Assembly (NCBI RefSeq): GCF_003385845.1
Contig: NZ_QRDJ01000009.1
Span: 186,001 to 250,000, forward strand
DNA length: 64,000 nt
Source: Kushneria indalinina DSM 14324
GTDB taxonomy: Bacteria; Pseudomonadota; Gammaproteobacteria; Pseudomonadales; Halomonadaceae
Direction: 5' to 3'
The position numbers were made by a program, and so were the translations under genes. The notes under the pieces are model-generated. The model saw only the letters and a list, made by a program, of their open reading frames with translations, was not told the DNA's origin and made no database searches. Positions 1 through 64,000 of this stretch are shown here, one piece after another; the stretch's first letter is position 1; the number at the start of each line of letters is the position of its first letter.

Positions 1-98
1 GGCATACGACTAAGGTGGTCCCCTTGTTGACCGTCCCGTGACCGCGCCATGACAGCGTTTGCGAGCCGGCCACCCCGATGTCTGGAGACGCCCTACGC

Positions 99-2456
99 AT
101 GCGCCAACGCTTTCTTTTGCCCCTGATCACGCTGTCCGCTGCATTTGTAAGCGCCCACACACTGGCCACGCAAATGCCGCCGGTGCCGGATCAGCGCCCC
201 GGCCGGCTGGCGCAGGCCGAACAGGCCCTGAGCGAACGTCTGTCGCAGGCGCCCTGGATGGACCAGCGTCTCAGCTCTGACGAGCGCGCCCACGCGGCGC
301 TCAACGAGATGACCACCACCGAGAAGATGTCACTGCTGGCCGGGGATTTCGCCGCCCCCATGGACCCCTCGAAGCAGGTGCGCGGCGCCATCGGCTCGGC
401 CGGTTTCGTACCGGGCGTTAGCCGGCTGGGCATCCCCGCCCAGCAGCAGACCGATGCCGATCTCGGTGTGACCAACCCCGGCTGGATCGACCCGGACCGT
501 CAGGCCACGGCGCTGCCCTCGGTGCTGGCTGCGGCCGCCACCTGGCAGCCCGAACTATCCCATCAGGGGGGCGAGATGATCGCCCGCGAGGCGCGCCACT
601 ACGGCTTCAACGTGCTGCTGGGCGGTACGGCCGGCCTGGTGCGCGACCCGCGTGCCGGGCGCAACTACGAGATGCCCGGAGAAGACCCGCTGCTGTCGGG
701 TCTGACGGCGGCGGCCAAGATCAACGGCATCGAAAGCCAGCACGTGATGTCGACCATCAAGCACTTCGCGATGAACGCCCAGGAGACCGGTCGCCACAAG
801 CTGAGCGCCGACATTGATGAGCAGGCGCTGCAGGAGTCCGATCTGCTCTCGTTTCGCTACGCGCTGGAGCACAGCCACCCGGGGGCGGCGATGTGCGCCT
901 ACAACCGGGTCAACGGCGACTACGCCTGTGAAAACGACTACCTGCTCAATCAGGTGCTCAAGGACGAATGGGGCTACCAGGGCTTTGTGATGTCGGACTG
1001 GGGGGCGGTCTACTCCGCCGCCCCCTCGGCCAACGCGGGCCTTGATCAGCAGTCGGCAGCCGAGGACTTCGACGGCGTGGTCTATTTCGGCGCCCCGCTG
1101 GAAAAGGCGGTCGAGCGCGGCGAGGTCTCCCATGAGCGCATCGATGACATGGCCTATCGCATTCTGCGCAGTACCTTCGCCGCCGGCATCGTGGATCATC
1201 CGCCCGCCGGTGAGCCCATCGACACCGAGGCCCACGCCGACGTGGCCCAGCGCATTGCCGAAAATGCCATGGTGCTGCTGAAAAACGATGATGAGGTGCT
1301 GCCGCTGGACGGCGCGCGGGACAAGCGCATCAGCGTCACGGGCGCCCATGCCGACCGCGCCGTGATCGCCGGCGGCGGCTCGGCCGCGGTGGTGCCGATG
1401 GACGGCGACGCCCTGCCGGATCTCAACCCACCCGCCGGTGTGAACACTCAGCGGCTGTATCCGAAGTCCTCACCGCTGGGCGCGATCGGTCTGCACGCGC
1501 CTGAATCAAATGTCACCTTCAGCGCCGGCGATGACATCGACGAGGCGGTGCGCCAGGCCCGTGACAGCGACGTGGCGGTGGTCTTTGCCCAGCAGTGGAC
1601 CTCGGAGACCATGGACATGCAGAGCCTGGCGCTGGAAGGCGAGCAGAACGCGCTGATCGAGGCGGTGGCGAAAGCCAATCCGCGCACGGTCGTGGTGCTG
1701 GAAACCGGCGGGCCGGTGGCCATGCCCTGGCGCGACGATGTGGCCGCCATCATGGAGGCCTGGTATCCGGGCCAGCGCGGCGGCGAGGCGATCGCCAATG
1801 TGCTCTTCGGGCAGCACAACCCGTCGGGCCGACTGCCGGTGACCTTTCCCAAAAATGATGAGCAGCTGCCGCGAGCGCAGGTGCCGGGGCTTTCCATCGG
1901 CAACAGCGCCTTTTTCGATGTCGACTACAACCGCGAAGGCGCCGATGTCGGCTATCGCTGGTTCGAACGCGAGGGCAAAACGCCGCTGTACGCCTTCGGC
2001 CACGGGCTTTCCTACACCACCTTTGAGCGCCACGACCTGCAACTTGAACGCAGCGGACAGAAAGTGATCGCCCACTTCACGCTCACCAATACCGGCGAGC
2101 GTAACGGGCGCACTACGCCACAGCTTTACGTCCACGCCCCCGATGGTTCACCGGCCCGCCTGGGCGGCTGGCAGAGTATTGAGCTCTCGCCCGGCCAGTC
2201 CCAAGAAGTGAGTATCGAAATCGATCCGCGCCAGTTCGCCCGCTATGACAGCGGCGAGCATCAGTGGCGACTTGAAGGCGGCGACTATCGGGTAAGCCTA
2301 GCCGATTCAGCGACCGACATTGACGAGACGCAGACCGTGGCGCTGCCGGCCAGCGCGGTGGCGATGGGCAAACTGCCGCGTGATTCGGCGCCCTCCACGG
2401 GCGAGGATGAACAGCGCATGGCGGCCAACGAGTCAGCGATAGACGACTCGCCCTGA
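99..2456 (+). CDS. Secreted glycoside hydrolase family 3 (beta-glucosidase type)
   Basis: Predicted 785-residue exo-acting beta-glycosidase that would remove terminal sugars from oligosaccharides outside the cytoplasm. An N-terminal signal peptide (hydrophobic LLPLITLSAAFVSAHTLA) precedes a GH3 N-terminal barrel (about 50-380), a GH3 C-terminal domain (about 390-630) and a fibronectin-III-like domain (about 680-750). The catalytic nucleophile is probably Asp300 in the VMSDWGA motif; the upstream KHFAMN and ETGRHK segments fit the barrel. ATG 99 was chosen over the in-frame ATG 78 because GGAG lies 12 bases before it and the signal peptide then starts correctly. It stands alone: no sugar transporter or regulator adjoins, and a strong terminator follows. 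Natural substrate cannot be told from sequence. Family call firm, specificity open. Confidence 0.9.
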   Translation: MRQRFLLPLITLSAAFVSAHTLATQMPPVPDQRPGRLAQAEQALSERLSQAPWMDQRLSSDERAHAALNEMTTTEKMSLLAGDFAAPMDPSKQVRGAIGSAGFVPGVSRLGIPAQQQTDADLGVTNPGWIDPDRQATALPSVLAAAATWQPELSHQGGEMIAREARHYGFNVLLGGTAGLVRDPRAGRNYEMPGEDPLLSGLTAAAKINGIESQHVMSTIKHFAMNAQETGRHKLSADIDEQALQESDLLSFRYALEHSHPGAAMCAYNRVNGDYACENDYLLNQVLKDEWGYQGFVMSDWGAVYSAAPSANAGLDQQSAAEDFDGVVYFGAPLEKAVERGEVSHERIDDMAYRILRSTFAAGIVDHPPAGEPIDTEAHADVAQRIAENAMVLLKNDDEVLPLDGARDKRISVTGAHADRAVIAGGGSAAVVPMDGDALPDLNPPAGVNTQRLYPKSSPLGAIGLHAPESNVTFSAGDDIDEAVRQARDSDVAVVFAQQWTSETMDMQSLALEGEQNALIEAVAKANPRTVVVLETGGPVAMPWRDDVAAIMEAWYPGQRGGEAIANVLFGQHNPSGRLPVTFPKNDEQLPRAQVPGLSIGNSAFFDVDYNREGADVGYRWFEREGKTPLYAFGHGLSYTTFERHDLQLERSGQKVIAHFTLTNTGERNGRTTPQLYVHAPDGSPARLGGWQSIELSPGQSQEVSIEIDPRQFARYDSGEHQWRLEGGDYRVSLADSATDIDETQTVALPASAVAMGKLPRDSAPSTGEDEQRMAANESAIDDSP

Positions 2457-2474
2457 CCTCGACCGGCCCGGCAC

Positions 2475-2509
2475 AAAAAACCGCCCCCGGCACTGCCGGG
2501 GGCGGTTTT
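2475..2509. terminator. Bidirectional rho-independent terminator
   Basis: GC-rich inverted repeat (ccgcccccggca / tgccgggggcgg) flanked by A-run on the left and T-run on the right. It lies between the GH3 gene and the convergent SDR gene and can serve both. Confidence 0.85.
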
Positions 2510-2535
2510 CAATTCGATCGAAGGGCCGTCATCGC

Positions 2536-3393
2536 CTAGTTGATGATGGCGCCGCCGTTGATGTGCAGCGAGTGGCCGCTGATATAGGAGGCGTCCTTCG
2601 AGGCCAGAAAGACGTAGGCCGGCCCAAGTTCGCTGGGCTGACCGGCACGGCCCATCGGCATCTTCTCGCCCAGGGTCTGCATCAGGGTCGGGTCGAAACG
2701 GCCCATGGTCGAAGGCTGAATCGGCGTCCAGATCGGCCCCGGGGCGACTTCGTTGACCCGAATGCCGTCACCGATCAATGACTCCGACAGCGAGCGGGTA
2801 AAGCCCGTAATCGCGCCCTTGGTCGAGGTGTAGGCCATCAGCATGGCGTTACCCACGAACGGATTGATCGAGGTGGTGTTGATGATGGTGTCGCCGGCCT
2901 TGAGATGCGACCGCACGGCCCTGGCCATATAGAAGTAGCCGTGAATATTGACGTCAAACGTCTCGCGCCACTCGTCATCGGGTATCTCGGTAATGTCCTG
3001 ACGCACCACCTGCGCGGCGGCATTGTTGACCAGGATGTTGATCGCGCCGAATTCCTTGAGCACCTGATCGACGGCCTGCTGGCAGAACGCGCTGTCGCGC
3101 ACATCGCCGCTGATCAGAAGCGCCCGGCGGCCTTCAGCTTCAATCAGGCGCTTCGTCTCTTCGGCGTCCTGCTGCTCGTCAAGATACATCACGGCCACGT
3201 CGGCCCCTTCACGGGCAAAATGCACCGCGGCGCTGCGACCGATGCCGCTGTCGCCACCGGTAATAATGGCCTTTTTGCCCTCGAGTTTGCCGCTGCCGCG
3301 ATAGTCGTCGCGAATGATCTCGGGGGGCGGCGTCATCTCGTGCTCGAACCCGGGCTGGCGATCCTGTGACTGCTTCGGAAACTGATCTGCCAT
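2536..3393 (-). CDS. Stress-type SDR oxidoreductase, paralogue 1 (YghA/GSP39-like)
   Basis: 285-residue NAD(P)-dependent short-chain dehydrogenase of the subgroup containing E. coli YghA and Bacillus general-stress protein 39. An N-terminal extension of about 45 residues (QDRQPGFEHEMTPPPE) precedes the Rossmann nucleotide-binding motif TGGDSGIGRS; the catalytic Ser lies in NTTSINPF and the Tyr-x3-Lys is AYTSTKGA. It ends SGHSLHINGGAIIN, typical of the subgroup. ATG 3393 is preceded by AAAAGGAGAT at good spacing; earlier in-frame starts lack this. Substrate unknown (aldehydes or sugars are possible). First of three paralogues between 2.5 and 6.6 kb; it lies 116 bases downstream of paralogue 2 on the same strand, so could share its transcript. 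Confidence 0.92.
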   Translation of the reverse strand: MADQFPKQSQDRQPGFEHEMTPPPEIIRDDYRGSGKLEGKKAIITGGDSGIGRSAAVHFAREGADVAVMYLDEQQDAEETKRLIEAEGRRALLISGDVRDSAFCQQAVDQVLKEFGAINILVNNAAAQVVRQDITEIPDDEWRETFDVNIHGYFYMARAVRSHLKAGDTIINTTSINPFVGNAMLMAYTSTKGAITGFTRSLSESLIGDGIRVNEVAPGPIWTPIQPSTMGRFDPTLMQTLGEKMPMGRAGQPSELGPAYVFLASKDASYISGHSLHINGGAIIN

Positions 3394-3509
3394 GGTCGAA
3401 ATCTCCTTTTCAAATGGCAAGACGACAGGTCGGCATTTTGTCCGCCTGCCGCCGGATACCTGACGATACGCACGGCCGGCTGGAGCCAACCCTGCAGGAG
3501 CGCACCCCG

Positions 3510-4373
3510 TCAGCCGTTGACGATCATGCCGCCGTTGACGTGGATGGTCTGACCGGTCACATAGCTGCTGTCTTGGCTTGCCAGGTACACATAGGCCGGA
3601 CCGAGTTCGGCGGGCTGGCCGGCGCGCCCCATGGGCGACTGGCTGCCGAAGTCCTCGACCATCTCTTCGTCATACTGCCCCATGGTGGAGGGGATCAGCG
3701 GCGTCCAGATCGGGCCAGGCGCGACCTGATTGACGCGGATGCCGTCACCGACGCACATCTTGGAGAGCGCGCGGGTAAAGCCGGCGTTGGCGCCCTTGGT
3801 GGTGGTGTAGGCCAGCAGATTGGCGTTGCCGGCAAAGGCGTTGACGGAGGTCGTGTTGATGACCGTGCCCTTTGTCTCGCGCAGATGCGGGATGGCCGCC
3901 TTGGCCATGTAAAAGTAGCCGTGGATGTTGACGTCAAAGGTCCGACGCCACTCCTCGTCCGAGGTTTCCTCGGGCCGGTCGTGCAGCACCTGCTGTGCGG
4001 CGTTGTTGACCAGCACATCCAGCTTGCCGAAGGTATCGACGACCTTCTGGACCGAGTTACGGCAGAAGTCGGCATCGGCCACATCACCGGCGATCAGCAG
4101 CGCCTGGCGGCCTTCGGCCTCGATCATCTGCTTCGTGGTCTCGGCATCGTCATGCTCGTCGAGATACATGACGGCCACATCGGCGCCTTCGCGCGCAAAA
4201 TGCACCCCCGCGGCGCGACCGATGCCGCTGTCACCACCGGTGACGATGGCCACCAGGTCCTGCATCTTGCCGCTGCCGCGATAGTTGTCGCGGATGAACT
4301 CGGCCGGCGGGGTCATCTCGCCTTCAACACCGGGCTGGCGATCCTGCTTCTGCGGGGGAATCTGTTCTGCCAT
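3510..4373 (-). CDS. Stress-type SDR oxidoreductase, paralogue 2
   Basis: 287-residue paralogue of the flanking SDRs, with the same N-terminal signature (QDRQPGVEGEMTPPAE), the cofactor motif TGGDSGIGRA, catalytic Ser in NTTSVNAF and Tyr-x3-Lys in AYTTTKGA. The start at 4373 follows AGGGAGA. About 95 bases upstream is a TCTACGCTTTAG element resembling a sigma-S extended -10, so stationary-phase or osmotic induction is likely. Cytosolic; electron donor NAD(P)H by family; substrate not predictable. The divergently transcribed neighbour is the TatD-family nuclease. Confidence 0.92.
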   Translation of the reverse strand: MAEQIPPQKQDRQPGVEGEMTPPAEFIRDNYRGSGKMQDLVAIVTGGDSGIGRAAGVHFAREGADVAVMYLDEHDDAETTKQMIEAEGRQALLIAGDVADADFCRNSVQKVVDTFGKLDVLVNNAAQQVLHDRPEETSDEEWRRTFDVNIHGYFYMAKAAIPHLRETKGTVINTTSVNAFAGNANLLAYTTTKGANAGFTRALSKMCVGDGIRVNQVAPGPIWTPLIPSTMGQYDEEMVEDFGSQSPMGRAGQPAELGPAYVYLASQDSSYVTGQTIHVNGGMIVNG

Positions 4374-4467
4374 GACGCAATCTCCCTGTCATTGGTTGGC
4401 CTGAAGCCAAATGTCATTGATGAATACGACCATCCGCTTCCTGCGTCAGCCGTATTCCGACGAATGT

Positions 4468-4479
4468 CTAAAGCGTAGA
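4468..4479 (-). promoter_or_regulatory. Sigma-S-like -10 element upstream of SDR paralogue 2
   Basis: Minus-strand TCTACGCTTTAG fits the sigma-S extended -10 (KCTAYRCTTAA) apart from the last bases. Expected start near 4464 gives a leader of about 90 bases. The same 12-mer occurs upstream of SDR paralogue 3. Confidence 0.5.
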
Positions 4480-4499
4480 CGCCACCACTTATCCTGCAA

Positions 4500-4527
4500 T
4501 TCACCCTTCGCTACAGGGCGCTACACT
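4500..4527 (+). promoter_or_regulatory. Putative promoter of the TatD-family gene
   Basis: TTCACC, 16-base spacer, TACACT, ending about 30 bases before the ATG at 4559. Partial match to sigma-70. Confidence 0.4.
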
Positions 4528-4558
4528 CCGCATGATCATTGTTGAGAGGAGCGCCGGT

Positions 4559-5335
4559 ATGAGCGCGCAATTTGTGGATACCCACTGCCATTTCGATTTC
4601 CCCCCGTTTGTCGGTGACGAAACGCAGAGCCTGCAGCGGGCGAAGGACGCCGGCGTCGAGAAAATCATTGCCGTCGGCGTCGCAGCAGATCGCTTTGCAG
4701 GCGTCATGGCGCTGGCCGAACGCCATGAACCGGTGTACGCCGCGCTCGGCGTCCACCCCATGGCCATCGGTGAATTCAAGGACGAGCATCTCGAAGAGCT
4801 GGACGCCTGGCTTAAACGGCGCCCCGACAAGCTGGTGGCCATCGGCGAAATCGGGCTGGACCTTTTCATCGATAACCCGCAGTTCGACCGGCAGGAGGCC
4901 TTGCTGGATGCCCAGCTGCGGCTGGCCCGCGACCATGACCTGCCGGTGATCCTGCATTCGCGGCGCACCCACGACAAGCTTGCCATGCATCTGCGACGCC
5001 TCGATGTGCCCCGGTGCGGCGTGGTGCACGGGTTTGCCGGCAGCGAGCAGCAGGCGCAGGCCTTTATCAGGGCGGGGTATTTTATCGGCGTGGGCGGCAC
5101 CATGACCTACGAGCGCGCCAGCAAGACCCGTCGCACCCTGGCGCGTCTGCCGCTGTCGTCACTGCTGCTGGAAACCGATTCGCCGGATATGCCCGTGCAG
5201 GGATTTCAGGGCGAGCCCAATCGCCCCGAGCGGATCAGACACATATGGCAGAGCCTGTGTGAACTTCGTGATGAATCGCCACAGGATATTGCTGACACCC
5301 TCCGCGACAACACCCGCCGGCTGTTTCATCTCTAG
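4559..5335 (+). CDS. yjjV: TatD-family metal-dependent hydrolase (YjjV-like)
   Basis: 258 residues, the normal length for TatD-family phosphoesterases/deoxyribonucleases. Metal ligands are visible in order: VDTHCHFDFPP (His9, His11), GEIGLDLF (Glu), ILHSRRTHDKLAMHL (His), VVHGFAGS (His) and LLETDSPDMP (Asp). The order and wording of these motifs match E. coli YjjV more closely than TatD or YcfH. ATG 4559 was preferred to the in-frame ATG 4532 because GAGAGGAG sits 7 bases upstream. It is a single gene read divergently from SDR paralogue 2 and convergently with paralogue 3. Role inferred from family: cytosolic 3'-5' nuclease or phosphoesterase in DNA housekeeping; not specifically demonstrated here. 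Confidence 0.93.
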   Translation: MSAQFVDTHCHFDFPPFVGDETQSLQRAKDAGVEKIIAVGVAADRFAGVMALAERHEPVYAALGVHPMAIGEFKDEHLEELDAWLKRRPDKLVAIGEIGLDLFIDNPQFDRQEALLDAQLRLARDHDLPVILHSRRTHDKLAMHLRRLDVPRCGVVHGFAGSEQQAQAFIRAGYFIGVGGTMTYERASKTRRTLARLPLSSLLLETDSPDMPVQGFQGEPNRPERIRHIWQSLCELRDESPQDIADTLRDNTRRLFHL

Positions 5336-5596
5336 GCCCGGATAGGAGCTGAAACGATCAGCCTCATCAATATTACGTAATTATTTTACGCATTTAATAA
5401 AAATACGAGTGCCTGAAATTTGATCAGAACAAAAACTGTTCGATTTCTGGCCATCAGAGCACAGTGAAAGACTCATTCGGCAGGTGTTTGCCCCAAAAAC
5501 ACGGCGATACCGAGATTTTGACGTGAAAAGGTACGATGACCACCGGTACCGTCGTTTTAAATAACGCTGTGGCTATCACTGATCTCTCATAAGAAC
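5336..5596. other. AT-rich intergenic stretch without a recognisable gene
   Basis: About 260 bases, more AT-rich than the surroundings, between the TatD-family gene and the terminator pair. A minus-strand reading frame at 5454-5702 runs through a terminator and has no ribosome-binding site. Nothing else could be supported, although an untranslated RNA ending at the following terminator is possible. Confidence 0.4.
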
Positions 5597-5630
5597 AGGG
5601 CGTACCTTCAGAGTACGCCCTTCCTTTTGA
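5597..5630 (+). terminator. Rho-independent terminator, plus strand
   Basis: Inverted repeat agggcgtac / gtacgccct with a 7-base loop, followed by tccttttg. It is 260 bases beyond the TatD-family stop codon. Confidence 0.6.
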
Positions 5631-5673
5631 CAAAAAAGCTTTCGCCCGGCCACAGCCAGTCGACGCAGGACAT

Positions 5674-5705
5674 AAAAAAACCCGCGCCACAGAGCGTGAC
5701 ACGGG
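5674..5705 (-). terminator. Rho-independent terminator of SDR paralogue 3
   Basis: On the minus strand CCCGTGTC pairs with GGCGCGGG (two G-U pairs) around a 9-base loop, followed by seven T residues. It is 38 bases beyond the SDR stop codon. Confidence 0.75.
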
Positions 5706-5742
5706 CGAAAGGTGTAATTTTAATCGTAAAATTTTTACACCG

Positions 5743-6588
5743 TTACGTATTAAGGATAACGCCGCCGTTGAGGTGGATGGTCTGGCCGTTCATGTAGGAC
5801 GACTCTTCGCTGGCCAGATAAACGTAGGCCGGTGCCATCTCGCTGGGCTGACCGGCACGATCCATGGGCACCTGCCCACCGAAGCCTTCCACCTTCTCTT
5901 CATCCATGGTGGCTGGAATCAGCGGTGTCCAGACCGGGCCTGGCGCCACAGCGTTGACGCGAATACCGCGCCCGACCAGCGACATGGCCATCGAGCGCAT
6001 GAAACCCTGAATGGCGCCCTTGGTCGCGGTGTAGTCGATCAGGGTGTTGTTGCCCTTGAAGGCGTTGACCGAGGAGCTCTCGATGATGCTGTCGCCCGCC
6101 TTCATGTGTGCCAGCGCGTGCCTGACCGTGTAGAAGTGACTGAAGATGTTGGTACGGAAGGTGCGCTCGATCTGCTCGTCGGGAATCTGGGTGATGTCGT
6201 CCCAGTCATGCTGTTCGGCGGCATTGTTGACCAGTATGTTGAGCCCGCCTAGCTCGCTGACGGTCCTGTCGATCATGTCACGGCAGAAGTCGGCATCGGC
6301 CACGTCGCCCTTCATCACGAGACAGCGCTGCCCTTCGGCCTCGACCAGCGCGCGGGTCTCCTCGGCATCCTCGTCCTCTGCCAGGTAGTTGATGGCAACA
6401 TCAGCGCCCTCGCGTGCATAGTGCACGGCCACCGCGCGACCGATGCCGCTGTCGCCCCCGGTGATCAGCGCGACCTTGCCCTTGAGCTTGTCAGTGCCCC
6501 GATAGCTGGCCCGGATATATTCGGGCTGCTGATCCATGCGCTCTTCATCACCCGGCTGTGACTGGGGTGCCTGGGTCGAATTGGCCAT
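5743..6588 (-). CDS. Stress-type SDR oxidoreductase, paralogue 3
   Basis: 281-residue member of the same SDR subgroup as paralogues 1 and 2 but more diverged (INYLAEDEDAEETRAL, closer in wording to E. coli YghA). Rossmann motif TGGDSGIGRA, catalytic Ser in ESSSVNAF, Tyr-x3-Lys in DYTATKGA and terminal NGQTIHLNGGVILNT are all intact. Start at 6588 follows AAAAGGAG with 8-base spacing. A TCTACGCTTTAG sigma-S-like -10 lies about 60 bases upstream, identical in 12 bases to that of paralogue 2. It has its own terminator, so forms a single-gene unit. Substrate unknown. Confidence 0.92.
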   Translation of the reverse strand: MANSTQAPQSQPGDEERMDQQPEYIRASYRGTDKLKGKVALITGGDSGIGRAVAVHYAREGADVAINYLAEDEDAEETRALVEAEGQRCLVMKGDVADADFCRDMIDRTVSELGGLNILVNNAAEQHDWDDITQIPDEQIERTFRTNIFSHFYTVRHALAHMKAGDSIIESSSVNAFKGNNTLIDYTATKGAIQGFMRSMAMSLVGRGIRVNAVAPGPVWTPLIPATMDEEKVEGFGGQVPMDRAGQPSEMAPAYVYLASEESSYMNGQTIHLNGGVILNT

Positions 6589-6648
6589 TGCTCAAACTCC
6601 TTTTGAAACATGGGGTGGGTATGCGTCGGTATGTACCGACACTGGCTC

Positions 6649-6660
6649 CTAAAGCGTAGA
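6649..6660 (-). promoter_or_regulatory. Sigma-S-like -10 element upstream of SDR paralogue 3
   Basis: TCTACGCTTTAG on the minus strand; expected start near 6645 gives a leader of about 57 bases. No convincing -35 was seen, which is usual for sigma-S promoters. The remaining 190 bases toward the glutaminase gene hold nothing recognised. Confidence 0.5.
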
Positions 6661-6851
6661 GGGCTGGGGAAAGCGTTCAAGAAAGCGCAGGGAGCAAGGG
6701 GATAAGACAGATCAAGAAATCGGACGGAACAGGGGTCTGCAGAGGCCGACACCGGCGTCTACGACAGAAACAGGGAGGGGAACGGGATAACGCGGGACCC
6801 TCCAAGGCTAACCGATTCGGGCCGACGGCGTCAGGCAGCTCAAGACCGGGG

Positions 6852-7775
6852 TCACGACAAGATGGGTGAGAAGACCGACCAGCCCAGATGCTCGCTGAGC
6901 CTTTCCAGTACAATCATGCCCACCAGTGAATTGCCGCTGGCGTTGAGCGCCGGTGACCACACACAGAGGCTGTAGCGCCCCGGCACCACGGCTACGATGC
7001 CGCCGCCCACGCCGCTCTTGCCGGGCAGCCCCACACGGTAGGCAAAGTTGCCCGCCTCGTCATACAGCCCGCTGGTGGCCATGATGGCGTTGACCTGCTG
7101 GGTCTGGCGCGGTGTCAGGATGGTCTCATCGCCGTGCAGGCAGCGCCCATTGTTGGCCAGAAACGAGACGCCACGCACCAGATCCACACAGCTGGCCGTC
7201 AGTGCACAGTGGTGGAAGTAGCTTTTAAGCACCGCCTCCACATCGTTGTGAAAATTCCCGAACGACTGCATCAGATAGGCCATGGACGCATTGCGGGCAC
7301 GATGCTGATACTCGGAGTCGGCCACTGCCGTATCGGAGATAATATGAGGGTTGTCGGTCAGTCGCCGCACCAGATCGCGCATGGAGAGAATCGGGGCGGC
7401 GTAGCGCGACTGGTTGATATCGGCAATTACCAGGGCGCCTGCATTGATAAAGGGGTTGCGTGGCCGACCCTGCTCGAACTCAAGCTGTACCAGCGAATTG
7501 AAGGCCTGCCCCGACGGCTCGTGCCCAAGCCGCTCCCAGAGTGTTTCACCGGCATGAGAGATGGCCTGCACCAGCCCGAACACCTTGGAAATGCTCTGGA
7601 TCGAAAAGGGCGTATCGGCGTCTCCTGCCTGATACAGCGTGCCATCGGTGCCCAGCATGGCAATCCCGAGCTGACAGGGGTCAACATCTGCCAGCGCCGG
7701 GATATAGTTTGCCACCTGCCCCTGGCCCAACAGCGGGCGCACCTCATCAAGAATGGATTCGAGCAGTACCTGCAT
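6852..7775 (-). CDS. glsB: Glutaminase
   Basis: 307-residue serine-dependent glutaminase, close in length (308) and wording to E. coli YneH. It hydrolyses L-glutamine to glutamate and ammonia in the cytosol. Diagnostic beta-lactamase-like motifs are present: [10 protein letters not shown] (catalytic Ser-x-x-Lys), [27 protein letters not shown] and [15 protein letters not shown] 7775 gives the conserved start [19 protein letters not shown]; the longer in-frame start at 7850 adds unconserved residues. Its ribosome-binding site is weak (AGGACGG). Glutamate supply for osmotic balance or acid resistance is a family-based suggestion. Single gene, divergent from pyrB. Confidence 0.95.
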
Positions 7776-7934
7776 GGGTGATAACCGTCCTGACGATGGC
7801 GCGTCGAAAAAAGCGTGTGCAGTGTATCGCGCCGGTCGGTCCGCGCCCATCCTGTCGTGCCACGAATGATCCGCAGACTTAAAAAGCCGTCATCGCCCTG
7901 CCTGTCCCCGATGAAGGGCAGGGGCCTGTCGCGC

Positions 7935-7940
7935 TACACT
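7935..7940 (+). promoter_or_regulatory. Putative -10 of the pyrB promoter
   Basis: GCTACACTAG, 70 bases before the pyrB start. Good -10 (TACACT); no clear -35. A 7-bp hairpin (7896-7923) just upstream lacks a T-run. Confidence 0.35.
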
Positions 7941-8007
7941 AGCGCGCGTTTGCGCCCCACAGTGCCTGCTGTGGTGGATTTGTCCCTCCCAGCCAGAGGC
8001 GAGTGCC

Positions 8008-9048
8008 ATGAGTGCCCATCTGTTGTCCGTTGATAGTTTGTCCCGCGACTACGTCGATCACCTTTTTGATGTAGCGCGCCGCATGGAGCCCATCGCCCAG
8101 CGCCAGAAGATCACGCGGGTGCTGGAAGGCGCCGTGCTGGGCAATCTCTTTTTCGAGGCCAGTACCCGGACGCGCATGAGCTTTCACTCAGCCTTCAGCC
8201 GGCTGGGCGGCAGCGTCTGTGACACCACCGGCTTCACCTTCTCCTCGATGGCCAAGGGCGAATCACTGTATGACACCAGCCGTGTGATCAGCGGCTATGT
8301 CGATGCCATCGTCATGCGCCACCCCGATCTGGGCTCGGTGGCGGAGTTTGCCGCGGCCACCCACGTGCCGGTCATCAACGGCGGTGACGGCCCGGGCGAG
8401 CATCCCAGTCAGGCGCTGCTGGATCTCTATACCATCAACAAGGAGTTCGAGCGGCTGGACAAGAAGCTTGCCGGCGCGCATCTGCTGCTGACCGGTGACC
8501 TCAAGTACGGGCGTACCGTGCATTCGCTGTTGAAGCTATTGTCGCTCTATTCGCCGATGCAGATCACGCTGGTCTCGCCCCCCGGCCTCGAGATGCCCTC
8601 TGACCTGATCGACCGGGCCGAGAATGCCGGCCATCGGGTCCAGCAGCGCGATACCCTGCAGGCCGATTTCAGTGACGTGGACGTGGTGTATGCCACGCGC
8701 ATTCAAAAGGAGCGCTTTACCCAGGAGATGGTGGAAGGCTTCAGTCTGTCCAGCGACTTCAGCGTCGATCGCGCCTTTCTGGATCAGCGCTGCAGCCCCC
8801 ATACCATCGCGATGCATCCGCTGCCGCGTGACAGCCGACCCGGCGCCAACGATCTCAACGTGGATCTCAACGGCGATCCGAGACTGGCGATCTTTCGCCA
8901 GACCGACAACGGCATTCCGGTGCGCATGGCGATCTTTGCCACGCTCATGGGGGTGGACGAGATTTTCGATCGGGATCTGCGAGAAGTGGGCTGGCAGCCG
9001 CCGCGCCGGGTCGGGGTCGACGATGCCGACTTTACGATACTGAAGTAA
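8008..9048 (+). CDS. pyrB: Aspartate carbamoyltransferase catalytic chain
   Basis: Catalyses carbamoyl phosphate + L-aspartate to N-carbamoyl-L-aspartate, the committed step of pyrimidine synthesis. The carbamoyl-phosphate loop FEASTRTRMSFHSAF, the MRHPD segment and HPSQALLDLYTI are visible, and the aspartate-side segment MHPLPRD follows near residue 270. At 346 residues it is about 35 longer than E. coli PyrB, with extra C-terminal sequence (QPPRRVGVDDADFTILK). No pyrI regulatory-chain gene or pyrC follows, so a regulatory partner, if any, lies elsewhere. Start ATG 8008 follows GAGGCGAG. No neighbour is functionally related. Confidence 0.95.
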   Translation: MSAHLLSVDSLSRDYVDHLFDVARRMEPIAQRQKITRVLEGAVLGNLFFEASTRTRMSFHSAFSRLGGSVCDTTGFTFSSMAKGESLYDTSRVISGYVDAIVMRHPDLGSVAEFAAATHVPVINGGDGPGEHPSQALLDLYTINKEFERLDKKLAGAHLLLTGDLKYGRTVHSLLKLLSLYSPMQITLVSPPGLEMPSDLIDRAENAGHRVQQRDTLQADFSDVDVVYATRIQKERFTQEMVEGFSLSSDFSVDRAFLDQRCSPHTIAMHPLPRDSRPGANDLNVDLNGDPRLAIFRQTDNGIPVRMAIFATLMGVDEIFDRDLREVGWQPPRRVGVDDADFTILK

Positions 9049-9085
9049 GTCATCACTTACCCCAGAGCTCTATAGAAATGGGACT

Positions 9086-9117
9086 CTGCAGCACCAGGGA
9101 CCTGCAGCACCAGGGGC
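9086..9117. repeat. 16-bp tandem duplication between pyrB and ruvX
   Basis: Two head-to-tail copies of ctgcagcaccagggac (second copy ends gggc; 15 of 16 bases identical) in the convergent gap. Confidence 0.8.
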
Positions 9118-9129
9118 CTGAAAGAGTGA

Positions 9130-9594
9130 TCAGCGGGGCGAGGGGATGTCGAGCCGGGTGCCGCCGGCCTGCTGTTCAAACCAGCCGGCAAGAATCAGTT
9201 CGGCGGCGATGCCGTCAACGCCGTGCTCGCGATAGTTGCCCTTGTGGCCTTCTTCGCGGGCAATGGCCTTGGCGGCGCGGGTGGTGCCGCGCTCATCGAA
9301 CATTTCCAGCGGTTTGCCAAAACGGCCGTGCAGCCGCTTGCCGAACTTGCGCGCGCGCAGGCTCATTTCGGACTCGGTGTCGTCCATGTTGAGCGGCAGG
9401 CCGACCACGAACATATCGGGCTGCCACTCCTTGATCAGCCGAGTGATCACGTCCCAGTCGGGGATGCCGTCACGCGCCGGCAGCGCCTCCAGCGCCGAGG
9501 CCGAGCCCAGCAGCTCATTGCCCACCGCGACGCCAATGCGGCGTACGCCGAAGTCAAAGGCCAGCACCAGCCGCTGACCGGGCGTATCAGCCAT
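9130..9594 (-). CDS. ruvX: RuvX/YqgF RNase H-fold nuclease
   Basis: 154-residue YqgF-family protein with an RNase H-like fold, implicated by family in 16S rRNA 5'-end maturation and as a Holliday-junction-resolvase-like nuclease. Visible motifs: LAFDFGVRRIGVAVG (first catalytic Asp), VVGLPLNMD, FDERGTTRAA (Glu), and the C-terminal HGVDGIAAELIL (final Asp). ATG 9594 was chosen: GTGAGG lies just upstream, and it overlaps the yqgE stop by 8 bases, indicating translational coupling. An in-frame GTG at 9606 is less likely. Confidence 0.94.
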   Translation of the reverse strand: MADTPGQRLVLAFDFGVRRIGVAVGNELLGSASALEALPARDGIPDWDVITRLIKEWQPDMFVVGLPLNMDDTESEMSLRARKFGKRLHGRFGKPLEMFDERGTTRAAKAIAREEGHKGNYREHGVDGIAAELILAGWFEQQAGGTRLDIPSPR

Positions 9595-10144
9595 GGCCGG
9601 CCTCACGCGACAGCAGGCTCAGGTCAACGCCCAGATGGCTCGCAGCGGTTTCAAGACGCGCCGGGGCCGGGGTTCGAAAGAGCACCTCGTCGCTGGCCTC
9701 CACGGTCAGCCAGGTGTTGTCCTTGATCTCCTGGGCCAGCTGGTCGGGCTCCCAGCCCACGCAGCCCAGACAGATCAAAAACTGCTCGGGGCCACGGCCG
9801 GCGGCAATGGCATGCAGAATGTCCATCGACGTGGTGAGCGCCCGGTTCTCTCCGGTGCGGATGCTGGAGTCCCAGTGTTCGGGGCTGCCGGCGTGCAGAA
9901 TAAAGCCGCGCTCACGATGTACCGGGCCGCCGTTGAGCACCGGCGTTTCCAGTGACGGGCAGTCGCTGGCATCAATTTCGAGCTGCTCGAACAGCGCCTC
10001 CAGCGTCAGCTCCATGGGCTGGTTGAGCTTGAGCCCCAGTGTGCCGTTGTCGTCATGGTCGCAGATATAGGTCAGCGAGCCCGCAAAGTTTTCGTCTTCG
10101 AGATGCGGCATCGCCATGAGAAAGTTATCGCGCAAGCCTTGCAT
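9587..10144 (-). CDS. yqgE: YqgE/AlgH family protein (UPF0301, DUF179)
   Basis: 185-residue cytosolic protein of the YqgE/AlgH family, function not settled. Family landmarks are present: FLMAMPHLEDENFAGSLTYI near the N terminus, GTLGLKLNQP and the GGPVHRERGFILH signature near residue 90, plus CLGCVGWEPDQLAQEI toward the C terminus. GGGAGG precedes ATG 10144. It is upstream of and overlaps ruvX, an arrangement conserved across gammaproteobacteria, and gshB follows the same orientation further upstream (155-base gap). Confidence 0.94.
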   Translation of the reverse strand: MQGLRDNFLMAMPHLEDENFAGSLTYICDHDDNGTLGLKLNQPMELTLEALFEQLEIDASDCPSLETPVLNGGPVHRERGFILHAGSPEHWDSSIRTGENRALTTSMDILHAIAAGRGPEQFLICLGCVGWEPDQLAQEIKDNTWLTVEASDEVLFRTPAPARLETAASHLGVDLSLLSREAGHG

Positions 10145-10298
10145 GGGCCTCCCGGATAGTAACGCAAGCAGGCGCCCCCGCCGGCAGGCAGGGGCGCGAT
10201 CGATGGGTCATGAGGTGTCGTTACCTGTCGACACCCGGCCGCCGAAAGCGGCTGATGGGTGCATGGTAACACTGGCGGGCCAGCGTGACGTCAACAAC

Positions 10299-11258
10299 TC
10301 AGGTGAAGCGTCGCTCGATGGCATCCATCAACATGCCGGCAATATCGGTGCCCTTCTGGGCATCGATTTCACGCACGCAGGTGGGGCTGGTGACGTTGAT
10401 TTCGGTCACGTAGTCCCCGATCACATCAAGCCCCACAAAGATCAGTCCCAGCGACTTGATGGAGTCCTTGACCTGATCGACCAGCCAGTAGTCGCGATCA
10501 GTCAGCTCACGCGCCTCGCCCCGGCCACCGGCGGCCAGGTTGCCGCGCACCTCGCCGGCCGAGGGAATGCGCGCCAGACCATAGGGCACCGGCTCACCGT
10601 CGATCAGCAGGATGCGGGTATCGCCCTGGCTGATCTCGGGAATATAGCGCTGCGCCATGATCTGTTCGGTGCCGCGCCGGGTCAGCTGCTCGATGACCGA
10701 GCCGATGTTGCGACCGTCCGGGGCGATATGAAAGATACCGGTGCCGCCCATGCCATCCAGCGGCTTGAAGATGGTATCGCCGTGTTCGGCATGAAATTCA
10801 CGCAGCACGCCGTCATTGCAGGAGACCACGGTCGGCACCAGACACTGGGGGAACTGCTGGGCGTAGAGCTTCTCGTTGCAGGTCAAAAGCGCCTGGGTCG
10901 GATTGACCACCAGCACGCCTTCGCGCTCGGCAAAGCCCAGCAGATGCACCGCGTTGGTGAAATTGACATCCACCGGCGGGTCCTGACGCATCAGGATCAC
11001 GTCCATATCCGCCAGCGGCCCGGCTTCGACGTCACCGAGGGTGTAATAGTGCGCGGGGTCGTTTTCGAACACCTCAAGCGCGCGCAGACGCCCCATGGCG
11101 CGCCCGTCCTTGAGGTAAAGATCCCCCGGCTCAAGGTAATGAAGCGTGTGACCACGCCGTTTGGCCGCCCACAGCATCGCCAGTGTGGTGTCCTTTTTCC
11201 AGGCGATGTTGGCGATGGGATCCATGACCACCGCGATCTTCAATGCACGTTCACTCAT
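10299..11258 (-). CDS. gshB: Glutathione synthetase
   Basis: 319-residue ATP-grasp enzyme that joins gamma-glutamylcysteine and glycine to make glutathione. N-terminal domain MDPIANIAWKKDTTLAML and MRQDPPVDVNF, ATP-grasp segment FKPLDGMGGTGIF, and the metal/ATP site near the C terminus (YVTEINVTSPTCVREID) are typical of bacterial GshB, as is length (E. coli 316). TGGAG precedes ATG 11258. gshB-yqgE-ruvX on one strand matches the order in E. coli and pseudomonads and may be one operon. Confidence 0.96.
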   Translation of the reverse strand: MSERALKIAVVMDPIANIAWKKDTTLAMLWAAKRRGHTLHYLEPGDLYLKDGRAMGRLRALEVFENDPAHYYTLGDVEAGPLADMDVILMRQDPPVDVNFTNAVHLLGFAEREGVLVVNPTQALLTCNEKLYAQQFPQCLVPTVVSCNDGVLREFHAEHGDTIFKPLDGMGGTGIFHIAPDGRNIGSVIEQLTRRGTEQIMAQRYIPEISQGDTRILLIDGEPVPYGLARIPSAGEVRGNLAAGGRGEARELTDRDYWLVDQVKDSIKSLGLIFVGLDVIGDYVTEINVTSPTCVREIDAQKGTDIAGMLMDAIERRFT

Positions 11259-11454
11259 TTAAAACTCCAGAACACGGCCGTGTGATGTTATGGCAGCCGT
11301 CCATGGCGCCAGTATGACGCAAGCCTCATCCTTCGACCATGGCCGACCCCGCCGCTTTCCCGTTTGCCGGGTTGTTCTTTCCAATCGCAGGCATGGCCGG
11401 AAACTATCAGGATAACGCGACTGACCGACTAGACTTTCGTGGTACAAGCCATCG

Positions 11455-11488
11455 CTGAACCCAAATCATTACTGAACCCGGGTCATTA
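11455..11488. repeat. 17-bp tandem duplication in the gshB / reductase gap
   Basis: ctgaacccaaatcatta followed directly by ctgaacccgggtcatta (14 of 17 identical), then a partial third copy (ctgaatca). It lies 30-65 bases before the reductase start, in its expected leader. The rest of the 262-base gap shows only a possible -10 (TAGACT, about 11430). Confidence 0.75.
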
Positions 11489-11520
11489 CTGAATCACGGC
11501 GTTCAGCCAGGAGGACCTTC

Positions 11521-12654
11521 ATGTCATCGATTTTTGAACCCTTTGATCTTGCCGGCATTCATCTCGACAACCGCGTGGTCATGGCGCCCATGACCCGTTC
11601 GCGGGCGCCCGGCGACATCCCCACCGAAATGGGCGCGCTCTACTACCGCCAGCGCGCCAGTGCCGGGCTGATCATCTCCGAAGGCACCCCGGTGTCGCGT
11701 CAGGGCACCGGCTATCTCTATAACCCGGGCATTTATGGCCCCGATCAGATCGAGGGCTGGAAAAAGGCCACCCGCGCCGTTCACGAGCGCGGCGGTGTCT
11801 TTTTCGCCCAGATCTGGCATGTCGGGCGCGTGTCGCATACCACCGTCCAGATTGCCGGTGGCGCACCGGTGGGCCCGAGCGAGCAGCCCGGCGGCATGGC
11901 GTTTGGCTATAACGAGCAGGGCACGCCCGATATGCTCAATGCCAGTACGCCGCGCCGACTCGAGACCAGTGAAGTGCGCGATATCGTGCGCGATTTCGCC
12001 CAGGCTGCCGTCAATTCACGCGAGGCCGGCTTTGACGGCGTCGAGATTCACGGGGCCAACGGCTATCTCTTCGAGCAGTTCTTGAACCCGGGCGTCAACG
12101 ACCGTGATGACCAGTACGGCGGCTCGCGGGAGAACCGCTGCCGTCTGCTGCTGGAAGTCGTCGATGAGGTCAGCGCGCTGATCGGTGCCCACCGGGTCGG
12201 TGTGCGCCTGTCGCCGCACGGCACACTCTTTGACATGCCGGAGTACGACGACAACGGCGAGACCTATCTGCATCTGGCACGCGAATTCAACAAGCGCGGG
12301 CTGTCCTACGTGCACCTGCACGACCAGGGCGGTCAGGGCATGCCGCCGATGCCGCGCGACTATCTGCGCCGGTTCCGCAAGGTCTATGACGGCAACCTGC
12401 TGCTGGCCGGTAACCTCGACCAGGCCGAGGCCGAGAAGCTGGTCAATGAAGGCACCATCGATCTGCCGGTCTTCGGGCGTCTCTACACCTCGAACCCGGA
12501 CCTGGTCGAGCGGATGAAAAACGACTGGCCGCTGGCCGAGTTTGATCCGTCCACCTTCTACGGCGGCGATGCCCGCGGTTATGTGGACTTCCCGACGTAT
12601 CAGGAAGAGCAGGAGCGTCAGGCGCGCCAGCAGCTGATCGACGAGAAAAGCTGA
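11521..12654 (+). CDS. Old yellow enzyme, NemA-type alkene reductase
   Basis: 377-residue FMN-dependent NAD(P)H oxidoreductase of the N-ethylmaleimide-reductase branch, reducing activated C=C bonds in enones, maleimides or nitrate esters. FMN-side N terminus NRVVMAPMTRSRA, active-site His/Asn pair in EIHGANGYLFEQFLNP, and DQYGGSRENRCRLL followed by a phosphate-binding segment (VFGRLYTSNPDLVERM) are visible. AGGAGG precedes ATG 11521; a terminator follows. Single gene. Paralogous only at fold level to the YqjM-type enzyme at 60.1 kb. Probably electrophile detoxification. Confidence 0.92.
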   Translation: MSSIFEPFDLAGIHLDNRVVMAPMTRSRAPGDIPTEMGALYYRQRASAGLIISEGTPVSRQGTGYLYNPGIYGPDQIEGWKKATRAVHERGGVFFAQIWHVGRVSHTTVQIAGGAPVGPSEQPGGMAFGYNEQGTPDMLNASTPRRLETSEVRDIVRDFAQAAVNSREAGFDGVEIHGANGYLFEQFLNPGVNDRDDQYGGSRENRCRLLLEVVDEVSALIGAHRVGVRLSPHGTLFDMPEYDDNGETYLHLAREFNKRGLSYVHLHDQGGQGMPPMPRDYLRRFRKVYDGNLLLAGNLDQAEAEKLVNEGTIDLPVFGRLYTSNPDLVERMKNDWPLAEFDPSTFYGGDARGYVDFPTYQEEQERQARQQLIDEKS

Positions 12655-12676
12655 TCCGAACTCGCTCATGGCGCAC

Positions 12677-12706
12677 GAAAAGCCCCGGCATGGCCGGGGC
12701 TTTTTT
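12677..12706. terminator. Bidirectional terminator, reductase / poxB
   Basis: aaaagccccggca / tggccggggctttttt hairpin with A-run and T-run, between convergent genes. Confidence 0.85.
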
Positions 12707-12764
12707 CGTCTGGCACTCTCATGAGGCATTCGAGCGTAAGCAAGTACCCACTATCGCTGCATGA

Positions 12765-14507
12765 CTATTTCTTGCGCCCCAGTCGGCTAAACAGATTGGT
12801 GTCGGCCAGGTCCATCACCTCGTCGCCGCGCCCGCTCATCACCGCCCGCAGCATGTAGAGGCTGAAGCCCTTCGCCTGGGCGGCTTCAATGGTCGGCGGC
12901 AGGGACAGCTCCTGTTTGGCCACCTTCACATCGACAATGACCGGCCCGTCATGAGCGAAGGCTTCCTCCAGCACGCCATCGAGCTGCTCGGAGCTTGAGA
13001 CCGTCAGCCCCTTGATGCCGAGCGCCTCGGCCAGGCGAGCATAGTCGGCGCTGGGCAGATTGGTCACCTCATCGACATAGCCGGCCGCCTTCATCTCCAT
13101 CGCCACGAACCCAAAGGTCGAGTTGTTGTAGATGATCACCTTGACCGGCAGTTTCTGCTCGGCCAGCGTCATCAGATCGCCCATCAGCATGTTGATGCCG
13201 CCGTCACCGGACAGCGAGATCACCTGACGCCCGGGCTGGGCGGCCTGAGCCCCCATCGCCTGGGGCATGGCGGTGGCCATCGAGCCGTGCATGAACGAGC
13301 CGGTGAGACGCCGCTGGCCGTTCATCTTCAGATAGCGCGCGGCCCAGACGGTGGGCGTGCCCACTTCGGCGGTAAACCAGGCATCCTCGGCGGCCAGTTC
13401 ACTGACGCGGGCGGTCAGATACTGCGGATGCAGCGGCTTGCCCTGCGCGTCCGGTACCGCCAGTTCGTCCAGATCCGCACGTGCCTTTTGGTAGTGGGCC
13501 TGAGCCTTGTCGAGAAAACTGCGATCGGTCTTTTCTTCAAGACGGGGCAACAGCGCTTCAAGGCTTGTCTTCACATCACCGACCAGCCCCTTGAGCAGCG
13601 TATTGCGCCGACCCAGATGCCCGGGACGCAGATCGATCTGCACGATGCGCCCGTGCTCGGGGAAGAAGTCGCGGTAGGGAAAGTTGGTCCCCAGCATGAT
13701 TAAAAAGTCACACTCCTTGAGGGTGTGATAGCCCGAGCTGAAGCCGATCAGACCGGTCATGCCCACGTCATAAGGGTTCTCGTACTCAAGGTATGACTTG
13801 CCGCGCAGCGCATGCACGATGGGTGCCTTGAGCCGCTCGGCCAGCGCGATCACCTCGTCATGGGCGCCGGCACAGCCCGCCCCGCAGAGCATTGCCACCT
13901 GTTTGCTGTCGTTGAGCAGCTCGGCCAGCTCGTCAAGCTCGGGCTCGGGAGGCATCGAGACCGGGGCCACCGGCGCACTCCACTGCATCTTCTGCTCGAC
14001 GGCCGGCGACAGCGCCACATCCCCGGAGATGACGATCACCGCCACGCTCTTTTCGAGAATTGCCGTGCGCATGGCGGTTTCGATCACGCGCTGCGCCTGG
14101 GCAGGATTGGAGATCAGCTCGCAGTAGTCGCTGCACTCCTTGAACAGCTGCTCCGGGTGGGTTTCCTGAAAGTACCCCAGCCCCACTTCACTGGAGGGAA
14201 TCTGGGCAGCAATGGCCAGCATCGGCGTTTGCGCCCGCTGGGCCTCGAAAAGTCCGTTGATCAGATGCGTATTGCCGGGCCCGCAGGAGCCGGCGCACAC
14301 GGTCAGGGCGTCGCGCGCCTCGGCCTCGCCGCTGGCGGCGAGTGCGGCCACCTCTTCATGACGCACGCCCCGCCAGGTAATGGCCTCCTGCCGGCGCAGG
14401 CTTTCGGTCAGCCCGTTGAGGGAGTCCCCCGGCAGTCCCCAGATATTCTGCACGCCGGCCTGGGCCAGCGTTCGTACCAGCATGTCGGCAACACTATAGT
14501 CGGCCAT
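12765..14507 (-). CDS. poxB: Pyruvate dehydrogenase (quinone)
   Basis: 580-residue thiamine-diphosphate flavoprotein that decarboxylates pyruvate to acetate and CO2, passing electrons to ubiquinone at the membrane. The TPP N-terminal domain (WGLPGDSLNGL; catalytic Glu in RHEEVAALAASGEA), central FAD domain, and TPP-binding SGDGGINMLMGDL...YNNS follow in order. The last 25 residues (KGFSLYMLRAVMSGRGDEV) match the membrane-activation tail of E. coli PoxB, which separates it from acetolactate synthases. ATG 14507 follows AGGGAGA. A CTATGCTT element about 170 bases upstream resembles a sigma-S -10; E. coli poxB is RpoS-controlled. Confidence 0.93.
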   Translation of the reverse strand: MADYSVADMLVRTLAQAGVQNIWGLPGDSLNGLTESLRRQEAITWRGVRHEEVAALAASGEAEARDALTVCAGSCGPGNTHLINGLFEAQRAQTPMLAIAAQIPSSEVGLGYFQETHPEQLFKECSDYCELISNPAQAQRVIETAMRTAILEKSVAVIVISGDVALSPAVEQKMQWSAPVAPVSMPPEPELDELAELLNDSKQVAMLCGAGCAGAHDEVIALAERLKAPIVHALRGKSYLEYENPYDVGMTGLIGFSSGYHTLKECDFLIMLGTNFPYRDFFPEHGRIVQIDLRPGHLGRRNTLLKGLVGDVKTSLEALLPRLEEKTDRSFLDKAQAHYQKARADLDELAVPDAQGKPLHPQYLTARVSELAAEDAWFTAEVGTPTVWAARYLKMNGQRRLTGSFMHGSMATAMPQAMGAQAAQPGRQVISLSGDGGINMLMGDLMTLAEQKLPVKVIIYNNSTFGFVAMEMKAAGYVDEVTNLPSADYARLAEALGIKGLTVSSSEQLDGVLEEAFAHDGPVIVDVKVAKQELSLPPTIEAAQAKGFSLYMLRAVMSGRGDEVMDLADTNLFSRLGRKK

Positions 14508-14674
14508 GATCACTTCTCCCTGTGATGGCAACACCGGCACGCCGCGTCATGGGTCATGACCGGCGTACAGGCGATAAAAAGGACGTGAATTCACACAAGT
14601 TCAGACGTCAGTAAGACGAATGTCCAATGCTCTCGGCGCATCGGCGGCCGACAGGGAATCCCTGTTCAGGCCAC

Positions 14675-14682
14675 AAGCATAG
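14675..14682 (-). promoter_or_regulatory. Possible sigma-S-like -10 upstream of poxB
   Basis: Minus-strand CTATGCTT fits CTAYRCTT. The leader would be about 160 bases, so this is tentative. Confidence 0.3.
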
Positions 14683-14737
14683 TTCGACCGGGCAGGGCGT
14701 GCGGGAAAGGGAGGTTCAGACAGGACAGGCGATGGGG

Positions 14738-15454
14738 TCAGAGATCCCCGTAGCGCGCCTGTAAAAGTGACAGCGCCACCACCGGCGCCGTCTCCATGCG
14801 AAGAATGCGCGGGCCGATGATCCAGGCGTGAAAGCCGTGCGCGTGGGCCCGGGCAACTTCCTCTTCGCTGAGGCCGCCTTCAGGGCCGACCAGCAGCGCG
14901 GCGCTGCCGGGAGAGGCCATCTCCGGCAGTGGACCGGCCCCGTAGGGGTGAAGCACCAGCCTGAGTGTTTCATCGCGCGCGGCCAGCCACTCATCAAGCC
15001 CGATGGCCGGGTAAATCGTCGGCACGGTGGCACGCCGGCACTGCTCGCAGGCACTGATCGCCACGGCCTGCCAGTGGTCGCGCTTTTTCTGCGCGCGCTC
15101 GCCCTTGAGGCGAACATCACCATGGTGGGTGTAGAGCGGTGTGACAGCGGCCACGCCCAGCTCCACCGCCTTTTGAATGGCGAAATCCATGCGATCCCCC
15201 TTGCCGACCGCCAGTCCCAGATGCACGGCAAGCGGTGACTCGGGCAGTGTTGCCAGGCATTCATCGATTTCGACCCGGACATCACGCCGGGACATCTCGA
15301 TGATGTGAGCGCTTACTTCGACGCCGTGGCCGTCAAACAGTACCAGGGTATCGCCTTCACGACGGCGCATGACGCGCGCCACATGATGGGCAGCGGCGTC
15401 AGGCAGGCTAAGAGTGGCGCCGGGAGACAGCGCCAGAGGGACATGGATTCGCAT
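14738..15454 (-). CDS. rsmE: 16S rRNA (uracil-1498-N3)-methyltransferase
   Basis: 238-residue SPOUT-fold methyltransferase that methylates U1498 of 16S rRNA using S-adenosylmethionine. An N-terminal PUA-like domain (about 1-70; HHVARVMRRREGD) is followed by the SPOUT domain with GKGDRMDFAIQKAVELGV, CEQCRRATVP, LLVGPEGGLSEEE and the knot segment IGPRILRMETAPVVAL. It begins 23 bases after the secB stop, without an obvious ribosome-binding site, so is probably translated from the secB transcript. Confidence 0.95.
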   Translation of the reverse strand: MRIHVPLALSPGATLSLPDAAAHHVARVMRRREGDTLVLFDGHGVEVSAHIIEMSRRDVRVEIDECLATLPESPLAVHLGLAVGKGDRMDFAIQKAVELGVAAVTPLYTHHGDVRLKGERAQKKRDHWQAVAISACEQCRRATVPTIYPAIGLDEWLAARDETLRLVLHPYGAGPLPEMASPGSAALLVGPEGGLSEEEVARAHAHGFHAWIIGPRILRMETAPVVALSLLQARYGDL

Positions 15455-15477
15455 GGTGTTGTCGTAGGCGTTACCGA

Positions 15478-15945
15478 TCAGGCATCGGCCGGCTGGTCAC
15501 CCTGCTGGCGCTGGGCGTAGATCGCATCGAAGTTGACCGGAGAGAGCATCAGCGCCGGGAAGGTGCCACGGCCCACCAGGTTGTCGATGCACTCGCGCGC
15601 ATAGGGGAACAGCACGTTGGGGCAGAAGGCGCCCAGGGTGTGGTCCAGCTGGGCATCACTGAGTCCGGAAATGGCGAACAGACCGGCCTGCTGAACCTCG
15701 GCGAGAAAGGCCGTGGTCTCTTCTTCACCGTTGTAGACGTGAGCGGTCACTCGCACGCTAACCTCATAGAGCCCCTCACTGATCTGCTGGTGGTCGTTGT
15801 CGACGTCGAGCTTGACCCGCGGCTTGAACTGCTGCTGGAAAATCGCCGGCGAGTTGGGCGCCTCAAAGGAGATATCCTTGACGTAGATGCGCTGCAGCGC
15901 GAACTGGATATTGGCCTGCTCACTGGTAGCGTTGTTCTCTGACAT
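15478..15945 (-). CDS. secB: Protein-export chaperone SecB
   Basis: 155 residues, exactly the E. coli length. SecB tetramers keep precursors unfolded and hand them to SecA. The family segments [42 protein letters not shown] and the terminal [14 protein letters not shown] are present. ATG 15945 gives the conserved MSEN start; a longer in-frame start at 16011 adds unrelated sequence from the repeat-bearing leader. The upstream neighbour is the YibN-like rhodanese, as in enteric bacteria, but no grxC lies between them. Confidence 0.96.
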
Positions 15946-15973
15946 GCTCGTTTCCCGATCGGTGAGTAAGTAA

Positions 15974-16038
15974 TAACTATTGCTTGAAGCAGGTAACGGT
16001 GCCTGAAGCAAGAGATAACTGTCGCTTGAAGAGGTTAC
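15974..16038. repeat. Imperfect direct repeats in the secB leader
   Basis: taactattgcttgaagcagg and taactgtcgcttgaagagg (each continuing to gtaac/ttac) 42 bases apart, with a partial copy (gcctgaagca) between. They lie 30-95 bases before the secB start. Confidence 0.7.
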
Positions 16039-16039
16039 A

Positions 16040-16462
16040 TCAGCGTGTCACAACGGGCAGGCCATCGGCCACCCACTGTGAATGACCGCCCTTGAGTCGA
16101 CGCGCACCACTATAGCCGGCCTTTTGCAGCTTCGTGACGACACCGCCGCTGTGCTGGCCCATCTTGTCGACCACGATAATGGGCTTGTCCTTGTGCTTGT
16201 CGAGACGCTGCATGTTGTTATCAAGCTTGGCGGCAGGCACGTTGACCGCACCGGCGATATGGCCTGCCTTGAACTCCTTGATCTCGCGGATATCAAGGAC
16301 CATGGCATCCTCGCGGTTGATCAGGCTGGTCGCCTCACCGCTGCTGACACCGCCGGTCGCACTGCGCCTGGATTCAAAGGCCAGCCAGGCCAGCAATACC
16401 ACAACAAAGGCACCTACCAGCAAGGGGTGATTCTGGGCAAACTCCAGCAGCTGATCGATCAT
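16040..16462 (-). CDS. yibN: Membrane-anchored rhodanese-like protein (YibN type)
   Basis: 140 residues: one N-terminal membrane segment ([16 protein letters not shown], about 14-29) then a cytoplasmic rhodanese domain with [20 protein letters not shown]. The catalytic loop position ([10 protein letters not shown], about 97-106) has no cysteine, where active rhodaneses carry one, so sulfur transfer by the normal mechanism is unlikely. ATG 16462 places the membrane segment right after [13 protein letters not shown]; the longer frame to 16585 lacks support. Located upstream of secB, as in enteric bacteria; a membrane-side role in protein export or insertion is a guess from context. Confidence 0.9.
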
Positions 16463-16746
16463 GGAAATATCTTGACCCTGGTTGTTTAAAATGGCTCGGC
16501 GCGCGGTCATGCCTGGTCTACCCTGCGAGTTCGGGGAAGCCGCTCGGCAGCTGGAATCCGGCGCGCGCCCAGTATACACAAGCACCCGGCCGTCGTCCGT
16601 CCCCGATGATCAATGCTGGCATGCACCGGCTGGGTTATGATGACCACCACTTCGACGCCCTGATAGCGCCCCTTGCTGCGTGCGACCACGCCAGCAGCGC
16701 CGGCCCGGTATCGGGGCTTACATGTCCGTGTTCCCGAGGCGAAATC

Positions 16747-18297
16747 ATGTCTACATCGCAACCACGTCCCGTCGCCCTGCTGATTCTTGATGGCTATGGC
16801 CACAACCCGGAGTCGGCCAACAATGCCGTGGCCGCCGCCAACACCCCGGTCATGGATCGACTGCAGGCAGACTACGCCCACACCCTGATCAATACCGACG
16901 GCGAAAACGTCGGACTGCCCGAAGGCCAGATGGGCAACTCCGAGGTCGGCCACATGAATCTGGGCGCCGGTCGTGTCGTCTATCAGAGCCTGACCCGGAT
17001 CTCGAAGGCCATTCGTGACAATGAACTGGGCGACAATACCGCCCTGACCGACGCCATTGACGCCGCCGTCAACGATGAGAAAGCCGTCCACGTGCTGGGG
17101 CTGCTTTCGCCGGGCGGCGTCCACAGCCACGAAGATCACGTGCTGGCGCTGGCCGAACTGGCCCAGGCACGCGGCGCGAAGAAGGTCTATATCCACGCCT
17201 TCCTCGACGGCCGTGACACCGCACCGCAGAGCGCGCTGGACAGCCTGCTGCGCGCCGACGCCCTGCTGCGCCAGATGGGCGTGGGCCGGGTCGCCTCGAT
17301 GGTCGGGCGCTTTTTCGCCATGGACCGCGACAACCGCTGGGACCGCGTCGAAGCCGCCTGGCAGGTGGTGGTCAACGGCGAGGGCGAACATGTTGAAAGC
17401 GACGTCGAACAGGCCCTCCAGGCCGCCTACGATCGTGATGAAACCGACGAGTTCGTGACCGCCACCAGCCTGCGCGAGAGTGAGGATGACCGGGTCACCA
17501 TCCAGGATGGCGATGCGGTGCTGTTTGCCAACTTCCGCGCCGACCGGGCCCGCGAGATTGCCCACGCGCTGGTTGACCCGGGTTTCGACGGCTTCGAGCG
17601 CGATCGCACCCCGAAGGTCCACTTTGTCGCCATGACCCAGTACTCCGATGATCTGGGCGTGCCGGTGGCCTTCCCGCCCAACGACCTGCCCAACACCCTG
17701 GGCGAGTATGTCTCATCGAAAGGGCTGACCCAGCTGCGCATCGCCGAGACCGAGAAATACGCCCACGTGACGTTTTTCTTCTCCGGCGGCCGCGAGGCGG
17801 AGTATGACGGCGAAGAGCGCATCCTGGTCGATTCGCCGCGGGATGTGAAAACCTACGACGAAAAGCCCGAAATGAGCGCGGTGGAAGTCACCGACAAGCT
17901 GGTCGAGGCGATCGACTCCGGTCGCTTTGACCTGGTGATATGCAACTACGCCAACGGCGACATGGTCGGCCACAGCGGTGATCTGGCCGCGGCCACGAAG
18001 GCCATCGAGGCCGTCGATGAGTGCCTGGGCCGGGTGGTCGAGGCGATCGAGCGCGCCGGCGGCGAGTGCCTGGTGACGGCCGATCACGGCAACGCCGAGC
18101 AGATGGTGGACCCCGACACCGGCAAGCCGCAGACCGCGCACACCACCTTCCAGGTGCCGCTGGTATATGTTAGCCAGCGCAAGGCCACGCTCTCTGAAGG
18201 CGGGCGTCTGTGCGACATCGCACCAACGCTTTTGGCCATGATGGGACAGACCCAGCCGGAAGAGATGACCGGTCGCGTGCTGATCGACCATCAGTAA
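16747..18297 (+). CDS. gpmI: 2,3-bisphosphoglycerate-independent phosphoglycerate mutase
   Basis: 516-residue di-manganese enzyme interconverting 3- and 2-phosphoglycerate in glycolysis/gluconeogenesis. Motifs in order: LLILDGYGHNPES (metal Asp), the catalytic Ser in GQMGNSEVGHMNLGAGR, HAFLDGRDTAP, VGRFFAMDRDNRWDR, NYANGDMVGHSGD and TADHGNAEQM. Length agrees with family (about 510-515). ATG 16747 has GAGGCGA upstream; a longer in-frame start at 16606 adds non-conserved sequence. It heads a gpmI-envC-ctpA run on the plus strand, 13 bases before envC. Confidence 0.96.
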   Translation: MSTSQPRPVALLILDGYGHNPESANNAVAAANTPVMDRLQADYAHTLINTDGENVGLPEGQMGNSEVGHMNLGAGRVVYQSLTRISKAIRDNELGDNTALTDAIDAAVNDEKAVHVLGLLSPGGVHSHEDHVLALAELAQARGAKKVYIHAFLDGRDTAPQSALDSLLRADALLRQMGVGRVASMVGRFFAMDRDNRWDRVEAAWQVVVNGEGEHVESDVEQALQAAYDRDETDEFVTATSLRESEDDRVTIQDGDAVLFANFRADRAREIAHALVDPGFDGFERDRTPKVHFVAMTQYSDDLGVPVAFPPNDLPNTLGEYVSSKGLTQLRIAETEKYAHVTFFFSGGREAEYDGEERILVDSPRDVKTYDEKPEMSAVEVTDKLVEAIDSGRFDLVICNYANGDMVGHSGDLAAATKAIEAVDECLGRVVEAIERAGGECLVTADHGNAEQMVDPDTGKPQTAHTTFQVPLVYVSQRKATLSEGGRLCDIAPTLLAMMGQTQPEEMTGRVLIDHQ

Positions 18298-18310
18298 TCG
18301 GAGCCATTCG

Positions 18311-19639
18311 GTGCCATTCCCACGACACCGGCCTGCGGGCCGGTTTTGGCTGCTGGCATTGACGCTGGGCCTGGCGGTGCCTGCAGGCGCCGCCAGCCTG
18401 GATACGTCAAAGGCCGAGCTGGACAGCATTCGCCAGAACATTCAACAGACCCAGCGCCAGCTGGAAAAGACCGATGCCCAGCGCGGCAGTGCCCGTGAGG
18501 AGCTCGAGCAGGCCGAAAAGGCGCTGGCCGAGACCCATCGGCGACTGCAAACGCTGGGGCAGGCACGCAACGAGACTACCGAGGCGCTGGAAGCCCTTGA
18601 CCAGCGTCAGCAGGACCTGACCCTCAAGCGCGATGCGCAGCAAAAGGCGCTGGCCGAGCAGGTCAGGGCGCTCTACAAGCTGGGCGAGCAGCCGCGTCTG
18701 AAGCTGTTGCTCGACCATCAGGACCCCAGCGAGATCGACCGCTTCCAGCACTATCTCAACCGCCTCAACGAGGCGCGCGCCGAGCAACTGGCGCGTCTTG
18801 AATCGCTCAACGAACAGCTTCAGGACAACCGCGCCCAGACGCTGGAGCAGCAGCAAACGCTGGCGCAGCTGCAAAGTGAGCTTGAAAGCCGCCAGCAAAC
18901 GCTAAATGAGCAGCGCAAGGAGCGTGAAACAGCGCTGGCACGGCTGGAGGCACGCTATCAAAGCGGCCAGAGCAACCTGGAAGGGCTTCAGTCCGACCGC
19001 GCCGAGGCCGAGAAAATGGTCAGCCGCCTCGAACAGCAGCTGGCGCGCGCCCGCGAGCAGCGCCAGGCGCGCGAACGCCGGGCCCGGGAGGCCGAACAAC
19101 AGGCGCAGTCCCGGCAGGACACATCTTCGCAGGATGACGGTCTGAGCAGCGACGAGATGAGCGCCCGGCCGGACAACGCCCGTAGCGTGCCGACCCGCAG
19201 CGCCGATCCGGCGCCCGAACGACAGACCGAAGCGCGAGCGAGCGTGACCCACACGGCCGACAGCAGCGCGGGCAGTTCCCGATGGCCGGTGAACGGCTCG
19301 GTGATCTCGAGCTATGGCAGCGGTGACGGGCTCAACAAGAATGGCGTCTTGATCAGCGCCGCCGCCGGCACCCCGATCCATGCCGCCTCAGGCGGTCAGG
19401 TCGTATTTGCCGACTGGATGCGCGGCTTTGGCTATCTGGTGATCATCGATCATGGTGGCATACTGTCGCTCTACGCCCACCAGCAACGCCTTGCCGTCGC
19501 GGCAGGCGATCGGGTGGAACGCGGTGCTACCCTTGGATATGTCGGGGACACCGGCGGCCTGTCACGCCCGGCGCTCTATTTCGAGGTACGTCGCGGTGGC
19601 AAGACCATCAATCCGCAGAGCTGGCTGGCCTCACGCTAG
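18311..19639 (+). CDS. envC: EnvC-like murein hydrolase activator
   Basis: 442 residues, GTG start with GGAG 8 bases upstream. A signal peptide (WLLALTLGLAVPAGAA) is followed by long coiled coil (about 30-260; heavy in Gln/Glu/Arg), a low-complexity linker (about 260-325) and a C-terminal LytM/M23 domain. The zinc ligands are degenerate: the usual HxxxD site reads LNKNGVLI and the terminal HxH reads ALYFEVR, as in E. coli EnvC, so it should activate periplasmic amidases (AmiA/AmiB) at the division septum rather than cut peptidoglycan itself. Follows gpmI closely and precedes ctpA, the common gammaproteobacterial order. Confidence 0.93.
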   Translation: MPFPRHRPAGRFWLLALTLGLAVPAGAASLDTSKAELDSIRQNIQQTQRQLEKTDAQRGSAREELEQAEKALAETHRRLQTLGQARNETTEALEALDQRQQDLTLKRDAQQKALAEQVRALYKLGEQPRLKLLLDHQDPSEIDRFQHYLNRLNEARAEQLARLESLNEQLQDNRAQTLEQQQTLAQLQSELESRQQTLNEQRKERETALARLEARYQSGQSNLEGLQSDRAEAEKMVSRLEQQLARAREQRQARERRAREAEQQAQSRQDTSSQDDGLSSDEMSARPDNARSVPTRSADPAPERQTEARASVTHTADSSAGSSRWPVNGSVISSYGSGDGLNKNGVLISAAAGTPIHAASGGQVVFADWMRGFGYLVIIDHGGILSLYAHQQRLAVAAGDRVERGATLGYVGDTGGLSRPALYFEVRRGGKTINPQSWLASR

Positions 19640-19712
19640 TACGGCACACGCACCACCCATTGACGGTATCGGGCGCCCCGGCGCCCGGCCCATCCTCGCT
19701 GAAGGAGTTTGC

Positions 19713-21185
19713 ATGCTGCTGCGCCATGTCGCCTCAACGCTTGCCCTGTCATCAGCCCTGCTGCTGACGATGCCGGCCACCGCCGCCGAACCGACCACTG
19801 ACACGGCGCCGGCGGAAAACGCGCCTCAAGACGCACCGGCCATGCCGGTCGATACCGATCATGCTGCGGCCAGTGATGCAGACAGCGAGGCGCTATCGCA
19901 GGGCAATCTGCCGCTGGAAGACATTCAGGCGCTGGCGCAGGTGTTCGAGCGCATCAAGCAGGCCTACGTGGACGATGTCGATGATCAAACGCTGCTGCGC
20001 AACGCCATGCGCGGCATGCTGGAGGGCCTTGATCCGCACTCGAACTATCTCGACGAGGATGCCTTTCGCACCCTGCATGAGATGACTGAAGGCGAGTTCG
20101 GCGGTATCGGCATCGAGGTCGGCCAGGAGGATAACCGACTGATGGTGATCTCGCCGATCGACAATACGCCGGCGTCCAGGGCCGGCCTTCAGCCCCGGGA
20201 TCTGATCATCGAGATCGACGGCAAGAGCACCGACGGCATGTCACTGGAGGAAGCGGTGGGCATGATGCGCGGCGAGCCCGGCAGCGAGATCGAGTTGACC
20301 CTGCTGCGCGAGGGTGAGGACGCCCCGATCGAGGTCAGTCTCGAGCGTGACAATATTCATGCCGCCAGCGTCAGCTCACGCATGCTCACGCCCGGCTATG
20401 GCTATCTACGCATCAGCCAGTTTCAGGAAAACACGGCCACGGAAACCCGTGAAGCGATCGAATCCCTCAAAAAGGAGGCCGGCGACAACGGTCTTTCCGG
20501 CGTGATTCTGGATCTGCGCAACAACCCCGGCGGGCTGCTGGATGGCGCCGTCAACGTGGCCGATCTCTTCATCGACAGCGGCCTGGTGGTCTACACGAAG
20601 GGGCGCCTGCCGGATTCGGACATGCAGTTCGAGGCGAACGCTGACACGGCCCTGCCGCAGACGCCCATGGTCGTTCTGATCAACGGCGGCAGCGCCTCGG
20701 CCGCCGAGATCGTGGCCGGCGCCCTGCAGGATCATCATCGCGCCGTAGTGCTGGGCACCGAAAGCTTCGGCAAGGGCTCGGTACAGTCGGTCATGCCGAT
20801 GGATGACAATACCGGCATCAAGCTGACCACCGCGCTGTACTACACCCCTGGCGGGCGCTCCATTCAGGCCGAGGGCATTGCCCCCGACGTGACGGTACAG
20901 CGCGGCCGACTGGAGCTTGAAACGGGCGGGTTTGAAATCCGCGAGGCCAACCTGCGCGGCCATTTGCAAAACGCCCGCGGCGAGCAGGCGCAGGATGAGG
21001 AGGCACTGCCCGACTCCCCCATCGCCACCGACGACTATCAGCTGGGCGAGGCACTTAACCTGCTGCGCGGCATCAACGTGTTTCAGCGCTCCGGAGTGCG
21101 ACGCCACGAGGCTTCGGCCTCCACCGAAGCCTCCAGCGACGACAGTGACCACCCCGATGACACGCAGGATTCCACGGATCAATAA
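19713..21185 (+). CDS. ctpA: Carboxy-terminal processing protease (S41)
   Basis: 490-residue periplasmic serine protease. Signal peptide (ASTLALSSALLLTMPATAA), an N-terminal helical region, a PDZ domain (about 125-205, GEFGGIGIEVGQEDNRL, IEIDGKSTDGM), then the S41 core with LDLRNNPGGLL, the catalytic Ser in INGGSASAAEIVAGAL and Lys in TESFGKGSVQ, and an acidic Ser/Asp-rich tail. ATG 19713 follows GAAGGAG; the reading frame is open from 19452 but that part overlaps envC. Likely substrates are peptidoglycan hydrolases or lipoproteins, as known for CtpA of Pseudomonas; its place behind envC fits cell-wall turnover control. Confidence 0.94.
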   Translation: MLLRHVASTLALSSALLLTMPATAAEPTTDTAPAENAPQDAPAMPVDTDHAAASDADSEALSQGNLPLEDIQALAQVFERIKQAYVDDVDDQTLLRNAMRGMLEGLDPHSNYLDEDAFRTLHEMTEGEFGGIGIEVGQEDNRLMVISPIDNTPASRAGLQPRDLIIEIDGKSTDGMSLEEAVGMMRGEPGSEIELTLLREGEDAPIEVSLERDNIHAASVSSRMLTPGYGYLRISQFQENTATETREAIESLKKEAGDNGLSGVILDLRNNPGGLLDGAVNVADLFIDSGLVVYTKGRLPDSDMQFEANADTALPQTPMVVLINGGSASAAEIVAGALQDHHRAVVLGTESFGKGSVQSVMPMDDNTGIKLTTALYYTPGGRSIQAEGIAPDVTVQRGRLELETGGFEIREANLRGHLQNARGEQAQDEEALPDSPIATDDYQLGEALNLLRGINVFQRSGVRRHEASASTEASSDDSDHPDDTQDSTDQ

Positions 21186-21191
21186 AAAGCG

Positions 21192-21199
21192 TCTACGCT
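21192..21199 (+). promoter_or_regulatory. Sigma-S-like -10 element upstream of the lipoprotein gene
   Basis: GTCTACGCTGATGG contains TCTACGCT, the same octamer as upstream of SDR paralogues 2 and 3; start expected near 21206, 42 bases before the ATG. Confidence 0.4.
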
Positions 21200-21247
21200 G
21201 ATGGGGCAACGTGATAACGCCATCCGCCTTGAAAAGGAGTAGTACAC

Positions 21248-21559
21248 ATGAAGAAAGGATTGACGATGGGCGCGCTGGCCGCTGCCGTAATGCTGGCAGC
21301 AGGCTGTTCCTCCTCCGGCGGCGCGCCTGAAAACAGCGGCGCCTCGCAAAGCGGTATGTCCCAGGGTGGCCAGGCCAGCCAGGGCAACATGTCACAAAGT
21401 GGTGGTGCTTCGCGCCCCGGCAGCGAAATGTCGACACAGCCGGGCGCCAGCGAAACCCCGACGGGCACCAGCCACGGCAGCCCGACGGAGGAATCTCCGG
21501 GCGGTGGTATCGACAGCAACAACGACACCATGCCCAGCAATACCCAGTCCAATATGTAA
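21248..21559 (+). CDS. Small Ser/Gly/Gln-rich lipoprotein
   Basis: 103 residues. The N terminus MKKGLTMGALAAAVMLAAGC ends in a lipobox (LAAGC), so it should be lipidated at Cys20 and anchored by that residue. The mature part is low complexity (Ser, Gly, Gln, Met, Thr, Pro; repeats of the SQSGMSQGG kind) with no predicted fold. AAAAGGAG precedes the ATG and a terminator follows; a sigma-S-like element lies upstream. No function recognised. The small size, own promoter and terminator suggest an abundant stress-induced envelope protein, by inference. Confidence 0.85.
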   Translation: MKKGLTMGALAAAVMLAAGCSSSGGAPENSGASQSGMSQGGQASQGNMSQSGGASRPGSEMSTQPGASETPTGTSHGSPTEESPGGGIDSNNDTMPSNTQSNM

Positions 21560-21580
21560 CGTATTGTCGACAGGTAAACA

Positions 21581-21609
21581 AAAGGCCCGCCAATTGGCGG
21601 GCCTTTTTT
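21581..21609. terminator. Bidirectional terminator, lipoprotein / ubiI
   Basis: aaaggcccgccaa / ttggcgggccttttttg hairpin between convergent genes; its T-run abuts the parS-like site. Confidence 0.85.
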
Positions 21610-21624
21610 GTTTCACATGAAACA
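21609..21624. other. parS-like ParB-binding site, variant
   Basis: TGTTTCACATGAAACA differs from the canonical parS 16-mer at one base (G to A in the central CACGTG). Intergenic, between convergent genes. With the three perfect sites in the window it forms a set. Confidence 0.6.
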
Positions 21625-21655
21625 TGCGGCTCGACGGGCAGCCGTTACCACGTCC

Positions 21656-22897
21656 TCAAACCGTCGGCGCGCGCATGCTGTCGGGCAGATCGTGGCGCTG
21701 TCCCATTGCCTGCTCGATCAAAAGACGTCGCGCCCAGGGCCAGCGACCGGTCGCGGTCAGCCCCTGATTGCGCAGCACGCGCACCAGCGGCCAGGAGGTG
21801 CCAAAGCCAATACGAAAGGCATCCATGGTCATCAGCATGACCGTATTGTCACCGCGGCGACGGCGCGCATAGCGCGACAGGATGCGCACATCCGCCACCG
21901 GCGCACCGCGTCGTCCGGCGCGCCCCAGCTCCTCGGCCAGCACCGCGGCATCCATCAGCCCCAGGTTGACCCCCTGCCCGGCCAGCGGATGAATGTTGTG
22001 CGCTGCATCGCCCACCAGCGCCACGCTGTCATCGACGTAGCGTCTGGCGTGGCGCTGCACCAGGGGAAAATCGTGACGCTGGCTGACGCCCTCGATACGG
22101 CCCAGCTGATGCTCGAAGCCCCATCCAAGCGCCCGTATGAAGGCGTCATCCGTCATGTCCATCAGCTCATCGGCAAGCACCGTGTCGGCCGACCAGACAA
22201 TGGAGGAGGTCTTCTGCCGGCCTTCAATGCTCAGGGGCAAAAAGGCCAGCGGCCCGGTCCCCATGAAACGCTGGCGCGCCGTCGCCTCATGATCGCGTTC
22301 ATGCCATACCGTGGCCACCACGGCACGCTGGCCGGTGGCATATTCACGATGGCCCAACCCGGCAAGTTCACGGATCTGCGAGCGGGCGCCATCGGCCCCG
22401 ATGACCAGATCGGCGGCCAGAGTGCGCCCGTCCTGAAGCGTGAGACAGCGCCTTTGCTGCTCGGCCTCGGAGAGCGCCGTGACCCGGGCGCGCGGCATGA
22501 GCGTCACGTTCTTACACCCGGCTATCGCTTCCAGCAGCGCATCACGGACCACGCCGTTTTCGATGATATGGCCCAGCACCTCACAGCCGACTTCCGCGGC
22601 GCTGAAATCGATCCGGCCGGTGCCTTCCCCGTCCCATACGGCCATCCGGCCATAGGGACTGAGACGGCGAGAGGCAATGCCCGGCCAGACGCCCAGGGTG
22701 GTCAGAAACTGTCTTGAGGCCGGCGTAATGGCGCTGACGCGCGCATCGATATGCGCAGCCTGCCACCCCGCCTGAAGATCGCCACCGTCCAACAGGGCCA
22801 CGCTGTGGCCCTGCTGGCCCAGCGCCAGCGCCAGGGTGGCCCCTACCAGCCCGGCGCCAACGATGGCCATGTCAAACTGTGCGGTGTCGAGCTTCAT
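21656..22897 (-). CDS. ubiI: Ubiquinone C5-hydroxylase family flavoprotein (UbiI/VisC)
   Basis: 413-residue FAD-dependent monooxygenase of the UbiH/UbiF/VisC group. FAD-binding VGAGLVGATLALALG at the N terminus, a central LVIGADGARSQIR motif and C-terminal VALVGDAAHNIHPLAGQG are present; DARVSAITPAS is the family's conserved Arg segment. Gene order ygfB-pepP-ubiH-this gene matches E. coli, where it is ubiI, which hydroxylates ring carbon 5 during ubiquinone synthesis. ACGGAG precedes ATG 22897; it lies 41 bases after ubiH, so is probably in the same operon. Assignment within the family rests on gene order. Confidence 0.87.
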   Translation of the reverse strand: MKLDTAQFDMAIVGAGLVGATLALALGQQGHSVALLDGGDLQAGWQAAHIDARVSAITPASRQFLTTLGVWPGIASRRLSPYGRMAVWDGEGTGRIDFSAAEVGCEVLGHIIENGVVRDALLEAIAGCKNVTLMPRARVTALSEAEQQRRCLTLQDGRTLAADLVIGADGARSQIRELAGLGHREYATGQRAVVATVWHERDHEATARQRFMGTGPLAFLPLSIEGRQKTSSIVWSADTVLADELMDMTDDAFIRALGWGFEHQLGRIEGVSQRHDFPLVQRHARRYVDDSVALVGDAAHNIHPLAGQGVNLGLMDAAVLAEELGRAGRRGAPVADVRILSRYARRRRGDNTVMLMTMDAFRIGFGTSWPLVRVLRNQGLTATGRWPWARRLLIEQAMGQRHDLPDSMRAPTV

Positions 22898-22938
22898 GAA
22901 GTACTCCGTTGAACGGTCATTGACGCCACCGGGCCCGT

Positions 22939-24135
22939 TTAATGACGCGCCAGGCCCATGGCGCGACGAATCAGGGCGCGCTTGAGCGGCGTGGCAAGAT
23001 TGAAAAGTCCCAGCGCGGCGCCCCGTGCTCCGCCGATGCCGGGCAGTTCCAGACCGAAAAGACGCACCAGCGTGTCGCTGGCCTGCATGATCAGGTCCCG
23101 GTCACTCTGACGGCGCTGTTCGAAATCCGCCATGGTCGGCGCCTCGCCCGGCGTGCGGCCGGCCTCGAGCGCCGCCTCGATGGCGGCACTCAGATCCATT
23201 ACGCCGCGAAGCGCGAGGTTGAACCCCTGGCCGGCCACCGGATGAATCGCATGCGCCGCGTTGCCCAGCACCGCCAGATGCGGCCGGCTCTGCTCGCGGG
23301 CGCGCGACATCGACAGCGGGTAGACATGGCGCGTCCCCACGCGCTGAAAGCGGCCCAGCCGCGCTCCCATGTGCGACTGCAGCGCCTGTAGAAAGGCATC
23401 ATCGCTCAGCGCCAGGGTAGCATCGATCTTTTCCGGCGGGCGCGTCCAGATCAGCGCCATGCGTCGCTGCATCAACGGCAGCAGCGCCATGGCCCCTTCC
23501 TGGGTAAAGCGCTCGAACGCCCGGCCCTGATGCTCATGCGTCGTCTCGACGTTGGCGATCAGGGCGTGCTGCTCATAGTCATGACGGTCGGTATCGATCC
23601 CCAGCGACGCCTTGAGACCGGAGCGCCCGCCATCGGCCAGCACGGTCAGCCCGGCATGGAGCTCGCAGCCGTTATCCAGCGTCAGTCGATGGCCGCCGAC
23701 CGCCGGGGCAATGGTCTCGACCCGGGCCGGACAGTGCCAGTCGATCGACATGTGGGAAAGCCGCTCATGGAGCACCTGGCCCAGAAAGGCGTTGGGCAGA
23801 ACATAGCCCAGTGACGGCGTGCCCACATCCCTGGACGACAGGTGCGTGCGCCCCATCGCACCGCGCTGGCTGACCTCGATGTCATGAATGGGGGCGGCGC
23901 GCGTGGCCAGCTCTGACCAGATTCCCAGCGCCTCGAAGTGCGCTCTGGAGCCGTAGGCGATGGCACTGGAGCGCTCGTCGAAGCTCGGCTGGGCACCCGT
24001 GGCGCCCAGCTCACTGGCCTCGATCACGGCCACCCTGAGCCGATGACGTTCAATCAGCGGTGCCAGCGCCACGGCCAGGCTGGCACCCACCAGCCCGCCA
24101 CCGATAATGGCAATGTCTACCGGGGTTTCGCTCAT
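22939..24135 (-). CDS. ubiH: 2-octaprenyl-6-methoxyphenol hydroxylase
   Basis: 398-residue flavin monooxygenase hydroxylating ring carbon 1 in ubiquinone synthesis, at the inner membrane. FAD motif IGGGLVGASLAVAL, substrate-side SFDERSSAIAYGS, NVETTHEHQGRAFERFTQ and LAVLGNAAHAIHPVAGQGF are visible; QGRAFERFTQ is characteristic of UbiH rather than UbiI. Its ATG overlaps the pepP stop by four bases (ATGA), showing tight coupling, and ubiI follows. Confidence 0.93.
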   Translation of the reverse strand: MSETPVDIAIIGGGLVGASLAVALAPLIERHRLRVAVIEASELGATGAQPSFDERSSAIAYGSRAHFEALGIWSELATRAAPIHDIEVSQRGAMGRTHLSSRDVGTPSLGYVLPNAFLGQVLHERLSHMSIDWHCPARVETIAPAVGGHRLTLDNGCELHAGLTVLADGGRSGLKASLGIDTDRHDYEQHALIANVETTHEHQGRAFERFTQEGAMALLPLMQRRMALIWTRPPEKIDATLALSDDAFLQALQSHMGARLGRFQRVGTRHVYPLSMSRAREQSRPHLAVLGNAAHAIHPVAGQGFNLALRGVMDLSAAIEAALEAGRTPGEAPTMADFEQRRQSDRDLIMQASDTLVRLFGLELPGIGGARGAALGLFNLATPLKRALIRRAMGLARH

Positions 24136-25475
24136 GTCTGTCCCTGTGCCATCAGTGCCTCGATCTCGCGAACCCGTTTGGGCACGCCCTCGGTCAGCAC
24201 GTCACACCCCTGCGCCGTGACGACCACATTGTCTTCAATGCGAATACCGATGCCGCGCCACTGCTCGGCAATGTCGAGATCATCGGGAATATAGAGCCCG
24301 GGCTCGACGGTCAGCACCATGCCGGGGGCCAGCGTCCGCGAGGCGCCCTCCCACTGATAGGCGCCGACATCGTGCACGTCGAGCCCCAGCCAGTGGGAGG
24401 TGCCGTGCAGGTAAAAGCGCTTGTAATAGCCCTGTTCGACGGCCGTTTCGACCGGCCCTTCCACCAGCCCCAGCGCCACAAGACCGGCCGTCAGGTCGCG
24501 GACAACGCCTTCATGAATGTCCTTGAGCGTGGCACCCGGGCGCACGGCGCGAAGGGCGCGCTGCTGCGCCCCCAGCACGATTTCATAGAGCTGGCGCTGC
24601 GGTTCGCTGAAACGCCCGCTGACCGGAAAGGTGCGGGTAATATCACCGGCGTAGAGCGCGTATTCGGCGCCGGCATCGACCAGCACCAGATCACCGGCGG
24701 CCATCGCCGCGTCGTTTTCGGTGTAGTGCAGGATACAGGCGTTGGCGCCGCTGCCCACGATGGTGCCATAGGCCGGTGCCCGGGCACCGGCCATGACAAA
24801 GGCGTGCTCAAGCGTGGCCTGCAGCTGATACTCGAACATGCCGGGGCGTATGCTCTGCATGGCGCGAACGTGGGCCCGGGCGGTAATCTCGCCGGCATGG
24901 CGCATCAGCGCCAGTTCGCCTTCGGATTTGATCAGGCGCTGCTCGTGCAGAATGACGCCGATGTCGGCGTAGGCCGAGGGCGCCGGCGGCCCGCGCCGCG
25001 CACGGGCCTTGAGCCCTTCGCGCATCTCGCCTGCCAGTGACAGCGCCCTGTCATTATCCAGCGGCAGATAGAGCGTTTTGCGCCCTTCCAGCAGATCCAG
25101 CAGCTGCTCATCGCGCGCCTCCAGCGGCCAGGCCTCATCCACGCCATGGGTCGTGACGGCCCGGCGCGGGCCGACCCGCTTGCCCGTCCAGGTCTCGACC
25201 GACGGATCACGCGGCTGACAGAACAGCACGCTCTCACCGGCCTCGCGGCCGGGCAACAGCACCAGCCAGGCGTCCGGCTCGGGGAAACCGCAGAGATAGT
25301 GGAAATCGCTGTCCTGGCGAAAGGGGTAGTCACTGTCCTGATTGCGCACCGAAAGCGTGGCGGCCGGGATGAGGATGGCGCTGTCCGGCGCCACCTGGGC
25401 CATCAGCCGTTCACGACGCCGTCGATACGCCTCACTCGTGATGGGTGCCGGGGTGCCCTGCTCTGCCTGTGTCAC
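24132..25475 (-). CDS. pepP: Xaa-Pro aminopeptidase P
   Basis: 447-residue di-manganese M24 peptidase releasing N-terminal residues before proline. Creatinase-like N-terminal domain (about 1-175), then the pita-bread domain with metal ligands in LVDAGAEYALYAGDITRTFP (two Asp), LHGTSHWLGLDVHD (His), TVEPGLYI (Glu) and RIEDNVVV (Glu). GTG start at 25475 with GGGAGAA 7 bases upstream. It sits between ygfB and ubiH, in the conserved enterobacterial order, and overlaps ubiH by four bases. Confidence 0.95.
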   Translation of the reverse strand: MTQAEQGTPAPITSEAYRRRRERLMAQVAPDSAILIPAATLSVRNQDSDYPFRQDSDFHYLCGFPEPDAWLVLLPGREAGESVLFCQPRDPSVETWTGKRVGPRRAVTTHGVDEAWPLEARDEQLLDLLEGRKTLYLPLDNDRALSLAGEMREGLKARARRGPPAPSAYADIGVILHEQRLIKSEGELALMRHAGEITARAHVRAMQSIRPGMFEYQLQATLEHAFVMAGARAPAYGTIVGSGANACILHYTENDAAMAAGDLVLVDAGAEYALYAGDITRTFPVSGRFSEPQRQLYEIVLGAQQRALRAVRPGATLKDIHEGVVRDLTAGLVALGLVEGPVETAVEQGYYKRFYLHGTSHWLGLDVHDVGAYQWEGASRTLAPGMVLTVEPGLYIPDDLDIAEQWRGIGIRIEDNVVVTAQGCDVLTEGVPKRVREIEALMAQGQT

Positions 25476-25547
25476 TGTCTTTTCTCCCGTTACCGGCGTC
25501 GTCGAGATGTTGTCACCCGCCGCATGACCGGTTCTGGTCGCTGCATG

Positions 25548-26177
25548 TCAATGGCGCGTCTCGCCGTCGCCCTGGTCGCTCAGGCCTTCTTCCTTCATGC
25601 CCTCTTCAAGCGACTGCGCCGGCTTTTCGACGTCCGGCTGCCCCGGATGCTGCTCGACATACAGCATCAGGGCCGTCATGCGAGCGTGCTCGGTCAGGGC
25701 AAACAGATCGTTTTCGTTTTCACTGCTCTCCTCGATGTCATCATCAATGCGTGAGAGCTGCTCGATATCGGACACACCTTCCTGAAGCGGCGTTGACCAC
25801 GTACTGCGCTGATCCCCATCCACTTCGCCGACGACGTCGTGAAAGCCCTGGCACCACAGCGCCAGGGACTGCGCCCGCTCTGACAGCGAGAACAGCTCAT
25901 CGGGCAACAGCGGTTCGAAACTCATCTCCTGGGCGTCCAGGCGCTCCTTGGCAAGCTTGCGCCATGCCAGCAGCTGCTCGCCGTCTTCACGGGTGGCGGG
26001 CTCTTCCACACCCAGCGCGGCGCAGATCTGGCCCAGCCAGTCCTCGGCGCTGATATCCTCAAGCGCCAGCCGCGCGCACAGATAGCCGTCAAAGAAGGCC
26101 GGCGACTGCAGGCTGCCATGGGCAAGGAAAATATCGCTGATGGTGGCGAAATCGAGGGCGTTATCACCGGACGGCAT
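25548..26177 (-). CDS. ygfB: YgfB family protein (UPF0149)
   Basis: 209 residues, all-helical family of unknown biochemical role (in Pseudomonas linked to ampDh3 control). Landmarks: SPAFFDGYLCARLAL, LLPDELFSLSERAQSLALWCQGF and a GV-x-EE-like central segment; the C terminus adds an acidic tail (EEGMKEEGLSDQGDGETRH). AGGGATG lies before ATG 26177. First gene of the ygfB-pepP-ubiH-ubiI run; divergent from zapA, with 213 bases of shared upstream DNA. Confidence 0.93.
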   Translation of the reverse strand: MPSGDNALDFATISDIFLAHGSLQSPAFFDGYLCARLALEDISAEDWLGQICAALGVEEPATREDGEQLLAWRKLAKERLDAQEMSFEPLLPDELFSLSERAQSLALWCQGFHDVVGEVDGDQRSTWSTPLQEGVSDIEQLSRIDDDIEESSENENDLFALTEHARMTALMLYVEQHPGQPDVEKPAQSLEEGMKEEGLSDQGDGETRH

Positions 26178-26390
26178 ACTGCATCCCTTTACTGACCGTT
26201 CCCGTAGCGGGAATCATGAACTCTCGCCCGAGGGCCGCGCGTTGACCGCCCCCGGTCGTCTCTCTATAGTGGTGCTGCAAGCGCAGCGACATGGCCTGCC
26301 CGTGAGTTGAACCTCAGGCAGCGGACCATGAATGGCTGCCCACCATCTTAGCGTAACGGCCAGAGATTGGCCCATATCGGAAGTGATGTC

Positions 26391-26690
26391 ATGCCGCAAG
26401 GTCCTCGTCAGACCGCCGAAATCACCCTGATGGGTCAGAATTTTGTTGTCAGCTGCGCCCCCGGCGAAGAGCAGGCGCTGCATGAAGCGGCGCGCTATTT
26501 TGACCAGGCCATGGCCGGCATCCAGACCCGCGGTCGTACCATCAGCATCGACAAGGTGGCCATGATGGCGGGCCTCAACATTACCCATGAACTGCGCGAT
26601 GAAACCCGACGCCGTCAGGAGCTTGAAGAAAAGCTTGCCGGACTCGACGAGCGCCTGCAAAAGGCGCTTGAGCGCAACCGCACCTCCTGA
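26391..26690 (+). CDS. zapA: Cell division protein ZapA
   Basis: 99 residues. ZapA binds FtsZ and bundles protofilaments at mid-cell. The globular N-terminal half (EITLMGQNFVVSCAPGEEQAL, YFDQAMAGIQ) and the C-terminal coiled coil (ELRDETRRRQELEEKL) are both visible. ATG 26391 has GGAAGTGA upstream; the longer frame to 26367 adds residues not seen in the family. The zapA - 6S RNA - fau order downstream is conserved in gammaproteobacteria. Confidence 0.94.
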   Translation: MPQGPRQTAEITLMGQNFVVSCAPGEEQALHEAARYFDQAMAGIQTRGRTISIDKVAMMAGLNITHELRDETRRRQELEEKLAGLDERLQKALERNRTS

Positions 26691-26746
26691 TCGAATTCTG
26701 TCATCCGCCCGGATGACAGGGTAGCGCAGCCCCCCGGCATATCTGT

Positions 26747-26752
26747 TAGAAT
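26747..26752 (+). promoter_or_regulatory. -10 element of the 6S RNA promoter
   Basis: TAGAAT placed 7-8 bases before the expected 6S RNA 5' end. A hairpin (gtcatcc/ggatgac, 26700-26717) just upstream may end the zapA message. Confidence 0.5.
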
Positions 26753-26759
26753 TGACGCG

Positions 26760-26939
26760 TTCTCTGGGGTGTTCGCCAGTTGTTATAGTCCCTCGAGCCT
26801 ATGCGCAGTACCCAGGGGACCACTATAAGTGGGCCTGTGTGCATGTCCGCGCGACGGAAAGCCTGATGGCCCACTTGCGGTCACCCACCTTGAACCAGTA
26901 GGTTCAGGGCCAGAACAACAGCGGCATTCTGGAGAACCC
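26760..26939 (+). ncRNA. ssrS: 6S RNA
   Basis: About 180-nt RNA that binds sigma-70 RNA polymerase and down-regulates transcription in stationary phase. The 5' ttctctggggtgttcgcc and 3' cattctggagaaccc ends pair to form the closing stem, and the conserved internal segment ccttgaacc...ggttcaggg near the 3' end matches the gammaproteobacterial 6S hairpin. The central bubble strand (cctcgagcctatgc) and the opposite-side ccgcgcgacggaaagcctg resemble E. coli 6S. Position between zapA and fau is the conserved locus. Ends are estimated to within a few bases. Confidence 0.93.
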
Positions 26940-27070
26940 TCATGTCAGTGCGCTGCGCACTCCCCGCGGACCAACCGCGTCTTCGCAGACCCGGCGCCCT
27001 TTCGCAGCGCACCCCTCGCCCCCGGCGACGTTTTTCACACCCCCGACTACCCCGTCAGGCATCCTCGGAC

Positions 27071-27700
27071 ATGGCGCCGCTGCCTGCCTCCGATGACCGT
27101 CGTCAGCTGCGACGCACGCTGCGCAGGCGCCGACGCCTGCTGGATGAGCGCGCCCAGCGTCTGGCATCGATGTCGCTGGCACGCCAGCTGATGCAGCTGG
27201 CACCGCTGCGCCGGGCACGTCACGTGGCACTCTATCTGCCGGAAAACGGCGAAATCGACCCGACACCGCTGGTGGACTGGCTGCATCAACGCGGCACGCG
27301 CGTCTATCTGCCAGTATTGCGACCGCTGGTGGAAAACCGTTTGTGGTTTGTCCACTGGCGCCCGGATACCCGGATGGTGCTCAATCGCTTCAGGATTACG
27401 GAGCCCGATCTGCGCCAGAGCGGCGAGCGTATTCGCCGCCTCGCGCCCTGGGCGCTGGATGTCGTGTTGATGCCGCTGGTGGGCTTTGACGAACAGGGGC
27501 ATCGCCTGGGCATGGGCGGCGGCTTCTACGACCGCACTCTCGCCTTCGCCTCCAGGGAACATGGCCCGCGCCCGACCCTGATCGGCGTGGCGCACCACTG
27601 TCAGCAGGTCGAGCGCCTGCCGCACCAGCCCTGGGACGTGAACCTCGACATGATCGTCAGCGACCAGAAGGTGCTGCGGCCGGCCAATGCCAGCCCCTGA
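27071..27700 (+). CDS. fau: 5-formyltetrahydrofolate cyclo-ligase
   Basis: 209-residue ATP-dependent enzyme converting 5-formyl-THF to 5,10-methenyl-THF. Motifs: basic N-terminal RRQLRRTLRRRRRLL, VALYLPENGEIDPTPLV, LMPLVGFDEQGHRLGMGGGFYDR (phosphate/ATP site) and a terminal Asp-rich WDVNLDMIVSD. The frame is open from 26942, but that part overlaps the 3' end of 6S RNA and looks non-coding; 27071 gives the family's normal size, though its ribosome-binding site is weak. Probably cotranscribed with and released from 6S RNA, as in E. coli. Confidence 0.92.
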   Translation: MAPLPASDDRRQLRRTLRRRRRLLDERAQRLASMSLARQLMQLAPLRRARHVALYLPENGEIDPTPLVDWLHQRGTRVYLPVLRPLVENRLWFVHWRPDTRMVLNRFRITEPDLRQSGERIRRLAPWALDVVLMPLVGFDEQGHRLGMGGGFYDRTLAFASREHGPRPTLIGVAHHCQQVERLPHQPWDVNLDMIVSDQKVLRPANASP

Positions 27701-27743
27701 GAGCCTTGTCGCGCACGCCGGTATTGCCATAAAAATGGCCATA

Positions 27744-27773
27744 AAAAAACGCATCCCTCGGGATGCGTTTTTT
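27744..27773. terminator. Bidirectional terminator after fau
   Basis: aaaaaacgcatccc / gggatgcgtttttt hairpin with A-run and T-run; also lies downstream of the minus-strand small membrane protein gene. Confidence 0.85.
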
Positions 27774-27851
27774 ATACCTTCCTGTGGCCCCGGCCTCGCG
27801 CCCGACGCCTTTATTGCGTGAACCGTGGGTCTGACTCCGATCACTGCACGG

Positions 27852-27947
27852 CTAATACCCCATGACGCTCTGGGCGTAGCCCGTGGCGACAACACCAAAA
27901 CCGAGAATGACTACCAGGGTAAAGACCAGATCGGGTTTACGTCTCAT
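27852..27947 (-). CDS. 31-residue single-span membrane protein
   Basis: Small open frame with every mark of a real gene. It begins MRRKPDLVFTLVVILGF and ends YAQSVMGY, i.e. a positively charged start, one hydrophobic helix (about residues 7-23) and a short polar end. GGAG lies 7 bases before the ATG, a promoter-like TTGTGC-17-TATGAT is 55-90 bases upstream, and the fau terminator lies downstream. The charge pattern predicts N-inside topology. No family is recalled with certainty; small proteins starting MRRKPDL are, to my memory, present in related marine gammaproteobacteria. Function unknown; it is too short for usual gene callers. Confidence 0.75.
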   Translation of the reverse strand: MRRKPDLVFTLVVILGFGVVATGYAQSVMGY

Positions 27948-28009
27948 TACTGCTCCGTCACAACAGAAGAACGCACGAGGGAACGACACGGGAAGGTCGC
28001 AGCGGCGCC

Positions 28010-28038
28010 ATCATAGTGGCACCGCCGGATCAGCACAA
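28010..28038 (-). promoter_or_regulatory. Putative sigma-70 promoter for the 31-residue protein
   Basis: Minus-strand TTGTGC, 17-base spacer, TATGAT. Expected start near 28003, giving a leader of about 55 bases. Confidence 0.5.
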
Positions 28039-28119
28039 TATTGCGTGGGGCAACATTACATACCGTTGCATTCCCGCCCACTGTCGCGTGTGACATCACG
28101 TTTCCGGGGACGTTGCGTT

Positions 28120-29634
28120 TCAGGACACAAACAGCCGATAGGCCGGGTTATCGGTTTCATGCCAGTAGCGATAGCCGATCTCATCGAGACGCTGCTCGAG
28201 GGTGGCGCAGTCGGCCTCCGGCACCTGCATGCCGATCAGTACCCGACCGTAGGCGGCGCCGTGATTGCGATAGTGAAACAGGGAGATGTTCCAGCCTTCG
28301 GGCAGATGGTTGAGGAAATTCATCAGCGCCCCCGGGCGTTCCGGAAACTCGAAACGATAGAGCCGCTCGCTGAAGGGCTCCTGCGGTCGACCGCCGCCGA
28401 GATGACGAATGTGCAGCTTGGCCAGCTCGTTATCGGTCAGATCCTCGACGCTGTAGCCGGCCGATTCGAGCTTTCGGGCCACGTCCAGACGATCCTCACC
28501 GCCGGGCTGCACCTGCACGCCCACGAAGATATGCGCCTGCCGGGCATCGGCGTAGCGATAGTTGAACTCGGTCACCATGCGCCGGCCCAGGGCCTTGCAG
28601 AACGCCTTGAAGCTGCCGGGACGCTCGGGGATGGTGACGGCGAAAATCGCCTCGCGCTGCTCGCCCAGCTCGGTACGCTCGGCAATGTGCTGCAGCCGAT
28701 CAAAGTTGAGATTGGCGCCCGAGTTGATGGCGATCAGCGTCTTGTCGCGCACCCCGTCCCGCTGGGCATATTTCTTGAGCCCGGCCAGCGACAGCGCCCC
28801 GGAGGTCTCCGACACCGCGCGGGTATCCTCGAAGATGTCCTTGACCGCCGCGCACATCTCATCGGTATTGACGGTGATCACTTCATCGACGTGATGACGC
28901 AGGATCTCGAACGGCGCCTCGCCGATCTGGGACACGGCCACGCCCTCGGCGAACAGCCCGACCTGATCCAGCGTCACCCGCTCGCCGGCCTCAAGGGCCG
29001 CCTTGAGACAGGCCGCATCCTCGGGCTCGACCCCGATCACCCGAATGTCCGGGCGCAGATACTTGATGTAGGCCGCCATGCCCGCCAGCAGACCGCCGCC
29101 GCCGACCGGCACGAAAACGGCATCGATCGGCCCCTGGTGCTGTCGCAGGATCTCCATGGCCACCGTGCCCTGACCGGCAATCACGTCCGGATGATCAAAG
29201 GGCGGAATCCAGGCGTAGCCGTGCTCCTCCATCAGGGTTTTGGCATGGGTCAGCGCATCATTGAAGGCATCGCCCTTGAGCACCACCTTCGCGCCCCGGG
29301 CACGTACGGCGGCCACCTTGATCTCGGGCGTAATGCGCGGCATGACGATGGTGGCGTGAATGCCCATGCGTTTGGCAGCCAGCGACACGCCCTGGGCATG
29401 GTTGCCCGCCGAGGCGGTAATCACGCCCTTGGCGCGCTGTTCTGCATTCAGCTGCGCCATGCAGTTATAGGCGCCGCGAATCTTGAAGGAGTAGACCGGC
29501 TGCAGATCCTCGCGCTTGAGGAGAATGTGATTGTCAAAGCGCCGGGACAACTGCGGCATGTCGGAAAGGGGCGTTTCAACAGCCGCTTCATACACGCGGG
29601 CCTGAAGGATTCTTTTGGCGTAGGCTTCCAGCAT
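28120..29634 (-). CDS. ilvA: Threonine ammonia-lyase, biosynthetic
   Basis: 504-residue PLP enzyme deaminating threonine to 2-oxobutanoate, first step to isoleucine. PLP lysine in SFKIRGAYN, the glycine-rich phosphate loop VPVGGGGLLAGMA and SAGNHAQGV are intact; two ACT-like regulatory domains follow (about 330-410 and 425-500; FAVTIPERPGSF and FEFPERPGALMNFL), so isoleucine feedback inhibition is expected. ATG 29634 was preferred because AGGA lies 7 bases upstream; the ATG at 29640 would leave a one-base spacer. Divergent from rpiA, with a perfect parS site between. Confidence 0.95.
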   Translation of the reverse strand: MLEAYAKRILQARVYEAAVETPLSDMPQLSRRFDNHILLKREDLQPVYSFKIRGAYNCMAQLNAEQRAKGVITASAGNHAQGVSLAAKRMGIHATIVMPRITPEIKVAAVRARGAKVVLKGDAFNDALTHAKTLMEEHGYAWIPPFDHPDVIAGQGTVAMEILRQHQGPIDAVFVPVGGGGLLAGMAAYIKYLRPDIRVIGVEPEDAACLKAALEAGERVTLDQVGLFAEGVAVSQIGEAPFEILRHHVDEVITVNTDEMCAAVKDIFEDTRAVSETSGALSLAGLKKYAQRDGVRDKTLIAINSGANLNFDRLQHIAERTELGEQREAIFAVTIPERPGSFKAFCKALGRRMVTEFNYRYADARQAHIFVGVQVQPGGEDRLDVARKLESAGYSVEDLTDNELAKLHIRHLGGGRPQEPFSERLYRFEFPERPGALMNFLNHLPEGWNISLFHYRNHGAAYGRVLIGMQVPEADCATLEQRLDEIGYRYWHETDNPAYRLFVS

Positions 29635-29703
29635 TCTCATATCCTGGGCAGTGACTTGAAGGCGGCGCTGCAGGACACTGGGTTACATGACACGCGCGCC
29701 TGA

Positions 29704-29719
29704 TGTTTCACGTGAAACA
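29704..29719. other. parS ParB-binding site (perfect)
   Basis: TGTTTCACGTGAAACA, the consensus chromosomal parS palindrome, extended by one more matching base each side. Lies between the divergent ilvA and rpiA genes, outside both coding regions. Confidence 0.9.
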
Positions 29720-29828
29720 TGCCGGCTGCGAGGCGGGAACAGCACATGCAACGATCGACAGTGCCCACTGTAATGGCCATGATACGCTTGATGGGCCGCT
29801 GTAGAACATCATCAGATTCGGAGACACC

Positions 29829-30515
29829 ATGACATCCCAGGACCAGTCAGAGCTCAAGAAGGCAGTGGCACAGGCAGCCGTCAGGGAAATACGGCCGAAG
29901 CTGGCCCGTGATACCGTGCTGGGGGTGGGGTCGGGCTCGACCGTCAACCTATTCATCGAGGCCCTGGCACCGCTGCGTGACGAGTTCGCCGGCGCCGTGG
30001 CAAGCTCGACCGAGACCGAGCGCCGGCTGAAGGCAATTGGCATCGAGGTGCTCGATCTCAATCAGACCGGCACGCTGAGCGTTTATGTCGATGGGGCCGA
30101 CGAAATTGATGGCGATTTTGCCATGATCAAGGGCGGTGGTGCGGCGCTGACACGGGAAAAGATCGTGGCGGCCTGTGCCTCGCAGTTTATCTGCATTGCC
30201 GACGGCTCCAAGTACGTCCGCCAGCTGGGCGGCTTTCCGCTGCCCATCGAGGTGATCCCCATGGCGCGCTCCTACGTCGCCCGTCAGATGGTCGCGCTGG
30301 GCTTCAGTCCCGTCTATCGCCAGGGAGTGGTGACCGACAACGGCAACCAGATCATCGATCTCTATGACCAGCTCATCGATAACGCCGGGGATCTGGAAAC
30401 GCGTATCAATCAGATCGCAGGTGTTGTCACCAACGGCCTGTTCGCCCATCGCGGTGCTGACCTTTTGCTGCTGGGCACCAGTGATGGCGTTCAACGCCTG
30501 ACGCTTTCGCGCTGA
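29829..30515 (+). CDS. rpiA: Ribose-5-phosphate isomerase A
   Basis: 228-residue enzyme interconverting ribose-5-phosphate and ribulose-5-phosphate in the pentose phosphate pathway. Motifs: [17 protein letters not shown] (phosphate loop), [36 protein letters not shown] (catalytic Asp/Glu and Lys) and [21 protein letters not shown] precedes ATG 29829. Single gene; hairpin follows. rpiA paired divergently with ilvA also occurs in pseudomonads. Confidence 0.96.
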
Positions 30516-30527
30516 TCCTCTGGCCCG

Positions 30528-30556
30528 CCGTGAGTTACCGGTAGCTCACGGTTTAT
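30528..30556 (+). terminator. Probable rpiA terminator
   Basis: 24-base inverted repeat (ccgtgagttacc / ggtagctcacgg, one mismatched pair) followed by a short T-rich tttattg. Confidence 0.5.
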
Positions 30557-30776
30557 TGCCATCGAGCAATATTTGGTCACATTTTAGCTGCAGAACATTA
30601 CCCTCCTTTCTCACTATTATCTGCGCGCCACGGCTACTCTGCATCAATAAAGGGCTGTCAGGGCTGCCTGTGTTCCCGACTGATCGAACCTTCATTGACG
30701 TGCCATGACCGTACTGACCATCTGGGCCCATCGGGTGTCTCATCTTGCACTTGTAAGGATAAAAGGAGGGATCAGC

Positions 30777-31106
30777 ATGCAACACGGCAGTGGTCTTTCA
30801 GCGCGATCGCACGCGCCGGCCTCTCTGCATCAGCTGCGCAGCGCGCTGCTGAATGCCCATGACGCCTTGGGCATCGAAGGGGTACGTGTCCGGGGGGCGG
30901 ACCACTCCCTGTATTTCGAGCTGGCCCACAGCGAAACGGTCAGGCCGTTGATGAGCGTCTGGTTCAACGTGGAGCGCCATCAGTACACCCTGATGTGTCG
31001 CACCACCATTATTGATCCCCGCCGCCCCATGAGCGACATCCGTGCCCGCCTGGCCGAATATCTCAATCACCATGCGTACCAGCACGGCTGGCGCCAGGCC
31101 TCATGA
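30777..31106 (+). CDS. Hypothetical protein, 109 residues
   Basis: No recognised family. A good AAAGGAGGG precedes ATG 30777, and coding bias is like the neighbours. The protein has a charged, mixed composition with GVRVRGADHSLYFELAH and MSVWFNVERHQYTLM in the middle, suggesting a small alpha/beta fold, and no signal peptide or membrane span. It converges with waaA (8-base gap). The 260 bases before it show no clear promoter. It may be a lineage-specific cytosolic protein; function not predictable. Confidence 0.7.
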   Translation: MQHGSGLSARSHAPASLHQLRSALLNAHDALGIEGVRVRGADHSLYFELAHSETVRPLMSVWFNVERHQYTLMCRTTIIDPRRPMSDIRARLAEYLNHHAYQHGWRQAS

Positions 31107-31114
31107 CAACAGCA

Positions 31115-32425
31115 CTAGCGCCCGCTGCCCGGCTGCCGGTCGTCTGCCAGCGGCCAGGGTTCGTGCAGCTCACGGGCTCGAATCAGACGTCCCAGATAGT
31201 CCCGGGTATGCCCCAGCGCGCCGCGGTTGGCGTCCACCACTGCCCGGGCATTGCGCCCCAGCGTCTCCCGTCGCGTCTCATCAAGCATCAGTGACACCAG
31301 CGTTTCGCCCAGCATCGCGGCGCTTTCCACCTCGACCCGGGCATGGGCCTCATCCAGGGTCGTGACCACATCGCCCAGACTCGACAGCGAAGGACCGCTG
31401 ACCACCGGCAGACCCAGGGCCGCCGGCTCCAGCAGATTGTGCCCGCCGATATCCACCAGCGAACCGCCCACAAAGGCAACATCGCCGGTGGCGTACAGCA
31501 TCATCAGCTCGCCCATGGTGTCGCCCAGATACACCTGCGTCCCCGGCGCGATGCTGGCCTCCTCGCTGCGCCGCACGACCGACATGCCCCGCTCGAGACA
31601 GAGCTCGGCGACCTCGCCAAAGCGCTGGGGGTGGCGCGGCACCATCATCAGCAGGGCATCGGGGAAACGGGCCAGCAGCCGCACATGCGCCTGGAGAAGC
31701 TGCGTCTCCTCGCCTTCGTGGGTCGACCCTGCCACCCACACCGGACGATCGCCGATCACCTCGCGCAGCGCATCGGCGGCATCGAAGACGGCCTCATCGA
31801 TGTGCTGGTCATACTTGAGCGCGCCCGTCACGTTGAGACGCCGGGCCGATACGCCAAGCGTTCGAAAGCGCTTGGCATCCTCGGCGGATTTGGCACCCAC
31901 CCAGGCCAGCCGGCGAATCGCCTCGCCCATCAGCTTCGGAAACCGCTGATAGCGGGCAAAGCCGCGTTCGGTAATGCGGGCGTTGACGATGGTGACCGGC
32001 ACACCGGCCATCGCGCAGGCGTGGATCAGGTTGGGCCAGATCTCGGTTTCGACGATGATGGCAATTTCAGGGTCGAGACGGGCCACGAAGCGTCGGGTAG
32101 CGCCGGGAAAATCCAGCGCCACAAAATGGTGGGTGACCAGATCCCCAAACAGCGTCTGCACCTGGCGCGCGCCGGTGGCGGTCATGGTGGTCACGATCAC
32201 CCGGTGGTCGGGATAGTCATCGATCAGCGAGCGGATCAGCGGCCGGGCGGTGATCACCTCGCCCACGGAAGCCGCATGCACCCACAGCACGCGCTCGTCG
32301 TGATAGGCCGGAATGCGCCCCAGACGCTCCCCGCGGGGATGGTCGTCAAGGCGCTCGCGGCGCAGACGACGCCAGATCAGCGGCGACAGCGCATACAAAA
32401 GCGCAGAATAGAGACGTCGTCCCAC
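31115..32425 (-). CDS. waaA: Kdo transferase (3-deoxy-D-manno-octulosonate transferase)
   Basis: 436-residue GT30 enzyme that adds Kdo from CMP-Kdo to lipid IV-A at the inner-membrane cytoplasmic face. N-terminal membrane-anchor helix (LYSALLYALSPLIW), acceptor domain with VHAASVGE (catalytic Glu region) and FVALDFPGATRRF, then the CMP-Kdo domain with GSTHEGEE, MVPRHPQRF and FVGGSLVDIGGHNLLEPAALGLPV. GTG start at 32425 with AGGAG 11 bases upstream, just after the hldE stop, so probably translated from the same message as hldE. Presence of a Kdo kinase in the cluster suggests a Kdo(1)-phosphate core in which WaaA is monofunctional, by analogy with Haemophilus. Confidence 0.95.
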   Translation of the reverse strand: MGRRLYSALLYALSPLIWRRLRRERLDDHPRGERLGRIPAYHDERVLWVHAASVGEVITARPLIRSLIDDYPDHRVIVTTMTATGARQVQTLFGDLVTHHFVALDFPGATRRFVARLDPEIAIIVETEIWPNLIHACAMAGVPVTIVNARITERGFARYQRFPKLMGEAIRRLAWVGAKSAEDAKRFRTLGVSARRLNVTGALKYDQHIDEAVFDAADALREVIGDRPVWVAGSTHEGEETQLLQAHVRLLARFPDALLMMVPRHPQRFGEVAELCLERGMSVVRRSEEASIAPGTQVYLGDTMGELMMLYATGDVAFVGGSLVDIGGHNLLEPAALGLPVVSGPSLSSLGDVVTTLDEAHARVEVESAAMLGETLVSLMLDETRRETLGRNARAVVDANRGALGHTRDYLGRLIRARELHEPWPLADDRQPGSGR

Positions 32426-32433
32426 GGGGCGAT

Positions 32434-33888
32434 CTACTCCTGTTCGCTGTGGCGACTGGTGCGCGAGACGATCGCGCGGATGGTGCCGGTGGTGGACAGG
32501 CCTTCCTCAAAGCCCAGCACCCGCACCTCGCCGCCGTTGGCCATGACGGCCTCACCACCGGCAATCTCCTCGATGCGATAGTCACCGCCCTTGACCAGCA
32601 CATCCGGCAGCACGCGTTCGATCAGCTCGGCCGGCGTGTCCTCGCCAAAGGCCACCACCCAGTCCACGGCGCGCAGTCCGGCCAGCACCGCCATGCGATG
32701 CTCAAGCGGCGTGACCGGGCGCCCCTCGCCCTTGAGCCGGGTAACCGAGGCATCGTCATTGACCGCCACGATCAGCCGATCGCCCTGGGCGCGGGCCTGC
32801 TCGAGATAGCTGACGTGTCCGGCATGGAGCAGATCGAAGCAGCCGTTGGTCATGACCACGCGCTCACCGCGCACCTGGGCGCCACGTACAGCCGCCGTCA
32901 GCGTGTCGGCATCGATCACGCCGTGCCCGACCGCCACGCCGTGATCGGCGCTCAGCGCCGCCTCGATCTCTGCCACCGACACCGTGGCGGTGCCGGGCTT
33001 GGCCACCACCAGTCCGGCCGCCAGATTGGCCAGCGCCATGGCATCCGGCAGACTCTGCCCGGCCGCCAGCGCCAGGCCAAGCACGCCGATCACCGTGTCC
33101 CCAGCGCCGGTCACGTCGAAGACCTCCTGGGCCCGGGTCGGCAGATGCAGCGGCGGCTGGTGTTCACGTATCAGTGTCATGCCGCGCTCGCTGCGGGTGA
33201 TCAACAGCGCCTCAAGGTCGAGTTCGGCGCGCAGCGCCTCCCCGCGCGAGGTCAGCTCCTCCTCACTGTGGCAGCGCCCCACCACGGTCTCGAACTCGCT
33301 GAGGTTGGGGGTGATGATGCTCGCCCCCCGGTAGCGGTGAAAATCGCTGCCCTTGGGATCGATCAAGACCCGCTTGCCGGCCTGCCGACCGGCCTCGATC
33401 AGCGCCTGCACCCGGGCCAGCGTCCCCTTACCGTAGTCCGACAGGATCATCAGGTCAGTATCATTCAGCGCCGTCTCGACCTGCTTCATCAACTCATCGG
33501 TTTCGACGCCCTCCAGCGACGACTCGAAATCCAGTCGGATCAGCTGCTGATTGCGGCTCATTACGCGCAGCTTGGTGATGGTGGGAATCTCGGCGCTGCG
33601 CTGAAAGCGCGAGGCGATCCCGGCCCGGGCCAGCAGATCGTCCAGAATGGCGGCATTGCCATCGCAGCCGATCAGCCCGGAGAGCGTCACCTGCGCGTCC
33701 AGCGCAGCAATGTTGAGCGCCACGTTGGCCGCCCCGCCCGGGCGGTCCTCGCTGTCATCGACGCGTACCACCGGCACCGGCGCCTCGGGCGAGATGCGCG
33801 AGGTGGGCCCGTGCCAGTAGCGATCCAGCATCACATCACCGACCACCATGACCCGGGCATGGCCGAGCATTGCGGGATCAAACATCAT
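32434..33888 (-). CDS. hldE: Bifunctional heptose kinase / adenylyltransferase
   Basis: 484-residue fusion that makes ADP-D-beta-D-heptose for LPS core: an N-terminal ribokinase-like kinase (about 1-325; [26 protein letters not shown] with catalytic Asp) and a C-terminal nucleotidyltransferase (about 345-478; [18 protein letters not shown]). ATG 33888 has GGGAGTGAG upstream and overlaps the preceding heptosyltransferase gene by 11 bases, indicating coupling. waaA follows directly. Confidence 0.95.
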
Positions 33889-34981
33889 GGGACTCACTCC
33901 CGGCGGCCTTGTCATGACCGGCGGTCAGCGCCAGCAAAGCGTCGAGCCGATTGATGACATCATCAAAGGTAATCAGTGACATCGCATCCTCATGGCGTAC
34001 GCGGGTGCCCCAGACGATCTCGTCCGGTGACTTGTGCAGATAGGTGGCCACGGCATCGGGATAGCGGTTGACGACGTGTTCGCGCCAGCACCAGGGGGCG
34101 GCGCGCTCGGGATTGGTGGTAGCAAAAAGCCCCAGCACCGGCGTGTTCATGGCATTGGCCATGTGCACCGGCCCGGAATCGGGCGCGATCACCATGCGCG
34201 CCTGATCGATCACGGCCAAAAGCCCCTTGAGCGAGGTGCGTCCCAGCAGATTGACCGGCTCGGCCTCACTGACGCCGGCGGCGATGCGCTCGCACATTTC
34301 GAGCTCCTGCGCGCTGGTGCCACCGGTCAAAAAGGTGGTCAAGCCATGTCGGCGCCAGGCGTGATCGATCACGGCGGCGTAGCCTTCGGCCGACCAGTTG
34401 CGAAAGTTGCGCAGCCTGGGGCTGGCGCACGGGCTGATCACCAGCGCCGGCCGGCCGTCAAGAAACCCTCGGGCCTCCTCATGGGCCGCCTCAGACAGCG
34501 GGATATCCCACTCGAGGCGATCATCGCTCACGTTCAGCTCACGGGCAAAGTCCATGAACGACTCGAGCACGTGCGCCTTCGAATGGGGCGTAAGCTGGCG
34601 GTTGGTAAACCAGGTCTGCCAGTCCTTGGCGCGGGCGCGGTCATAGCCCATGCGCACGCCGGCCTTCAAACCCAGCGAGAGAAGGCTGGCGCGAATGGAT
34701 TGCTGCATGTGCAGCAGCACGTCAAAGCGGGTATCGCGCAGCTCGCGCCAGAGTCTGCGCATGCCGGCAAGCCCGGTGGCCTTGTCATAGACCATGAACT
34801 CGACCCCGGAGAGGCCGGCCAGTAAACTGTGCTCCGCCCGGCCGATGATCCAGGTGATCCGGGCCTCGGGCCACTGGCGCTGCAACGCCCGAACGGTCGG
34901 TACGAGATTGCAGACATCGCCGAGTGCGGATAACCGCAATACACAGATATGCGCGGGTTGCGCGGGCAAAGGATGCTTCAT
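33878..34981 (-). CDS. GT9 heptosyltransferase (LPS inner core)
   Basis: 367-residue GT9 transferase, cytosolic/peripheral membrane, likely adding a heptose to the LPS inner core. N-terminal [20 protein letters not shown] is the acceptor-domain start of the family; [19 protein letters not shown] is the ADP-heptose-binding segment. It is the second heptosyltransferase of the window; the other, at 40.3 kb, has WaaF features. Assignment as WaaC or WaaQ type is uncertain. The start codon ATG 34981 is immediately opposed to the kdkA ATG (shared CATG), so its promoter must lie inside the first codons of kdkA. Overlaps hldE downstream. Confidence 0.88.
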
Positions 34982-35702
34982 GCGGATGATTACGTCCCGA
35001 AAAGCGAATGCGCACATTCTATATGATGCTCAAACGGCCCCACAAACCGGCCAGCCAACGCTTGCGCCCGAACACTTCACCGCCGAGTGGTGGCGCTCGC
35101 GCGAGGCCATCGTCGGTCAGGCCGCCGGGCGCGGTGAAAGCCTGTTCGTACACGCCGGTGATCAGACGTGGGTGCTGCGTCACTATCGCCGCGGCGGTCT
35201 TGTTGCGCGCCTGAGCGCCGAGCATTATGTCTGGACAGGCGTGGAGCGCAACCGCGCCTTTCGCGAATGCCGCCTGCTGGCCACCCTTCATGAGCGCGGG
35301 CTACCGGTGCCGGAACCGATCGGCGCCTGCGTCTGGCGGGCCGGCATGGTCTATCAGGCCGCGCTCATTACCCGACGCATCGACGGGGCACGGCCGCTGG
35401 CCTCGCTGGTTCAGGATACCGACGCCGCCACCCGGCATGAGGCCCTGCTGAACGCGTGTGGCCGCATGATCCGCCGCTTTCATGACGAAGGTCTTGACCA
35501 CGTCGATCTCAATGCCCGCAACCTCCTGATCGATGACCGGGACACGCCCTGGCTGATCGATCTGGATCGCTGCCGGCTGTGTGCCACAGGGCGTTGGCAG
35601 GCCGACAATCTTGCACGTCTTGAACGTTCTCTGGAAAAGTTCGCCCCCGGTCAGGCCGCAACGCTTATGGCCTCCATCAACCACGGATATCAATCGAGTT
35701 AG
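34980..35702 (+). CDS. kdkA: Kdo kinase (3-deoxy-D-manno-octulosonic acid kinase)
   Basis: 240-residue protein-kinase-fold enzyme phosphorylating the 4-OH of lipid-A-bound Kdo. It matches Haemophilus KdkA in length (241) and in HYRRGGLVARLSAEHYVW, ALITRRIDGARPLASL, the catalytic loop DHVDLNARNLLID and the metal-binding WLIDLDRC (DFD-like). ATG 34980 follows AAAGGATG; a longer open frame upstream (from 34794) is antisense to the heptosyltransferase. First of a plus-strand run kdkA - YejM-like - GT2 - GT4. Kdo phosphorylation makes sense where WaaA adds a single Kdo. Confidence 0.91.
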   Translation: MRMITSRKANAHILYDAQTAPQTGQPTLAPEHFTAEWWRSREAIVGQAAGRGESLFVHAGDQTWVLRHYRRGGLVARLSAEHYVWTGVERNRAFRECRLLATLHERGLPVPEPIGACVWRAGMVYQAALITRRIDGARPLASLVQDTDAATRHEALLNACGRMIRRFHDEGLDHVDLNARNLLIDDRDTPWLIDLDRCRLCATGRWQADNLARLERSLEKFAPGQAATLMASINHGYQSS

Positions 35703-35705
35703 ATC

Positions 35706-36446
35706 ATGCCTCGTTCAAGTGAAGATTCCCTGCGGTTTCGACTGCGCGCCACTGCCTTTTTTGCCCTGTTCAATCTGATACTTGCCTGGCTTTTGTCGCT
35801 GCGCTATCTGCCGATGATCGACATGCCGCCGGAGGCGCTCGGCATCGTCTGGCTGGTCTGCGCCTGGCTGGGGGCGTTTGGCACGCTGGCCGTGGCGATC
35901 TGGCTGCTGCCGGCGCTGCTGTCGCTGTTTTTAAAACGCCGACTGCTGATCTGGCCGTGCGCCGTGCTCGGCACGCTGGGGCTGGGGGCGCTGTGGATGG
36001 ACACCCAGCTGTTTGCCTCAACCGGCGACCACCTGGTGGACCTGTCAGGCGACGACAAACCGACGCTGTCTACCATTCAGTGGGCCATCACCGGCGGTGG
36101 AATGGTACTGATCGCGCTGGTCGAGCTGTGGCTCTCCTGGCGCATCATGGCACGCGCCCGGCGCATCCCCTTCCCGGTCTGGAGTCTGGTCCTTTTGATG
36201 CCGGTGCTGTTGATGGCAAGCGTGGGCATCGATATCGCCACCGATACCGATCAAACCGCCGCGCTTCACTCGCAGGACGCTGACCGTCAGGCGCTGATGG
36301 GCGAGCCGGCCACCCCGGTGCCCGAGGCCCGCGAGGCGGCCACCCAGCGCGACCAGAATGGCGGCCCGGCCATTGATGACAGCGTTGACCCGACCGAGCG
36401 TGATACCACCGCCCTCCCCGACGATGACACCGAGGCGCGCCCATGA
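35706..36446 (+). CDS. Stand-alone YejM/PbgA-like membrane domain (DUF3413-type)
   Basis: 246 residues. Five hydrophobic helices at about 12-33, 43-60, 60-77, 80-100, 125-147/155-177 and a Pro/Glu/Asp-rich tail (about 180-246) with no known domain. The N-terminal wording (TAFFALFNLILAWLLSLRYL, then LGTLGLGALWMDTQLF) resembles the transmembrane part of YejM/PbgA (FALFN...SRYL, LATAGMTLLLIDSEVF from memory), which senses periplasmic-leaflet LPS and controls LpxC. The usual arylsulfatase-like periplasmic domain is absent. It lies 3 bases after kdkA and overlaps the GT2 start by four bases, so is part of the LPS operon. Family link moderately sure; regulatory role is inference. Confidence 0.7.
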   Translation: MPRSSEDSLRFRLRATAFFALFNLILAWLLSLRYLPMIDMPPEALGIVWLVCAWLGAFGTLAVAIWLLPALLSLFLKRRLLIWPCAVLGTLGLGALWMDTQLFASTGDHLVDLSGDDKPTLSTIQWAITGGGMVLIALVELWLSWRIMARARRIPFPVWSLVLLMPVLLMASVGIDIATDTDQTAALHSQDADRQALMGEPATPVPEAREAATQRDQNGGPAIDDSVDPTERDTTALPDDDTEARP

Positions 36447-37249
36447 GCACAAGCGCTGCACGAGCGCCGATCACCGGTGTGGTGATCACGCTTAACGAAG
36501 CGGCGAACATCGAGGCCTGCCTGGTCTCGATGGCACGCGTGTGCGATGAGCTGATCGTGGTGGACTCGGGCTCGGCGGACGATACCTGCGAACGGGCCCG
36601 GGCCTTTGGCGCCCGGGTGATCGAGCAGCCCTATCTGGGCGACGGCCCGCAGAAAAACGTGGGGCCGAAGGCGGCCACGCACCGCTGGGTACTGTCGCTG
36701 GACGCCGATGAGCGCCTCACCGACGAGGCCGTTGCCGCTATTGACGCCCTGTCGCTTGCCGATACCCCTCATGACGGCTTCGCCCTGCGTCGGCGCAATT
36801 TCATCGGCTCGCGCTGGGTGAAGCGCTGCGGCTGGTATCCCGACTACTGCCTCAGGCTCTTTGACCGTGAGCGCAAGGCCTTTTCGGAAACACGTCAGCA
36901 CGCCAGCGTTCAGGCCGTCTCCCCTTGCGAGCTGGATGCCGACATCGAGCACTACTCGTTTGCCAATCTGGCCGAGCTGTTCACCAAGGCCGGCGGGCGC
37001 TTTTCCACCCGCGCCGCCAAGATCATGTATTTGAAGGGCAAGAAAGTGAACGCCTGCTCACCGTTGATTCACGGTGCCAACGCCTTCATGCGCAAGTATC
37101 TGTTTCAGCGCGGCTTCATGGCGGGGCTGGACGGGCTGTCGGTATCGCTGTCGGCCGGCGTCAACGCCTATCTGAAGTACGCCAAGCTGCTGGAATTTCA
37201 GCGCGACCCGCAGGTGCGCGAGCGCGAGGATTTCAATCGGGTCTGGTAG
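36443..37249 (+). CDS. GT2 glycosyltransferase, LPS core (WaaE/KdtX type)
   Basis: 268-residue inverting glycosyltransferase of family 2. GVVITLNEAANIEACLVS, IVVDSGSADDTCE and VLSLDADERLTDEA (DxD-like metal site) are visible; the rest (RRNFIGSRWVKRCGWYPDY, LFDRERKAF) matches the WaaE/KdtX group, which adds a beta-1,4-glucose to heptose I of the inner core. It overlaps the YejM-like gene by ATGA. One or two hydrophobic stretches near residues 205-240 (LFQRGFMAGLDGL) fit membrane association. Sugar donor is inferred. Confidence 0.9.
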   Translation: MSTSAARAPITGVVITLNEAANIEACLVSMARVCDELIVVDSGSADDTCERARAFGARVIEQPYLGDGPQKNVGPKAATHRWVLSLDADERLTDEAVAAIDALSLADTPHDGFALRRRNFIGSRWVKRCGWYPDYCLRLFDRERKAFSETRQHASVQAVSPCELDADIEHYSFANLAELFTKAGGRFSTRAAKIMYLKGKKVNACSPLIHGANAFMRKYLFQRGFMAGLDGLSVSLSAGVNAYLKYAKLLEFQRDPQVREREDFNRVW

Positions 37250-37372
37250 CCCGGGTGTGCGGCGTCGACCCTCCAGCCCTGCCCTCGACGCCGCTTTTGC
37301 ATCATCACTGGCCCGTTGGCCCCTTCATGCGCCACCCTTGGTGCATCGATTCCCTTACAGGTGGGTGATTCC

Positions 37373-38413
37373 TTGCATATCTGTCACGTCAATCTGGCGC
37401 GCAACTTTCGCGGCGGCGAGCGCCAGACCCAGCTGCTCATCGAGCAGCTGGCCGCCCACGACATTAACCAGACGCTGGTATGTCGCCGGGACTCCCCGCT
37501 GCGCCACGCCCTGTCCGACATCGAAGGACTCGAGCTTGTGAGCGCCCATCAGATGTGGGCCGGTCACAAGCTCACGCCGGCGGTGGATCTGGTCCACGCG
37601 CACGAAGCCCGCGCCGTTCACTGGGCCTGGTGGCATTCGAAGCTGCGGCGCACGCCCTATCTCCTGACCCGCCGCGTACCGCAGCCGGTCAAGGACAAGT
37701 GGTTCAATCGCCGGACCTATGGCGGCGCGGCCACTGCGGTGGCGATCTCCTCGCCCATCGAGGCGCATCTCGAGGCACGTCACTGGTGTCCGGTCACGCG
37801 CATTCCCAGCGCCCTGTCGCACTTCACCCGCAATACGACCGTGGTCGAGACGCTGCGCCATCGCTTTGAAGGGCGTTATGTCATCGGCCATGTGGGCGCG
37901 CTGGTGGATCGCCACAAGGGACAGAGCCTGATCATCGAGGCCGCACGCCGGCTGGCCGACACGCATCCCGACATCGTGTTTCTGATGCTGGGCAGCGGTG
38001 AGGATGAAGAGCGCTTCAAGCAGGAAAGTGACGGCCTCGACAACGTGATCTGGGAGGGCTTTCAGTCCAACGTGGGGGATTATCTGGCCGCCATGGATCT
38101 GTTTGTCTTTCCCTCGCGCAACGAGGGTCTGGGCTCGACGCTGCTGGACGCCATGGACGCCGAAGTGCCGATCATTGCCAGTAACGTGGACGGCATTCCC
38201 GATATCGTCGTCGATGAGGAAAGCGGCGTGTTGATTCCGCCCAACGATGCCAATGCCCTGCACGATTCGATACTGGCACTCAGGGAAGACCCCGACCGCG
38301 GCGCGCGCCTGGCCCGCGGAGCGTGTCAGCGCCTTGAAGCCTTTACCCCCGAAGCCATGGCGAGTCGCTACCGCACCCTCTATGCGCAGCTGCTTGAGGC
38401 CGACACCGCCTGA
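37373..38413 (+). CDS. GT4 glycosyltransferase, LPS core
   Basis: 346-residue retaining glycosyltransferase (GT-B fold). N-terminal HICHVNLARNFRGGERQTQLL is the typical first strand and acceptor loop; the donor domain contains GHVGALVDRHKGQSLIIEA and FVFPSRNEGLGSTLLDAMDAEVPII (EX7E-type signature). Best start is TTG 37373, 8 bases after AGGTGGG, yielding the conserved LHICHVN; an upstream GTG (37361) is an alternative. It follows the GT2 gene by 123 bases without a clear terminator. Sugar and acceptor unknown. Two-domain size normal for the family. Confidence 0.87.
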   Translation: MHICHVNLARNFRGGERQTQLLIEQLAAHDINQTLVCRRDSPLRHALSDIEGLELVSAHQMWAGHKLTPAVDLVHAHEARAVHWAWWHSKLRRTPYLLTRRVPQPVKDKWFNRRTYGGAATAVAISSPIEAHLEARHWCPVTRIPSALSHFTRNTTVVETLRHRFEGRYVIGHVGALVDRHKGQSLIIEAARRLADTHPDIVFLMLGSGEDEERFKQESDGLDNVIWEGFQSNVGDYLAAMDLFVFPSRNEGLGSTLLDAMDAEVPIIASNVDGIPDIVVDEESGVLIPPNDANALHDSILALREDPDRGARLARGACQRLEAFTPEAMASRYRTLYAQLLEADTA

Positions 38414-38499
38414 GTGCTTCGCACGCGCGGAACACGCACAGCGGCGCCTGAACATGGCATCATGCGCGCATTGAAGACGACGGCACATCGGGAGTGGTC

Positions 38500-39603
38500 A
38501 TGGAAAAAATCAGGGTTGGGGTCATCTTTGGCGGCAAATCGGCCGAGCATGAAGTGTCGCTGCAGTCCGCCCGCAATATTGTCGACGCTCTGGATCGCCA
38601 GCGTTTTGACGTCACGCTGATCGGCATCGACAAACAGGGCCAGTGGCACGTCAATGACGCCGATCACTACCTGGACCATGCCGATGACCCGGCCCGCATC
38701 GCGCTGCACCATTCAAAGCGGGATCTGGCCGTCATGCCCGGTCGCGACCAGGCGCAGCTGATCGAACCCGAGCAGCAACAGGCGCTGGAACAGCTCGACG
38801 TGGTCTTTCCCATCGTGCACGGCACGCTCGGCGAAGACGGCTCGCTGCAGGGCCTTTTGCGCATGGCCAATCTGCCCTTTGTCGGCAGCAGCGTGCTGGG
38901 CTCGGCGGTGAGCATGGACAAGGACGTCACCAAACGATTGCTGCGTGATGCCGGCCTTGCCGTGGCGCCCTTTGTCACTGTCACCCGCAAAAGCGCCGCC
39001 GAGGCCGACTTTGACGCCCTGCGCGAGCAGCTGGGCACGCCAATGTTCGTCAAACCGGCCAACCAGGGTTCTTCCGTGGGCGTCAGCCGCGTGGACAGCG
39101 CCGAGACACTGCGAAAGGCACTGGCGCTGGCGCTCGCGTTTGATCACAAGGTGCTGGTGGAATCGGCCATCCAGGGGCGCGAGATCGAGTGTGCGATTCT
39201 CGGCAATGACGAGATCGAGGCGAGCCTGTGCGGCGAAATCATCATCAATGATGACGGCTTCTACTCCTACGACACCAAGTACATCAGTGACGCCGGTGCC
39301 GCCGTGGCCGTGCCGGCCGAGATCAGTGATGCCGCCAGCGACGAGATTCGCCGTATTGCCCGGGCCGCCTTCAAAACGCTGGAGTGTGCGGGCCTTGCGC
39401 GGGTGGATGTGTTTTTAACGCCCGACAACCGGGTGATCATCAACGAGGTCAATACGCTGCCCGGTTTTACCCGCATCAGCATGTACCCCAAGCTCTGGCA
39501 GGCCAGCGGGCTGAGCTATCCGGCACTGGTCACACGCCTGATCGAGCTGGCCCTTGATCGCCATGAGCAGGATCGGGCGCTGGACAGCGACCGGCACGAC
39601 TAG
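38500..39603 (+). CDS. ddlA: D-alanine--D-alanine ligase (DdlA type)
   Basis: 367-residue ATP-grasp ligase making the D-Ala-D-Ala dipeptide for peptidoglycan. Motifs: [50 protein letters not shown] (ATP loop), YSYDTKYI (omega loop Tyr/Lys) and [17 protein letters not shown]. Length and SMYPKLW wording fit the DdlA rather than the shorter DdlB group normally in the division cluster. GGGAG precedes ATG 38500; an in-frame GTG at 38494 is less likely. Placed between LPS glycosyltransferases and an exporter, so the grouping is not functional. Confidence 0.95.
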
Positions 39604-39657
39604 GGCGCGAACCAACGCAGTGCGGCCCCGGGCAGGGGCCATCATGGGGAGACGGGC

Positions 39658-40287
39658 GTGGATATTACCTACTGGGGGCTCTTTCTGGGCGCGGCGCTGA
39701 TGATCAATCTGACGCCGGGGCCGGACATGCTCTATCTCATGGCCAAAAGCGTCAGCGGCGGCCGGCGTGAAGGTCTGGCGGCCGGTGCCGGACTTTGGTG
39801 CGGCGCCATGGGGCACGTGCTGGCGGCCGCGCTGGGGCTGTCGGCCATCGTCATGGCGTCCGCCACGGCGTTTACCGCGATCAAGCTGGTGGGCACGCTG
39901 TATCTGTTCTATCTCGGCGTGCAGGCGCTGCGCCACGCCGGCGAACAGTTTCGCCCGCCGGAGACCGGTGCACGCCCTGCCGGGGCGTGGCGCGCCTTTC
40001 GTCAGGGCGTGCTGGTGGACCTGCTCAACCCCAAGACGGCGCTGTTCTTCATGGCCTTTCTGCCCCAGTTCGTGCGCCCCGAGGCCGGCCCGGTACCGGC
40101 CCAGCTGCTGTTGCTGGGCCTTTTGACCATCGCCGTGGCCATTCCCATTGAGCTGGCCGTCGTGCTGGGCGCCTCCCGCCTGACCGACTGGCTGCGCCGG
40201 CGTCAGCGCCTGGCGCAGTGGATGGATCGCCTCATGGGCACCGTCTTTATCGCTCTGGGCGCCCGGCTGCTGGCTGTCACGCGCTGA
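39658..40287 (+). CDS. LysE/RhtB-family amino-acid exporter
   Basis: 209-residue inner-membrane protein with about six hydrophobic helices. The diagnostic N terminus LMINLTPGPDMLYLMAKSVSGG is that of RhtB proteins, which export homoserine, threonine or related amino acids using the proton gradient. LLNPKTALFFMAFLPQFV is the second conserved repeat. GTG start at 39658 with GGGGAGA upstream. Downstream of ddlA by 54 bases, convergent with waaF. Substrate unknown. Confidence 0.92.
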   Translation: MDITYWGLFLGAALMINLTPGPDMLYLMAKSVSGGRREGLAAGAGLWCGAMGHVLAAALGLSAIVMASATAFTAIKLVGTLYLFYLGVQALRHAGEQFRPPETGARPAGAWRAFRQGVLVDLLNPKTALFFMAFLPQFVRPEAGPVPAQLLLLGLLTIAVAIPIELAVVLGASRLTDWLRRRQRLAQWMDRLMGTVFIALGARLLAVTR

Positions 40288-40335
40288 TGACCGTCACGCC
40301 CTGCTGGTTTTATGCCCTGGTGGCAGGCCGGCCGG

Positions 40336-41355
40336 TCAGTCGACGGCCATCGTCGCGATCACCTGCGACGCCTCGAGATCGTTGAGACAGCGCGTATGGC
40401 CCAGCGGGCAGGTGCGCTCAAAACACGGCGAGCAGGACAGATTGAGCCAGTGGATATCCCGCGACTGCGTCAGGGGCGGGGTGTAGTTGGGCGTGGAGGA
40501 GCCATAGATCGCCTGCACATGGGTACCGACGGCGGCGGCCACGTGCATCAGCCCGGAATCGTTGCTCACCGCCTGTTCACAGGCGCCCAGCAGATCCACG
40601 GCGTCGGTCAGCGTGGTGTCACCGCACAGGTTGATCGCCCCTTCAAGCCCCTGGCGGATCTCCTCTCCGGCGTTCCGGTCCTTCGGCCCGCCCAGTACGA
40701 TCACCTGATAGCCGCGCGCGATCATCGCCTCGGCCACCTGGCGGAAATAGGCCAGCGGCCACTGCTTGGCCGGGCCGTATTCGGCGCCGGGCATCATCGC
40801 GATCAGCCGCTGCCCCAGGCCGTGTGCCTGCCTGAGCGCCTCCTGTCGTACGCGATCCACCTGCAGGTGCGGCTCGGGGATGGCGTCCGAGGTGCCCTCA
40901 ACCGGCAGCCCCAGCGACACGAAGCGCTTGACCGTCTGATCCAGCACCACCTTGTCGAGCCGTCGACGCTCGGTGAGCACCACGTAGCGCTGCTCACCGG
41001 TAAACCCGATCCGCCGGGGGATGCCGGCAAAAAACGGCGCCAGCGCGGACTTGAGCGAGCGCGGCAGTACGATCGAGCGATCGTATTCCCCCTTCAGCGA
41101 GCGCCCGAGACGCCAGCGCGTGCGCAGGCCGGTCTCGCCGTGGCCGGTTTCCAGCACGATGGCGCGGCGCACCTGCGGCATGCGCTCCAGCATCGGTGCC
41201 GACCACTTCGGCCCCATGACGTCGATCACGCAGTCCGGATCATGCGCCTTGAGCGTGATGAAAAGGCTCTGCGCCATGACCATGTCGCCGACCCAGGACG
41301 GGCCGACGACCAGAATGCGCTCGCCCCGGGTACTGCGTTGTGACAGATCACTCAC
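40336..41355 (-). CDS. waaF: ADP-heptose:LPS heptosyltransferase II
   Basis: 339-residue GT9 enzyme adding the second heptose to the LPS inner core. [36 protein letters not shown] and [22 protein letters not shown] are WaaF hallmarks; the C terminus has [20 protein letters not shown] start at 41355 overlaps the hldD stop by four bases, so expression is coupled to hldD. In the window it pairs with the GT9 gene at 33.9-35.0 kb. Confidence 0.94.
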
Positions 41356-42311
41356 GAATCGCGGTTCCCGGTAACGCCCAGCGCGTGCATGTAGTCACGA
41401 ACGCCCTGGGCCAGACCGCGGAACTCGCGGTCATAGCCGGCCTCGCGCAGCCGCGAGATATCGGCGCAGGTATAGCTCTGATAGCGACCCTTGAGGTGCT
41501 CGGGGAAGTCGATGAACTCGATCCCGCCCTGCCCGGTCATCTCGATCACGGTCTCGGCAATGGTCTTGAAGGGCTCGGCGCGCCCGGTGCCCAGATTGAA
41601 GATGCCGGATTTATCCGGGTTGTCGAGAAACCACAGGTTCACGTCCACCACGTCATCGACATGGATAAAGTCCCGACTCTGCATGCCGGCCTCGTAGCCA
41701 TCGTAAGCGCCAAAAAGCTTCGGGTCCTCGCCGTTCAGCACCTGGGTGTAGTGATGATACGCCACGCTTGCCATCGAGCCCTTGTGCTGCTCGCGCGGGC
41801 CGTAGACGTTGAAGTAGCGAAAGCCCACCACCTGGGTGGTCAGCTGGTCCCAGCGGGCGCGCACGTACTGATCAAAGAGCAGCTTGGAGTAGCCGTAGAC
41901 GTTGAGCGGCTTTTCGTGCTCGCGCGCCTCGACAAACACCTCGCTGCCGCCGTAGGTGGCCGCGGACGAGGCGTAGAGAAACGGAATCTGATGGGTCTGG
42001 CAGTACTCCAGCAGCACCTTCGAGTACTCGAAGTTGTTCTCCAGCATGTACTTGCCGTCCCACTCGGTGGTCGCCGAGCAGGCCCCCTCATGAAAGATCG
42101 CCTCGATGCGCGGCAGCCGGGCATCGCGCTTGATCCGCTCGAGGAAGTCATCCTTGTCGAGATAGTCCTGAATCTGGCAGTCGGCCAGGTTGCGAAACTT
42201 CGTGCCGTCGGTCATGTCATCAACGACAACAATATCCTCGCGGCCGCGTGCATTGAGGGCCTTGACCAGATTGGCGCCAATAAAGCCAGCGCCGCCGGTA
42301 ACGACGATCAT
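41352..42311 (-). CDS. hldD: ADP-L-glycero-D-manno-heptose-6-epimerase
   Basis: 319-residue SDR-fold epimerase giving the L-glycero form of ADP-heptose, the last step of heptose donor synthesis. NAD(P) motif [30 protein letters not shown], catalytic [12 protein letters not shown] and [10 protein letters not shown] are visible. CAGGAG precedes ATG 42311. Coupled to waaF; kinase/adenylyltransferase hldE and phosphatase gmhB are elsewhere in the window. Confidence 0.96.
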
Positions 42312-42464
42312 GAAGCATACTCCTGCAATGAGTTCGTGAGGCGACGACTTCGGAGCGCTGTCCCGAAGGCCGCTGGCGTCACAGGGCAGACAGCCCTATA
42401 ACCCGCATGGCGCTGATTGTATACTTGTGGGCTATTGAATTCATGGGCCAACGGTGGTTCCCCG

Positions 42465-43426
<962 letters not shown>

Positions 43427-43427
<1 letters not shown>

Positions 43428-45538
43428 TGGCTTTTGACAACACATCGGCCGCCAACAACATGGCTTCCACCCGCACACTTCTGATCGAACTGGGTTGTGA
43501 AGAGCTGCCGCCCGGTGCGCTGGCCGAGCTGGTCGACGCCCTCGCCCTCGGCGTCAAGAACGGCCTGACCGAGGCCGGTGTTCAGTACGGCGAAGTGCTG
43601 CCGCTGGCCACGCCGCGTCGCCTGGCGGTCAGCATCACCCGTCTGGCCGAATATCAGCCCGACCAGCAGATCGAGCGCCTTGGACCTGCCGTGGCCGCCG
43701 CCTTCGACAAGGAAGGCAACCCGACAAAGGCTGCGAAGGGCTTTGCCGGCTCGCTCGGCCTTGAAGTGAGCGAGCTCTCGCGCCTTGAAACCGACAAGGG
43801 CGAGCGCCTGGGCCATCGCTATACCCAGCCGGGTGAAGCCACCACGGCGCTGTTGCCCGAGATCGTGCGTCGCGCCGTCGATGCCCTGCCGGTCCCCAAG
43901 CGCATGCGCTGGGGCGCTTCGCGGGTGGAATTCTCGCGTCCGGTGCACTGGCTGGTGATGCTCTTTGGTGACGAGGTGGTGCCCTGTGAGCTGCTGGGGC
44001 TCGAGTCCGGTCGCACCACCCGCGGCCACCGCTTTCACTATAACCAGCCCATCGAGCTCTCCCATGCCGATGAGTATGTGGAAAGGCTTGAAAACCCGGG
44101 GTACGTCATCGTCGACATGGTCAAACGGCGCAGCCTGATCGTTGAGCAGGTCCGCGAACAGGCGCGCACGCTGGGCGCCAGGGCCGTGATCGAGGACACC
44201 CTGCTCGACGAGGTCACCGGGCTGGTGGAATGGCCGGTGGCCCTGACCGGTCGCTTTGACGAGCGCTTTCTGGAAGTGCCGGCAGAGTGTCTGATCTCGT
44301 CGATGAAGGCCAATCAAAAGTACTTCCACCTGCTCGACGAGCAGGACAACCTGATCCCGGCCTTTATCACCGTCAGCAATATCGAAAGCCGCGACCCGCG
44401 TCAGGTGATCGAGGGCAACGAGCGCGTCATCCGCCCGCGCCTGGCCGATGCGGCGTTTTTCTTTGAAACCGATCGCAAACAGCCGCTGGCCGCGCGCATC
44501 AAATCGCTTGAAAGCGTGGTGTTTCAGCAGCAGCTGGGCACGCTGGCCGACAAGAGTGGCCGGGTGGAAGTTCTCGCCCGTGCCATCGCCGACAGACTCG
44601 GCGGCAGCAGCGAGCAGGCCGGGCGGGCTGCCGCGCTGGCCAAGTGCGATCTGGTCACCGAGATGGTGCTCGAGTTCCCTGAACTTCAGGGCATCATGGG
44701 CGCCTACTATGCGCGCTTTGATGGTGAAGACGAGGCCGTGGCCAGCGCCGTCTATCAGCAGTATCTGCCCCGCTTTGCCGGTGACGAGATTCCCTCGGCA
44801 CCGACCGGGCAGGCACTGGCCATTGCCGATCGCCTCGACACCCTGACCGGGATCTTTGGCATCGGCCAGCGCCCCACCGGCACCCGGGATCCGTTTGCCC
44901 TGCGTCGCGCCGCGATCGGCGTGCTCAGCATCATGGTGGGCGCCGAGCTGGATCTCGATCTGCGCGAGCTGTTGACCATCGCTGCCGGCCAGCATGGCAG
45001 CGTCGATGAGGTGCCGGCGCTGGTCGATGAGGTTCAGGACTACATGCTGGATCGCTTCCGCGCCTGGGCGCTGGAAGCCGGCATGAGTGCCGAGACCTAT
45101 CTGGCCGTGCGCGCCCGCCCCGTTACGCACCCGTTCGATTTCGAGCGGCGTCTGCGCGCGGTGCACGCCTTCACCCATCGCGAGGAAGCCCAGGCACTGG
45201 CGGCGGCCAACAAGCGCGTGGCCAATATTCTGGCCAAACAGTCCGGTGAGATCCCGGCCGACGTCGACCCCGCCCATCTTGCCGAGCCGGCCGAGAAGGC
45301 ACTTCATGAGGCCATCAGGGCCAAACGCGAGGCGACTGCCCCGCTGATCAAAGCGCGCGACTACGCCAGCACCCTGGACGCGCTGGCCGAGCTCAGGGCA
45401 CCGGTCGATGCCTTTTTCGATCAGGTCATGGTCATGAGCGACGACGAGGCCCTCAGGCGTAACCGTCTGGCCCTGCTGGCCGGCCTTCAGGGGCTCTTTC
45501 TGGCGGTGGCCGACATTGCCCTGCTGGGGCAGTCATGA
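43427..45538 (+). CDS. glyS: Glycyl-tRNA synthetase beta chain
   Basis: 703-residue tRNA-binding chain of the alpha2beta2 glycyl-tRNA synthetase (E. coli 689). TLLIELGCEELPPGAL at the N terminus, ECLISSMKANQKYFHLLD, RVIRPRLADAAFFFETDRK and the C-terminal anticodon-binding region (FDQVMVMSDDEALRRNRLALL) are present. ATG 43427 follows AAGGAAG and overlaps the glyQ stop by a single base; the TTG three bases earlier is not needed. The downstream acetyltransferase overlaps by four bases. Confidence 0.96.
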
Positions 45539-46077
45539 GCCGCACCATCCGCTTTCGCCTCGCCACATCCACGGATGTGGCGGCGCTGGTGGGCCTGGTG
45601 ACCTCGGCTTACCGGGGCGAGGCCAGCCGCAGCGGCTGGACCACGGAGGCCGACCTGCTCGAAGGCGAGCGCATCGCCCCCGACGTGCTGCGCACCGATA
45701 TTGAGCGCCCCAAAAGTTACGTCATCGTGGCTGAACGCCCCGGGGATAGCACCCATGAGCTGGTGGCCTGTGCCCACGTGGCCGAGCAGGACGGCGCCGG
45801 CTATTTCGGCATGTTTGCCGTGCGGCCCTGGCTGCAGGGCCACGGCATCGGCCAGGCGGTGCTGGCCGAGGCCGAGCGTGTGGTGCGCGAGGATCTGGGC
45901 CTTGACCGGCTGCGCATGACGGTCATCGACGTGCGTCTGGAGCTGATCGACTGGTATGAACGTCGCGGCTATCGCCGCACCGGCGAGTACCAGCCCTTCC
46001 CCTACGGCGACGAGCGTTTTGGCGTTCCCAAACGCGATGATCTGCGCTTTGCCGTGCTGGAAAAGTCCCTGGGTTAA
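45535..46077 (+). CDS. GNAT-family N-acetyltransferase
   Basis: 180-residue GNAT protein. The acetyl-CoA-binding motif is FAVRPWLQGHGIGQAVLAEAE (Q-x-x-G-x-G), preceded by the substrate strand ACAHVAEQDGAGYFGM and followed by WYERRGYRRTGEYQPF. It overlaps glyS by ATGA, so is translated with it. Acceptor substrate unknown. Followed by a 28-bp palindrome that contains a parS site. Confidence 0.9.
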   Translation: MSRTIRFRLATSTDVAALVGLVTSAYRGEASRSGWTTEADLLEGERIAPDVLRTDIERPKSYVIVAERPGDSTHELVACAHVAEQDGAGYFGMFAVRPWLQGHGIGQAVLAEAERVVREDLGLDRLRMTVIDVRLELIDWYERRGYRRTGEYQPFPYGDERFGVPKRDDLRFAVLEKSLG

Positions 46078-46091
46078 TATCGTCTGACCGG

Positions 46092-46119
46092 CGCGGGTGT
46101 TTCACGTGAAACACCCGCG
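46092..46119. terminator. 28-bp perfect palindrome carrying parS, possible terminator stem
   Basis: The canonical parS at 46098-46113 is extended symmetrically by six further bases on each side (cgcggg / cccgcg), giving a perfect inverted repeat. Followed on the plus strand by tctctttcctttt. It lies between convergent genes and no other terminator is seen there. Confidence 0.5.
46098..46113. other. parS ParB-binding site (perfect)
   Basis: TGTTTCACGTGAAACA in the convergent gap after glyQ-glyS-GNAT. Confidence 0.9.
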
Positions 46120-46147
46120 TCTCTTTCCTTTTGAACCCTTCCCGGAG

Positions 46148-48094
46148 TCAGCCCTGCGCCTCCGAGCGCTTTGCTTTCAAATGGTTGATCACACCGCCCG
46201 CCCTTAAAATATCGCACTGACGGGCACTCAGCTGATGCGCAAGCCGAACGGTGGTGCCATCGCGCAACCGCGCCTCAACAACCGCCCCACGCTCGACCTG
46301 CTCGCCGGGGGCGTCGATGATCACACTGTCACTGTCGACCAGCCGCGGGTAATCACTGTCATCGCACAACGTGAGCGGCAGTACGCCAAAGCTGACCAGA
46401 TTCTGCCAGTGAAGGCGCGCAAAGCTTTTGGCGATCACCGCCTCAAGGCCCAGATAGCGCGGCACCAGCGCGGCGTTTTCACGGCTCGACCCCTGGCCGT
46501 AGTTGTGGCCGGCCACAATGATGTGCCCCGATGGGCTCGCCTTCGCCCGCTCGACATAGCCGCTGTCGATGGCTTCAAAGGTAAAGGCGGCAGAGGCCGG
46601 CACATCACTCCACAGCGGCAGCACGCGGCTGCCGGCCGGCATGATGTCGTCGGTGGAAATGTTGTCCCCTACCACCAGCGCCACCGGCGCTTCGATCCGG
46701 TCGGACAGCGGCGCAAGCTCGGGCAGTGCCGGGGTGTGGGTGGTGGCCAGCATGGCCGGGCGTGAGCCACTGGCGTCGGGCGGCGTGACGAACATGCGAG
46801 GGTCGACCACCATTGCGTCGGGCTCGTCGATGCGCGGCGCGGGGCGCCCCAGCGTGCGCGGGTCGGTGATGACACCGGCCAGCGCCGAGGCTGCGGCGGT
46901 TTCGGCGCTGCACAGGAAAACGCTGTCCTCCCGGGTGCCGGAGCGTCCGGGAAAGTTGCGCGGCACGGTGCGCAGGCTGTTGCGCCCGGCCGCCGGGGCC
47001 TGCCCCATGCCGATGCAGCCGTTGCAGCCGGCCTGATGCAACCGGGCGCCGGCCTGGATCAGATCGCCCAGATAGCCGTCACGGGTCAACGTTGCCAGCA
47101 CCTGGCGACTTGACGGGTTGATGTCCAGCGAGACGCCCGGGGCCACCATCTGCCCGCGCACGATCTCGGCGGTAATGGCAAAGTCGCGATAGCCCGGGCA
47201 ACCGGAGGAGCCGATGTAGGCCTGATGGAGCGGCTCACCAGCCGCTTCATACACCGGCACCACGTTGTCCGGGCTTGAGGGTCGGGCGATCAGCGGCTCG
47301 AGACTCGACAGATCGATGTGCTCATGACGGTCATACTGGCACCCTTCATCGGCCTTGAGCTCGCGGAAATCGGCCTGCCGCCCGCGCGCCGTCAAAAAGG
47401 TACGCACCGCCTCATCGCTGGGAAAGACGCTCGTGGTGGCGCCCATCTCGGTGCCCATGTTGGCGATGACGTGACGATCCATCGCCGACAGTCCGGCAAG
47501 CCCCGGGCCGTAATACTCGAGAATGCAGTTTTTCGCCCCGGCCACGCCGTGGCGGCGCAGCAGTTCGAGCACCACATCGCGGGCGCTGACCCAGTCAGGC
47601 AGCGTGCCCTCCAGATACACGCCCATGACTTCGGGCATGGTGATATAGAGCGGCTCGCCGGCCATCGCCTGGGCGATCTCGATGCCGCCGGCGCCGAGTG
47701 CCAGCATGCCCAGCGCACCGGCCGCCGTGGTGTGGCTGTCGCAGCCGGCCAGGGTCTCGCCCGGCCGGCCGAAATACTCCATGTGGACCGGGTGGCTGAT
47801 GCCGTTGCCGGGGCCGCTGTAGATCACGCCCAGGCGCTGACAGGCACGCTCCAGAAACAGATGCGCCTCAGCGTTGATCCCGTCGGCCTGCACCAGAGCG
47901 TGGTCGACATACTGCACGCTGGGCGATGTGACCACCCGCTCGACGCCCATCGCCTCCAGCTCCAGCATGACCAGGCTGCCCAGCACATCCTGCAACAGTG
48001 CCTGGTCGATGCGCAGGGCAATCTCCTCGCCCGGCTGCGTGCGCCCCGAGACCAGATGCGACTCGATCAGCTTGTGGGTCAGTGTGTGTGCCAT
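46148..48094 (-). CDS. Aconitase-superfamily hydro-lyase, non-canonical (Aquifex-type)
   Basis: 648-residue aconitase/homoaconitase-superfamily protein. Domain order: aconitase core (about 1-420) then the C-terminal swivel domain (about 465-640; GDNISTDDIMPAG, GQGSSRENAAL). The second and third [4Fe-4S] cysteines are in GCNGCIG (356-360), but the first-ligand site IGSCTN reads IGSSGCPGY (294-302), with Cys displaced by two residues. To my recollection this follows the Aquifex-type aconitase subfamily (IGSSANPG). Substrate probably a hydroxy-di/tricarboxylate but not necessarily citrate. Last gene of a minus-strand run DUF3311 - symporter - this gene; near CoA-transferase and HMG-CoA-lyase-like genes, so a catabolic role is likely. 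Not a housekeeping AcnA/AcnB by length. Confidence 0.85.
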   Translation of the reverse strand: MAHTLTHKLIESHLVSGRTQPGEEIALRIDQALLQDVLGSLVMLELEAMGVERVVTSPSVQYVDHALVQADGINAEAHLFLERACQRLGVIYSGPGNGISHPVHMEYFGRPGETLAGCDSHTTAAGALGMLALGAGGIEIAQAMAGEPLYITMPEVMGVYLEGTLPDWVSARDVVLELLRRHGVAGAKNCILEYYGPGLAGLSAMDRHVIANMGTEMGATTSVFPSDEAVRTFLTARGRQADFRELKADEGCQYDRHEHIDLSSLEPLIARPSSPDNVVPVYEAAGEPLHQAYIGSSGCPGYRDFAITAEIVRGQMVAPGVSLDINPSSRQVLATLTRDGYLGDLIQAGARLHQAGCNGCIGMGQAPAAGRNSLRTVPRNFPGRSGTREDSVFLCSAETAAASALAGVITDPRTLGRPAPRIDEPDAMVVDPRMFVTPPDASGSRPAMLATTHTPALPELAPLSDRIEAPVALVVGDNISTDDIMPAGSRVLPLWSDVPASAAFTFEAIDSGYVERAKASPSGHIIVAGHNYGQGSSRENAALVPRYLGLEAVIAKSFARLHWQNLVSFGVLPLTLCDDSDYPRLVDSDSVIIDAPGEQVERGAVVEARLRDGTTVRLAHQLSARQCDILRAGGVINHLKAKRSEAQG

Positions 48095-48152
48095 TGCCCT
48101 CTCCTCATCCCGATCATGCGGCTGACGCCGCCATGGACTGTCTGGATGCTGC

Positions 48153-49652
48153 TCAGTATTCGAAGCCGATTACCTTGCGCGCGTGCTCACGGTCGGCCCG
48201 GTTGATCCCGGTCAACAGCGTGCCGGCCACGCAGATCGTGGTATTGAGCAAAAGTCCCCACAGCCCGCTGTAGATGCCCAGCGGCCGATAGCCCATCAGC
48301 GTGAACACACCGGCCATGACGGCACCGGCCAGCATGCCGGCAAAGACGGCGCGGGCGTTCAGACGCGTCCAGTACAGCCCCAGAATCAGCGCCGGGCCGA
48401 CCTGGATGAGCACCTCGAACTTGAGCACGAAGATCTGATAGAGCGTGGCCGGCGGATACCAGGCGATCACGATCAAAATGGCGACCGCCACCAGCCCGAC
48501 CAGCTTGCCGGCCAGCACCTTCTGGTATTCGCTGGCGTCAGGCTTGATATAGCGCCCGTACAGGTCGTTGGAGATGATCGAGGAAAAGGTCAAAAGCACC
48601 GAGTCGGCGGTCGAGACGATCGCCGCGATTATCCCGCCAAACAGCAGCACCATCGCCCAGTAGAAAAACGCGTTCTGGTTGGCCAGCGCGTTGGCCATCA
48701 TGCCCACCAGCTGTTCGGACTCGGCCGTGGACAGCCCCGGAAAGGCAGCGATGCCGATGATGCCGACCATGAACACCACGCCGGCGGTCAGAAACGGCAT
48801 GTAGGCCATGCGGATGAACGAGCGTTTGAGCGTCGCCTCGCTTTTGGCCGAAAAGATGCGCTGCACGGCATGCGGATAGATCGCCGCACCGATGCCGACC
48901 AGCACCAGCAGACTGAACCAGCGGGTCAGCCCCGCCCCGTCAGGCGGATTGAGCTTCTCGGGCGCGTTGAGCTGCATGTTGGCCGCCGCCGAGGGCAGGC
49001 CACCGAAGTAGTACAGCGAGCCAATCAGCAGCGTGAACACCCCGAACAGCAGCGCGATCCCCTGGATGGTGTCGGTATAGGCCACCGAGCGCATGCCGCC
49101 CAGCCAGCTGTAGGCCACCATGATGACGATGAAAAAGATCACCCCCACCTGGTAGGGGATGGTGCCGCCGGTCAGCCCTGACACGCCCTGGCCGATCGCC
49201 ACGAACTGCTCGAGCAGGTAGTTGGCAAGCCCGTAGAGCATCAAAATGGCCGCCAGAATGCTGACGCTTTTCGAGCGAAAGCGCAGCTCGATCCAGTCCA
49301 CCGGCGTCAACAGCGAAAAGCGCCGCCCCAGCGCATAAAGACGCGGGGCAAAGAAGAGATACACCATGATGATCATGATGAAAAACGGCACCGACACCAG
49401 ATACTGATAGCCCATGCGATAGGCGGTGGGCGGGTAGCCGATGACGGTGTTGCCGCTGTACTGGGTGGCAAAGAAGGTGAAAAACAGCACCATGACCCCA
49501 AGCCCGCGCCCGCCCAGATAGTACTCATCGAGGCTTTCGCGCATGCCGCGATTGCGCAGAAAGGCAAAGACCCCCACCCCCAGCATCAACGCGCCGTAAA
49601 GCGCGAGTACGAAGATGCCCGACCAGCCGCTGAACGCCAGTTCCACTTCCAT
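48153..49652 (-). CDS. Sodium:solute symporter (SSS family)
   Basis: 499-residue inner-membrane symporter, about 13 hydrophobic helices. SSS hallmarks: DEYYLGGRGLGVMVLFFTF, AYSWLGGMRSVAYTDTIQG and GIIAAIVSTADSVLLTFSSI (sodium-site Ser/Thr). Starts GAGGAGG + ATG 49652, two bases after the DUF3311 gene. Together they form a two-component symporter unit like PanF-YhdT or the ActP/YjcH type. Substrate likely an organic acid, given the adjoining aconitase-like and CoA-linked enzymes. Confidence 0.92.
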   Translation of the reverse strand: MEVELAFSGWSGIFVLALYGALMLGVGVFAFLRNRGMRESLDEYYLGGRGLGVMVLFFTFFATQYSGNTVIGYPPTAYRMGYQYLVSVPFFIMIIMVYLFFAPRLYALGRRFSLLTPVDWIELRFRSKSVSILAAILMLYGLANYLLEQFVAIGQGVSGLTGGTIPYQVGVIFFIVIMVAYSWLGGMRSVAYTDTIQGIALLFGVFTLLIGSLYYFGGLPSAAANMQLNAPEKLNPPDGAGLTRWFSLLVLVGIGAAIYPHAVQRIFSAKSEATLKRSFIRMAYMPFLTAGVVFMVGIIGIAAFPGLSTAESEQLVGMMANALANQNAFFYWAMVLLFGGIIAAIVSTADSVLLTFSSIISNDLYGRYIKPDASEYQKVLAGKLVGLVAVAILIVIAWYPPATLYQIFVLKFEVLIQVGPALILGLYWTRLNARAVFAGMLAGAVMAGVFTLMGYRPLGIYSGLWGLLLNTTICVAGTLLTGINRADREHARKVIGFEY

Positions 49653-49654
49653 GA

Positions 49655-49954
49655 TTACGCCTCCTCGTCACGGCGGGTGGCGTCGCGATGGTCATTGCTG
49701 CCATCGCCGCTCTCTTTTCCACAGCCATAGAGCTCGTCGCTGTCGGTCTGCCACTGGGTTCTGATCGTCCAGGTGATGAAGATCGACAGAAGCAGCGATG
49801 CCCCGAGGATAATCAGCGCCCACAGCGGGATGCCCATCACCAGGGTCGAACCGGCGTCACTGGCGAAGTACCAGGGGTTGATGAGCACAAACAGCACGAT
49901 AAAGCCTATCCAGACGCGGCGCTTGCGAACGGGCTCGGACATTGCGGGTTTCAT
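49655..49954 (-). CDS. DUF3311 small membrane partner of the symporter
   Basis: 99 residues with two membrane segments (IGFIVLFVLINPWYF and LWALIILGASLLLSIFITW) and a charged C terminus. DUF3311-type proteins accompany SSS symporters. ATG 49954 with GGGAGAG upstream; ends two bases before the symporter ATG. Probable accessory subunit for stability or coupling. First gene of the operon; about 155 bases separate it from the LysR gene on the same strand. Confidence 0.85.
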   Translation of the reverse strand: MKPAMSEPVRKRRVWIGFIVLFVLINPWYFASDAGSTLVMGIPLWALIILGASLLLSIFITWTIRTQWQTDSDELYGCGKESGDGSNDHRDATRRDEEA

Positions 49955-50108
49955 GAGACGCTCTCCCGGGCAGAAATACCGCCGCGAGCGCGACGGACCA
50001 AAGACCATGACGGACTCTAGCGAGCCGCGCCAGCTACTGGATATTGGTCATTGGACAAGCGCGACTTCGTCAGTGGCGAAGCGCCACGACCTTGGTCGCA
50101 GGCCCGGT

Positions 50109-51035
50109 CTATGCCGGATCCGCCGTCTCGTCATCGCGGTCGCGCGCGCCACAGCGCAGCAGATGATCCACCAGCTGTCGGGCGGGCACTGCCAGGGCGT
50201 GGTGGTCACGCATGACCAGGTGCAGCTCGCGCAGTGCCCAGCCATCGGTCAGCGGCACCGCGACCAGGCGCAGACCATGGCGCTCGGCGTTGACCGCCCG
50301 ACACGGCAGCACGCCGATGCCCATGCCGCGATCGATCATGCGACAGATGCCTTCAAAGCTGCGCACCTGGATGCGCATGCGCAGCGGCCGGTCAAAGCGC
50401 CGCGCGCCGTTTTGCAACAGCGCCTGCAGCGAGGCGTCCTGCTCGAGGCCGATAAAGTCGTTGTCGAGCGCCTGCTCGAGTGCCACCGCGGCCTCGCCGG
50501 CCAGCGGATGCCCCTGCGGCACCACCAGCACCAGCCGGTCGCGGCGCCACAGTCGCGCATCCAGCCCCTCGGCCGGCACGTGCCCGGCATACAGGCCGAT
50601 ATCGGCCAGCCCGTCACGCACGGCGGTGACGATTTCATGGCTCAGCCGCTCCTTCATGTCGATGCGAATCTGCGGGAAACGGTCCATGAAATCGCCCAGA
50701 TCGTCCGGCAGAAACTCGATCACCGACGAGGTGTTGGCGTGCAGGCGAATATGGCCCTTGATGCCGACGCTGTATTCGCTCATGTCAGCATCGAGACGCG
50801 ACAGGCCCTCTAGCATCAGCCGGGCATGGTGCAAAAAGGCGTGCCCGGCCGGGGTCAGCTCGATCCCCCGCGGGCGGCGATAGAGCAGCGAGATGCCGAT
50901 CTGGTCTTCCAGATCGCTGATGCGCTTGCTCACCGCCGCCAGCGCCAGGTGCTCGCGTTCGGCGGCCCGCGTCAGGCTTCGCTCGTCGGCAATCGCCACA
51001 AACAGGCGCAGGGTGACAAAATCAAGACGCTTCAT
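50109..51035 (-). CDS. LysR-family transcriptional regulator
   Basis: 308 residues: N-terminal winged helix-turn-helix (DFVTLRLFVAIADERSLTRAAEREHLALAAVSKRI; about 4-60), then a periplasmic-binding-protein-like effector domain (about 90-290). CGGAG precedes ATG 51035. Divergent from the CaiB-HMGL pair and upstream of the symporter operon, so likely regulates both. A GTCA-N11-TGAC LysR box lies in the divergent gap. Inducer presumably the cluster's acid or a CoA ester. Confidence 0.92.
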   Translation of the reverse strand: MKRLDFVTLRLFVAIADERSLTRAAEREHLALAAVSKRISDLEDQIGISLLYRRPRGIELTPAGHAFLHHARLMLEGLSRLDADMSEYSVGIKGHIRLHANTSSVIEFLPDDLGDFMDRFPQIRIDMKERLSHEIVTAVRDGLADIGLYAGHVPAEGLDARLWRRDRLVLVVPQGHPLAGEAAVALEQALDNDFIGLEQDASLQALLQNGARRFDRPLRMRIQVRSFEGICRMIDRGMGIGVLPCRAVNAERHGLRLVAVPLTDGWALRELHLVMRDHHALAVPARQLVDHLLRCGARDRDDETADPA

Positions 51036-51057
51036 GAAAACTCCGATCAGACAGGGC

Positions 51058-51068
51058 GTCAGTCTGAC
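51058..51068. promoter_or_regulatory. Inverted repeat GTCAGTCTGAC in the lysR/caiB gap
   Basis: Short perfect palindrome with a one-base centre, 23 bases upstream of the LysR start; possible regulatory half of the LysR operator. Confidence 0.35.
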
Positions 51069-51099
51069 ACTGTCTTCGTCGCCTGCGAACGCTGCCTTG

Positions 51100-51118
51100 G
51101 TCAAACCCCAATTGTGAC
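51100..51118. promoter_or_regulatory. LysR-type operator GTCA-N11-TGAC
   Basis: gtca-aaccccaattg-tgac fits the T-N11-A rule with four-base symmetric arms; 58 bases before the CaiB start, 65 before the LysR start. Confidence 0.5.
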
Positions 51119-51175
51119 GCCGGCCGCGGCTCGGCCATGCTCACGCTCCTACCCATGTCCGAAAGCGGATCCCCC

Positions 51176-52444
51176 ATGACAGCCCATGACACCCCCTCTG
51201 CCACGGATGCACCGACGCCCGCCCTGGCCGGCCTGAAGGTGCTGGAGCTGGGCCAGCTGATCGCCGGCCCCTTTGCCACCAAGCTGCTCGGCGAGTTCGG
51301 CGCCGATGTCATCAAGATCGAGCCGCCCGAGACCGGCGACCCGCTGCGCCGCTGGCGTATCGTCGAGGACGGCACCTCGCTGTGGTGGCACGTCCAGACC
51401 CGCAATAAGCGCTCGCTGTCGCTGGATCTGAGAAGCGAGGAGGGTCAGGCCATCGTGCGCCGGCTGGCCGGTGAAGCCGATATCGTGGTGGAGAACTTTC
51501 GCCCCGGCACGCTGGAGAAATGGGGGCTGGGCTGGGAGGCGCTGAGCGCGGCCAACCCGGGCCTGATCATGGTGCGCATCTCCGGCTACGGCCAGACCGG
51601 CCCCTATCGCGACCGTCCGGGCTTTGGCGTGATCGGGGAAGCGATGGGCGGGCTGCGCTATCTGACCGGTCACCCGGGCGAGCGCTCGGTGCGGGTCGGC
51701 GTGAGTCTGGGCGATTCGCTCTCGGCGCTCTATGGCGTGATCGGCGCGCTGCTGGCGCTGCAGGAGCGCCACCGAAGCGGCCAGGGTCAGTACATCGACG
51801 TGGCCCTCTATGAATCGGTCTTTGCCATGATGGAGAGCCTGATCCCCGAGTACGACGGCGCCGATGTGATCCGCGAACCCAGCGGCAGCGCCCTGACCGG
51901 CATCACGCCATCCAATGCCTACCCGTGCCGGGACGGGGAGCATGTCCTGATTGCCGGCAACGGCGACAGCATTTATCGACGCCTGATGCAGGCCATCGAC
52001 CGCCCCGATCTGGCGGACGACCCGGCGCTGGCCCACAACGACGGCCGCGCTCGTCAGGCCGAGCGCATTGATGAAGCCATCAGCGCCTGGACCGCTGAAC
52101 ACGCCCGCGAACACGTGCTCGACGTGCTGGAGGCGGCTCACGTGCCGTCGGGCTATCCCTATACCGCACGCGATATCGTCAGTGACCCGCACTATCAGGC
52201 CCGCGAGATGATCCAGACCATCATCACCGCCGAAGGGCGACAGCTGAAGGTGCCGGGGGTGATGCCCAAGCTCAGCCGCACGCCGGGGCGCATCGACGGC
52301 GGCGGGCCGCGACTGGGCCAGCATACGCAAGGCGTGCTCGACGAACTGGGCATCGATGCCGAGACCCAGCGCTCGCTTTTCGAGCGTGGCGTGCTCTATG
52401 ACATCGACCGACCGGCCCCGGCACCCCGGGAAGGAGGCGAGTAA
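51176..52444 (+). CDS. CaiB/BaiF family III CoA-transferase
   Basis: 422-residue family III CoA-transferase, which moves CoA between carboxylic acids. LKVLELGQLIAGPFATKLLGEFGADVIKIE is the usual opening; Asp180 in VGVSLGDSLSALYG is the probable catalytic residue; C-terminal PSGYPYTARDI closes the interlocked fold. ATG 51176 was chosen (GCGGA 7 bases upstream; earlier ATGs at 51137 and 51155 lack support). One base separates it from the HMG-CoA-lyase-like gene, with which it is surely cotranscribed. Predicted role: activate the cluster's acid, probably from succinyl- or acetyl-CoA. Confidence 0.92.
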   Translation: MTAHDTPSATDAPTPALAGLKVLELGQLIAGPFATKLLGEFGADVIKIEPPETGDPLRRWRIVEDGTSLWWHVQTRNKRSLSLDLRSEEGQAIVRRLAGEADIVVENFRPGTLEKWGLGWEALSAANPGLIMVRISGYGQTGPYRDRPGFGVIGEAMGGLRYLTGHPGERSVRVGVSLGDSLSALYGVIGALLALQERHRSGQGQYIDVALYESVFAMMESLIPEYDGADVIREPSGSALTGITPSNAYPCRDGEHVLIAGNGDSIYRRLMQAIDRPDLADDPALAHNDGRARQAERIDEAISAWTAEHAREHVLDVLEAAHVPSGYPYTARDIVSDPHYQAREMIQTIITAEGRQLKVPGVMPKLSRTPGRIDGGGPRLGQHTQGVLDELGIDAETQRSLFERGVLYDIDRPAPAPREGGE

Positions 52445-52445
52445 C

Positions 52446-53375
52446 ATGCACCAGCGCGTTTACATTCAGGAGGTTGCGCCGCGCGACGGCCTGCAGATCG
52501 AAGAGCGCTTCGTGCCCACGGCCGACAAGATCGCCCTGATTGATGCGCTCTCGGGGACCGGCGTGGCGAAAATCGAGGCCACCTCGTTCACCTCCCCCAA
52601 AGCGATTCCCAACCTGGCGGATGCCGGGGAGGTGATGGCCGGCATTACCCGCCATGACAACGTGGACTATGTGGCGCTGGTGCCCAACGAGCGCGGCGTC
52701 GAGCGGGCGCTGGCGGCCGGCGCCGATGAGCTCAATCTGGTAATGTCGGCAAGCGACAGCCACGGCCTGGCCAATCTGCGCATGACGCCCTGGCAGTCGC
52801 TGGCGCGCTTTCCCGCGATGATCGAGCAGGCGCGTGGCCGTGAGGTCTTTATCAACGCCTCGATCTCGACCGCCTTTGGCTGTCCATTTGATGGCGAGGT
52901 GTCTGCCGAGCGCGTCATCGACATCGTCGAGCGGCTGACGGCGCTGGGCATTCGCGGCGTCTCGCTTTGCGACACCACCGGCATGGCCAACCCGGCGCAG
53001 GTCGGATCACTCTGTGAGCAGGTGCTCACGCGCTGGCCCGAGCTCTCTATCACGCTACACGTGCACAACACCCGCGGCATGGGGCTGGCCAACGTACTGG
53101 CGGCCTGGCAGGCCGGGGTGACGCGCTTTGACGCGGCCCTGGGCGGGCTGGGCGGCTGCCCGTTCGCCCCCGGCGCCAGCGGCAACGTCTGCACCGAGGA
53201 CATGGTCCACATGTTCGAGGCGATGGGCGTTGATACCGGGGTGGATCTTGATGCCCTGCTGGCCGTCTCTGCCACCCTGCCCGAGCTGGTCGGCCATGAC
53301 GTGCCGGGCCAGGTGGTCAAGGCCGGGCGCTCGAGCCGTCGCTATCCGCTGCCCGAGCACGTGCGCCAGTCCTGA
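52446..53375 (+). CDS. HMG-CoA-lyase-like enzyme (HMGL/DRE-TIM)
   Basis: 309-residue DRE-TIM metallolyase. APRDGLQ (Asp14, metal), HVHN (205-208, metal His pair) and catalytic Cys238 in GGLGGCPFAPGASGN are intact. The substrate-side segment TSFTSPKAIPNLADA (46-60) departs from the FVSPKWVPQMAD form of authentic HMG-CoA lyase (Trp replaced by Ala), so the physiological substrate may be another beta-hydroxyacyl-CoA. GGAGGCGAG precedes ATG 52446. Forms a two-gene unit with the CoA-transferase. Products, if the chemistry is conserved, are acetyl-CoA plus a keto acid. Confidence 0.92.
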   Translation: MHQRVYIQEVAPRDGLQIEERFVPTADKIALIDALSGTGVAKIEATSFTSPKAIPNLADAGEVMAGITRHDNVDYVALVPNERGVERALAAGADELNLVMSASDSHGLANLRMTPWQSLARFPAMIEQARGREVFINASISTAFGCPFDGEVSAERVIDIVERLTALGIRGVSLCDTTGMANPAQVGSLCEQVLTRWPELSITLHVHNTRGMGLANVLAAWQAGVTRFDAALGGLGGCPFAPGASGNVCTEDMVHMFEAMGVDTGVDLDALLAVSATLPELVGHDVPGQVVKAGRSSRRYPLPEHVRQS

Positions 53376-53444
53376 TGCTTTGCGCCCGGGCGTAAAGCGG
53401 CCCACACTGCGCCTCTTAAGCTTCAAGCCAGAGAGGCGCTCGCC

Positions 53445-54641
53445 GTGACATCCCGGGATACGACAACAAAGGCCCTGCCGACCCCCCTGCTGCTTTTGAT
53501 GGCCGTCGCCACCGGCATTTCGGTGGCCAGCAACTACTACGCCCAGCCGCTTTTGCATACCATCGCCGCCCGGCTCGATCTGACCTGGTCGGGCGCCGGC
53601 ATTATCGTCACCACCGCACAGCTGGGTTACGCCGCCGGGTTGCTGCTACTGGTGCCGCTGGGGGACATGATCGAGCGTCGCCGGCTGGTGGTCACCATGA
53701 TGCTGCTGGCAACGCTTGGTCTGGTGGTCAGCGCGCTGTCCACCAATCTGGCCGTGCTGCTTTTGGGCACCGCCATTACCGGGGTGTTCTCGGTGGTCGC
53801 CCAGGTGCTGGTGCCCTTTGCGGCCACGCTTGCCGCCCCCGAACAGCGCGGCCGCGCCGTGGGTACGGTCATGAGCGGACTGTTGATCGGTATCCTGCTG
53901 GCGCGCACCTTTGCAGGCGTTTTGTCGACGCTGGGCAACTGGCGGCTGGTCTACATGGTGGCCGCGGCGTTGATGCTGATCACCACATTGCTGCTGTGGC
54001 GCGCCCTGCCCCGGCTCACCACTCACGCGGGGCTTGGCTATGTGGCGCTGATCCGCTCGGTGGGTACCCTTTTGACGACCCATCCGGCGCTGCGCCTGCG
54101 CGCTGCCCTGGGCGCCCTGACCTTTGCGCTGTTTGCCGCCTTCTGGACGCCGGTGGCGTTTCTGCTTTCCTCCCCGCCCTGGCGGTTCAGCGATGCCACC
54201 ATCGGCCTTCTGGGGCTGCTGGGCGCGGCAGGCGCGCTGGTGGCGCCCTGGGCCGGGCGTCAGGTGGATCGCGGCCGGGCCCGGCTGACCACCACTTCAG
54301 GGCTTATCCTGCTGCTGCTGGGCTGGCTGCCACTGCTGGGCGCCGAGCACTCGCTGATGGCCATCGTGGCCGGCGTGCTGGTACTGGATATCGCCGTGCA
54401 GCTGGTACACATCACCAACCTCAACATGGTTTATCGCATCGACCCCGACGCCCGGAATCGGCTCAATGCCGCCTACATGGTGAGCTACTTTCTGGGCGGC
54501 GCGACCGGCTCGCTGGCCTCGGCCTGGCTGTATGGTCACACCGGCTGGACGGGCGTCGCGGTCTTCGGCATCGCCATCAGCCTGGCGGGGATCGTGATCT
54601 GGTGGCGCGGGTATCGCCATGAGGCGAATCTGTTTGCGTAG
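53445..54641 (+). CDS. MFS transporter
   Basis: 398 residues, about 12 membrane helices. The MFS loop motif is LVPLGDMIERRRLV; SVASNYYAQPLLHTIAARL places it in a group of drug-efflux-like proteins (E. coli YgaY-like from memory). GTG start at 53445 with AGAGGCG upstream. 70 bases after the HMGL-like gene, so possibly read from it, but a hairpin (53377-53398) lies between. Substrate unknown. Confidence 0.9.
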   Translation: MTSRDTTTKALPTPLLLLMAVATGISVASNYYAQPLLHTIAARLDLTWSGAGIIVTTAQLGYAAGLLLLVPLGDMIERRRLVVTMMLLATLGLVVSALSTNLAVLLLGTAITGVFSVVAQVLVPFAATLAAPEQRGRAVGTVMSGLLIGILLARTFAGVLSTLGNWRLVYMVAAALMLITTLLLWRALPRLTTHAGLGYVALIRSVGTLLTTHPALRLRAALGALTFALFAAFWTPVAFLLSSPPWRFSDATIGLLGLLGAAGALVAPWAGRQVDRGRARLTTTSGLILLLLGWLPLLGAEHSLMAIVAGVLVLDIAVQLVHITNLNMVYRIDPDARNRLNAAYMVSYFLGGATGSLASAWLYGHTGWTGVAVFGIAISLAGIVIWWRGYRHEANLFA

Positions 54642-54655
54642 CCCCACTGCAGACA

Positions 54656-54688
54656 CCTTCACGTCACACCGGGTGAAGGGTCTTTTCC
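54656..54688 (+). terminator. Terminator of the MFS gene
   Basis: ccttcac / gtgaagg with a 10-base loop, then gtcttttcc. Confidence 0.6.
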
Positions 54689-54796
54689 TGACAGGCGTTA
54701 TTGTGAAATCGCCCCTTCGAATTATCCTTGAGGTAGATGAGCGGCCCGGGACAGGAGATCCCGCCGCCTGCCCTATTCGTCATTACAGGAGCCACC

Positions 54797-55852
54797 ATGA
54801 CCACACTGCCCATGAACGCCCTGATTGCCGGTGCCAGCGGTATTATCGGCCACGCCGCCGCACGAACCCTCAAGGCCGACGACGCCAGCGTCAAGGGACT
54901 GGCCCGCCACGAGGTGGACGGCATGGACACGGTCCGGGTTGATCTGACCGACGCCCGGGGCACGGCGCAGGCCATTGCCCGGGAAGCGGCCGATACAACC
55001 CACGTTTTCTATGCGGCCCTCGCCCCGGATGACAGTCTGTCGGTGGAAGCCGAGCGCAACGCCGGGATGCTGGCCAACCTGCTGGACGCCCTGGAGGCTG
55101 CTGGGGCGCCGCTTGAGCGGGTCGTGATCTATCAGGGTTTCAAGATTTATGGCATTCATCTGGGCGCCGACGTGCCCACGCCGGCCCGGGAAAGCGACCC
55201 CGGTCACATGCCGCCCAATCTCTATCAGGCGCAGGAGGCACAGCTGGCCCGGCGTGCCAAAGACGCCTCGTGGGATTACGTGGCGCTGCGCCCGGATGTC
55301 ATGGTTGATGGCAATGTCCACGGCAACCCCATGAACATCGCACTGGTGGTGGGCGTGTTTGCCACCCTGTCGAGAGAGCTGGGGCTACCGCTGCGCTTTC
55401 CGGGCAGCGAGCAGGCCTATCGTGTATTGATGCAGTTTACCGATGCCGACCTGCTCGGGCGCGCCAGTCTCTGGGCGGCCAGCACCCAGGGCATCGGTGG
55501 CGAGGCGTTCAACGTGACCAATGGTGACGTGTTTCGCTGGCAGCGCCTCTGGGAAGATGTGGCCGACTACCTTGGCATGACCACGGCCTCGCCGGTACCG
55601 CTGGACCTGCCTGCCCACATGGCCGACAAGGGCGATCTCTGGCGTGATATCGCCCGCCGTCACGATCTGGTCGAACCGGATCTCTCGAAGCTGGTGGGCT
55701 GGGACTTTGGCAACTTCATCTTCAATACCGAAACGGACGTCATCTCGGACGTCAACAAGATCCATGATGCCGGCTTTCAGGAGACCGAGGCGGCACGCAC
55801 GTCGCTGCTGCGCGCACTGGATACCCTGCGCGCCAACCGCATCATTCCCTGA
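54797..55852 (+). CDS. PRISE-family NAD(P)-dependent reductase (5-beta-reductase/iridoid synthase-like)
   Basis: 351-residue extended SDR. N-terminal ALIAGASGIIGHAAARTL binds NADP; YQGFKIYGIHLG holds the Tyr-x3-Lys-like pair used in PRISE enzymes; PPNLYQAQEAQL, WDYVALRPDVMVDG and NGDVFRWQRLWEDVADYLG are the family's conserved C-terminal blocks. These enzymes reduce activated enones (progesterone, 8-oxogeranial in plants). ACAGGAG precedes ATG 54797; a strong terminator follows. Single gene. Bacterial substrate unknown. Confidence 0.88.
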   Translation: MTTLPMNALIAGASGIIGHAAARTLKADDASVKGLARHEVDGMDTVRVDLTDARGTAQAIAREAADTTHVFYAALAPDDSLSVEAERNAGMLANLLDALEAAGAPLERVVIYQGFKIYGIHLGADVPTPARESDPGHMPPNLYQAQEAQLARRAKDASWDYVALRPDVMVDGNVHGNPMNIALVVGVFATLSRELGLPLRFPGSEQAYRVLMQFTDADLLGRASLWAASTQGIGGEAFNVTNGDVFRWQRLWEDVADYLGMTTASPVPLDLPAHMADKGDLWRDIARRHDLVEPDLSKLVGWDFGNFIFNTETDVISDVNKIHDAGFQETEAARTSLLRALDTLRANRIIP

Positions 55853-55869
55853 AACATGATCGCGCCTTT

Positions 55870-55908
55870 AAAAAAAGCCGGCCCGCCAAATGGCGGGCCG
55901 GCTTTTTG
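55870..55908. terminator. Bidirectional terminator, PRISE gene / DUF4168 gene
   Basis: aaaaaagccggcccgcca / tggcgggccggcttttt hairpin with A- and T-runs. Confidence 0.88.
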
Positions 55909-55953
55909 CCTTCTTCACGGCCGTAAGGCACTACGGCGCGTGAGTACCGGTCA

Positions 55954-56421
55954 TTACTGCGCCGGCTGCTGCTGCGCCTGAGACTGCATGGACTGAAGCT
56001 GCTGGTAGAGCTCCGGGTCCATATCGATCAGACGCTGTTCCAGTGCCTTGTCCCGCGAGGCATCGGTACCGATCTGCTGATACTGCTGAACGGACAGGTC
56101 ATGCTCCTGCAGGGAGTCTTCCGTCTTGCTCTGGAAATCCTGCATCAGCGACTGCGCCTGCTGCTGATCTTCCACGTTCTGGCTGGAGAGATTCTGGATG
56201 ACCGGAATCATGTCGCGATTGACGTCCAGAAACGAGCGCAGCTCGTCATCATTGTACTGCTCGGACAGTGTGCCAGACTCAACGGGCTGGGGCTGTTGCA
56301 TCTGTGCCGGTGCCTGCTGCTGGCCCTGCGGGGCGCCCTGGCTGCCGGCCATGGCCATCGGGGCGGCCAGCATACCGGCCGTGATCAGGGCCGCGCCGAG
56401 CATCGAAACGGGCTTTTTCAT
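55954..56421 (-). CDS. DUF4168 periplasmic protein
   Basis: 155 residues. Signal peptide MKKPVSMLGAALITAGMLAAPMAMA, then a Gln-rich linker and a helical DUF4168 domain (YNDDELRSFLDVNRDMIPVI; LEQRLIDMDPELYQQL). CGGAG precedes ATG 56421. A TACAGT -10 lies about 45 bases upstream. Function of DUF4168 unknown; Gln content of the tail (SQAQQQPAQ) is unusual. Divergent from gmhB. Confidence 0.82.
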   Translation of the reverse strand: MKKPVSMLGAALITAGMLAAPMAMAGSQGAPQGQQQAPAQMQQPQPVESGTLSEQYNDDELRSFLDVNRDMIPVIQNLSSQNVEDQQQAQSLMQDFQSKTEDSLQEHDLSVQQYQQIGTDASRDKALEQRLIDMDPELYQQLQSMQSQAQQQPAQ

Positions 56422-56586
56422 GGTGAACTCCGAAAAAAGAATTTGATTCAATGTACTGTAGTCATCGCAGGGCGTCCAGGAAGTGACGGTCGTCACGGTG
56501 TCGAAGGTCATGACGCCACCTCACAGAACGACCGCTCGTTTTTATCTACCCACCCTTTTTCAGGGACCATTGCAGAGAGTGCCCAC

Positions 56587-57168
56587 ATGAGCGCAGGACT
56601 GATTATTCTCGACCGGGATGGCGTGATTAACGAGGATTCCATCGAGTTCATCAAAAGCCCGGAGCAGTGGCTGGCCTTTCCCCAGGCGCTGGAAGCCATT
56701 GCCCGCCTGCATCAGGCCGGCTGGCTTCTGGCCGTGGCCACCAATCAGTCCGGCCTTGCCCGCGGCTACTTCGATGAGGCGACCCTGGAGGCGATGCACG
56801 ACAGGATGCACCGCGAGGTCGAGGCGGCCGGCGGCCTGATCTCTCATGTCGTGTACTCCCCTCATGGCCCGGACGACGAAAGCGAGACCCGCAAGCCCAA
56901 GCCGGGACTTCTGTATCAGATTCGTGATCTGTGTCAGCTTGAGCACCTTGATGAGGCCTGGATGGTCGGTGACAGCCTGCGCGATCTTCAGGCCGGGCAA
57001 AGCGCAGGCTGCAAAACGGCGCTGGTGCTGACCGGCAAGGGAGAGATTACCCGGGGCGATCTGGACCAGCTTGAACGTCCCGACGAGGTCGTGATTGCCG
57101 ACTCCCTGCTGGAGTTTGCCAATCGACTGCTGTCGGACGACCCGACCATGACCGATTCCAGACACTAG
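56587..57168 (+). CDS. gmhB: D-glycero-D-manno-heptose-1,7-bisphosphate 7-phosphatase
   Basis: 193-residue HAD phosphatase removing the C7 phosphate during ADP-heptose synthesis. Catalytic LDRDGVINED (Asp9, Asp11), ATNQSGLARG and VGDSLRDLQAG are typical. The zinc-binding cysteines usual before RKPxPGML are missing (91-107 reads SPHGPDDESETRKPKPG), so it is a zinc-free variant or a related histidinol/HAD phosphatase. GAGAG precedes ATG 56587; a longer frame upstream is antisense to the DUF4168 gene. It is 14 kb from hldD. Confidence 0.85.
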   Translation: MSAGLIILDRDGVINEDSIEFIKSPEQWLAFPQALEAIARLHQAGWLLAVATNQSGLARGYFDEATLEAMHDRMHREVEAAGGLISHVVYSPHGPDDESETRKPKPGLLYQIRDLCQLEHLDEAWMVGDSLRDLQAGQSAGCKTALVLTGKGEITRGDLDQLERPDEVVIADSLLEFANRLLSDDPTMTDSRH

Positions 57169-57280
57169 CGTCCTGCGGCACCGGCGCACACGACGGGGTG
57201 CCGGCGACGCGAGCGCGACGGGCGTCGTTTATACTTGAATCTTCATTTCACGCGGTATTACTCACACGGGTGGCGCAACC

Positions 57281-58504
57281 ATGACAGACACCAGCACGAT
57301 CAGATCGGACATCGTCATTGTTGGCGGTGGCATTGCAGGACTGGCCATGGCGGCCCGACTGGCGACGCGTACCACGTTCACCGTCACGGTACTCGACAGT
57401 GACCGCCCCCCCGAGACGCCGGATGACGCCCTGCAGCTGCGCACCACCTCGCTCAACAGCGCTGCCATGAAGCTGCTGCAGGACGCCGGCGTCATGATTC
57501 ATCTGTCGTCGCGTTTTCTGACCGACTTCAGTCGGCTCGAAGCTGGCAGCCGCGACGCCCCGAGTGCCCTGAGCTTCAGCGCCGACGACATCGAGCTGGA
57601 CCGTTTCGGGGTCTTTGTCGAAAACGAGCGCCTGCGCGCGGCACTGTGGCAGACGCTGACCGCGATGCCGCAGGTCACCCTGATCAGCGAAGCACGGCTG
57701 TCGTCGCTTCAGCGTCATGACGACCATGTCGATGGTCTGCTTGATGACGGTCGAGCGCTGGACACCCGCTTGATCATCGGTGCCGACGGCGCAAGCTCCC
57801 ACGTGCGGCATCTGGCCGGTATCAGCAGCCAGCAGCGCGACTACGCCCAGGAGGCCATGATCATCAATGTGCGTCTGGCCGAGTCAGCGGGCCATACCAC
57901 CTGGCAGATTTTCACCCCCAGCGGGCCGGTCGCGCTGCTGCCGCTGCATGATCGACAGGCCTCCCTGATCTGGTATGACAGCCCGGGACAGATCCAGAAG
58001 CGCATGACCATGAGTGATGACGCCCTGCGTGCGGCCATTCTGGAGGCCTTCCCGGCGCGGCTCGGGTCCATCGAGGCCATTATCGAACGCGGGCGTTTCC
58101 CGATTCGCCGGCTGCACGCCCAGCGCTATGCGGGCAAGCGTGTCGCGCTGGTCGGCGATGCCGCGCATGTGATTCATCCCATGGCCGGTCAGGGCATCAA
58201 TCTGGGGCTGGCCGATGTAGTGGCACTGGCCGATGCCCTCGAGCAGGAGAGTGATCCGGGTAACGGCCATGCGCTGAGCCGCTATCAGCGCCGTCAATGG
58301 CCGCGTAACGCCGCCATGCTGACCGGCGTCGAGCAGCTTCACCACCTCTTTACCCTGCCCTTTGCACCGCTGCGCTCGCTGGCGGAAAGAAGCCTGAAGG
58401 GTGCCGACCGCATGACGCCGGTCAAGCGTTTCATGATGTCGCTGGCCACCGGCCAGCCGTTGGCGAGCGGCAGGGGCCACACCCGCCATGACCCGGGAGA
58501 ATGA
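57281..58504 (+). CDS. UbiH/UbiF-family FAD monooxygenase
   Basis: 407-residue flavoprotein, third of its family here. FAD motif VGGGIAGLAMAARLA, LIIGADGASSHVRHLAG and VALVGDAAHVIHPMAGQGINLGL are conserved; substrate-contact segment LQLRTTSLNSAAMKLL differs from the ubiI and ubiH genes. It could be a UbiF (C6 hydroxylase) counterpart, which would complete the set with ubiI and ubiH, but this is not certain. CGGGTGG precedes ATG 57281. Overlaps the following DUF924 gene by 17 bases. Confidence 0.85.
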   Translation: MTDTSTIRSDIVIVGGGIAGLAMAARLATRTTFTVTVLDSDRPPETPDDALQLRTTSLNSAAMKLLQDAGVMIHLSSRFLTDFSRLEAGSRDAPSALSFSADDIELDRFGVFVENERLRAALWQTLTAMPQVTLISEARLSSLQRHDDHVDGLLDDGRALDTRLIIGADGASSHVRHLAGISSQQRDYAQEAMIINVRLAESAGHTTWQIFTPSGPVALLPLHDRQASLIWYDSPGQIQKRMTMSDDALRAAILEAFPARLGSIEAIIERGRFPIRRLHAQRYAGKRVALVGDAAHVIHPMAGQGINLGLADVVALADALEQESDPGNGHALSRYQRRQWPRNAAMLTGVEQLHHLFTLPFAPLRSLAERSLKGADRMTPVKRFMMSLATGQPLASGRGHTRHDPGE

Positions 58505-59052
58505 CGTTGTTGACGTCCTGACGTTCTGGTTCGAGACCCTGTCACCCAAACAGTGGTTTCGCCGCGATAACGCCCTGGATGCCACCATTGCCAAACGCTT
58601 TGGCGCGCTGCTGGAGGCGGCCCGCCAGGACGAGCTTGCCTGTTGGCGTGGCAGTGATCGCGTCAACGACAGTGACCGCGGTCGTCTGGCCGAGATCATC
58701 GTCATCGATCAGTTTTCACGCAACGTGTATCGCGGAGACCCGCGCGCCTTCTCGCATGACCCGCAGGCGCTGGTACTGGCGCAGGAAGCCGTGCGTCTGG
58801 GATGTGATCAGCGGCTGTCGCTGACACAGCGCCCTTTCCTCTATATGCCCTGGATGCACAGCGAATCCCTGCACATTCATCAGGAGGCCGTGCGGCTGTT
58901 TGATCAGCCCGGGCTTGAGCGTCACCTCGAGGTGGAACACCGCCACCTGGCGATTCTCGAACGCTTTGGCCGCTATCCGCACCGCAATTCTGGGCCGCGA
59001 CAGCACGCCTGAAGAGCTTACCTTTTTGACCACACCCGGCTCATCGTTCTAG
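58488..59052 (+). pseudogene. DUF924-family protein, C-terminal frameshift
   Basis: 174 residues as read, ending FGRYPHRNSGPRQHA. The N-terminal three-quarters match DUF924 (TPR-like, TFWF, DQFSRNVYRG, YMPWMHSES). After HRN the continuing family sequence appears in another frame: ILGRDSTPEELTFL from 58987, to a stop at 59050-59052. Thus two bases (or five) are missing at about 58986. Either a real frameshift that swaps the last 20 residues for 7, or a sequence error. Overlaps the hydroxylase gene; function of DUF924 unknown. Confidence 0.75.
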
Positions 59053-59074
59053 ATCGATTTAAAACGTCTGGCAT

Positions 59075-59090
59075 TGTTTCACGTGAAACA
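59075..59090. other. parS ParB-binding site (perfect)
   Basis: TGTTTCACGTGAAACA between the convergent DUF924 and pgeF genes, in a 40-base gap. Confidence 0.9.
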
Positions 59091-59095
59091 CCGAC

Positions 59096-59824
59096 TCAGG
59101 GCACAATCACCAGCCCCGAGTGCTGATTGGGCAGCTTCGGGCGGGTTTCAGGGTCGGGATGGGTCAGCGTATGACGGCGATGGCTCTGAAACCGATAGGC
59201 ATCCGGATCAGGGCCCTCACGCGGCCCCGCAGACCCATCGACCAGCGTGGTAATGGTGCACTGATCGATATGCGCGATCTCCCCGATGCCCGCTGACTCC
59301 AGCTTGTGACAGGCGATGGCCCCCAGCGCCAGATGGCGCGGACGCGGCGACATGATCGCTTCCGGCAGGTCGAGCCTGGCCCTGAACTGCGCTATCAGCG
59401 CTTCGCTGACCTGGTAGGCATGAGCGCCGGCCGCCGGCCCCACCACCGCCACCCATTGCGACAGCTCGCCCCACTGCAGCGCCGTGATCTGCTTGAGCAT
59501 CCTTTCGATGATGCCATCCATCAGCCCGCGCCAGCCGGCATGCAGGACGCCAATATAGCGCCCGCTGCGGTGGGCCAGCAGAATCGGCAGGCAGTCTGCC
59601 GTGACAATAGAGACGGGAACGCCCGGCCGGTCGGTCACAAAGCCATCGGCGTGACCGCACGCCTGCCCGGGGGTTTCAACCGTCACAATGCGCGTGCCAT
59701 GCACCTGCTGTTTGTAAGGCCGCGCCGTTTCAAATTCGACAAGGACCTCGGGAGTCAGCATTTGCCGATGACCAAAACCGTGGGCAATCGAGGGGATGGC
59801 GGACAGCAGGCAGGACTGAATCAT
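59096..59824 (-). CDS. pgeF: Peptidoglycan editing factor / laccase-domain protein (YfiH)
   Basis: 242-residue DUF152 protein. Metal ligands His42 (QQVHGTRI), Cys78 (TADCLPILL) and His95 (LHAGWRG) are intact. Bacterial members (YfiH/PgeF) prevent misincorporation of L-Ser in peptidoglycan precursors, and human LACC1-like members act on purine nucleosides. The C terminus (SHRRHTLTHPDPETRPKLP...) is longer and more polar than the usual YRRDG-TGR end. TGGAGCC precedes ATG 59824. An upstream hairpin and a potential sRNA lie between it and the second OYE gene. Confidence 0.9.
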   Translation of the reverse strand: MIQSCLLSAIPSIAHGFGHRQMLTPEVLVEFETARPYKQQVHGTRIVTVETPGQACGHADGFVTDRPGVPVSIVTADCLPILLAHRSGRYIGVLHAGWRGLMDGIIERMLKQITALQWGELSQWVAVVGPAAGAHAYQVSEALIAQFRARLDLPEAIMSPRPRHLALGAIACHKLESAGIGEIAHIDQCTITTLVDGSAGPREGPDPDAYRFQSHRRHTLTHPDPETRPKLPNQHSGLVIVP

Positions 59825-59913
59825 GAATGGGGCTCCAGTGACGCGAATGCCCCTATTGTAGGCCCGTGTAGGCCCGGCCGGCCTGACGCCACCCCGAATC
59901 ACAAACAAAAAAA

Positions 59914-59935
59914 AGCCTGCCAGGGGATGGCAGGC
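59914..59935 (-). terminator. Rho-independent terminator upstream of pgeF
   Basis: Stem gcctgcca / tggcaggc with loop tcccc, then T-run on the minus strand. Confidence 0.75.
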
Positions 59936-60025
59936 GACAAGAATATTTCTTGCAAGGGATCATTCAAGGGAACACTGACTTTGAGTCGTCCTATGGGGAA
60001 GAGTTCCCGATACAGGCAAAAAATT
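59914..60025 (-). ncRNA. Candidate small RNA upstream of pgeF
   Basis: The minus strand of this gap ends in gcctgcca/tggcaggc, followed by eight or more T residues: a textbook rho-independent terminator (59914-59935). No protein gene precedes it on that strand, so it must end an untranslated RNA or attenuate a longer leader of pgeF. The preceding 90 bases contain an ATTTCTTG/CAAGAAAT palindrome and short GGA-like motifs. 5' end not known; promoter not identified. Confidence 0.4.
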
Positions 60026-60122
60026 TTCGATGATCACCATCGATTTTGATAGCGGGCTAATGGCCTTGGCCTGTGCCAGACTCATGACATCTGTTGGACC
60101 CGACCTTCAAAGGAAAACCGCA

Positions 60123-61229
60123 ATGCCCTCCCCTCGTCTTTTTGAACCCCTGAAGCTTGGCAATCTTGAACTGCCCAATCGCATTCTGATCGCGCCGATG
60201 TGTCAGTACTCGGCACAGGACGGCAATGCCACCGACTGGCATACCATCCATCTCGGCCATCTGGCGCTCTCGGGCGCCGGCCTGTTGATTCTGGAAGCCA
60301 CGGCAGTGTCGCCGGAAGGCCGTATCAGCCCTGACGACCTGGGGCTCTGGAACGATGACAACGAACAGGCGCTGAAGCAGACGCTGGACGCCGTACGCAG
60401 GAATTCGGACATGGCACTGGGTATCCAGCTCGGTCATGCCGGTCGCAAGGCCTCCGCGCATGTGCCGTGGGAAGGCGGGGCACAGATCGCGCCTGACGAG
60501 CCGCGCGGCTGGCAGACCGTGGCCCCTTCAAACGTTGCCTACAGCGAAGAAGAAAACGCCCCGCACGCCCTCTCCCTTGATGAGATTCAGGAGGTTCGCG
60601 AGCAGTTCAGGCGCGCCGCCGAGCGCTCGGCGCGTCTGGGCATCGAGGCGATCGAGATTCACGCTGCCCACGGCTATCTGCTGCACCAGTTCCTCTCGCC
60701 GCTGTCCAATCAGCGCAGTGATCAGTACGGCGGCAGTCTGGAAAACCGCATGCGCCTGACGCTCGAGATCTTTGATGGCGTTCGGGACGTCTTCCCGCAG
60801 GAGCGCCCGGTGGGGATACGCATCTCCGCCACGGACTGGGCGGACGGCGGTTGGAGCATTGAGGAGAGCCAGGCACTGGCGAAAGAACTGGATGCCCGGG
60901 GCTGCTGCTTCATCCACGTCTCCAGTGGCGGGCTGACCTCAAACCAGCAGATTCCGGTCGGCCCGAGCTATCAGGTGCCGCTGGCGCGCGCCATCGGTGA
61001 GGTCGTAACCATGCCGACCATTGCCGTGGGGATGATCACCGAGCCGGAACAGGCAGAAGCCATTGTGGCCACCGGTGATGCCGATGCGATCGCTCTGGCC
61101 AGAACCATGCTGTATAACCCGCGTTGGCCATGGCATGCCGCCGCCGCGCTGGGCGCGCAGGTGACAGCGCCGAATCAGTATCTGCGCTCACAGCCGCATC
61201 AGTACAAGGATCTGTTTTTGAATCAGTAG
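60123..61229 (+). CDS. YqjM/XenA-type old yellow enzyme
   Basis: 368-residue FMN-dependent reductase of the thermophilic-like branch of OYE. The Cys of IAPMCQYSAQDG replaces the Thr of classical OYE; HAAHGYLLHQFLSP gives the His-His substrate pair; SDQYGGSLENRMRL and ALARTMLYNPRWPWHAA bind FMN. AAAGGAAAA precedes ATG 60123; a longer frame from 60030 lacks it. Single gene; terminator follows. Acts on enones or nitro-compounds. Confidence 0.93.
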   Translation: MPSPRLFEPLKLGNLELPNRILIAPMCQYSAQDGNATDWHTIHLGHLALSGAGLLILEATAVSPEGRISPDDLGLWNDDNEQALKQTLDAVRRNSDMALGIQLGHAGRKASAHVPWEGGAQIAPDEPRGWQTVAPSNVAYSEEENAPHALSLDEIQEVREQFRRAAERSARLGIEAIEIHAAHGYLLHQFLSPLSNQRSDQYGGSLENRMRLTLEIFDGVRDVFPQERPVGIRISATDWADGGWSIEESQALAKELDARGCCFIHVSSGGLTSNQQIPVGPSYQVPLARAIGEVVTMPTIAVGMITEPEQAEAIVATGDADAIALARTMLYNPRWPWHAAAALGAQVTAPNQYLRSQPHQYKDLFLNQ

Positions 61230-61236
61230 AGTTATA

Positions 61237-61263
61237 AAAAGAGGCTACCCTGTAGCCTCTTTC
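61237..61263. terminator. Bidirectional terminator
   Basis: aaaagaggcta / tagcctctttc hairpin between the convergent OYE and acyltransferase genes. Confidence 0.8.
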
Positions 61264-61268
61264 AAATA

Positions 61269-61991
61269 TCATTGCGCCACTTCATCACCCATGCTTTCTA
61301 AAACAATATTATTCAAGTCTTCAGCGGTATAACTTACCTGCTTTTTAAACTCACTCATGATCCCCAGGAACGCAGGCGACATGGTGGCTAAAGTAGTACG
61401 TGTATTTAAGTAATGCGCTGCACGAATGCCGCAAACATCATGATCTTCACTAACTTTCTTGACCTGTAGACCCATGATCGACAACAAACGGGCAAAATTT
61501 GTTTCTAAAAAGCAGATCATGTGAGGTCGATCAAGTATGTCGAGCAACACAGCCACATAGGCATACAACCCTGGAGTGATTAACCTGTTTGTCATGGTGC
61601 TGGAAGAGGACTTTCTAAAATCATTAGCGACAACTATACGAGAAACCTCACATATTTTTTCACGCGAGATAGATGAAACATCTATCTCGTCATTATAGAG
61701 ATTCATACCACAATGATCTTCTACTGGAAGTTTCTCATATCGTGACGCCACGGGTAAGACTATTCGAGTGCATCCTGCTATTCTTCCTGTATGCCTGCAG
61801 ATAACAGCTAGAGGAATAGCATGATTATCATGTAAATCTTTTTCCTGGCCGTCTAATAACGATTCTGAAAGCTTATAACCCAACTCTTGTAAAAAAACCT
61901 TATACCTTAAACTATAAACAGAAAATCTGTCCTCATTGGACGATGCAACCCTTACTTCAAAATCAAGAAAAAACCTTTCTACGATATCCAT
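61269..61991 (-). CDS. PEP-CTERM/exosortase-associated (FeeM-like) N-acyltransferase
   Basis: 240-residue GNAT-fold protein related to FeeM and acyl-homoserine-lactone synthases. SVYSLRYKVFLQELGY is the family's N-terminal signature, CTRIVLP and EVSRIVVANDF the core. Expected to acylate an amino acid from acyl-ACP or acyl-CoA. ATG 61991 with GAGAG upstream was chosen; ATG 62012 is possible but would overlap the upstream gene. AT-rich (28-48% GC by line) versus about 65% for the rest of the window. Seven bases after the GGDEF-EAL gene, so cotranscribed. Product unknown. No exosortase genes in view. Confidence 0.82.
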   Translation of the reverse strand: MDIVERFFLDFEVRVASSNEDRFSVYSLRYKVFLQELGYKLSESLLDGQEKDLHDNHAIPLAVICRHTGRIAGCTRIVLPVASRYEKLPVEDHCGMNLYNDEIDVSSISREKICEVSRIVVANDFRKSSSSTMTNRLITPGLYAYVAVLLDILDRPHMICFLETNFARLLSIMGLQVKKVSEDHDVCGIRAAHYLNTRTTLATMSPAFLGIMSEFKKQVSYTAEDLNNIVLESMGDEVAQ

Positions 61992-61998
61992 AACACTC

Positions 61999-63999
61999 TC
62001 ATATGACTTCATCTGAAATTATATTTCTCTCAGGGCGCCCTAAATAATAACCTTGCGCATAAGTAACCCCATATGAATCCAATATACTAAGCATATCTTT
62101 ATTATCGACAAACTCTGCAATAACTAACTTTCCAAAACCATGAGCAATATCAGCAATTGATTTGACGATCAACCGATCCTTATCGTCACGCAACATATTT
62201 TGAACGAATGACCCGTCAATTTTTATATAATTTGATGGCAATTGATCGAGATAATGAAAACTGCTGAAACCTACCCCAAAGTCATCCAGTGCTATTTGAC
62301 AGCCCAGTTCACTAATCTCCTGAAGCACATTCCTTGCGGCAGCCAGATCGGCAACTGCCGCTGTCTCCGTAATTTCGACAATAATGCGAGAAGGGCAAAC
62401 GCCATTATTTTTTATCTCGTTTTCGAGAAAGTGTTTAATGGATTCGTCATGCAGGGATTGACCTGAAAGATTAATAGCAAGACTAATTTGCTTATCTTTG
62501 AAAACGCTCAGCAAGGTAATGGCCTCCCTGACAACCCAGCGATCTATCTCGACAATCAATCCAAAACGCTCTGCCACGGGTATAAAGGCACCCGGCATAT
62601 GAAGCGTACCATTCTCATCCTGCATTCTTAGCAGAACTTCATAATGTTTCACGCTGAAGTCATCGATACGAACAATTGGCTGAAACATCAGCATGAACCG
62701 GTCGGCAGCCAGTGAGGAACGGATAAGCTCGACCCAGTAGGCCCTTTCCTGCAGCTGTTCTCTGGATTCATGTATAGAGGAAAGCAGATGCCATTTTTGC
62801 GTACTCTTTTCCTTGGCCTTGTACATGGCAAGATCAGCACTGGCCATCAGGTCCGTCTCGTTATCCCCATGCTCGGGATACAGTGCAATGCCGATACTCG
62901 CCATGGCTCGATGATGACGCCCGCCTTCCGAAAACAGGATCCCTTCAAGCCTCTCATGAACTTTTTCTGCGACGCCCACAGCCTCCTGCGCACCAGCCGC
63001 TTCCAGAAGAATGGAAAATTCGTCCCCCCCCTGGCGGGCCACGATGCACTCTCCGGCAAGCTCACTACTCAGGGCATCTGCCACCAGACGTAACAGCTGA
63101 TCACCGGCATGATGGCCTCCCAGCTCATTAACCATTTTGAATTGATCAAGGTCCAGATACAGCACGGCGCCGTAAGCACCCCGTCCGATAACAGCTTCGA
63201 GCGATTGCTGGAAAAAACGTCGGTTATAAAGAGAGGTTAATGGATCACGATGTGCCAGCCATTCCAGCTGCTGCTCGGCTTTCTTGCGCGCCGAGATATC
63301 AAGACCGACGGAGATGCGTTGAGCGGTTCTATCGTTGCCACCCATGGCCGTGTGGACCCAGGTAATGATCTTTTCTTCATGTCGTGCCCCTCTAACAACA
63401 CTTTCATGCTGTCCGGTCGAGTGATTTAACGTTCGAGCATGATGATGAAAGATATCCCTGAATCGTTGCCCGACAAGCTGGTCCTTTTCCATACCCAGCA
63501 CTTCAAGCGCATATTGATTTACCAGCGTAATACGCCCATCGCTGTCCTGAGTAAAAATAAGCACATGGGCCGTATTCAAAAGACCGGTGATGAAGTCTCT
63601 TTCATGAGAGAGCTCTACAAGCCTTTCATTCAGCTGCCTGCCCTTTAGATCGACTTCTCCTTCGAGTATTTCCAGCTGATTGGCCAGTTTCTGAGTCGTC
63701 TGCCCCAACACATCGATTTCATCGTGCCATAATCCATTTTTCGTGTTCGCATGCTGACGAATCTTTTCAAAGCCGCCCTGAGCCAATACTGGCAACAGGT
63801 ACGTAAGACGCCTTAGCCTCGCCATGGGACGCCACATGATTCCAAAAAGTAAAATTTCAGCGATTAACCATCCACTCAGTGCAATCAACAATGTATAGCT
63901 CGTTGTGCGGTTGATATTGCTGATCTGGTCACTAACATCCGAGGTTAATATAAAATAACCCTTGCTACTTTCTTCTTCGGCCTCGATGGGCATGGCCAA
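61999..63999 (-). CDS. PAS-GGDEF-EAL c-di-GMP enzyme, N terminus beyond the window
   Basis: 666 residues visible, missing its N terminus beyond the right edge. One membrane helix (YTLLIALSGWLIAEILLFGI; about 35-54), a HAMP-like/coiled stretch, a PAS domain (about 135-245), GGDEF (about 250-410; motif RQGGDEF intact, no RxxD inhibitory site seen) and EAL (about 425-660; HYEVLLR for EAL, NLSGQSL, EITETAA, DDFGVGFSS, YIKIDGSF, AEFVDN, AQGYYLG). Catalytic residues for both cyclase and phosphodiesterase look present. Probably membrane sensor with periplasmic input. Overall AT-rich toward the C terminus. Cotranscribed with the acyltransferase. Confidence 0.93.
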   Translation of the reverse strand: MAMPIEAEEESSKGYFILTSDVSDQISNINRTTSYTLLIALSGWLIAEILLFGIMWRPMARLRRLTYLLPVLAQGGFEKIRQHANTKNGLWHDEIDVLGQTTQKLANQLEILEGEVDLKGRQLNERLVELSHERDFITGLLNTAHVLIFTQDSDGRITLVNQYALEVLGMEKDQLVGQRFRDIFHHHARTLNHSTGQHESVVRGARHEEKIITWVHTAMGGNDRTAQRISVGLDISARKKAEQQLEWLAHRDPLTSLYNRRFFQQSLEAVIGRGAYGAVLYLDLDQFKMVNELGGHHAGDQLLRLVADALSSELAGECIVARQGGDEFSILLEAAGAQEAVGVAEKVHERLEGILFSEGGRHHRAMASIGIALYPEHGDNETDLMASADLAMYKAKEKSTQKWHLLSSIHESREQLQERAYWVELIRSSLAADRFMLMFQPIVRIDDFSVKHYEVLLRMQDENGTLHMPGAFIPVAERFGLIVEIDRWVVREAITLLSVFKDKQISLAINLSGQSLHDESIKHFLENEIKNNGVCPSRIIVEITETAAVADLAAARNVLQEISELGCQIALDDFGVGFSSFHYLDQLPSNYIKIDGSFVQNMLRDDKDRLIVKSIADIAHGFGKLVIAEFVDNKDMLSILDSYGVTYAQGYYLGRPERNIISDEVI

Positions 64000-64000
64000 T

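What the first reader, a model, noticed from the sequence alone, without database searches (positions are those of the whole stretch)
61269..63999. AT-rich acyltransferase + GGDEF-EAL pair
Sample lines at 61861 and 62041 are about 28-30% GC versus about 67% at 47041. The two genes are 7 bases apart. One would make an N-acyl compound (FeeM-like), the other controls c-di-GMP. A cotranscribed signal-synthase/c-di-GMP pair of foreign composition could be a horizontally acquired signalling unit.
Basis: partly seen in the sequence, partly recalled or inferred. Interest (0 to 1): 0.5.

Follow-up and report, generated by a model that had tools for sequence, protein, structure and literature searches.

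The report
Acyltransferase and porin swapping together
A small bacterial operon that probably makes a fatty-acid-linked compound and controls c-di-GMP exchanges two of its parts, the compound-making enzyme and the outer face of a surface porin, as matched sets between species, which suggests that the porin is fitted to that one compound.

Summary
In detail: two AT-rich minus-strand genes, an acyltransferase with the AHL-synthase/FeeM fold and a dCache_3-PAS-GGDEF-EAL protein. They are the 3' half of a four-gene operon running off the window: short PBP-like protein, porin, GGDEF-EAL sensor, acyltransferase. The genome groups with Kushneria. The pair is no recent two-gene acquisition: the 20 acyltransferase-positive family genomes examined all carry the operon, and seven of ten genomes of the genus (this one included) carry it beside the same gene, AT-rich in each.

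The novel part came from relatives. In close sister operons (GGDEF at least 85% identical) the acyltransferase is often another allele, commonly about 40% identical. One porin segment (aa 176-300, predicted extracellular loops L4-L6) then differs too: 98 of 102 close pairs agree, and 85 of 87 in a held-out set. Similarity to outside lineages shifts in parallel for acyltransferase and porin segment, not for the sensor between them.

I read this as a matched synthase-porin specificity pair, exchanged by homologous recombination. A pherotype-like N-acyl signal read out as c-di-GMP is the favoured but unproven function; an export channel or surface variation remain open. Product and ligand are unknown. 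Interest 0.72.

The parts
61269..61991 (-). Acyltransferase (TIGR03694 / Acetyltransf_5; AHL-synthase and FeeM fold); alternative upstream start at 62012
   Evidence: R36, E57, D59, D62, R83, E122, S124, R125 invariant in 77 of 77 loci
61999..64000 (-). 3' part of the dCache_3-PAS-GGDEF-EAL sensor gene; the gene goes on beyond the window to window-equivalent 64785 (ATG) or 64821 (TTG)
   Evidence: GGDEF and EAL residues intact
61230..64000 (.). Part inside the window of the AT-rich polymorphic cassette. It begins at about 61230 (3' end of the OYE gene) and reaches to about window-equivalent 65700 inside the porin gene. The porin gene (L009 4822-6051) and the PBP-like gene (L009 6020-6454) lie outside the window (L009 position = window position minus 60000)
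   Evidence: GC profiles; DNA identity profile over 7 same-genus loci; protein identities
61230..62204 (-). Most divergent and most AT-rich island: end of the EAL domain plus the acyltransferase. DNA identity to the nearest same-class loci L039/L040 falls here from 69-82% (rest of cassette) to 50-61%
60030..61229 (+). Flanking OYE-type flavin oxidoreductase, normal GC; neighbour of the operon in seven of ten genomes of the genus

Best explanation
It is the 3' half of a conserved four-gene operon: PBP-like periplasmic protein, 16-strand outer-membrane porin, inner-membrane dCache_3-PAS-GGDEF-EAL protein, and an acyltransferase with the fold of AHL and FeeM synthases. Shown by sequence: the operon is conserved; the acyltransferase and one porin segment (predicted extracellular loops L4-L6 with strands 6-11) are replaced repeatedly by divergent alleles that keep the conserved active-site residues; and these two, although separated by the sensor gene of about 2.8 kb, change together and share ancestry across lineages. 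Inferred: they form a matched specificity pair, the enzyme deciding which N-acyl compound is made and the porin segment deciding which one is bound or passed at the cell surface; the PBP-like protein and the dCache sensor then report the compound to the GGDEF/EAL domains, so that a cell responds to its own type of compound by changing c-di-GMP (a pherotype-like signal). In this Kushneria the cassette, sensor included, belongs to one of two allele classes held at the same chromosomal site, and its acyltransferase end is a further allele of unknown donor.
For: All four genes in 20 of 20 acyltransferase-positive family genomes, all parts in 74 of 80 named loci (of the other six, five end at a contig end, and one, L119, is a true truncation) and in order in 79 of 80 further loci (the other, L215, is at a contig end). 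Allele replacement: among 90 close pairs (GGDEF >= 88%) the acyltransferase is below 60% in 53; porin, PBP and all sensor domains in none. DNA profiles of six pairs show two islands of low identity, porin middle and acyltransferase, with the sensor higher between them. Coupling: in 102 close pairs, acyl < 60 goes with porin segment < 65 in 55 of 63, acyl >= 75 with porin segment >= 75 in 32 of 32; 98 of 102 concordant, and with each locus used once (about 25 pairs) median Fisher p 5e-7, worst 5e-4. Sister-difference test: median rho 0.69, positive in 61 of 63, for the porin segment; about 0 for PBP, porin N-part, dCache, PAS, GGDEF and EAL; 0.25 for the porin C-part. Likelihoods: for porin-segment data the acyl tree is 252 lnL units worse than its own, against 1072 for the adjoining porin N-part tree and 1279 for the sensor tree; for acyl data the porin-segment tree is 463 worse, the sensor tree 2251. 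Held-out set: 85 of 87 concordant, sister test positive 55 of 55, median rho 0.78. Outside the family: an acyltransferase of the same kind beside the PBP-porin genes in 8 of 20 class-wide loci, in several arrangements, and a PF21926 FeeM-family enzyme right after the sensor in 3 of 20.
Against: No product, ligand or phenotype is known. The dCache domain does not covary with the acyltransferase in the first set (partial rho -0.14; sister test -0.03) and only weakly in the held-out set (partial 0.33, sister test -0.03), so type-specific sensing by it is not supported. In 9 of 20 class-wide loci I detected no acyltransferase beside the PBP-porin genes. Discordant pairs exist: 4 of 102 and 2 of 87. 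Porin-segment and acyl trees still reject each other in AU tests (trees from a quick search), so the shared history is not perfect; the porin N-part also shows partial correlation (0.49 and 0.55). Pairs share loci and are not independent. In the window's own genus the sensor was replaced together with the rest between the two allele classes, and L009 against L039 is only a borderline case (porin segment 69%, acyl 46%).
Confidence: 0.5

Rival explanations
1. Matched pair for export, not signalling: the porin segment passes or releases the specific N-acyl compound (surfactant, aminolipid or antibacterial), and the GGDEF-EAL protein only couples production to biofilm state.
For: Relatives of the enzyme make N-acyltyrosines with surfactant and antibiotic activity (PMC4897644, passages) and 30 N-acyl amides in Neisseria (PMC9762135, passages); the dCache sensor does not covary with the enzyme.
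Against: Non-specific release would not need the porin type to match the enzyme type; in the family loci read here the sensor gene sits between the two.
Confidence: 0.25
2. Surface variation under phage or predator pressure: porin loops L4-L6 are a receptor site and change by recombination; the acyltransferase changes with them because its product masks or modifies the same surface.
For: Variation is strongest in predicted extracellular loops L4-L6 (23-30% identity in 63 swapped pairs, 74-86% in 32 kept pairs), while L3 is 97-99% identical.
Against: Does not by itself explain why a cytoplasmic enzyme shares ancestry with the loops while the gene between them does not.
Confidence: 0.15
3. The porin-acyltransferase match is an evolutionary by-product: both are merely fast-evolving, or whole operons are imported and the sensor later homogenised, without any functional fit.
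For: Whole-cassette replacement including the sensor is seen in Kushneria; the sensor is similar enough between sisters to recombine.
Against: Enzyme identity of 38% between flanks of 84-97% DNA identity (L085/L129) cannot be point divergence; within each band of dCache identity, swapped pairs have porin-segment medians 40-60 and kept pairs 82-98; single-island recombinants should be as easy to make but are rare (6 discordant of 189 close pairs over both sets).
Confidence: 0.1
4. Recently acquired foreign two-gene signalling unit.
For: AT-rich block (acyltransferase 0.398, sensor part 0.473) in a window of 0.639; cassette identity of 93-100% between L045 and L048 against 69-95% in the flanks shows transfer at this site.
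Against: Four genes, not two; same flanking gene in seven of ten genomes of the genus and widespread in the family. Lower GC of the acyltransferase is common in the operon: mean -0.10 against flanks over 78 loci, with 58 of 78 below -0.05 and 4 above 0.
Confidence: 0.05

Closest known systems
FeeM and TIGR03694 N-acyl amino acid synthases (Nas343/Nas354, Neisseria NmNAT, Methylomonas ExoAT)
   Same: Fold (2g0b chains, TM by target length 0.75-0.79), TIGR03694 score above cut-off (117 against 111.95), invariant acidic and basic residues. A c-di-GMP link has a precedent in NAS-PilZ fusions (PMC4897644, passages).
   Different: No exosortase in the genome; operon with porin, PBP-like protein and GGDEF-EAL protein; allele exchange matched to a porin segment. 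In the passages I saw of PMC4897644, PMC9762135 and PMC11072679 no such operon is described.
LuxI-type AHL synthases
   Same: Top structural hits are AHL synthases TofI, RpaI, LasI and MesI.
   Different: PF00765 score 21.7, below its cut-off of 24, and no other match in the genome. A LuxR partner was not looked for. PMC4187203 (passages) reports AHL activity in 43 Halomonadaceae species and LuxI fragments amplified from 29 of them.
NspS-MbaA polyamine system of Vibrio cholerae
   Same: Periplasmic binding protein gene beside a periplasm-sensing GGDEF-EAL (EVL) protein that reads a 'self/other' small molecule into c-di-GMP (PMC8079147, passages); here the EAL motif is EVL in 58 of 77 loci.
   Different: There the ligand is a polyamine. 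Here: a short PBP_like_2-type protein (22.6 bits, below its cut-off of 27), a dCache_3 sensor, a porin and an acyltransferase in the same operon.
Pherotype systems such as comQXPA (recalled, from no call)
   Same: Signal-making gene and its partner are polymorphic together between conserved flanks.
   Different: Peptide signals and histidine kinase receptors in Gram-positives; here an acyltransferase and a porin segment, with the inner-membrane sensor not covarying.

Membership tests
TIGR03694 acyltransferase subfamily | Score above the curated cut-off | tested here: met
   117 against 111.95 bits; TIGR03694 matched by 20 of 20 family members at E <= 0.001
TIGR03694 acyltransferase subfamily | Genome with an exosortase, as the family name implies | tested here: not met
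   PF09721: no match at E <= 0.001 in the own genome
FeeM (PF21926) | Score above the gathering cut-off | tested here: not met
   24.2 against 27 bits
FeeM-like N-acyl amino acid synthase | Same fold | tested here: met
   AlphaFold model pLDDT 88; 2g0b chains E 3e-7 to 4e-6, TM by target 0.75-0.79
FeeM-like N-acyl amino acid synthase | Makes N-acyl amino acids | not testable with these tools
   Needs expression and LC-MS
LuxI (PF00765) | Score above the gathering cut-off | tested here: not met
   21.7 against 24 bits; 21.5 in the genome search
Dual GGDEF-EAL c-di-GMP enzyme | Intact GGDEF motif and EAL catalytic residues | tested here: met
   R-x-GGDEF intact in 76 of 77 loci (one D to G); eight EAL residues 77 of 77 (choice of residues recalled)
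Dual GGDEF-EAL c-di-GMP enzyme | Makes or breaks c-di-GMP | not testable with these tools
   Needs an enzyme assay or reporter
16-stranded porin | 16-stranded barrel with a long inward loop L3 | tested here: met
   Model with 16 strands, pLDDT 81; porin hits in the PDB. The L3 region itself is modelled with low confidence (10-residue blocks 46-58)
Pherotype-like signal system | Polymorphic synthase matched to a polymorphic partner between conserved parts | tested here: met
Pherotype-like signal system | Product of the synthase acts on the cognate partner only | not testable with these tools
   Needs strains, product and reporter

The most novel reading that the evidence does not exclude
A Gram-negative pherotype system in which the type-specific partner of a small-molecule N-acyl synthase is an outer-membrane porin: synthase and porin loop segment circulate among species as matched haplotypes under balancing selection, and a shared PBP/dCache/GGDEF-EAL relay turns recognition of the own compound into c-di-GMP.
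Probability: 0.35. Interest if true: 0.9.

Novelty: new variant of a known kind. Interest (0 to 1): 0.72.

Why it matters
[quoted passage not shown] A matched porin partner and a c-di-GMP protein in one operon make that question directly testable. It would also be a small-molecule signal or secretion system whose specificity sits in an outer-membrane channel, and a case in which two separated gene segments are kept in step through repeated recombination.

Tried and rejected
Considered and rejected: PEP-CTERM/exosortase sorting (no exosortase match); a mobile element with a tRNA target (no tRNA found in the window or in L009/L010); an operon private to this genome; co-variation of the acyltransferase with the dCache sensor, my first pherotype idea, which the data did not support.

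Led nowhere or was faulty: the scan of named genomes with the acyltransferase alone found no relative; the first dCache identities were wrong because fragments of the domain match were compared, and were redone with whole sensors; one search gave no hits, apparently because two of my reference coordinates were out of frame (changed); one search stopped on a coding error after printing its main results and was completed; one search failed, the cause (thread setting) was seen, and it was rerun. Class-wide neighbourhoods: of 78 genomes with a PBP match (three of them in the family) I fetched the 20 best-scoring others and gave Pfam only chosen neighbours, so acyltransferases further away or unlike my models may be missed.

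Rows dropped: of the 80 named loci, eight were left out of the comparison (L103, L105, L119, L133, L138, L140, L141, L146: contig ends, truncation or broken frames); seven unnamed loci were added (79), and two (L040, L100) were dropped from the sensor comparison for split sensor frames (77). Held-out set: 80 fetched, 79 complete, 42 kept because their acyltransferase end was not identical to one of the first set. The porin segment 176-300 and the cut-offs were chosen on the first set and then fixed. Held-out loci come from the same family, so they are not fully independent. Single-use matchings were made for the first set only.
Full report
WHAT IS THERE. The window is G000:C4:186001-250000. 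Following the contig to the right (L009 position = window position minus 60000) shows that the pair is the 3' half of a compact minus-strand operon: PBP-like protein of 144 aa (L009 6020-6454), porin-like protein of 409 aa (4822-6051), sensor of about 930-940 aa (1999-4785 or 4821), acyltransferase (1269-1991 or 2012). Neighbouring genes overlap or nearly touch. The flanking genes are an OYE flavoprotein and a DksA-like protein.

PROTEINS. Acyltransferase: Acetyltransf_5 (1e-13), TIGR03694 above cut-off, FeeM and Autoind_synth below cut-off. Its AlphaFold model (pLDDT 88) matches AHL synthases (TofI, E 2e-9) and FeeM 2g0b (TM by target length 0.75-0.79). Residues R36, E57, D59, D62, R83, E122, S124 and R125 are invariant in 77 of 77 loci although the median pair identity is 37%, so the divergent alleles look like working enzymes. 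Sensor: dCache_3, PAS, GGDEF and EAL, motif residues intact. Porin: Porin_O_P match below cut-off, model with 16 strands (pLDDT 81), general porin hits in the PDB. PBP-like protein: PBP_like_2 below cut-off. The genome gave no exosortase match, and its only Autoind_synth match is this acyltransferase, below cut-off.

DISTRIBUTION. The acyltransferase was found in 25 of 58 genomes, this one included: 20 of 37 in the family and 5 of 21 outside it; in the genus 9 of 10. All 20 positive family genomes have PBP, porin, sensor and acyltransferase together (the sensor is split into two frames in L040 and L055). Of six regions read from the five positive genomes outside the family (L058-L063) none showed PBP, porin or sensor; two of these are contigs of about 7 kb, and in L062, at a contig start, my ORF scan did not recover the acyltransferase either. 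A scan of named genomes with the PBP alignment gave 162 relatives, of which the best 80 were kept; their titles name Kushneria, Halomonas, Vreelandella, Billgrantia, Salinicola and other genera that I recall as Halomonadaceae. 74 of the 80 have all six parts; L119 is a real truncation and five end at contig ends. 158 of 260 family genomes have the PBP gene at E <= 1e-50. In the class, 78 of 369 genomes have a PBP match at E <= 1e-8. Of 20 neighbourhoods fetched, 8 have an acyltransferase of this kind beside the PBP-porin genes (upstream in L178, L179, L181, L182, L194; divergent in L180, L185; after an inverted sensor in L188); of these L178 and L182 end at a contig start before the sensor, and L194 shows no sensor. 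In 3 more (L186, L189, L191) a PF21926 FeeM-family enzyme follows the sensor. In 9 none was detected. Two different N-acyl synthase families beside the same PBP-porin-sensor genes support a functional link. In L066, a family genome without an acyltransferase hit, sensor and PBP are kept but the porin frame is 184 aa.

HORIZONTAL EXCHANGE AT A FIXED SITE. Seven of ten genomes of the genus carry the operon next to the same OYE gene (the DksA side of L048 lies beyond its contig end), two carry it elsewhere and one lacks it. Between allele classes A (L009, L039, L040) and B (L045, L046, L048, L053) the flanking DEAD, MFS, DUF2183, DksA, OYE and UbiH proteins and the PBP are 84-97% identical, MTase, PgeF and DUF924 73-88%; the porin is 56-60%, dCache part 36-40%, PAS 45-50%, GGDEF 60-65%, EAL 55-57% and acyltransferase 25-30%. 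L045 and L048 are 93-100% identical in DNA through the cassette and 69-95% (median window 83) in the flanks, a sign of recent allele transfer. The acyltransferase is AT-rich in all seven same-site loci (GC 0.40-0.49). Over 78 loci of the family it averages 0.10 below its flanks, the PBP 0.03; in finer parts the end of the EAL domain (-0.110), the acyltransferase (-0.099) and the porin middle and end (-0.078, -0.072) are lowest, GGDEF -0.035 (76 loci). So low GC follows the exchanged parts rather than one recent arrival. The acyltransferase of L009 has no close relative among the 77 loci (best 46%, L039; next 35%).

THE UNEXPECTED RESULT. Among 90 pairs with GGDEF >= 88% the acyltransferase is below 60% in 53; PBP, porin and the sensor domains in none. 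DNA profiles of six pairs show a second island in the middle of the porin gene. In five of the six the sensor between the islands is mostly 78-95% identical (falling to 72% at its very end); in L078/L126 it is 56-82%. Flanks are high in most windows but fall off upstream in L078/L126, downstream in L107/L115 and L112/L115, and at the far upstream end in L127/L139. In L085/L129 the borders are sharp: porin start 81-98%, porin middle 38-79%, sensor 86-97% up to its last codons, acyltransferase 31-62%, downstream 80-93%, with windows of 66 and 19% at the sensor-acyltransferase junction.

COUPLING. Close pairs are those with GGDEF >= 85 and EAL >= 80: 102 pairs, 53 loci, 16 groups. Acyl < 60 (63 pairs) goes with porin segment (aa 176-300) < 65 in 55, 65-75 in 6, >= 75 in 2; acyl 60-75 (7 pairs) with segment >= 75 in 6; acyl >= 75 (32 pairs) with segment >= 75 in 32. 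98 of 102 are concordant, 4 not; two of the groups hold 57 of the 63 swapped pairs, so the number of independent swaps is well below 63, and single-use matchings leave about 25 pairs (median Fisher p 5e-7). Partial rank correlation with the acyltransferase: segment 0.81, porin C-part 0.61, porin N-part 0.49, PBP 0.25, dCache -0.14, PAS -0.01. Within each band of dCache identity the contrast stays. Sister-difference test: for the 63 swapped pairs, the difference in similarity to outsiders is shared by acyltransferase and segment (median rho 0.69, 61 of 63 positive; 13 single-use pairs, median p 0.0012) and weakly by the porin C-part (0.25, 57 of 63); the other parts are near zero. Over distant pairs (GGDEF < 80, 2771 pairs) the partial correlations are 0.30 for the segment and 0.26 for dCache, so at that depth the segment does not stand out from the sensor. 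Tree likelihoods: the porin segment fits the acyltransferase tree far better than the tree of the adjoining porin N-part or of the sensor, and vice versa, although every foreign tree is rejected. Held-out set of 42 loci, same cut-offs: 87 close pairs; of 55 swapped, 53 have segment < 65 and 2 >= 75; of 26 kept, 23 have >= 75 and 3 have 65-75; 85 of 87 concordant; sister test 55 of 55 positive, median rho 0.78, porin C 0.16, porin N 0.11, PAS 0.08, the rest between -0.03 and 0.02; partial correlations segment 0.87, porin C 0.57, porin N 0.55, dCache 0.33.

WHERE IN THE PORIN. In swapped pairs L4, L5 and L6 are 30, 23 and 25% identical (kept pairs 86, 74, 83), L3 97% (99), L7 62% (86); strands 6-11 are replaced too, more at presumed lipid-facing positions except in strand 9. 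Sidedness was inferred from the order of strands and from hydrophobicity, not from coordinates.

HOW IT MOST LIKELY WORKS. Shown: conserved operon, enzyme with intact conserved residues, exchange of enzyme and porin segment as matched sets. Inferred: the enzyme sets the compound, the porin segment fits it at the surface, and the PBP-like protein with the dCache GGDEF-EAL protein reports to c-di-GMP. The lack of dCache covariation among close relatives means that type specificity, if this is signalling, sits in the porin and the relay is common to the types. Precedents seen in papers: NAS-PilZ fusions, and a NAS activated by cAMP as cited there (PMC4897644, passages); a Methylomonas NAS mutant that no longer forms the same polysaccharide band, restored by complementation (PMC11072679, passages; whether that gene lies in such an operon I did not check); NspS-MbaA as a self/other cue system (PMC8079147, passages).

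NOVELTY. My literature searches (held open-access papers only, listings of capped length read) showed no title or abstract start describing this operon or a synthase-porin match. Craig et al. 2011, the paper that links these synthases to exosortases, was not held. Absence from print is therefore not established.

Noticed in passing
L066 (G031) 8329-12172: Family member with PBP and sensor kept, no acyltransferase hit, and the porin frame only 184 aa: porin and acyltransferase seem to have decayed together.
   Followed up: partly
L119 (Vreelandella nigrificans) 9679-11784: Sensor cut to 701 aa without the EAL domain and no acyltransferase, porin frame intact (429 aa).
   Followed up: partly
L186 5722-6426, L189 5868-6641, L191 6828-7715: PF21926 FeeM-family synthases directly after the same kind of sensor in other gammaproteobacteria, i.e. 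a different synthase family in the same place.
   Followed up: partly
L058 10319-13099: Outside the family a similar acyltransferase stands next to a ThiF/nitroreductase-like protein, perhaps another natural-product context.
   Followed up: no
L105, L138: Operons of two Halomonas records called complete genomes with porin and sensor in broken frames; real decay or sequencing error not decided.
   Followed up: no
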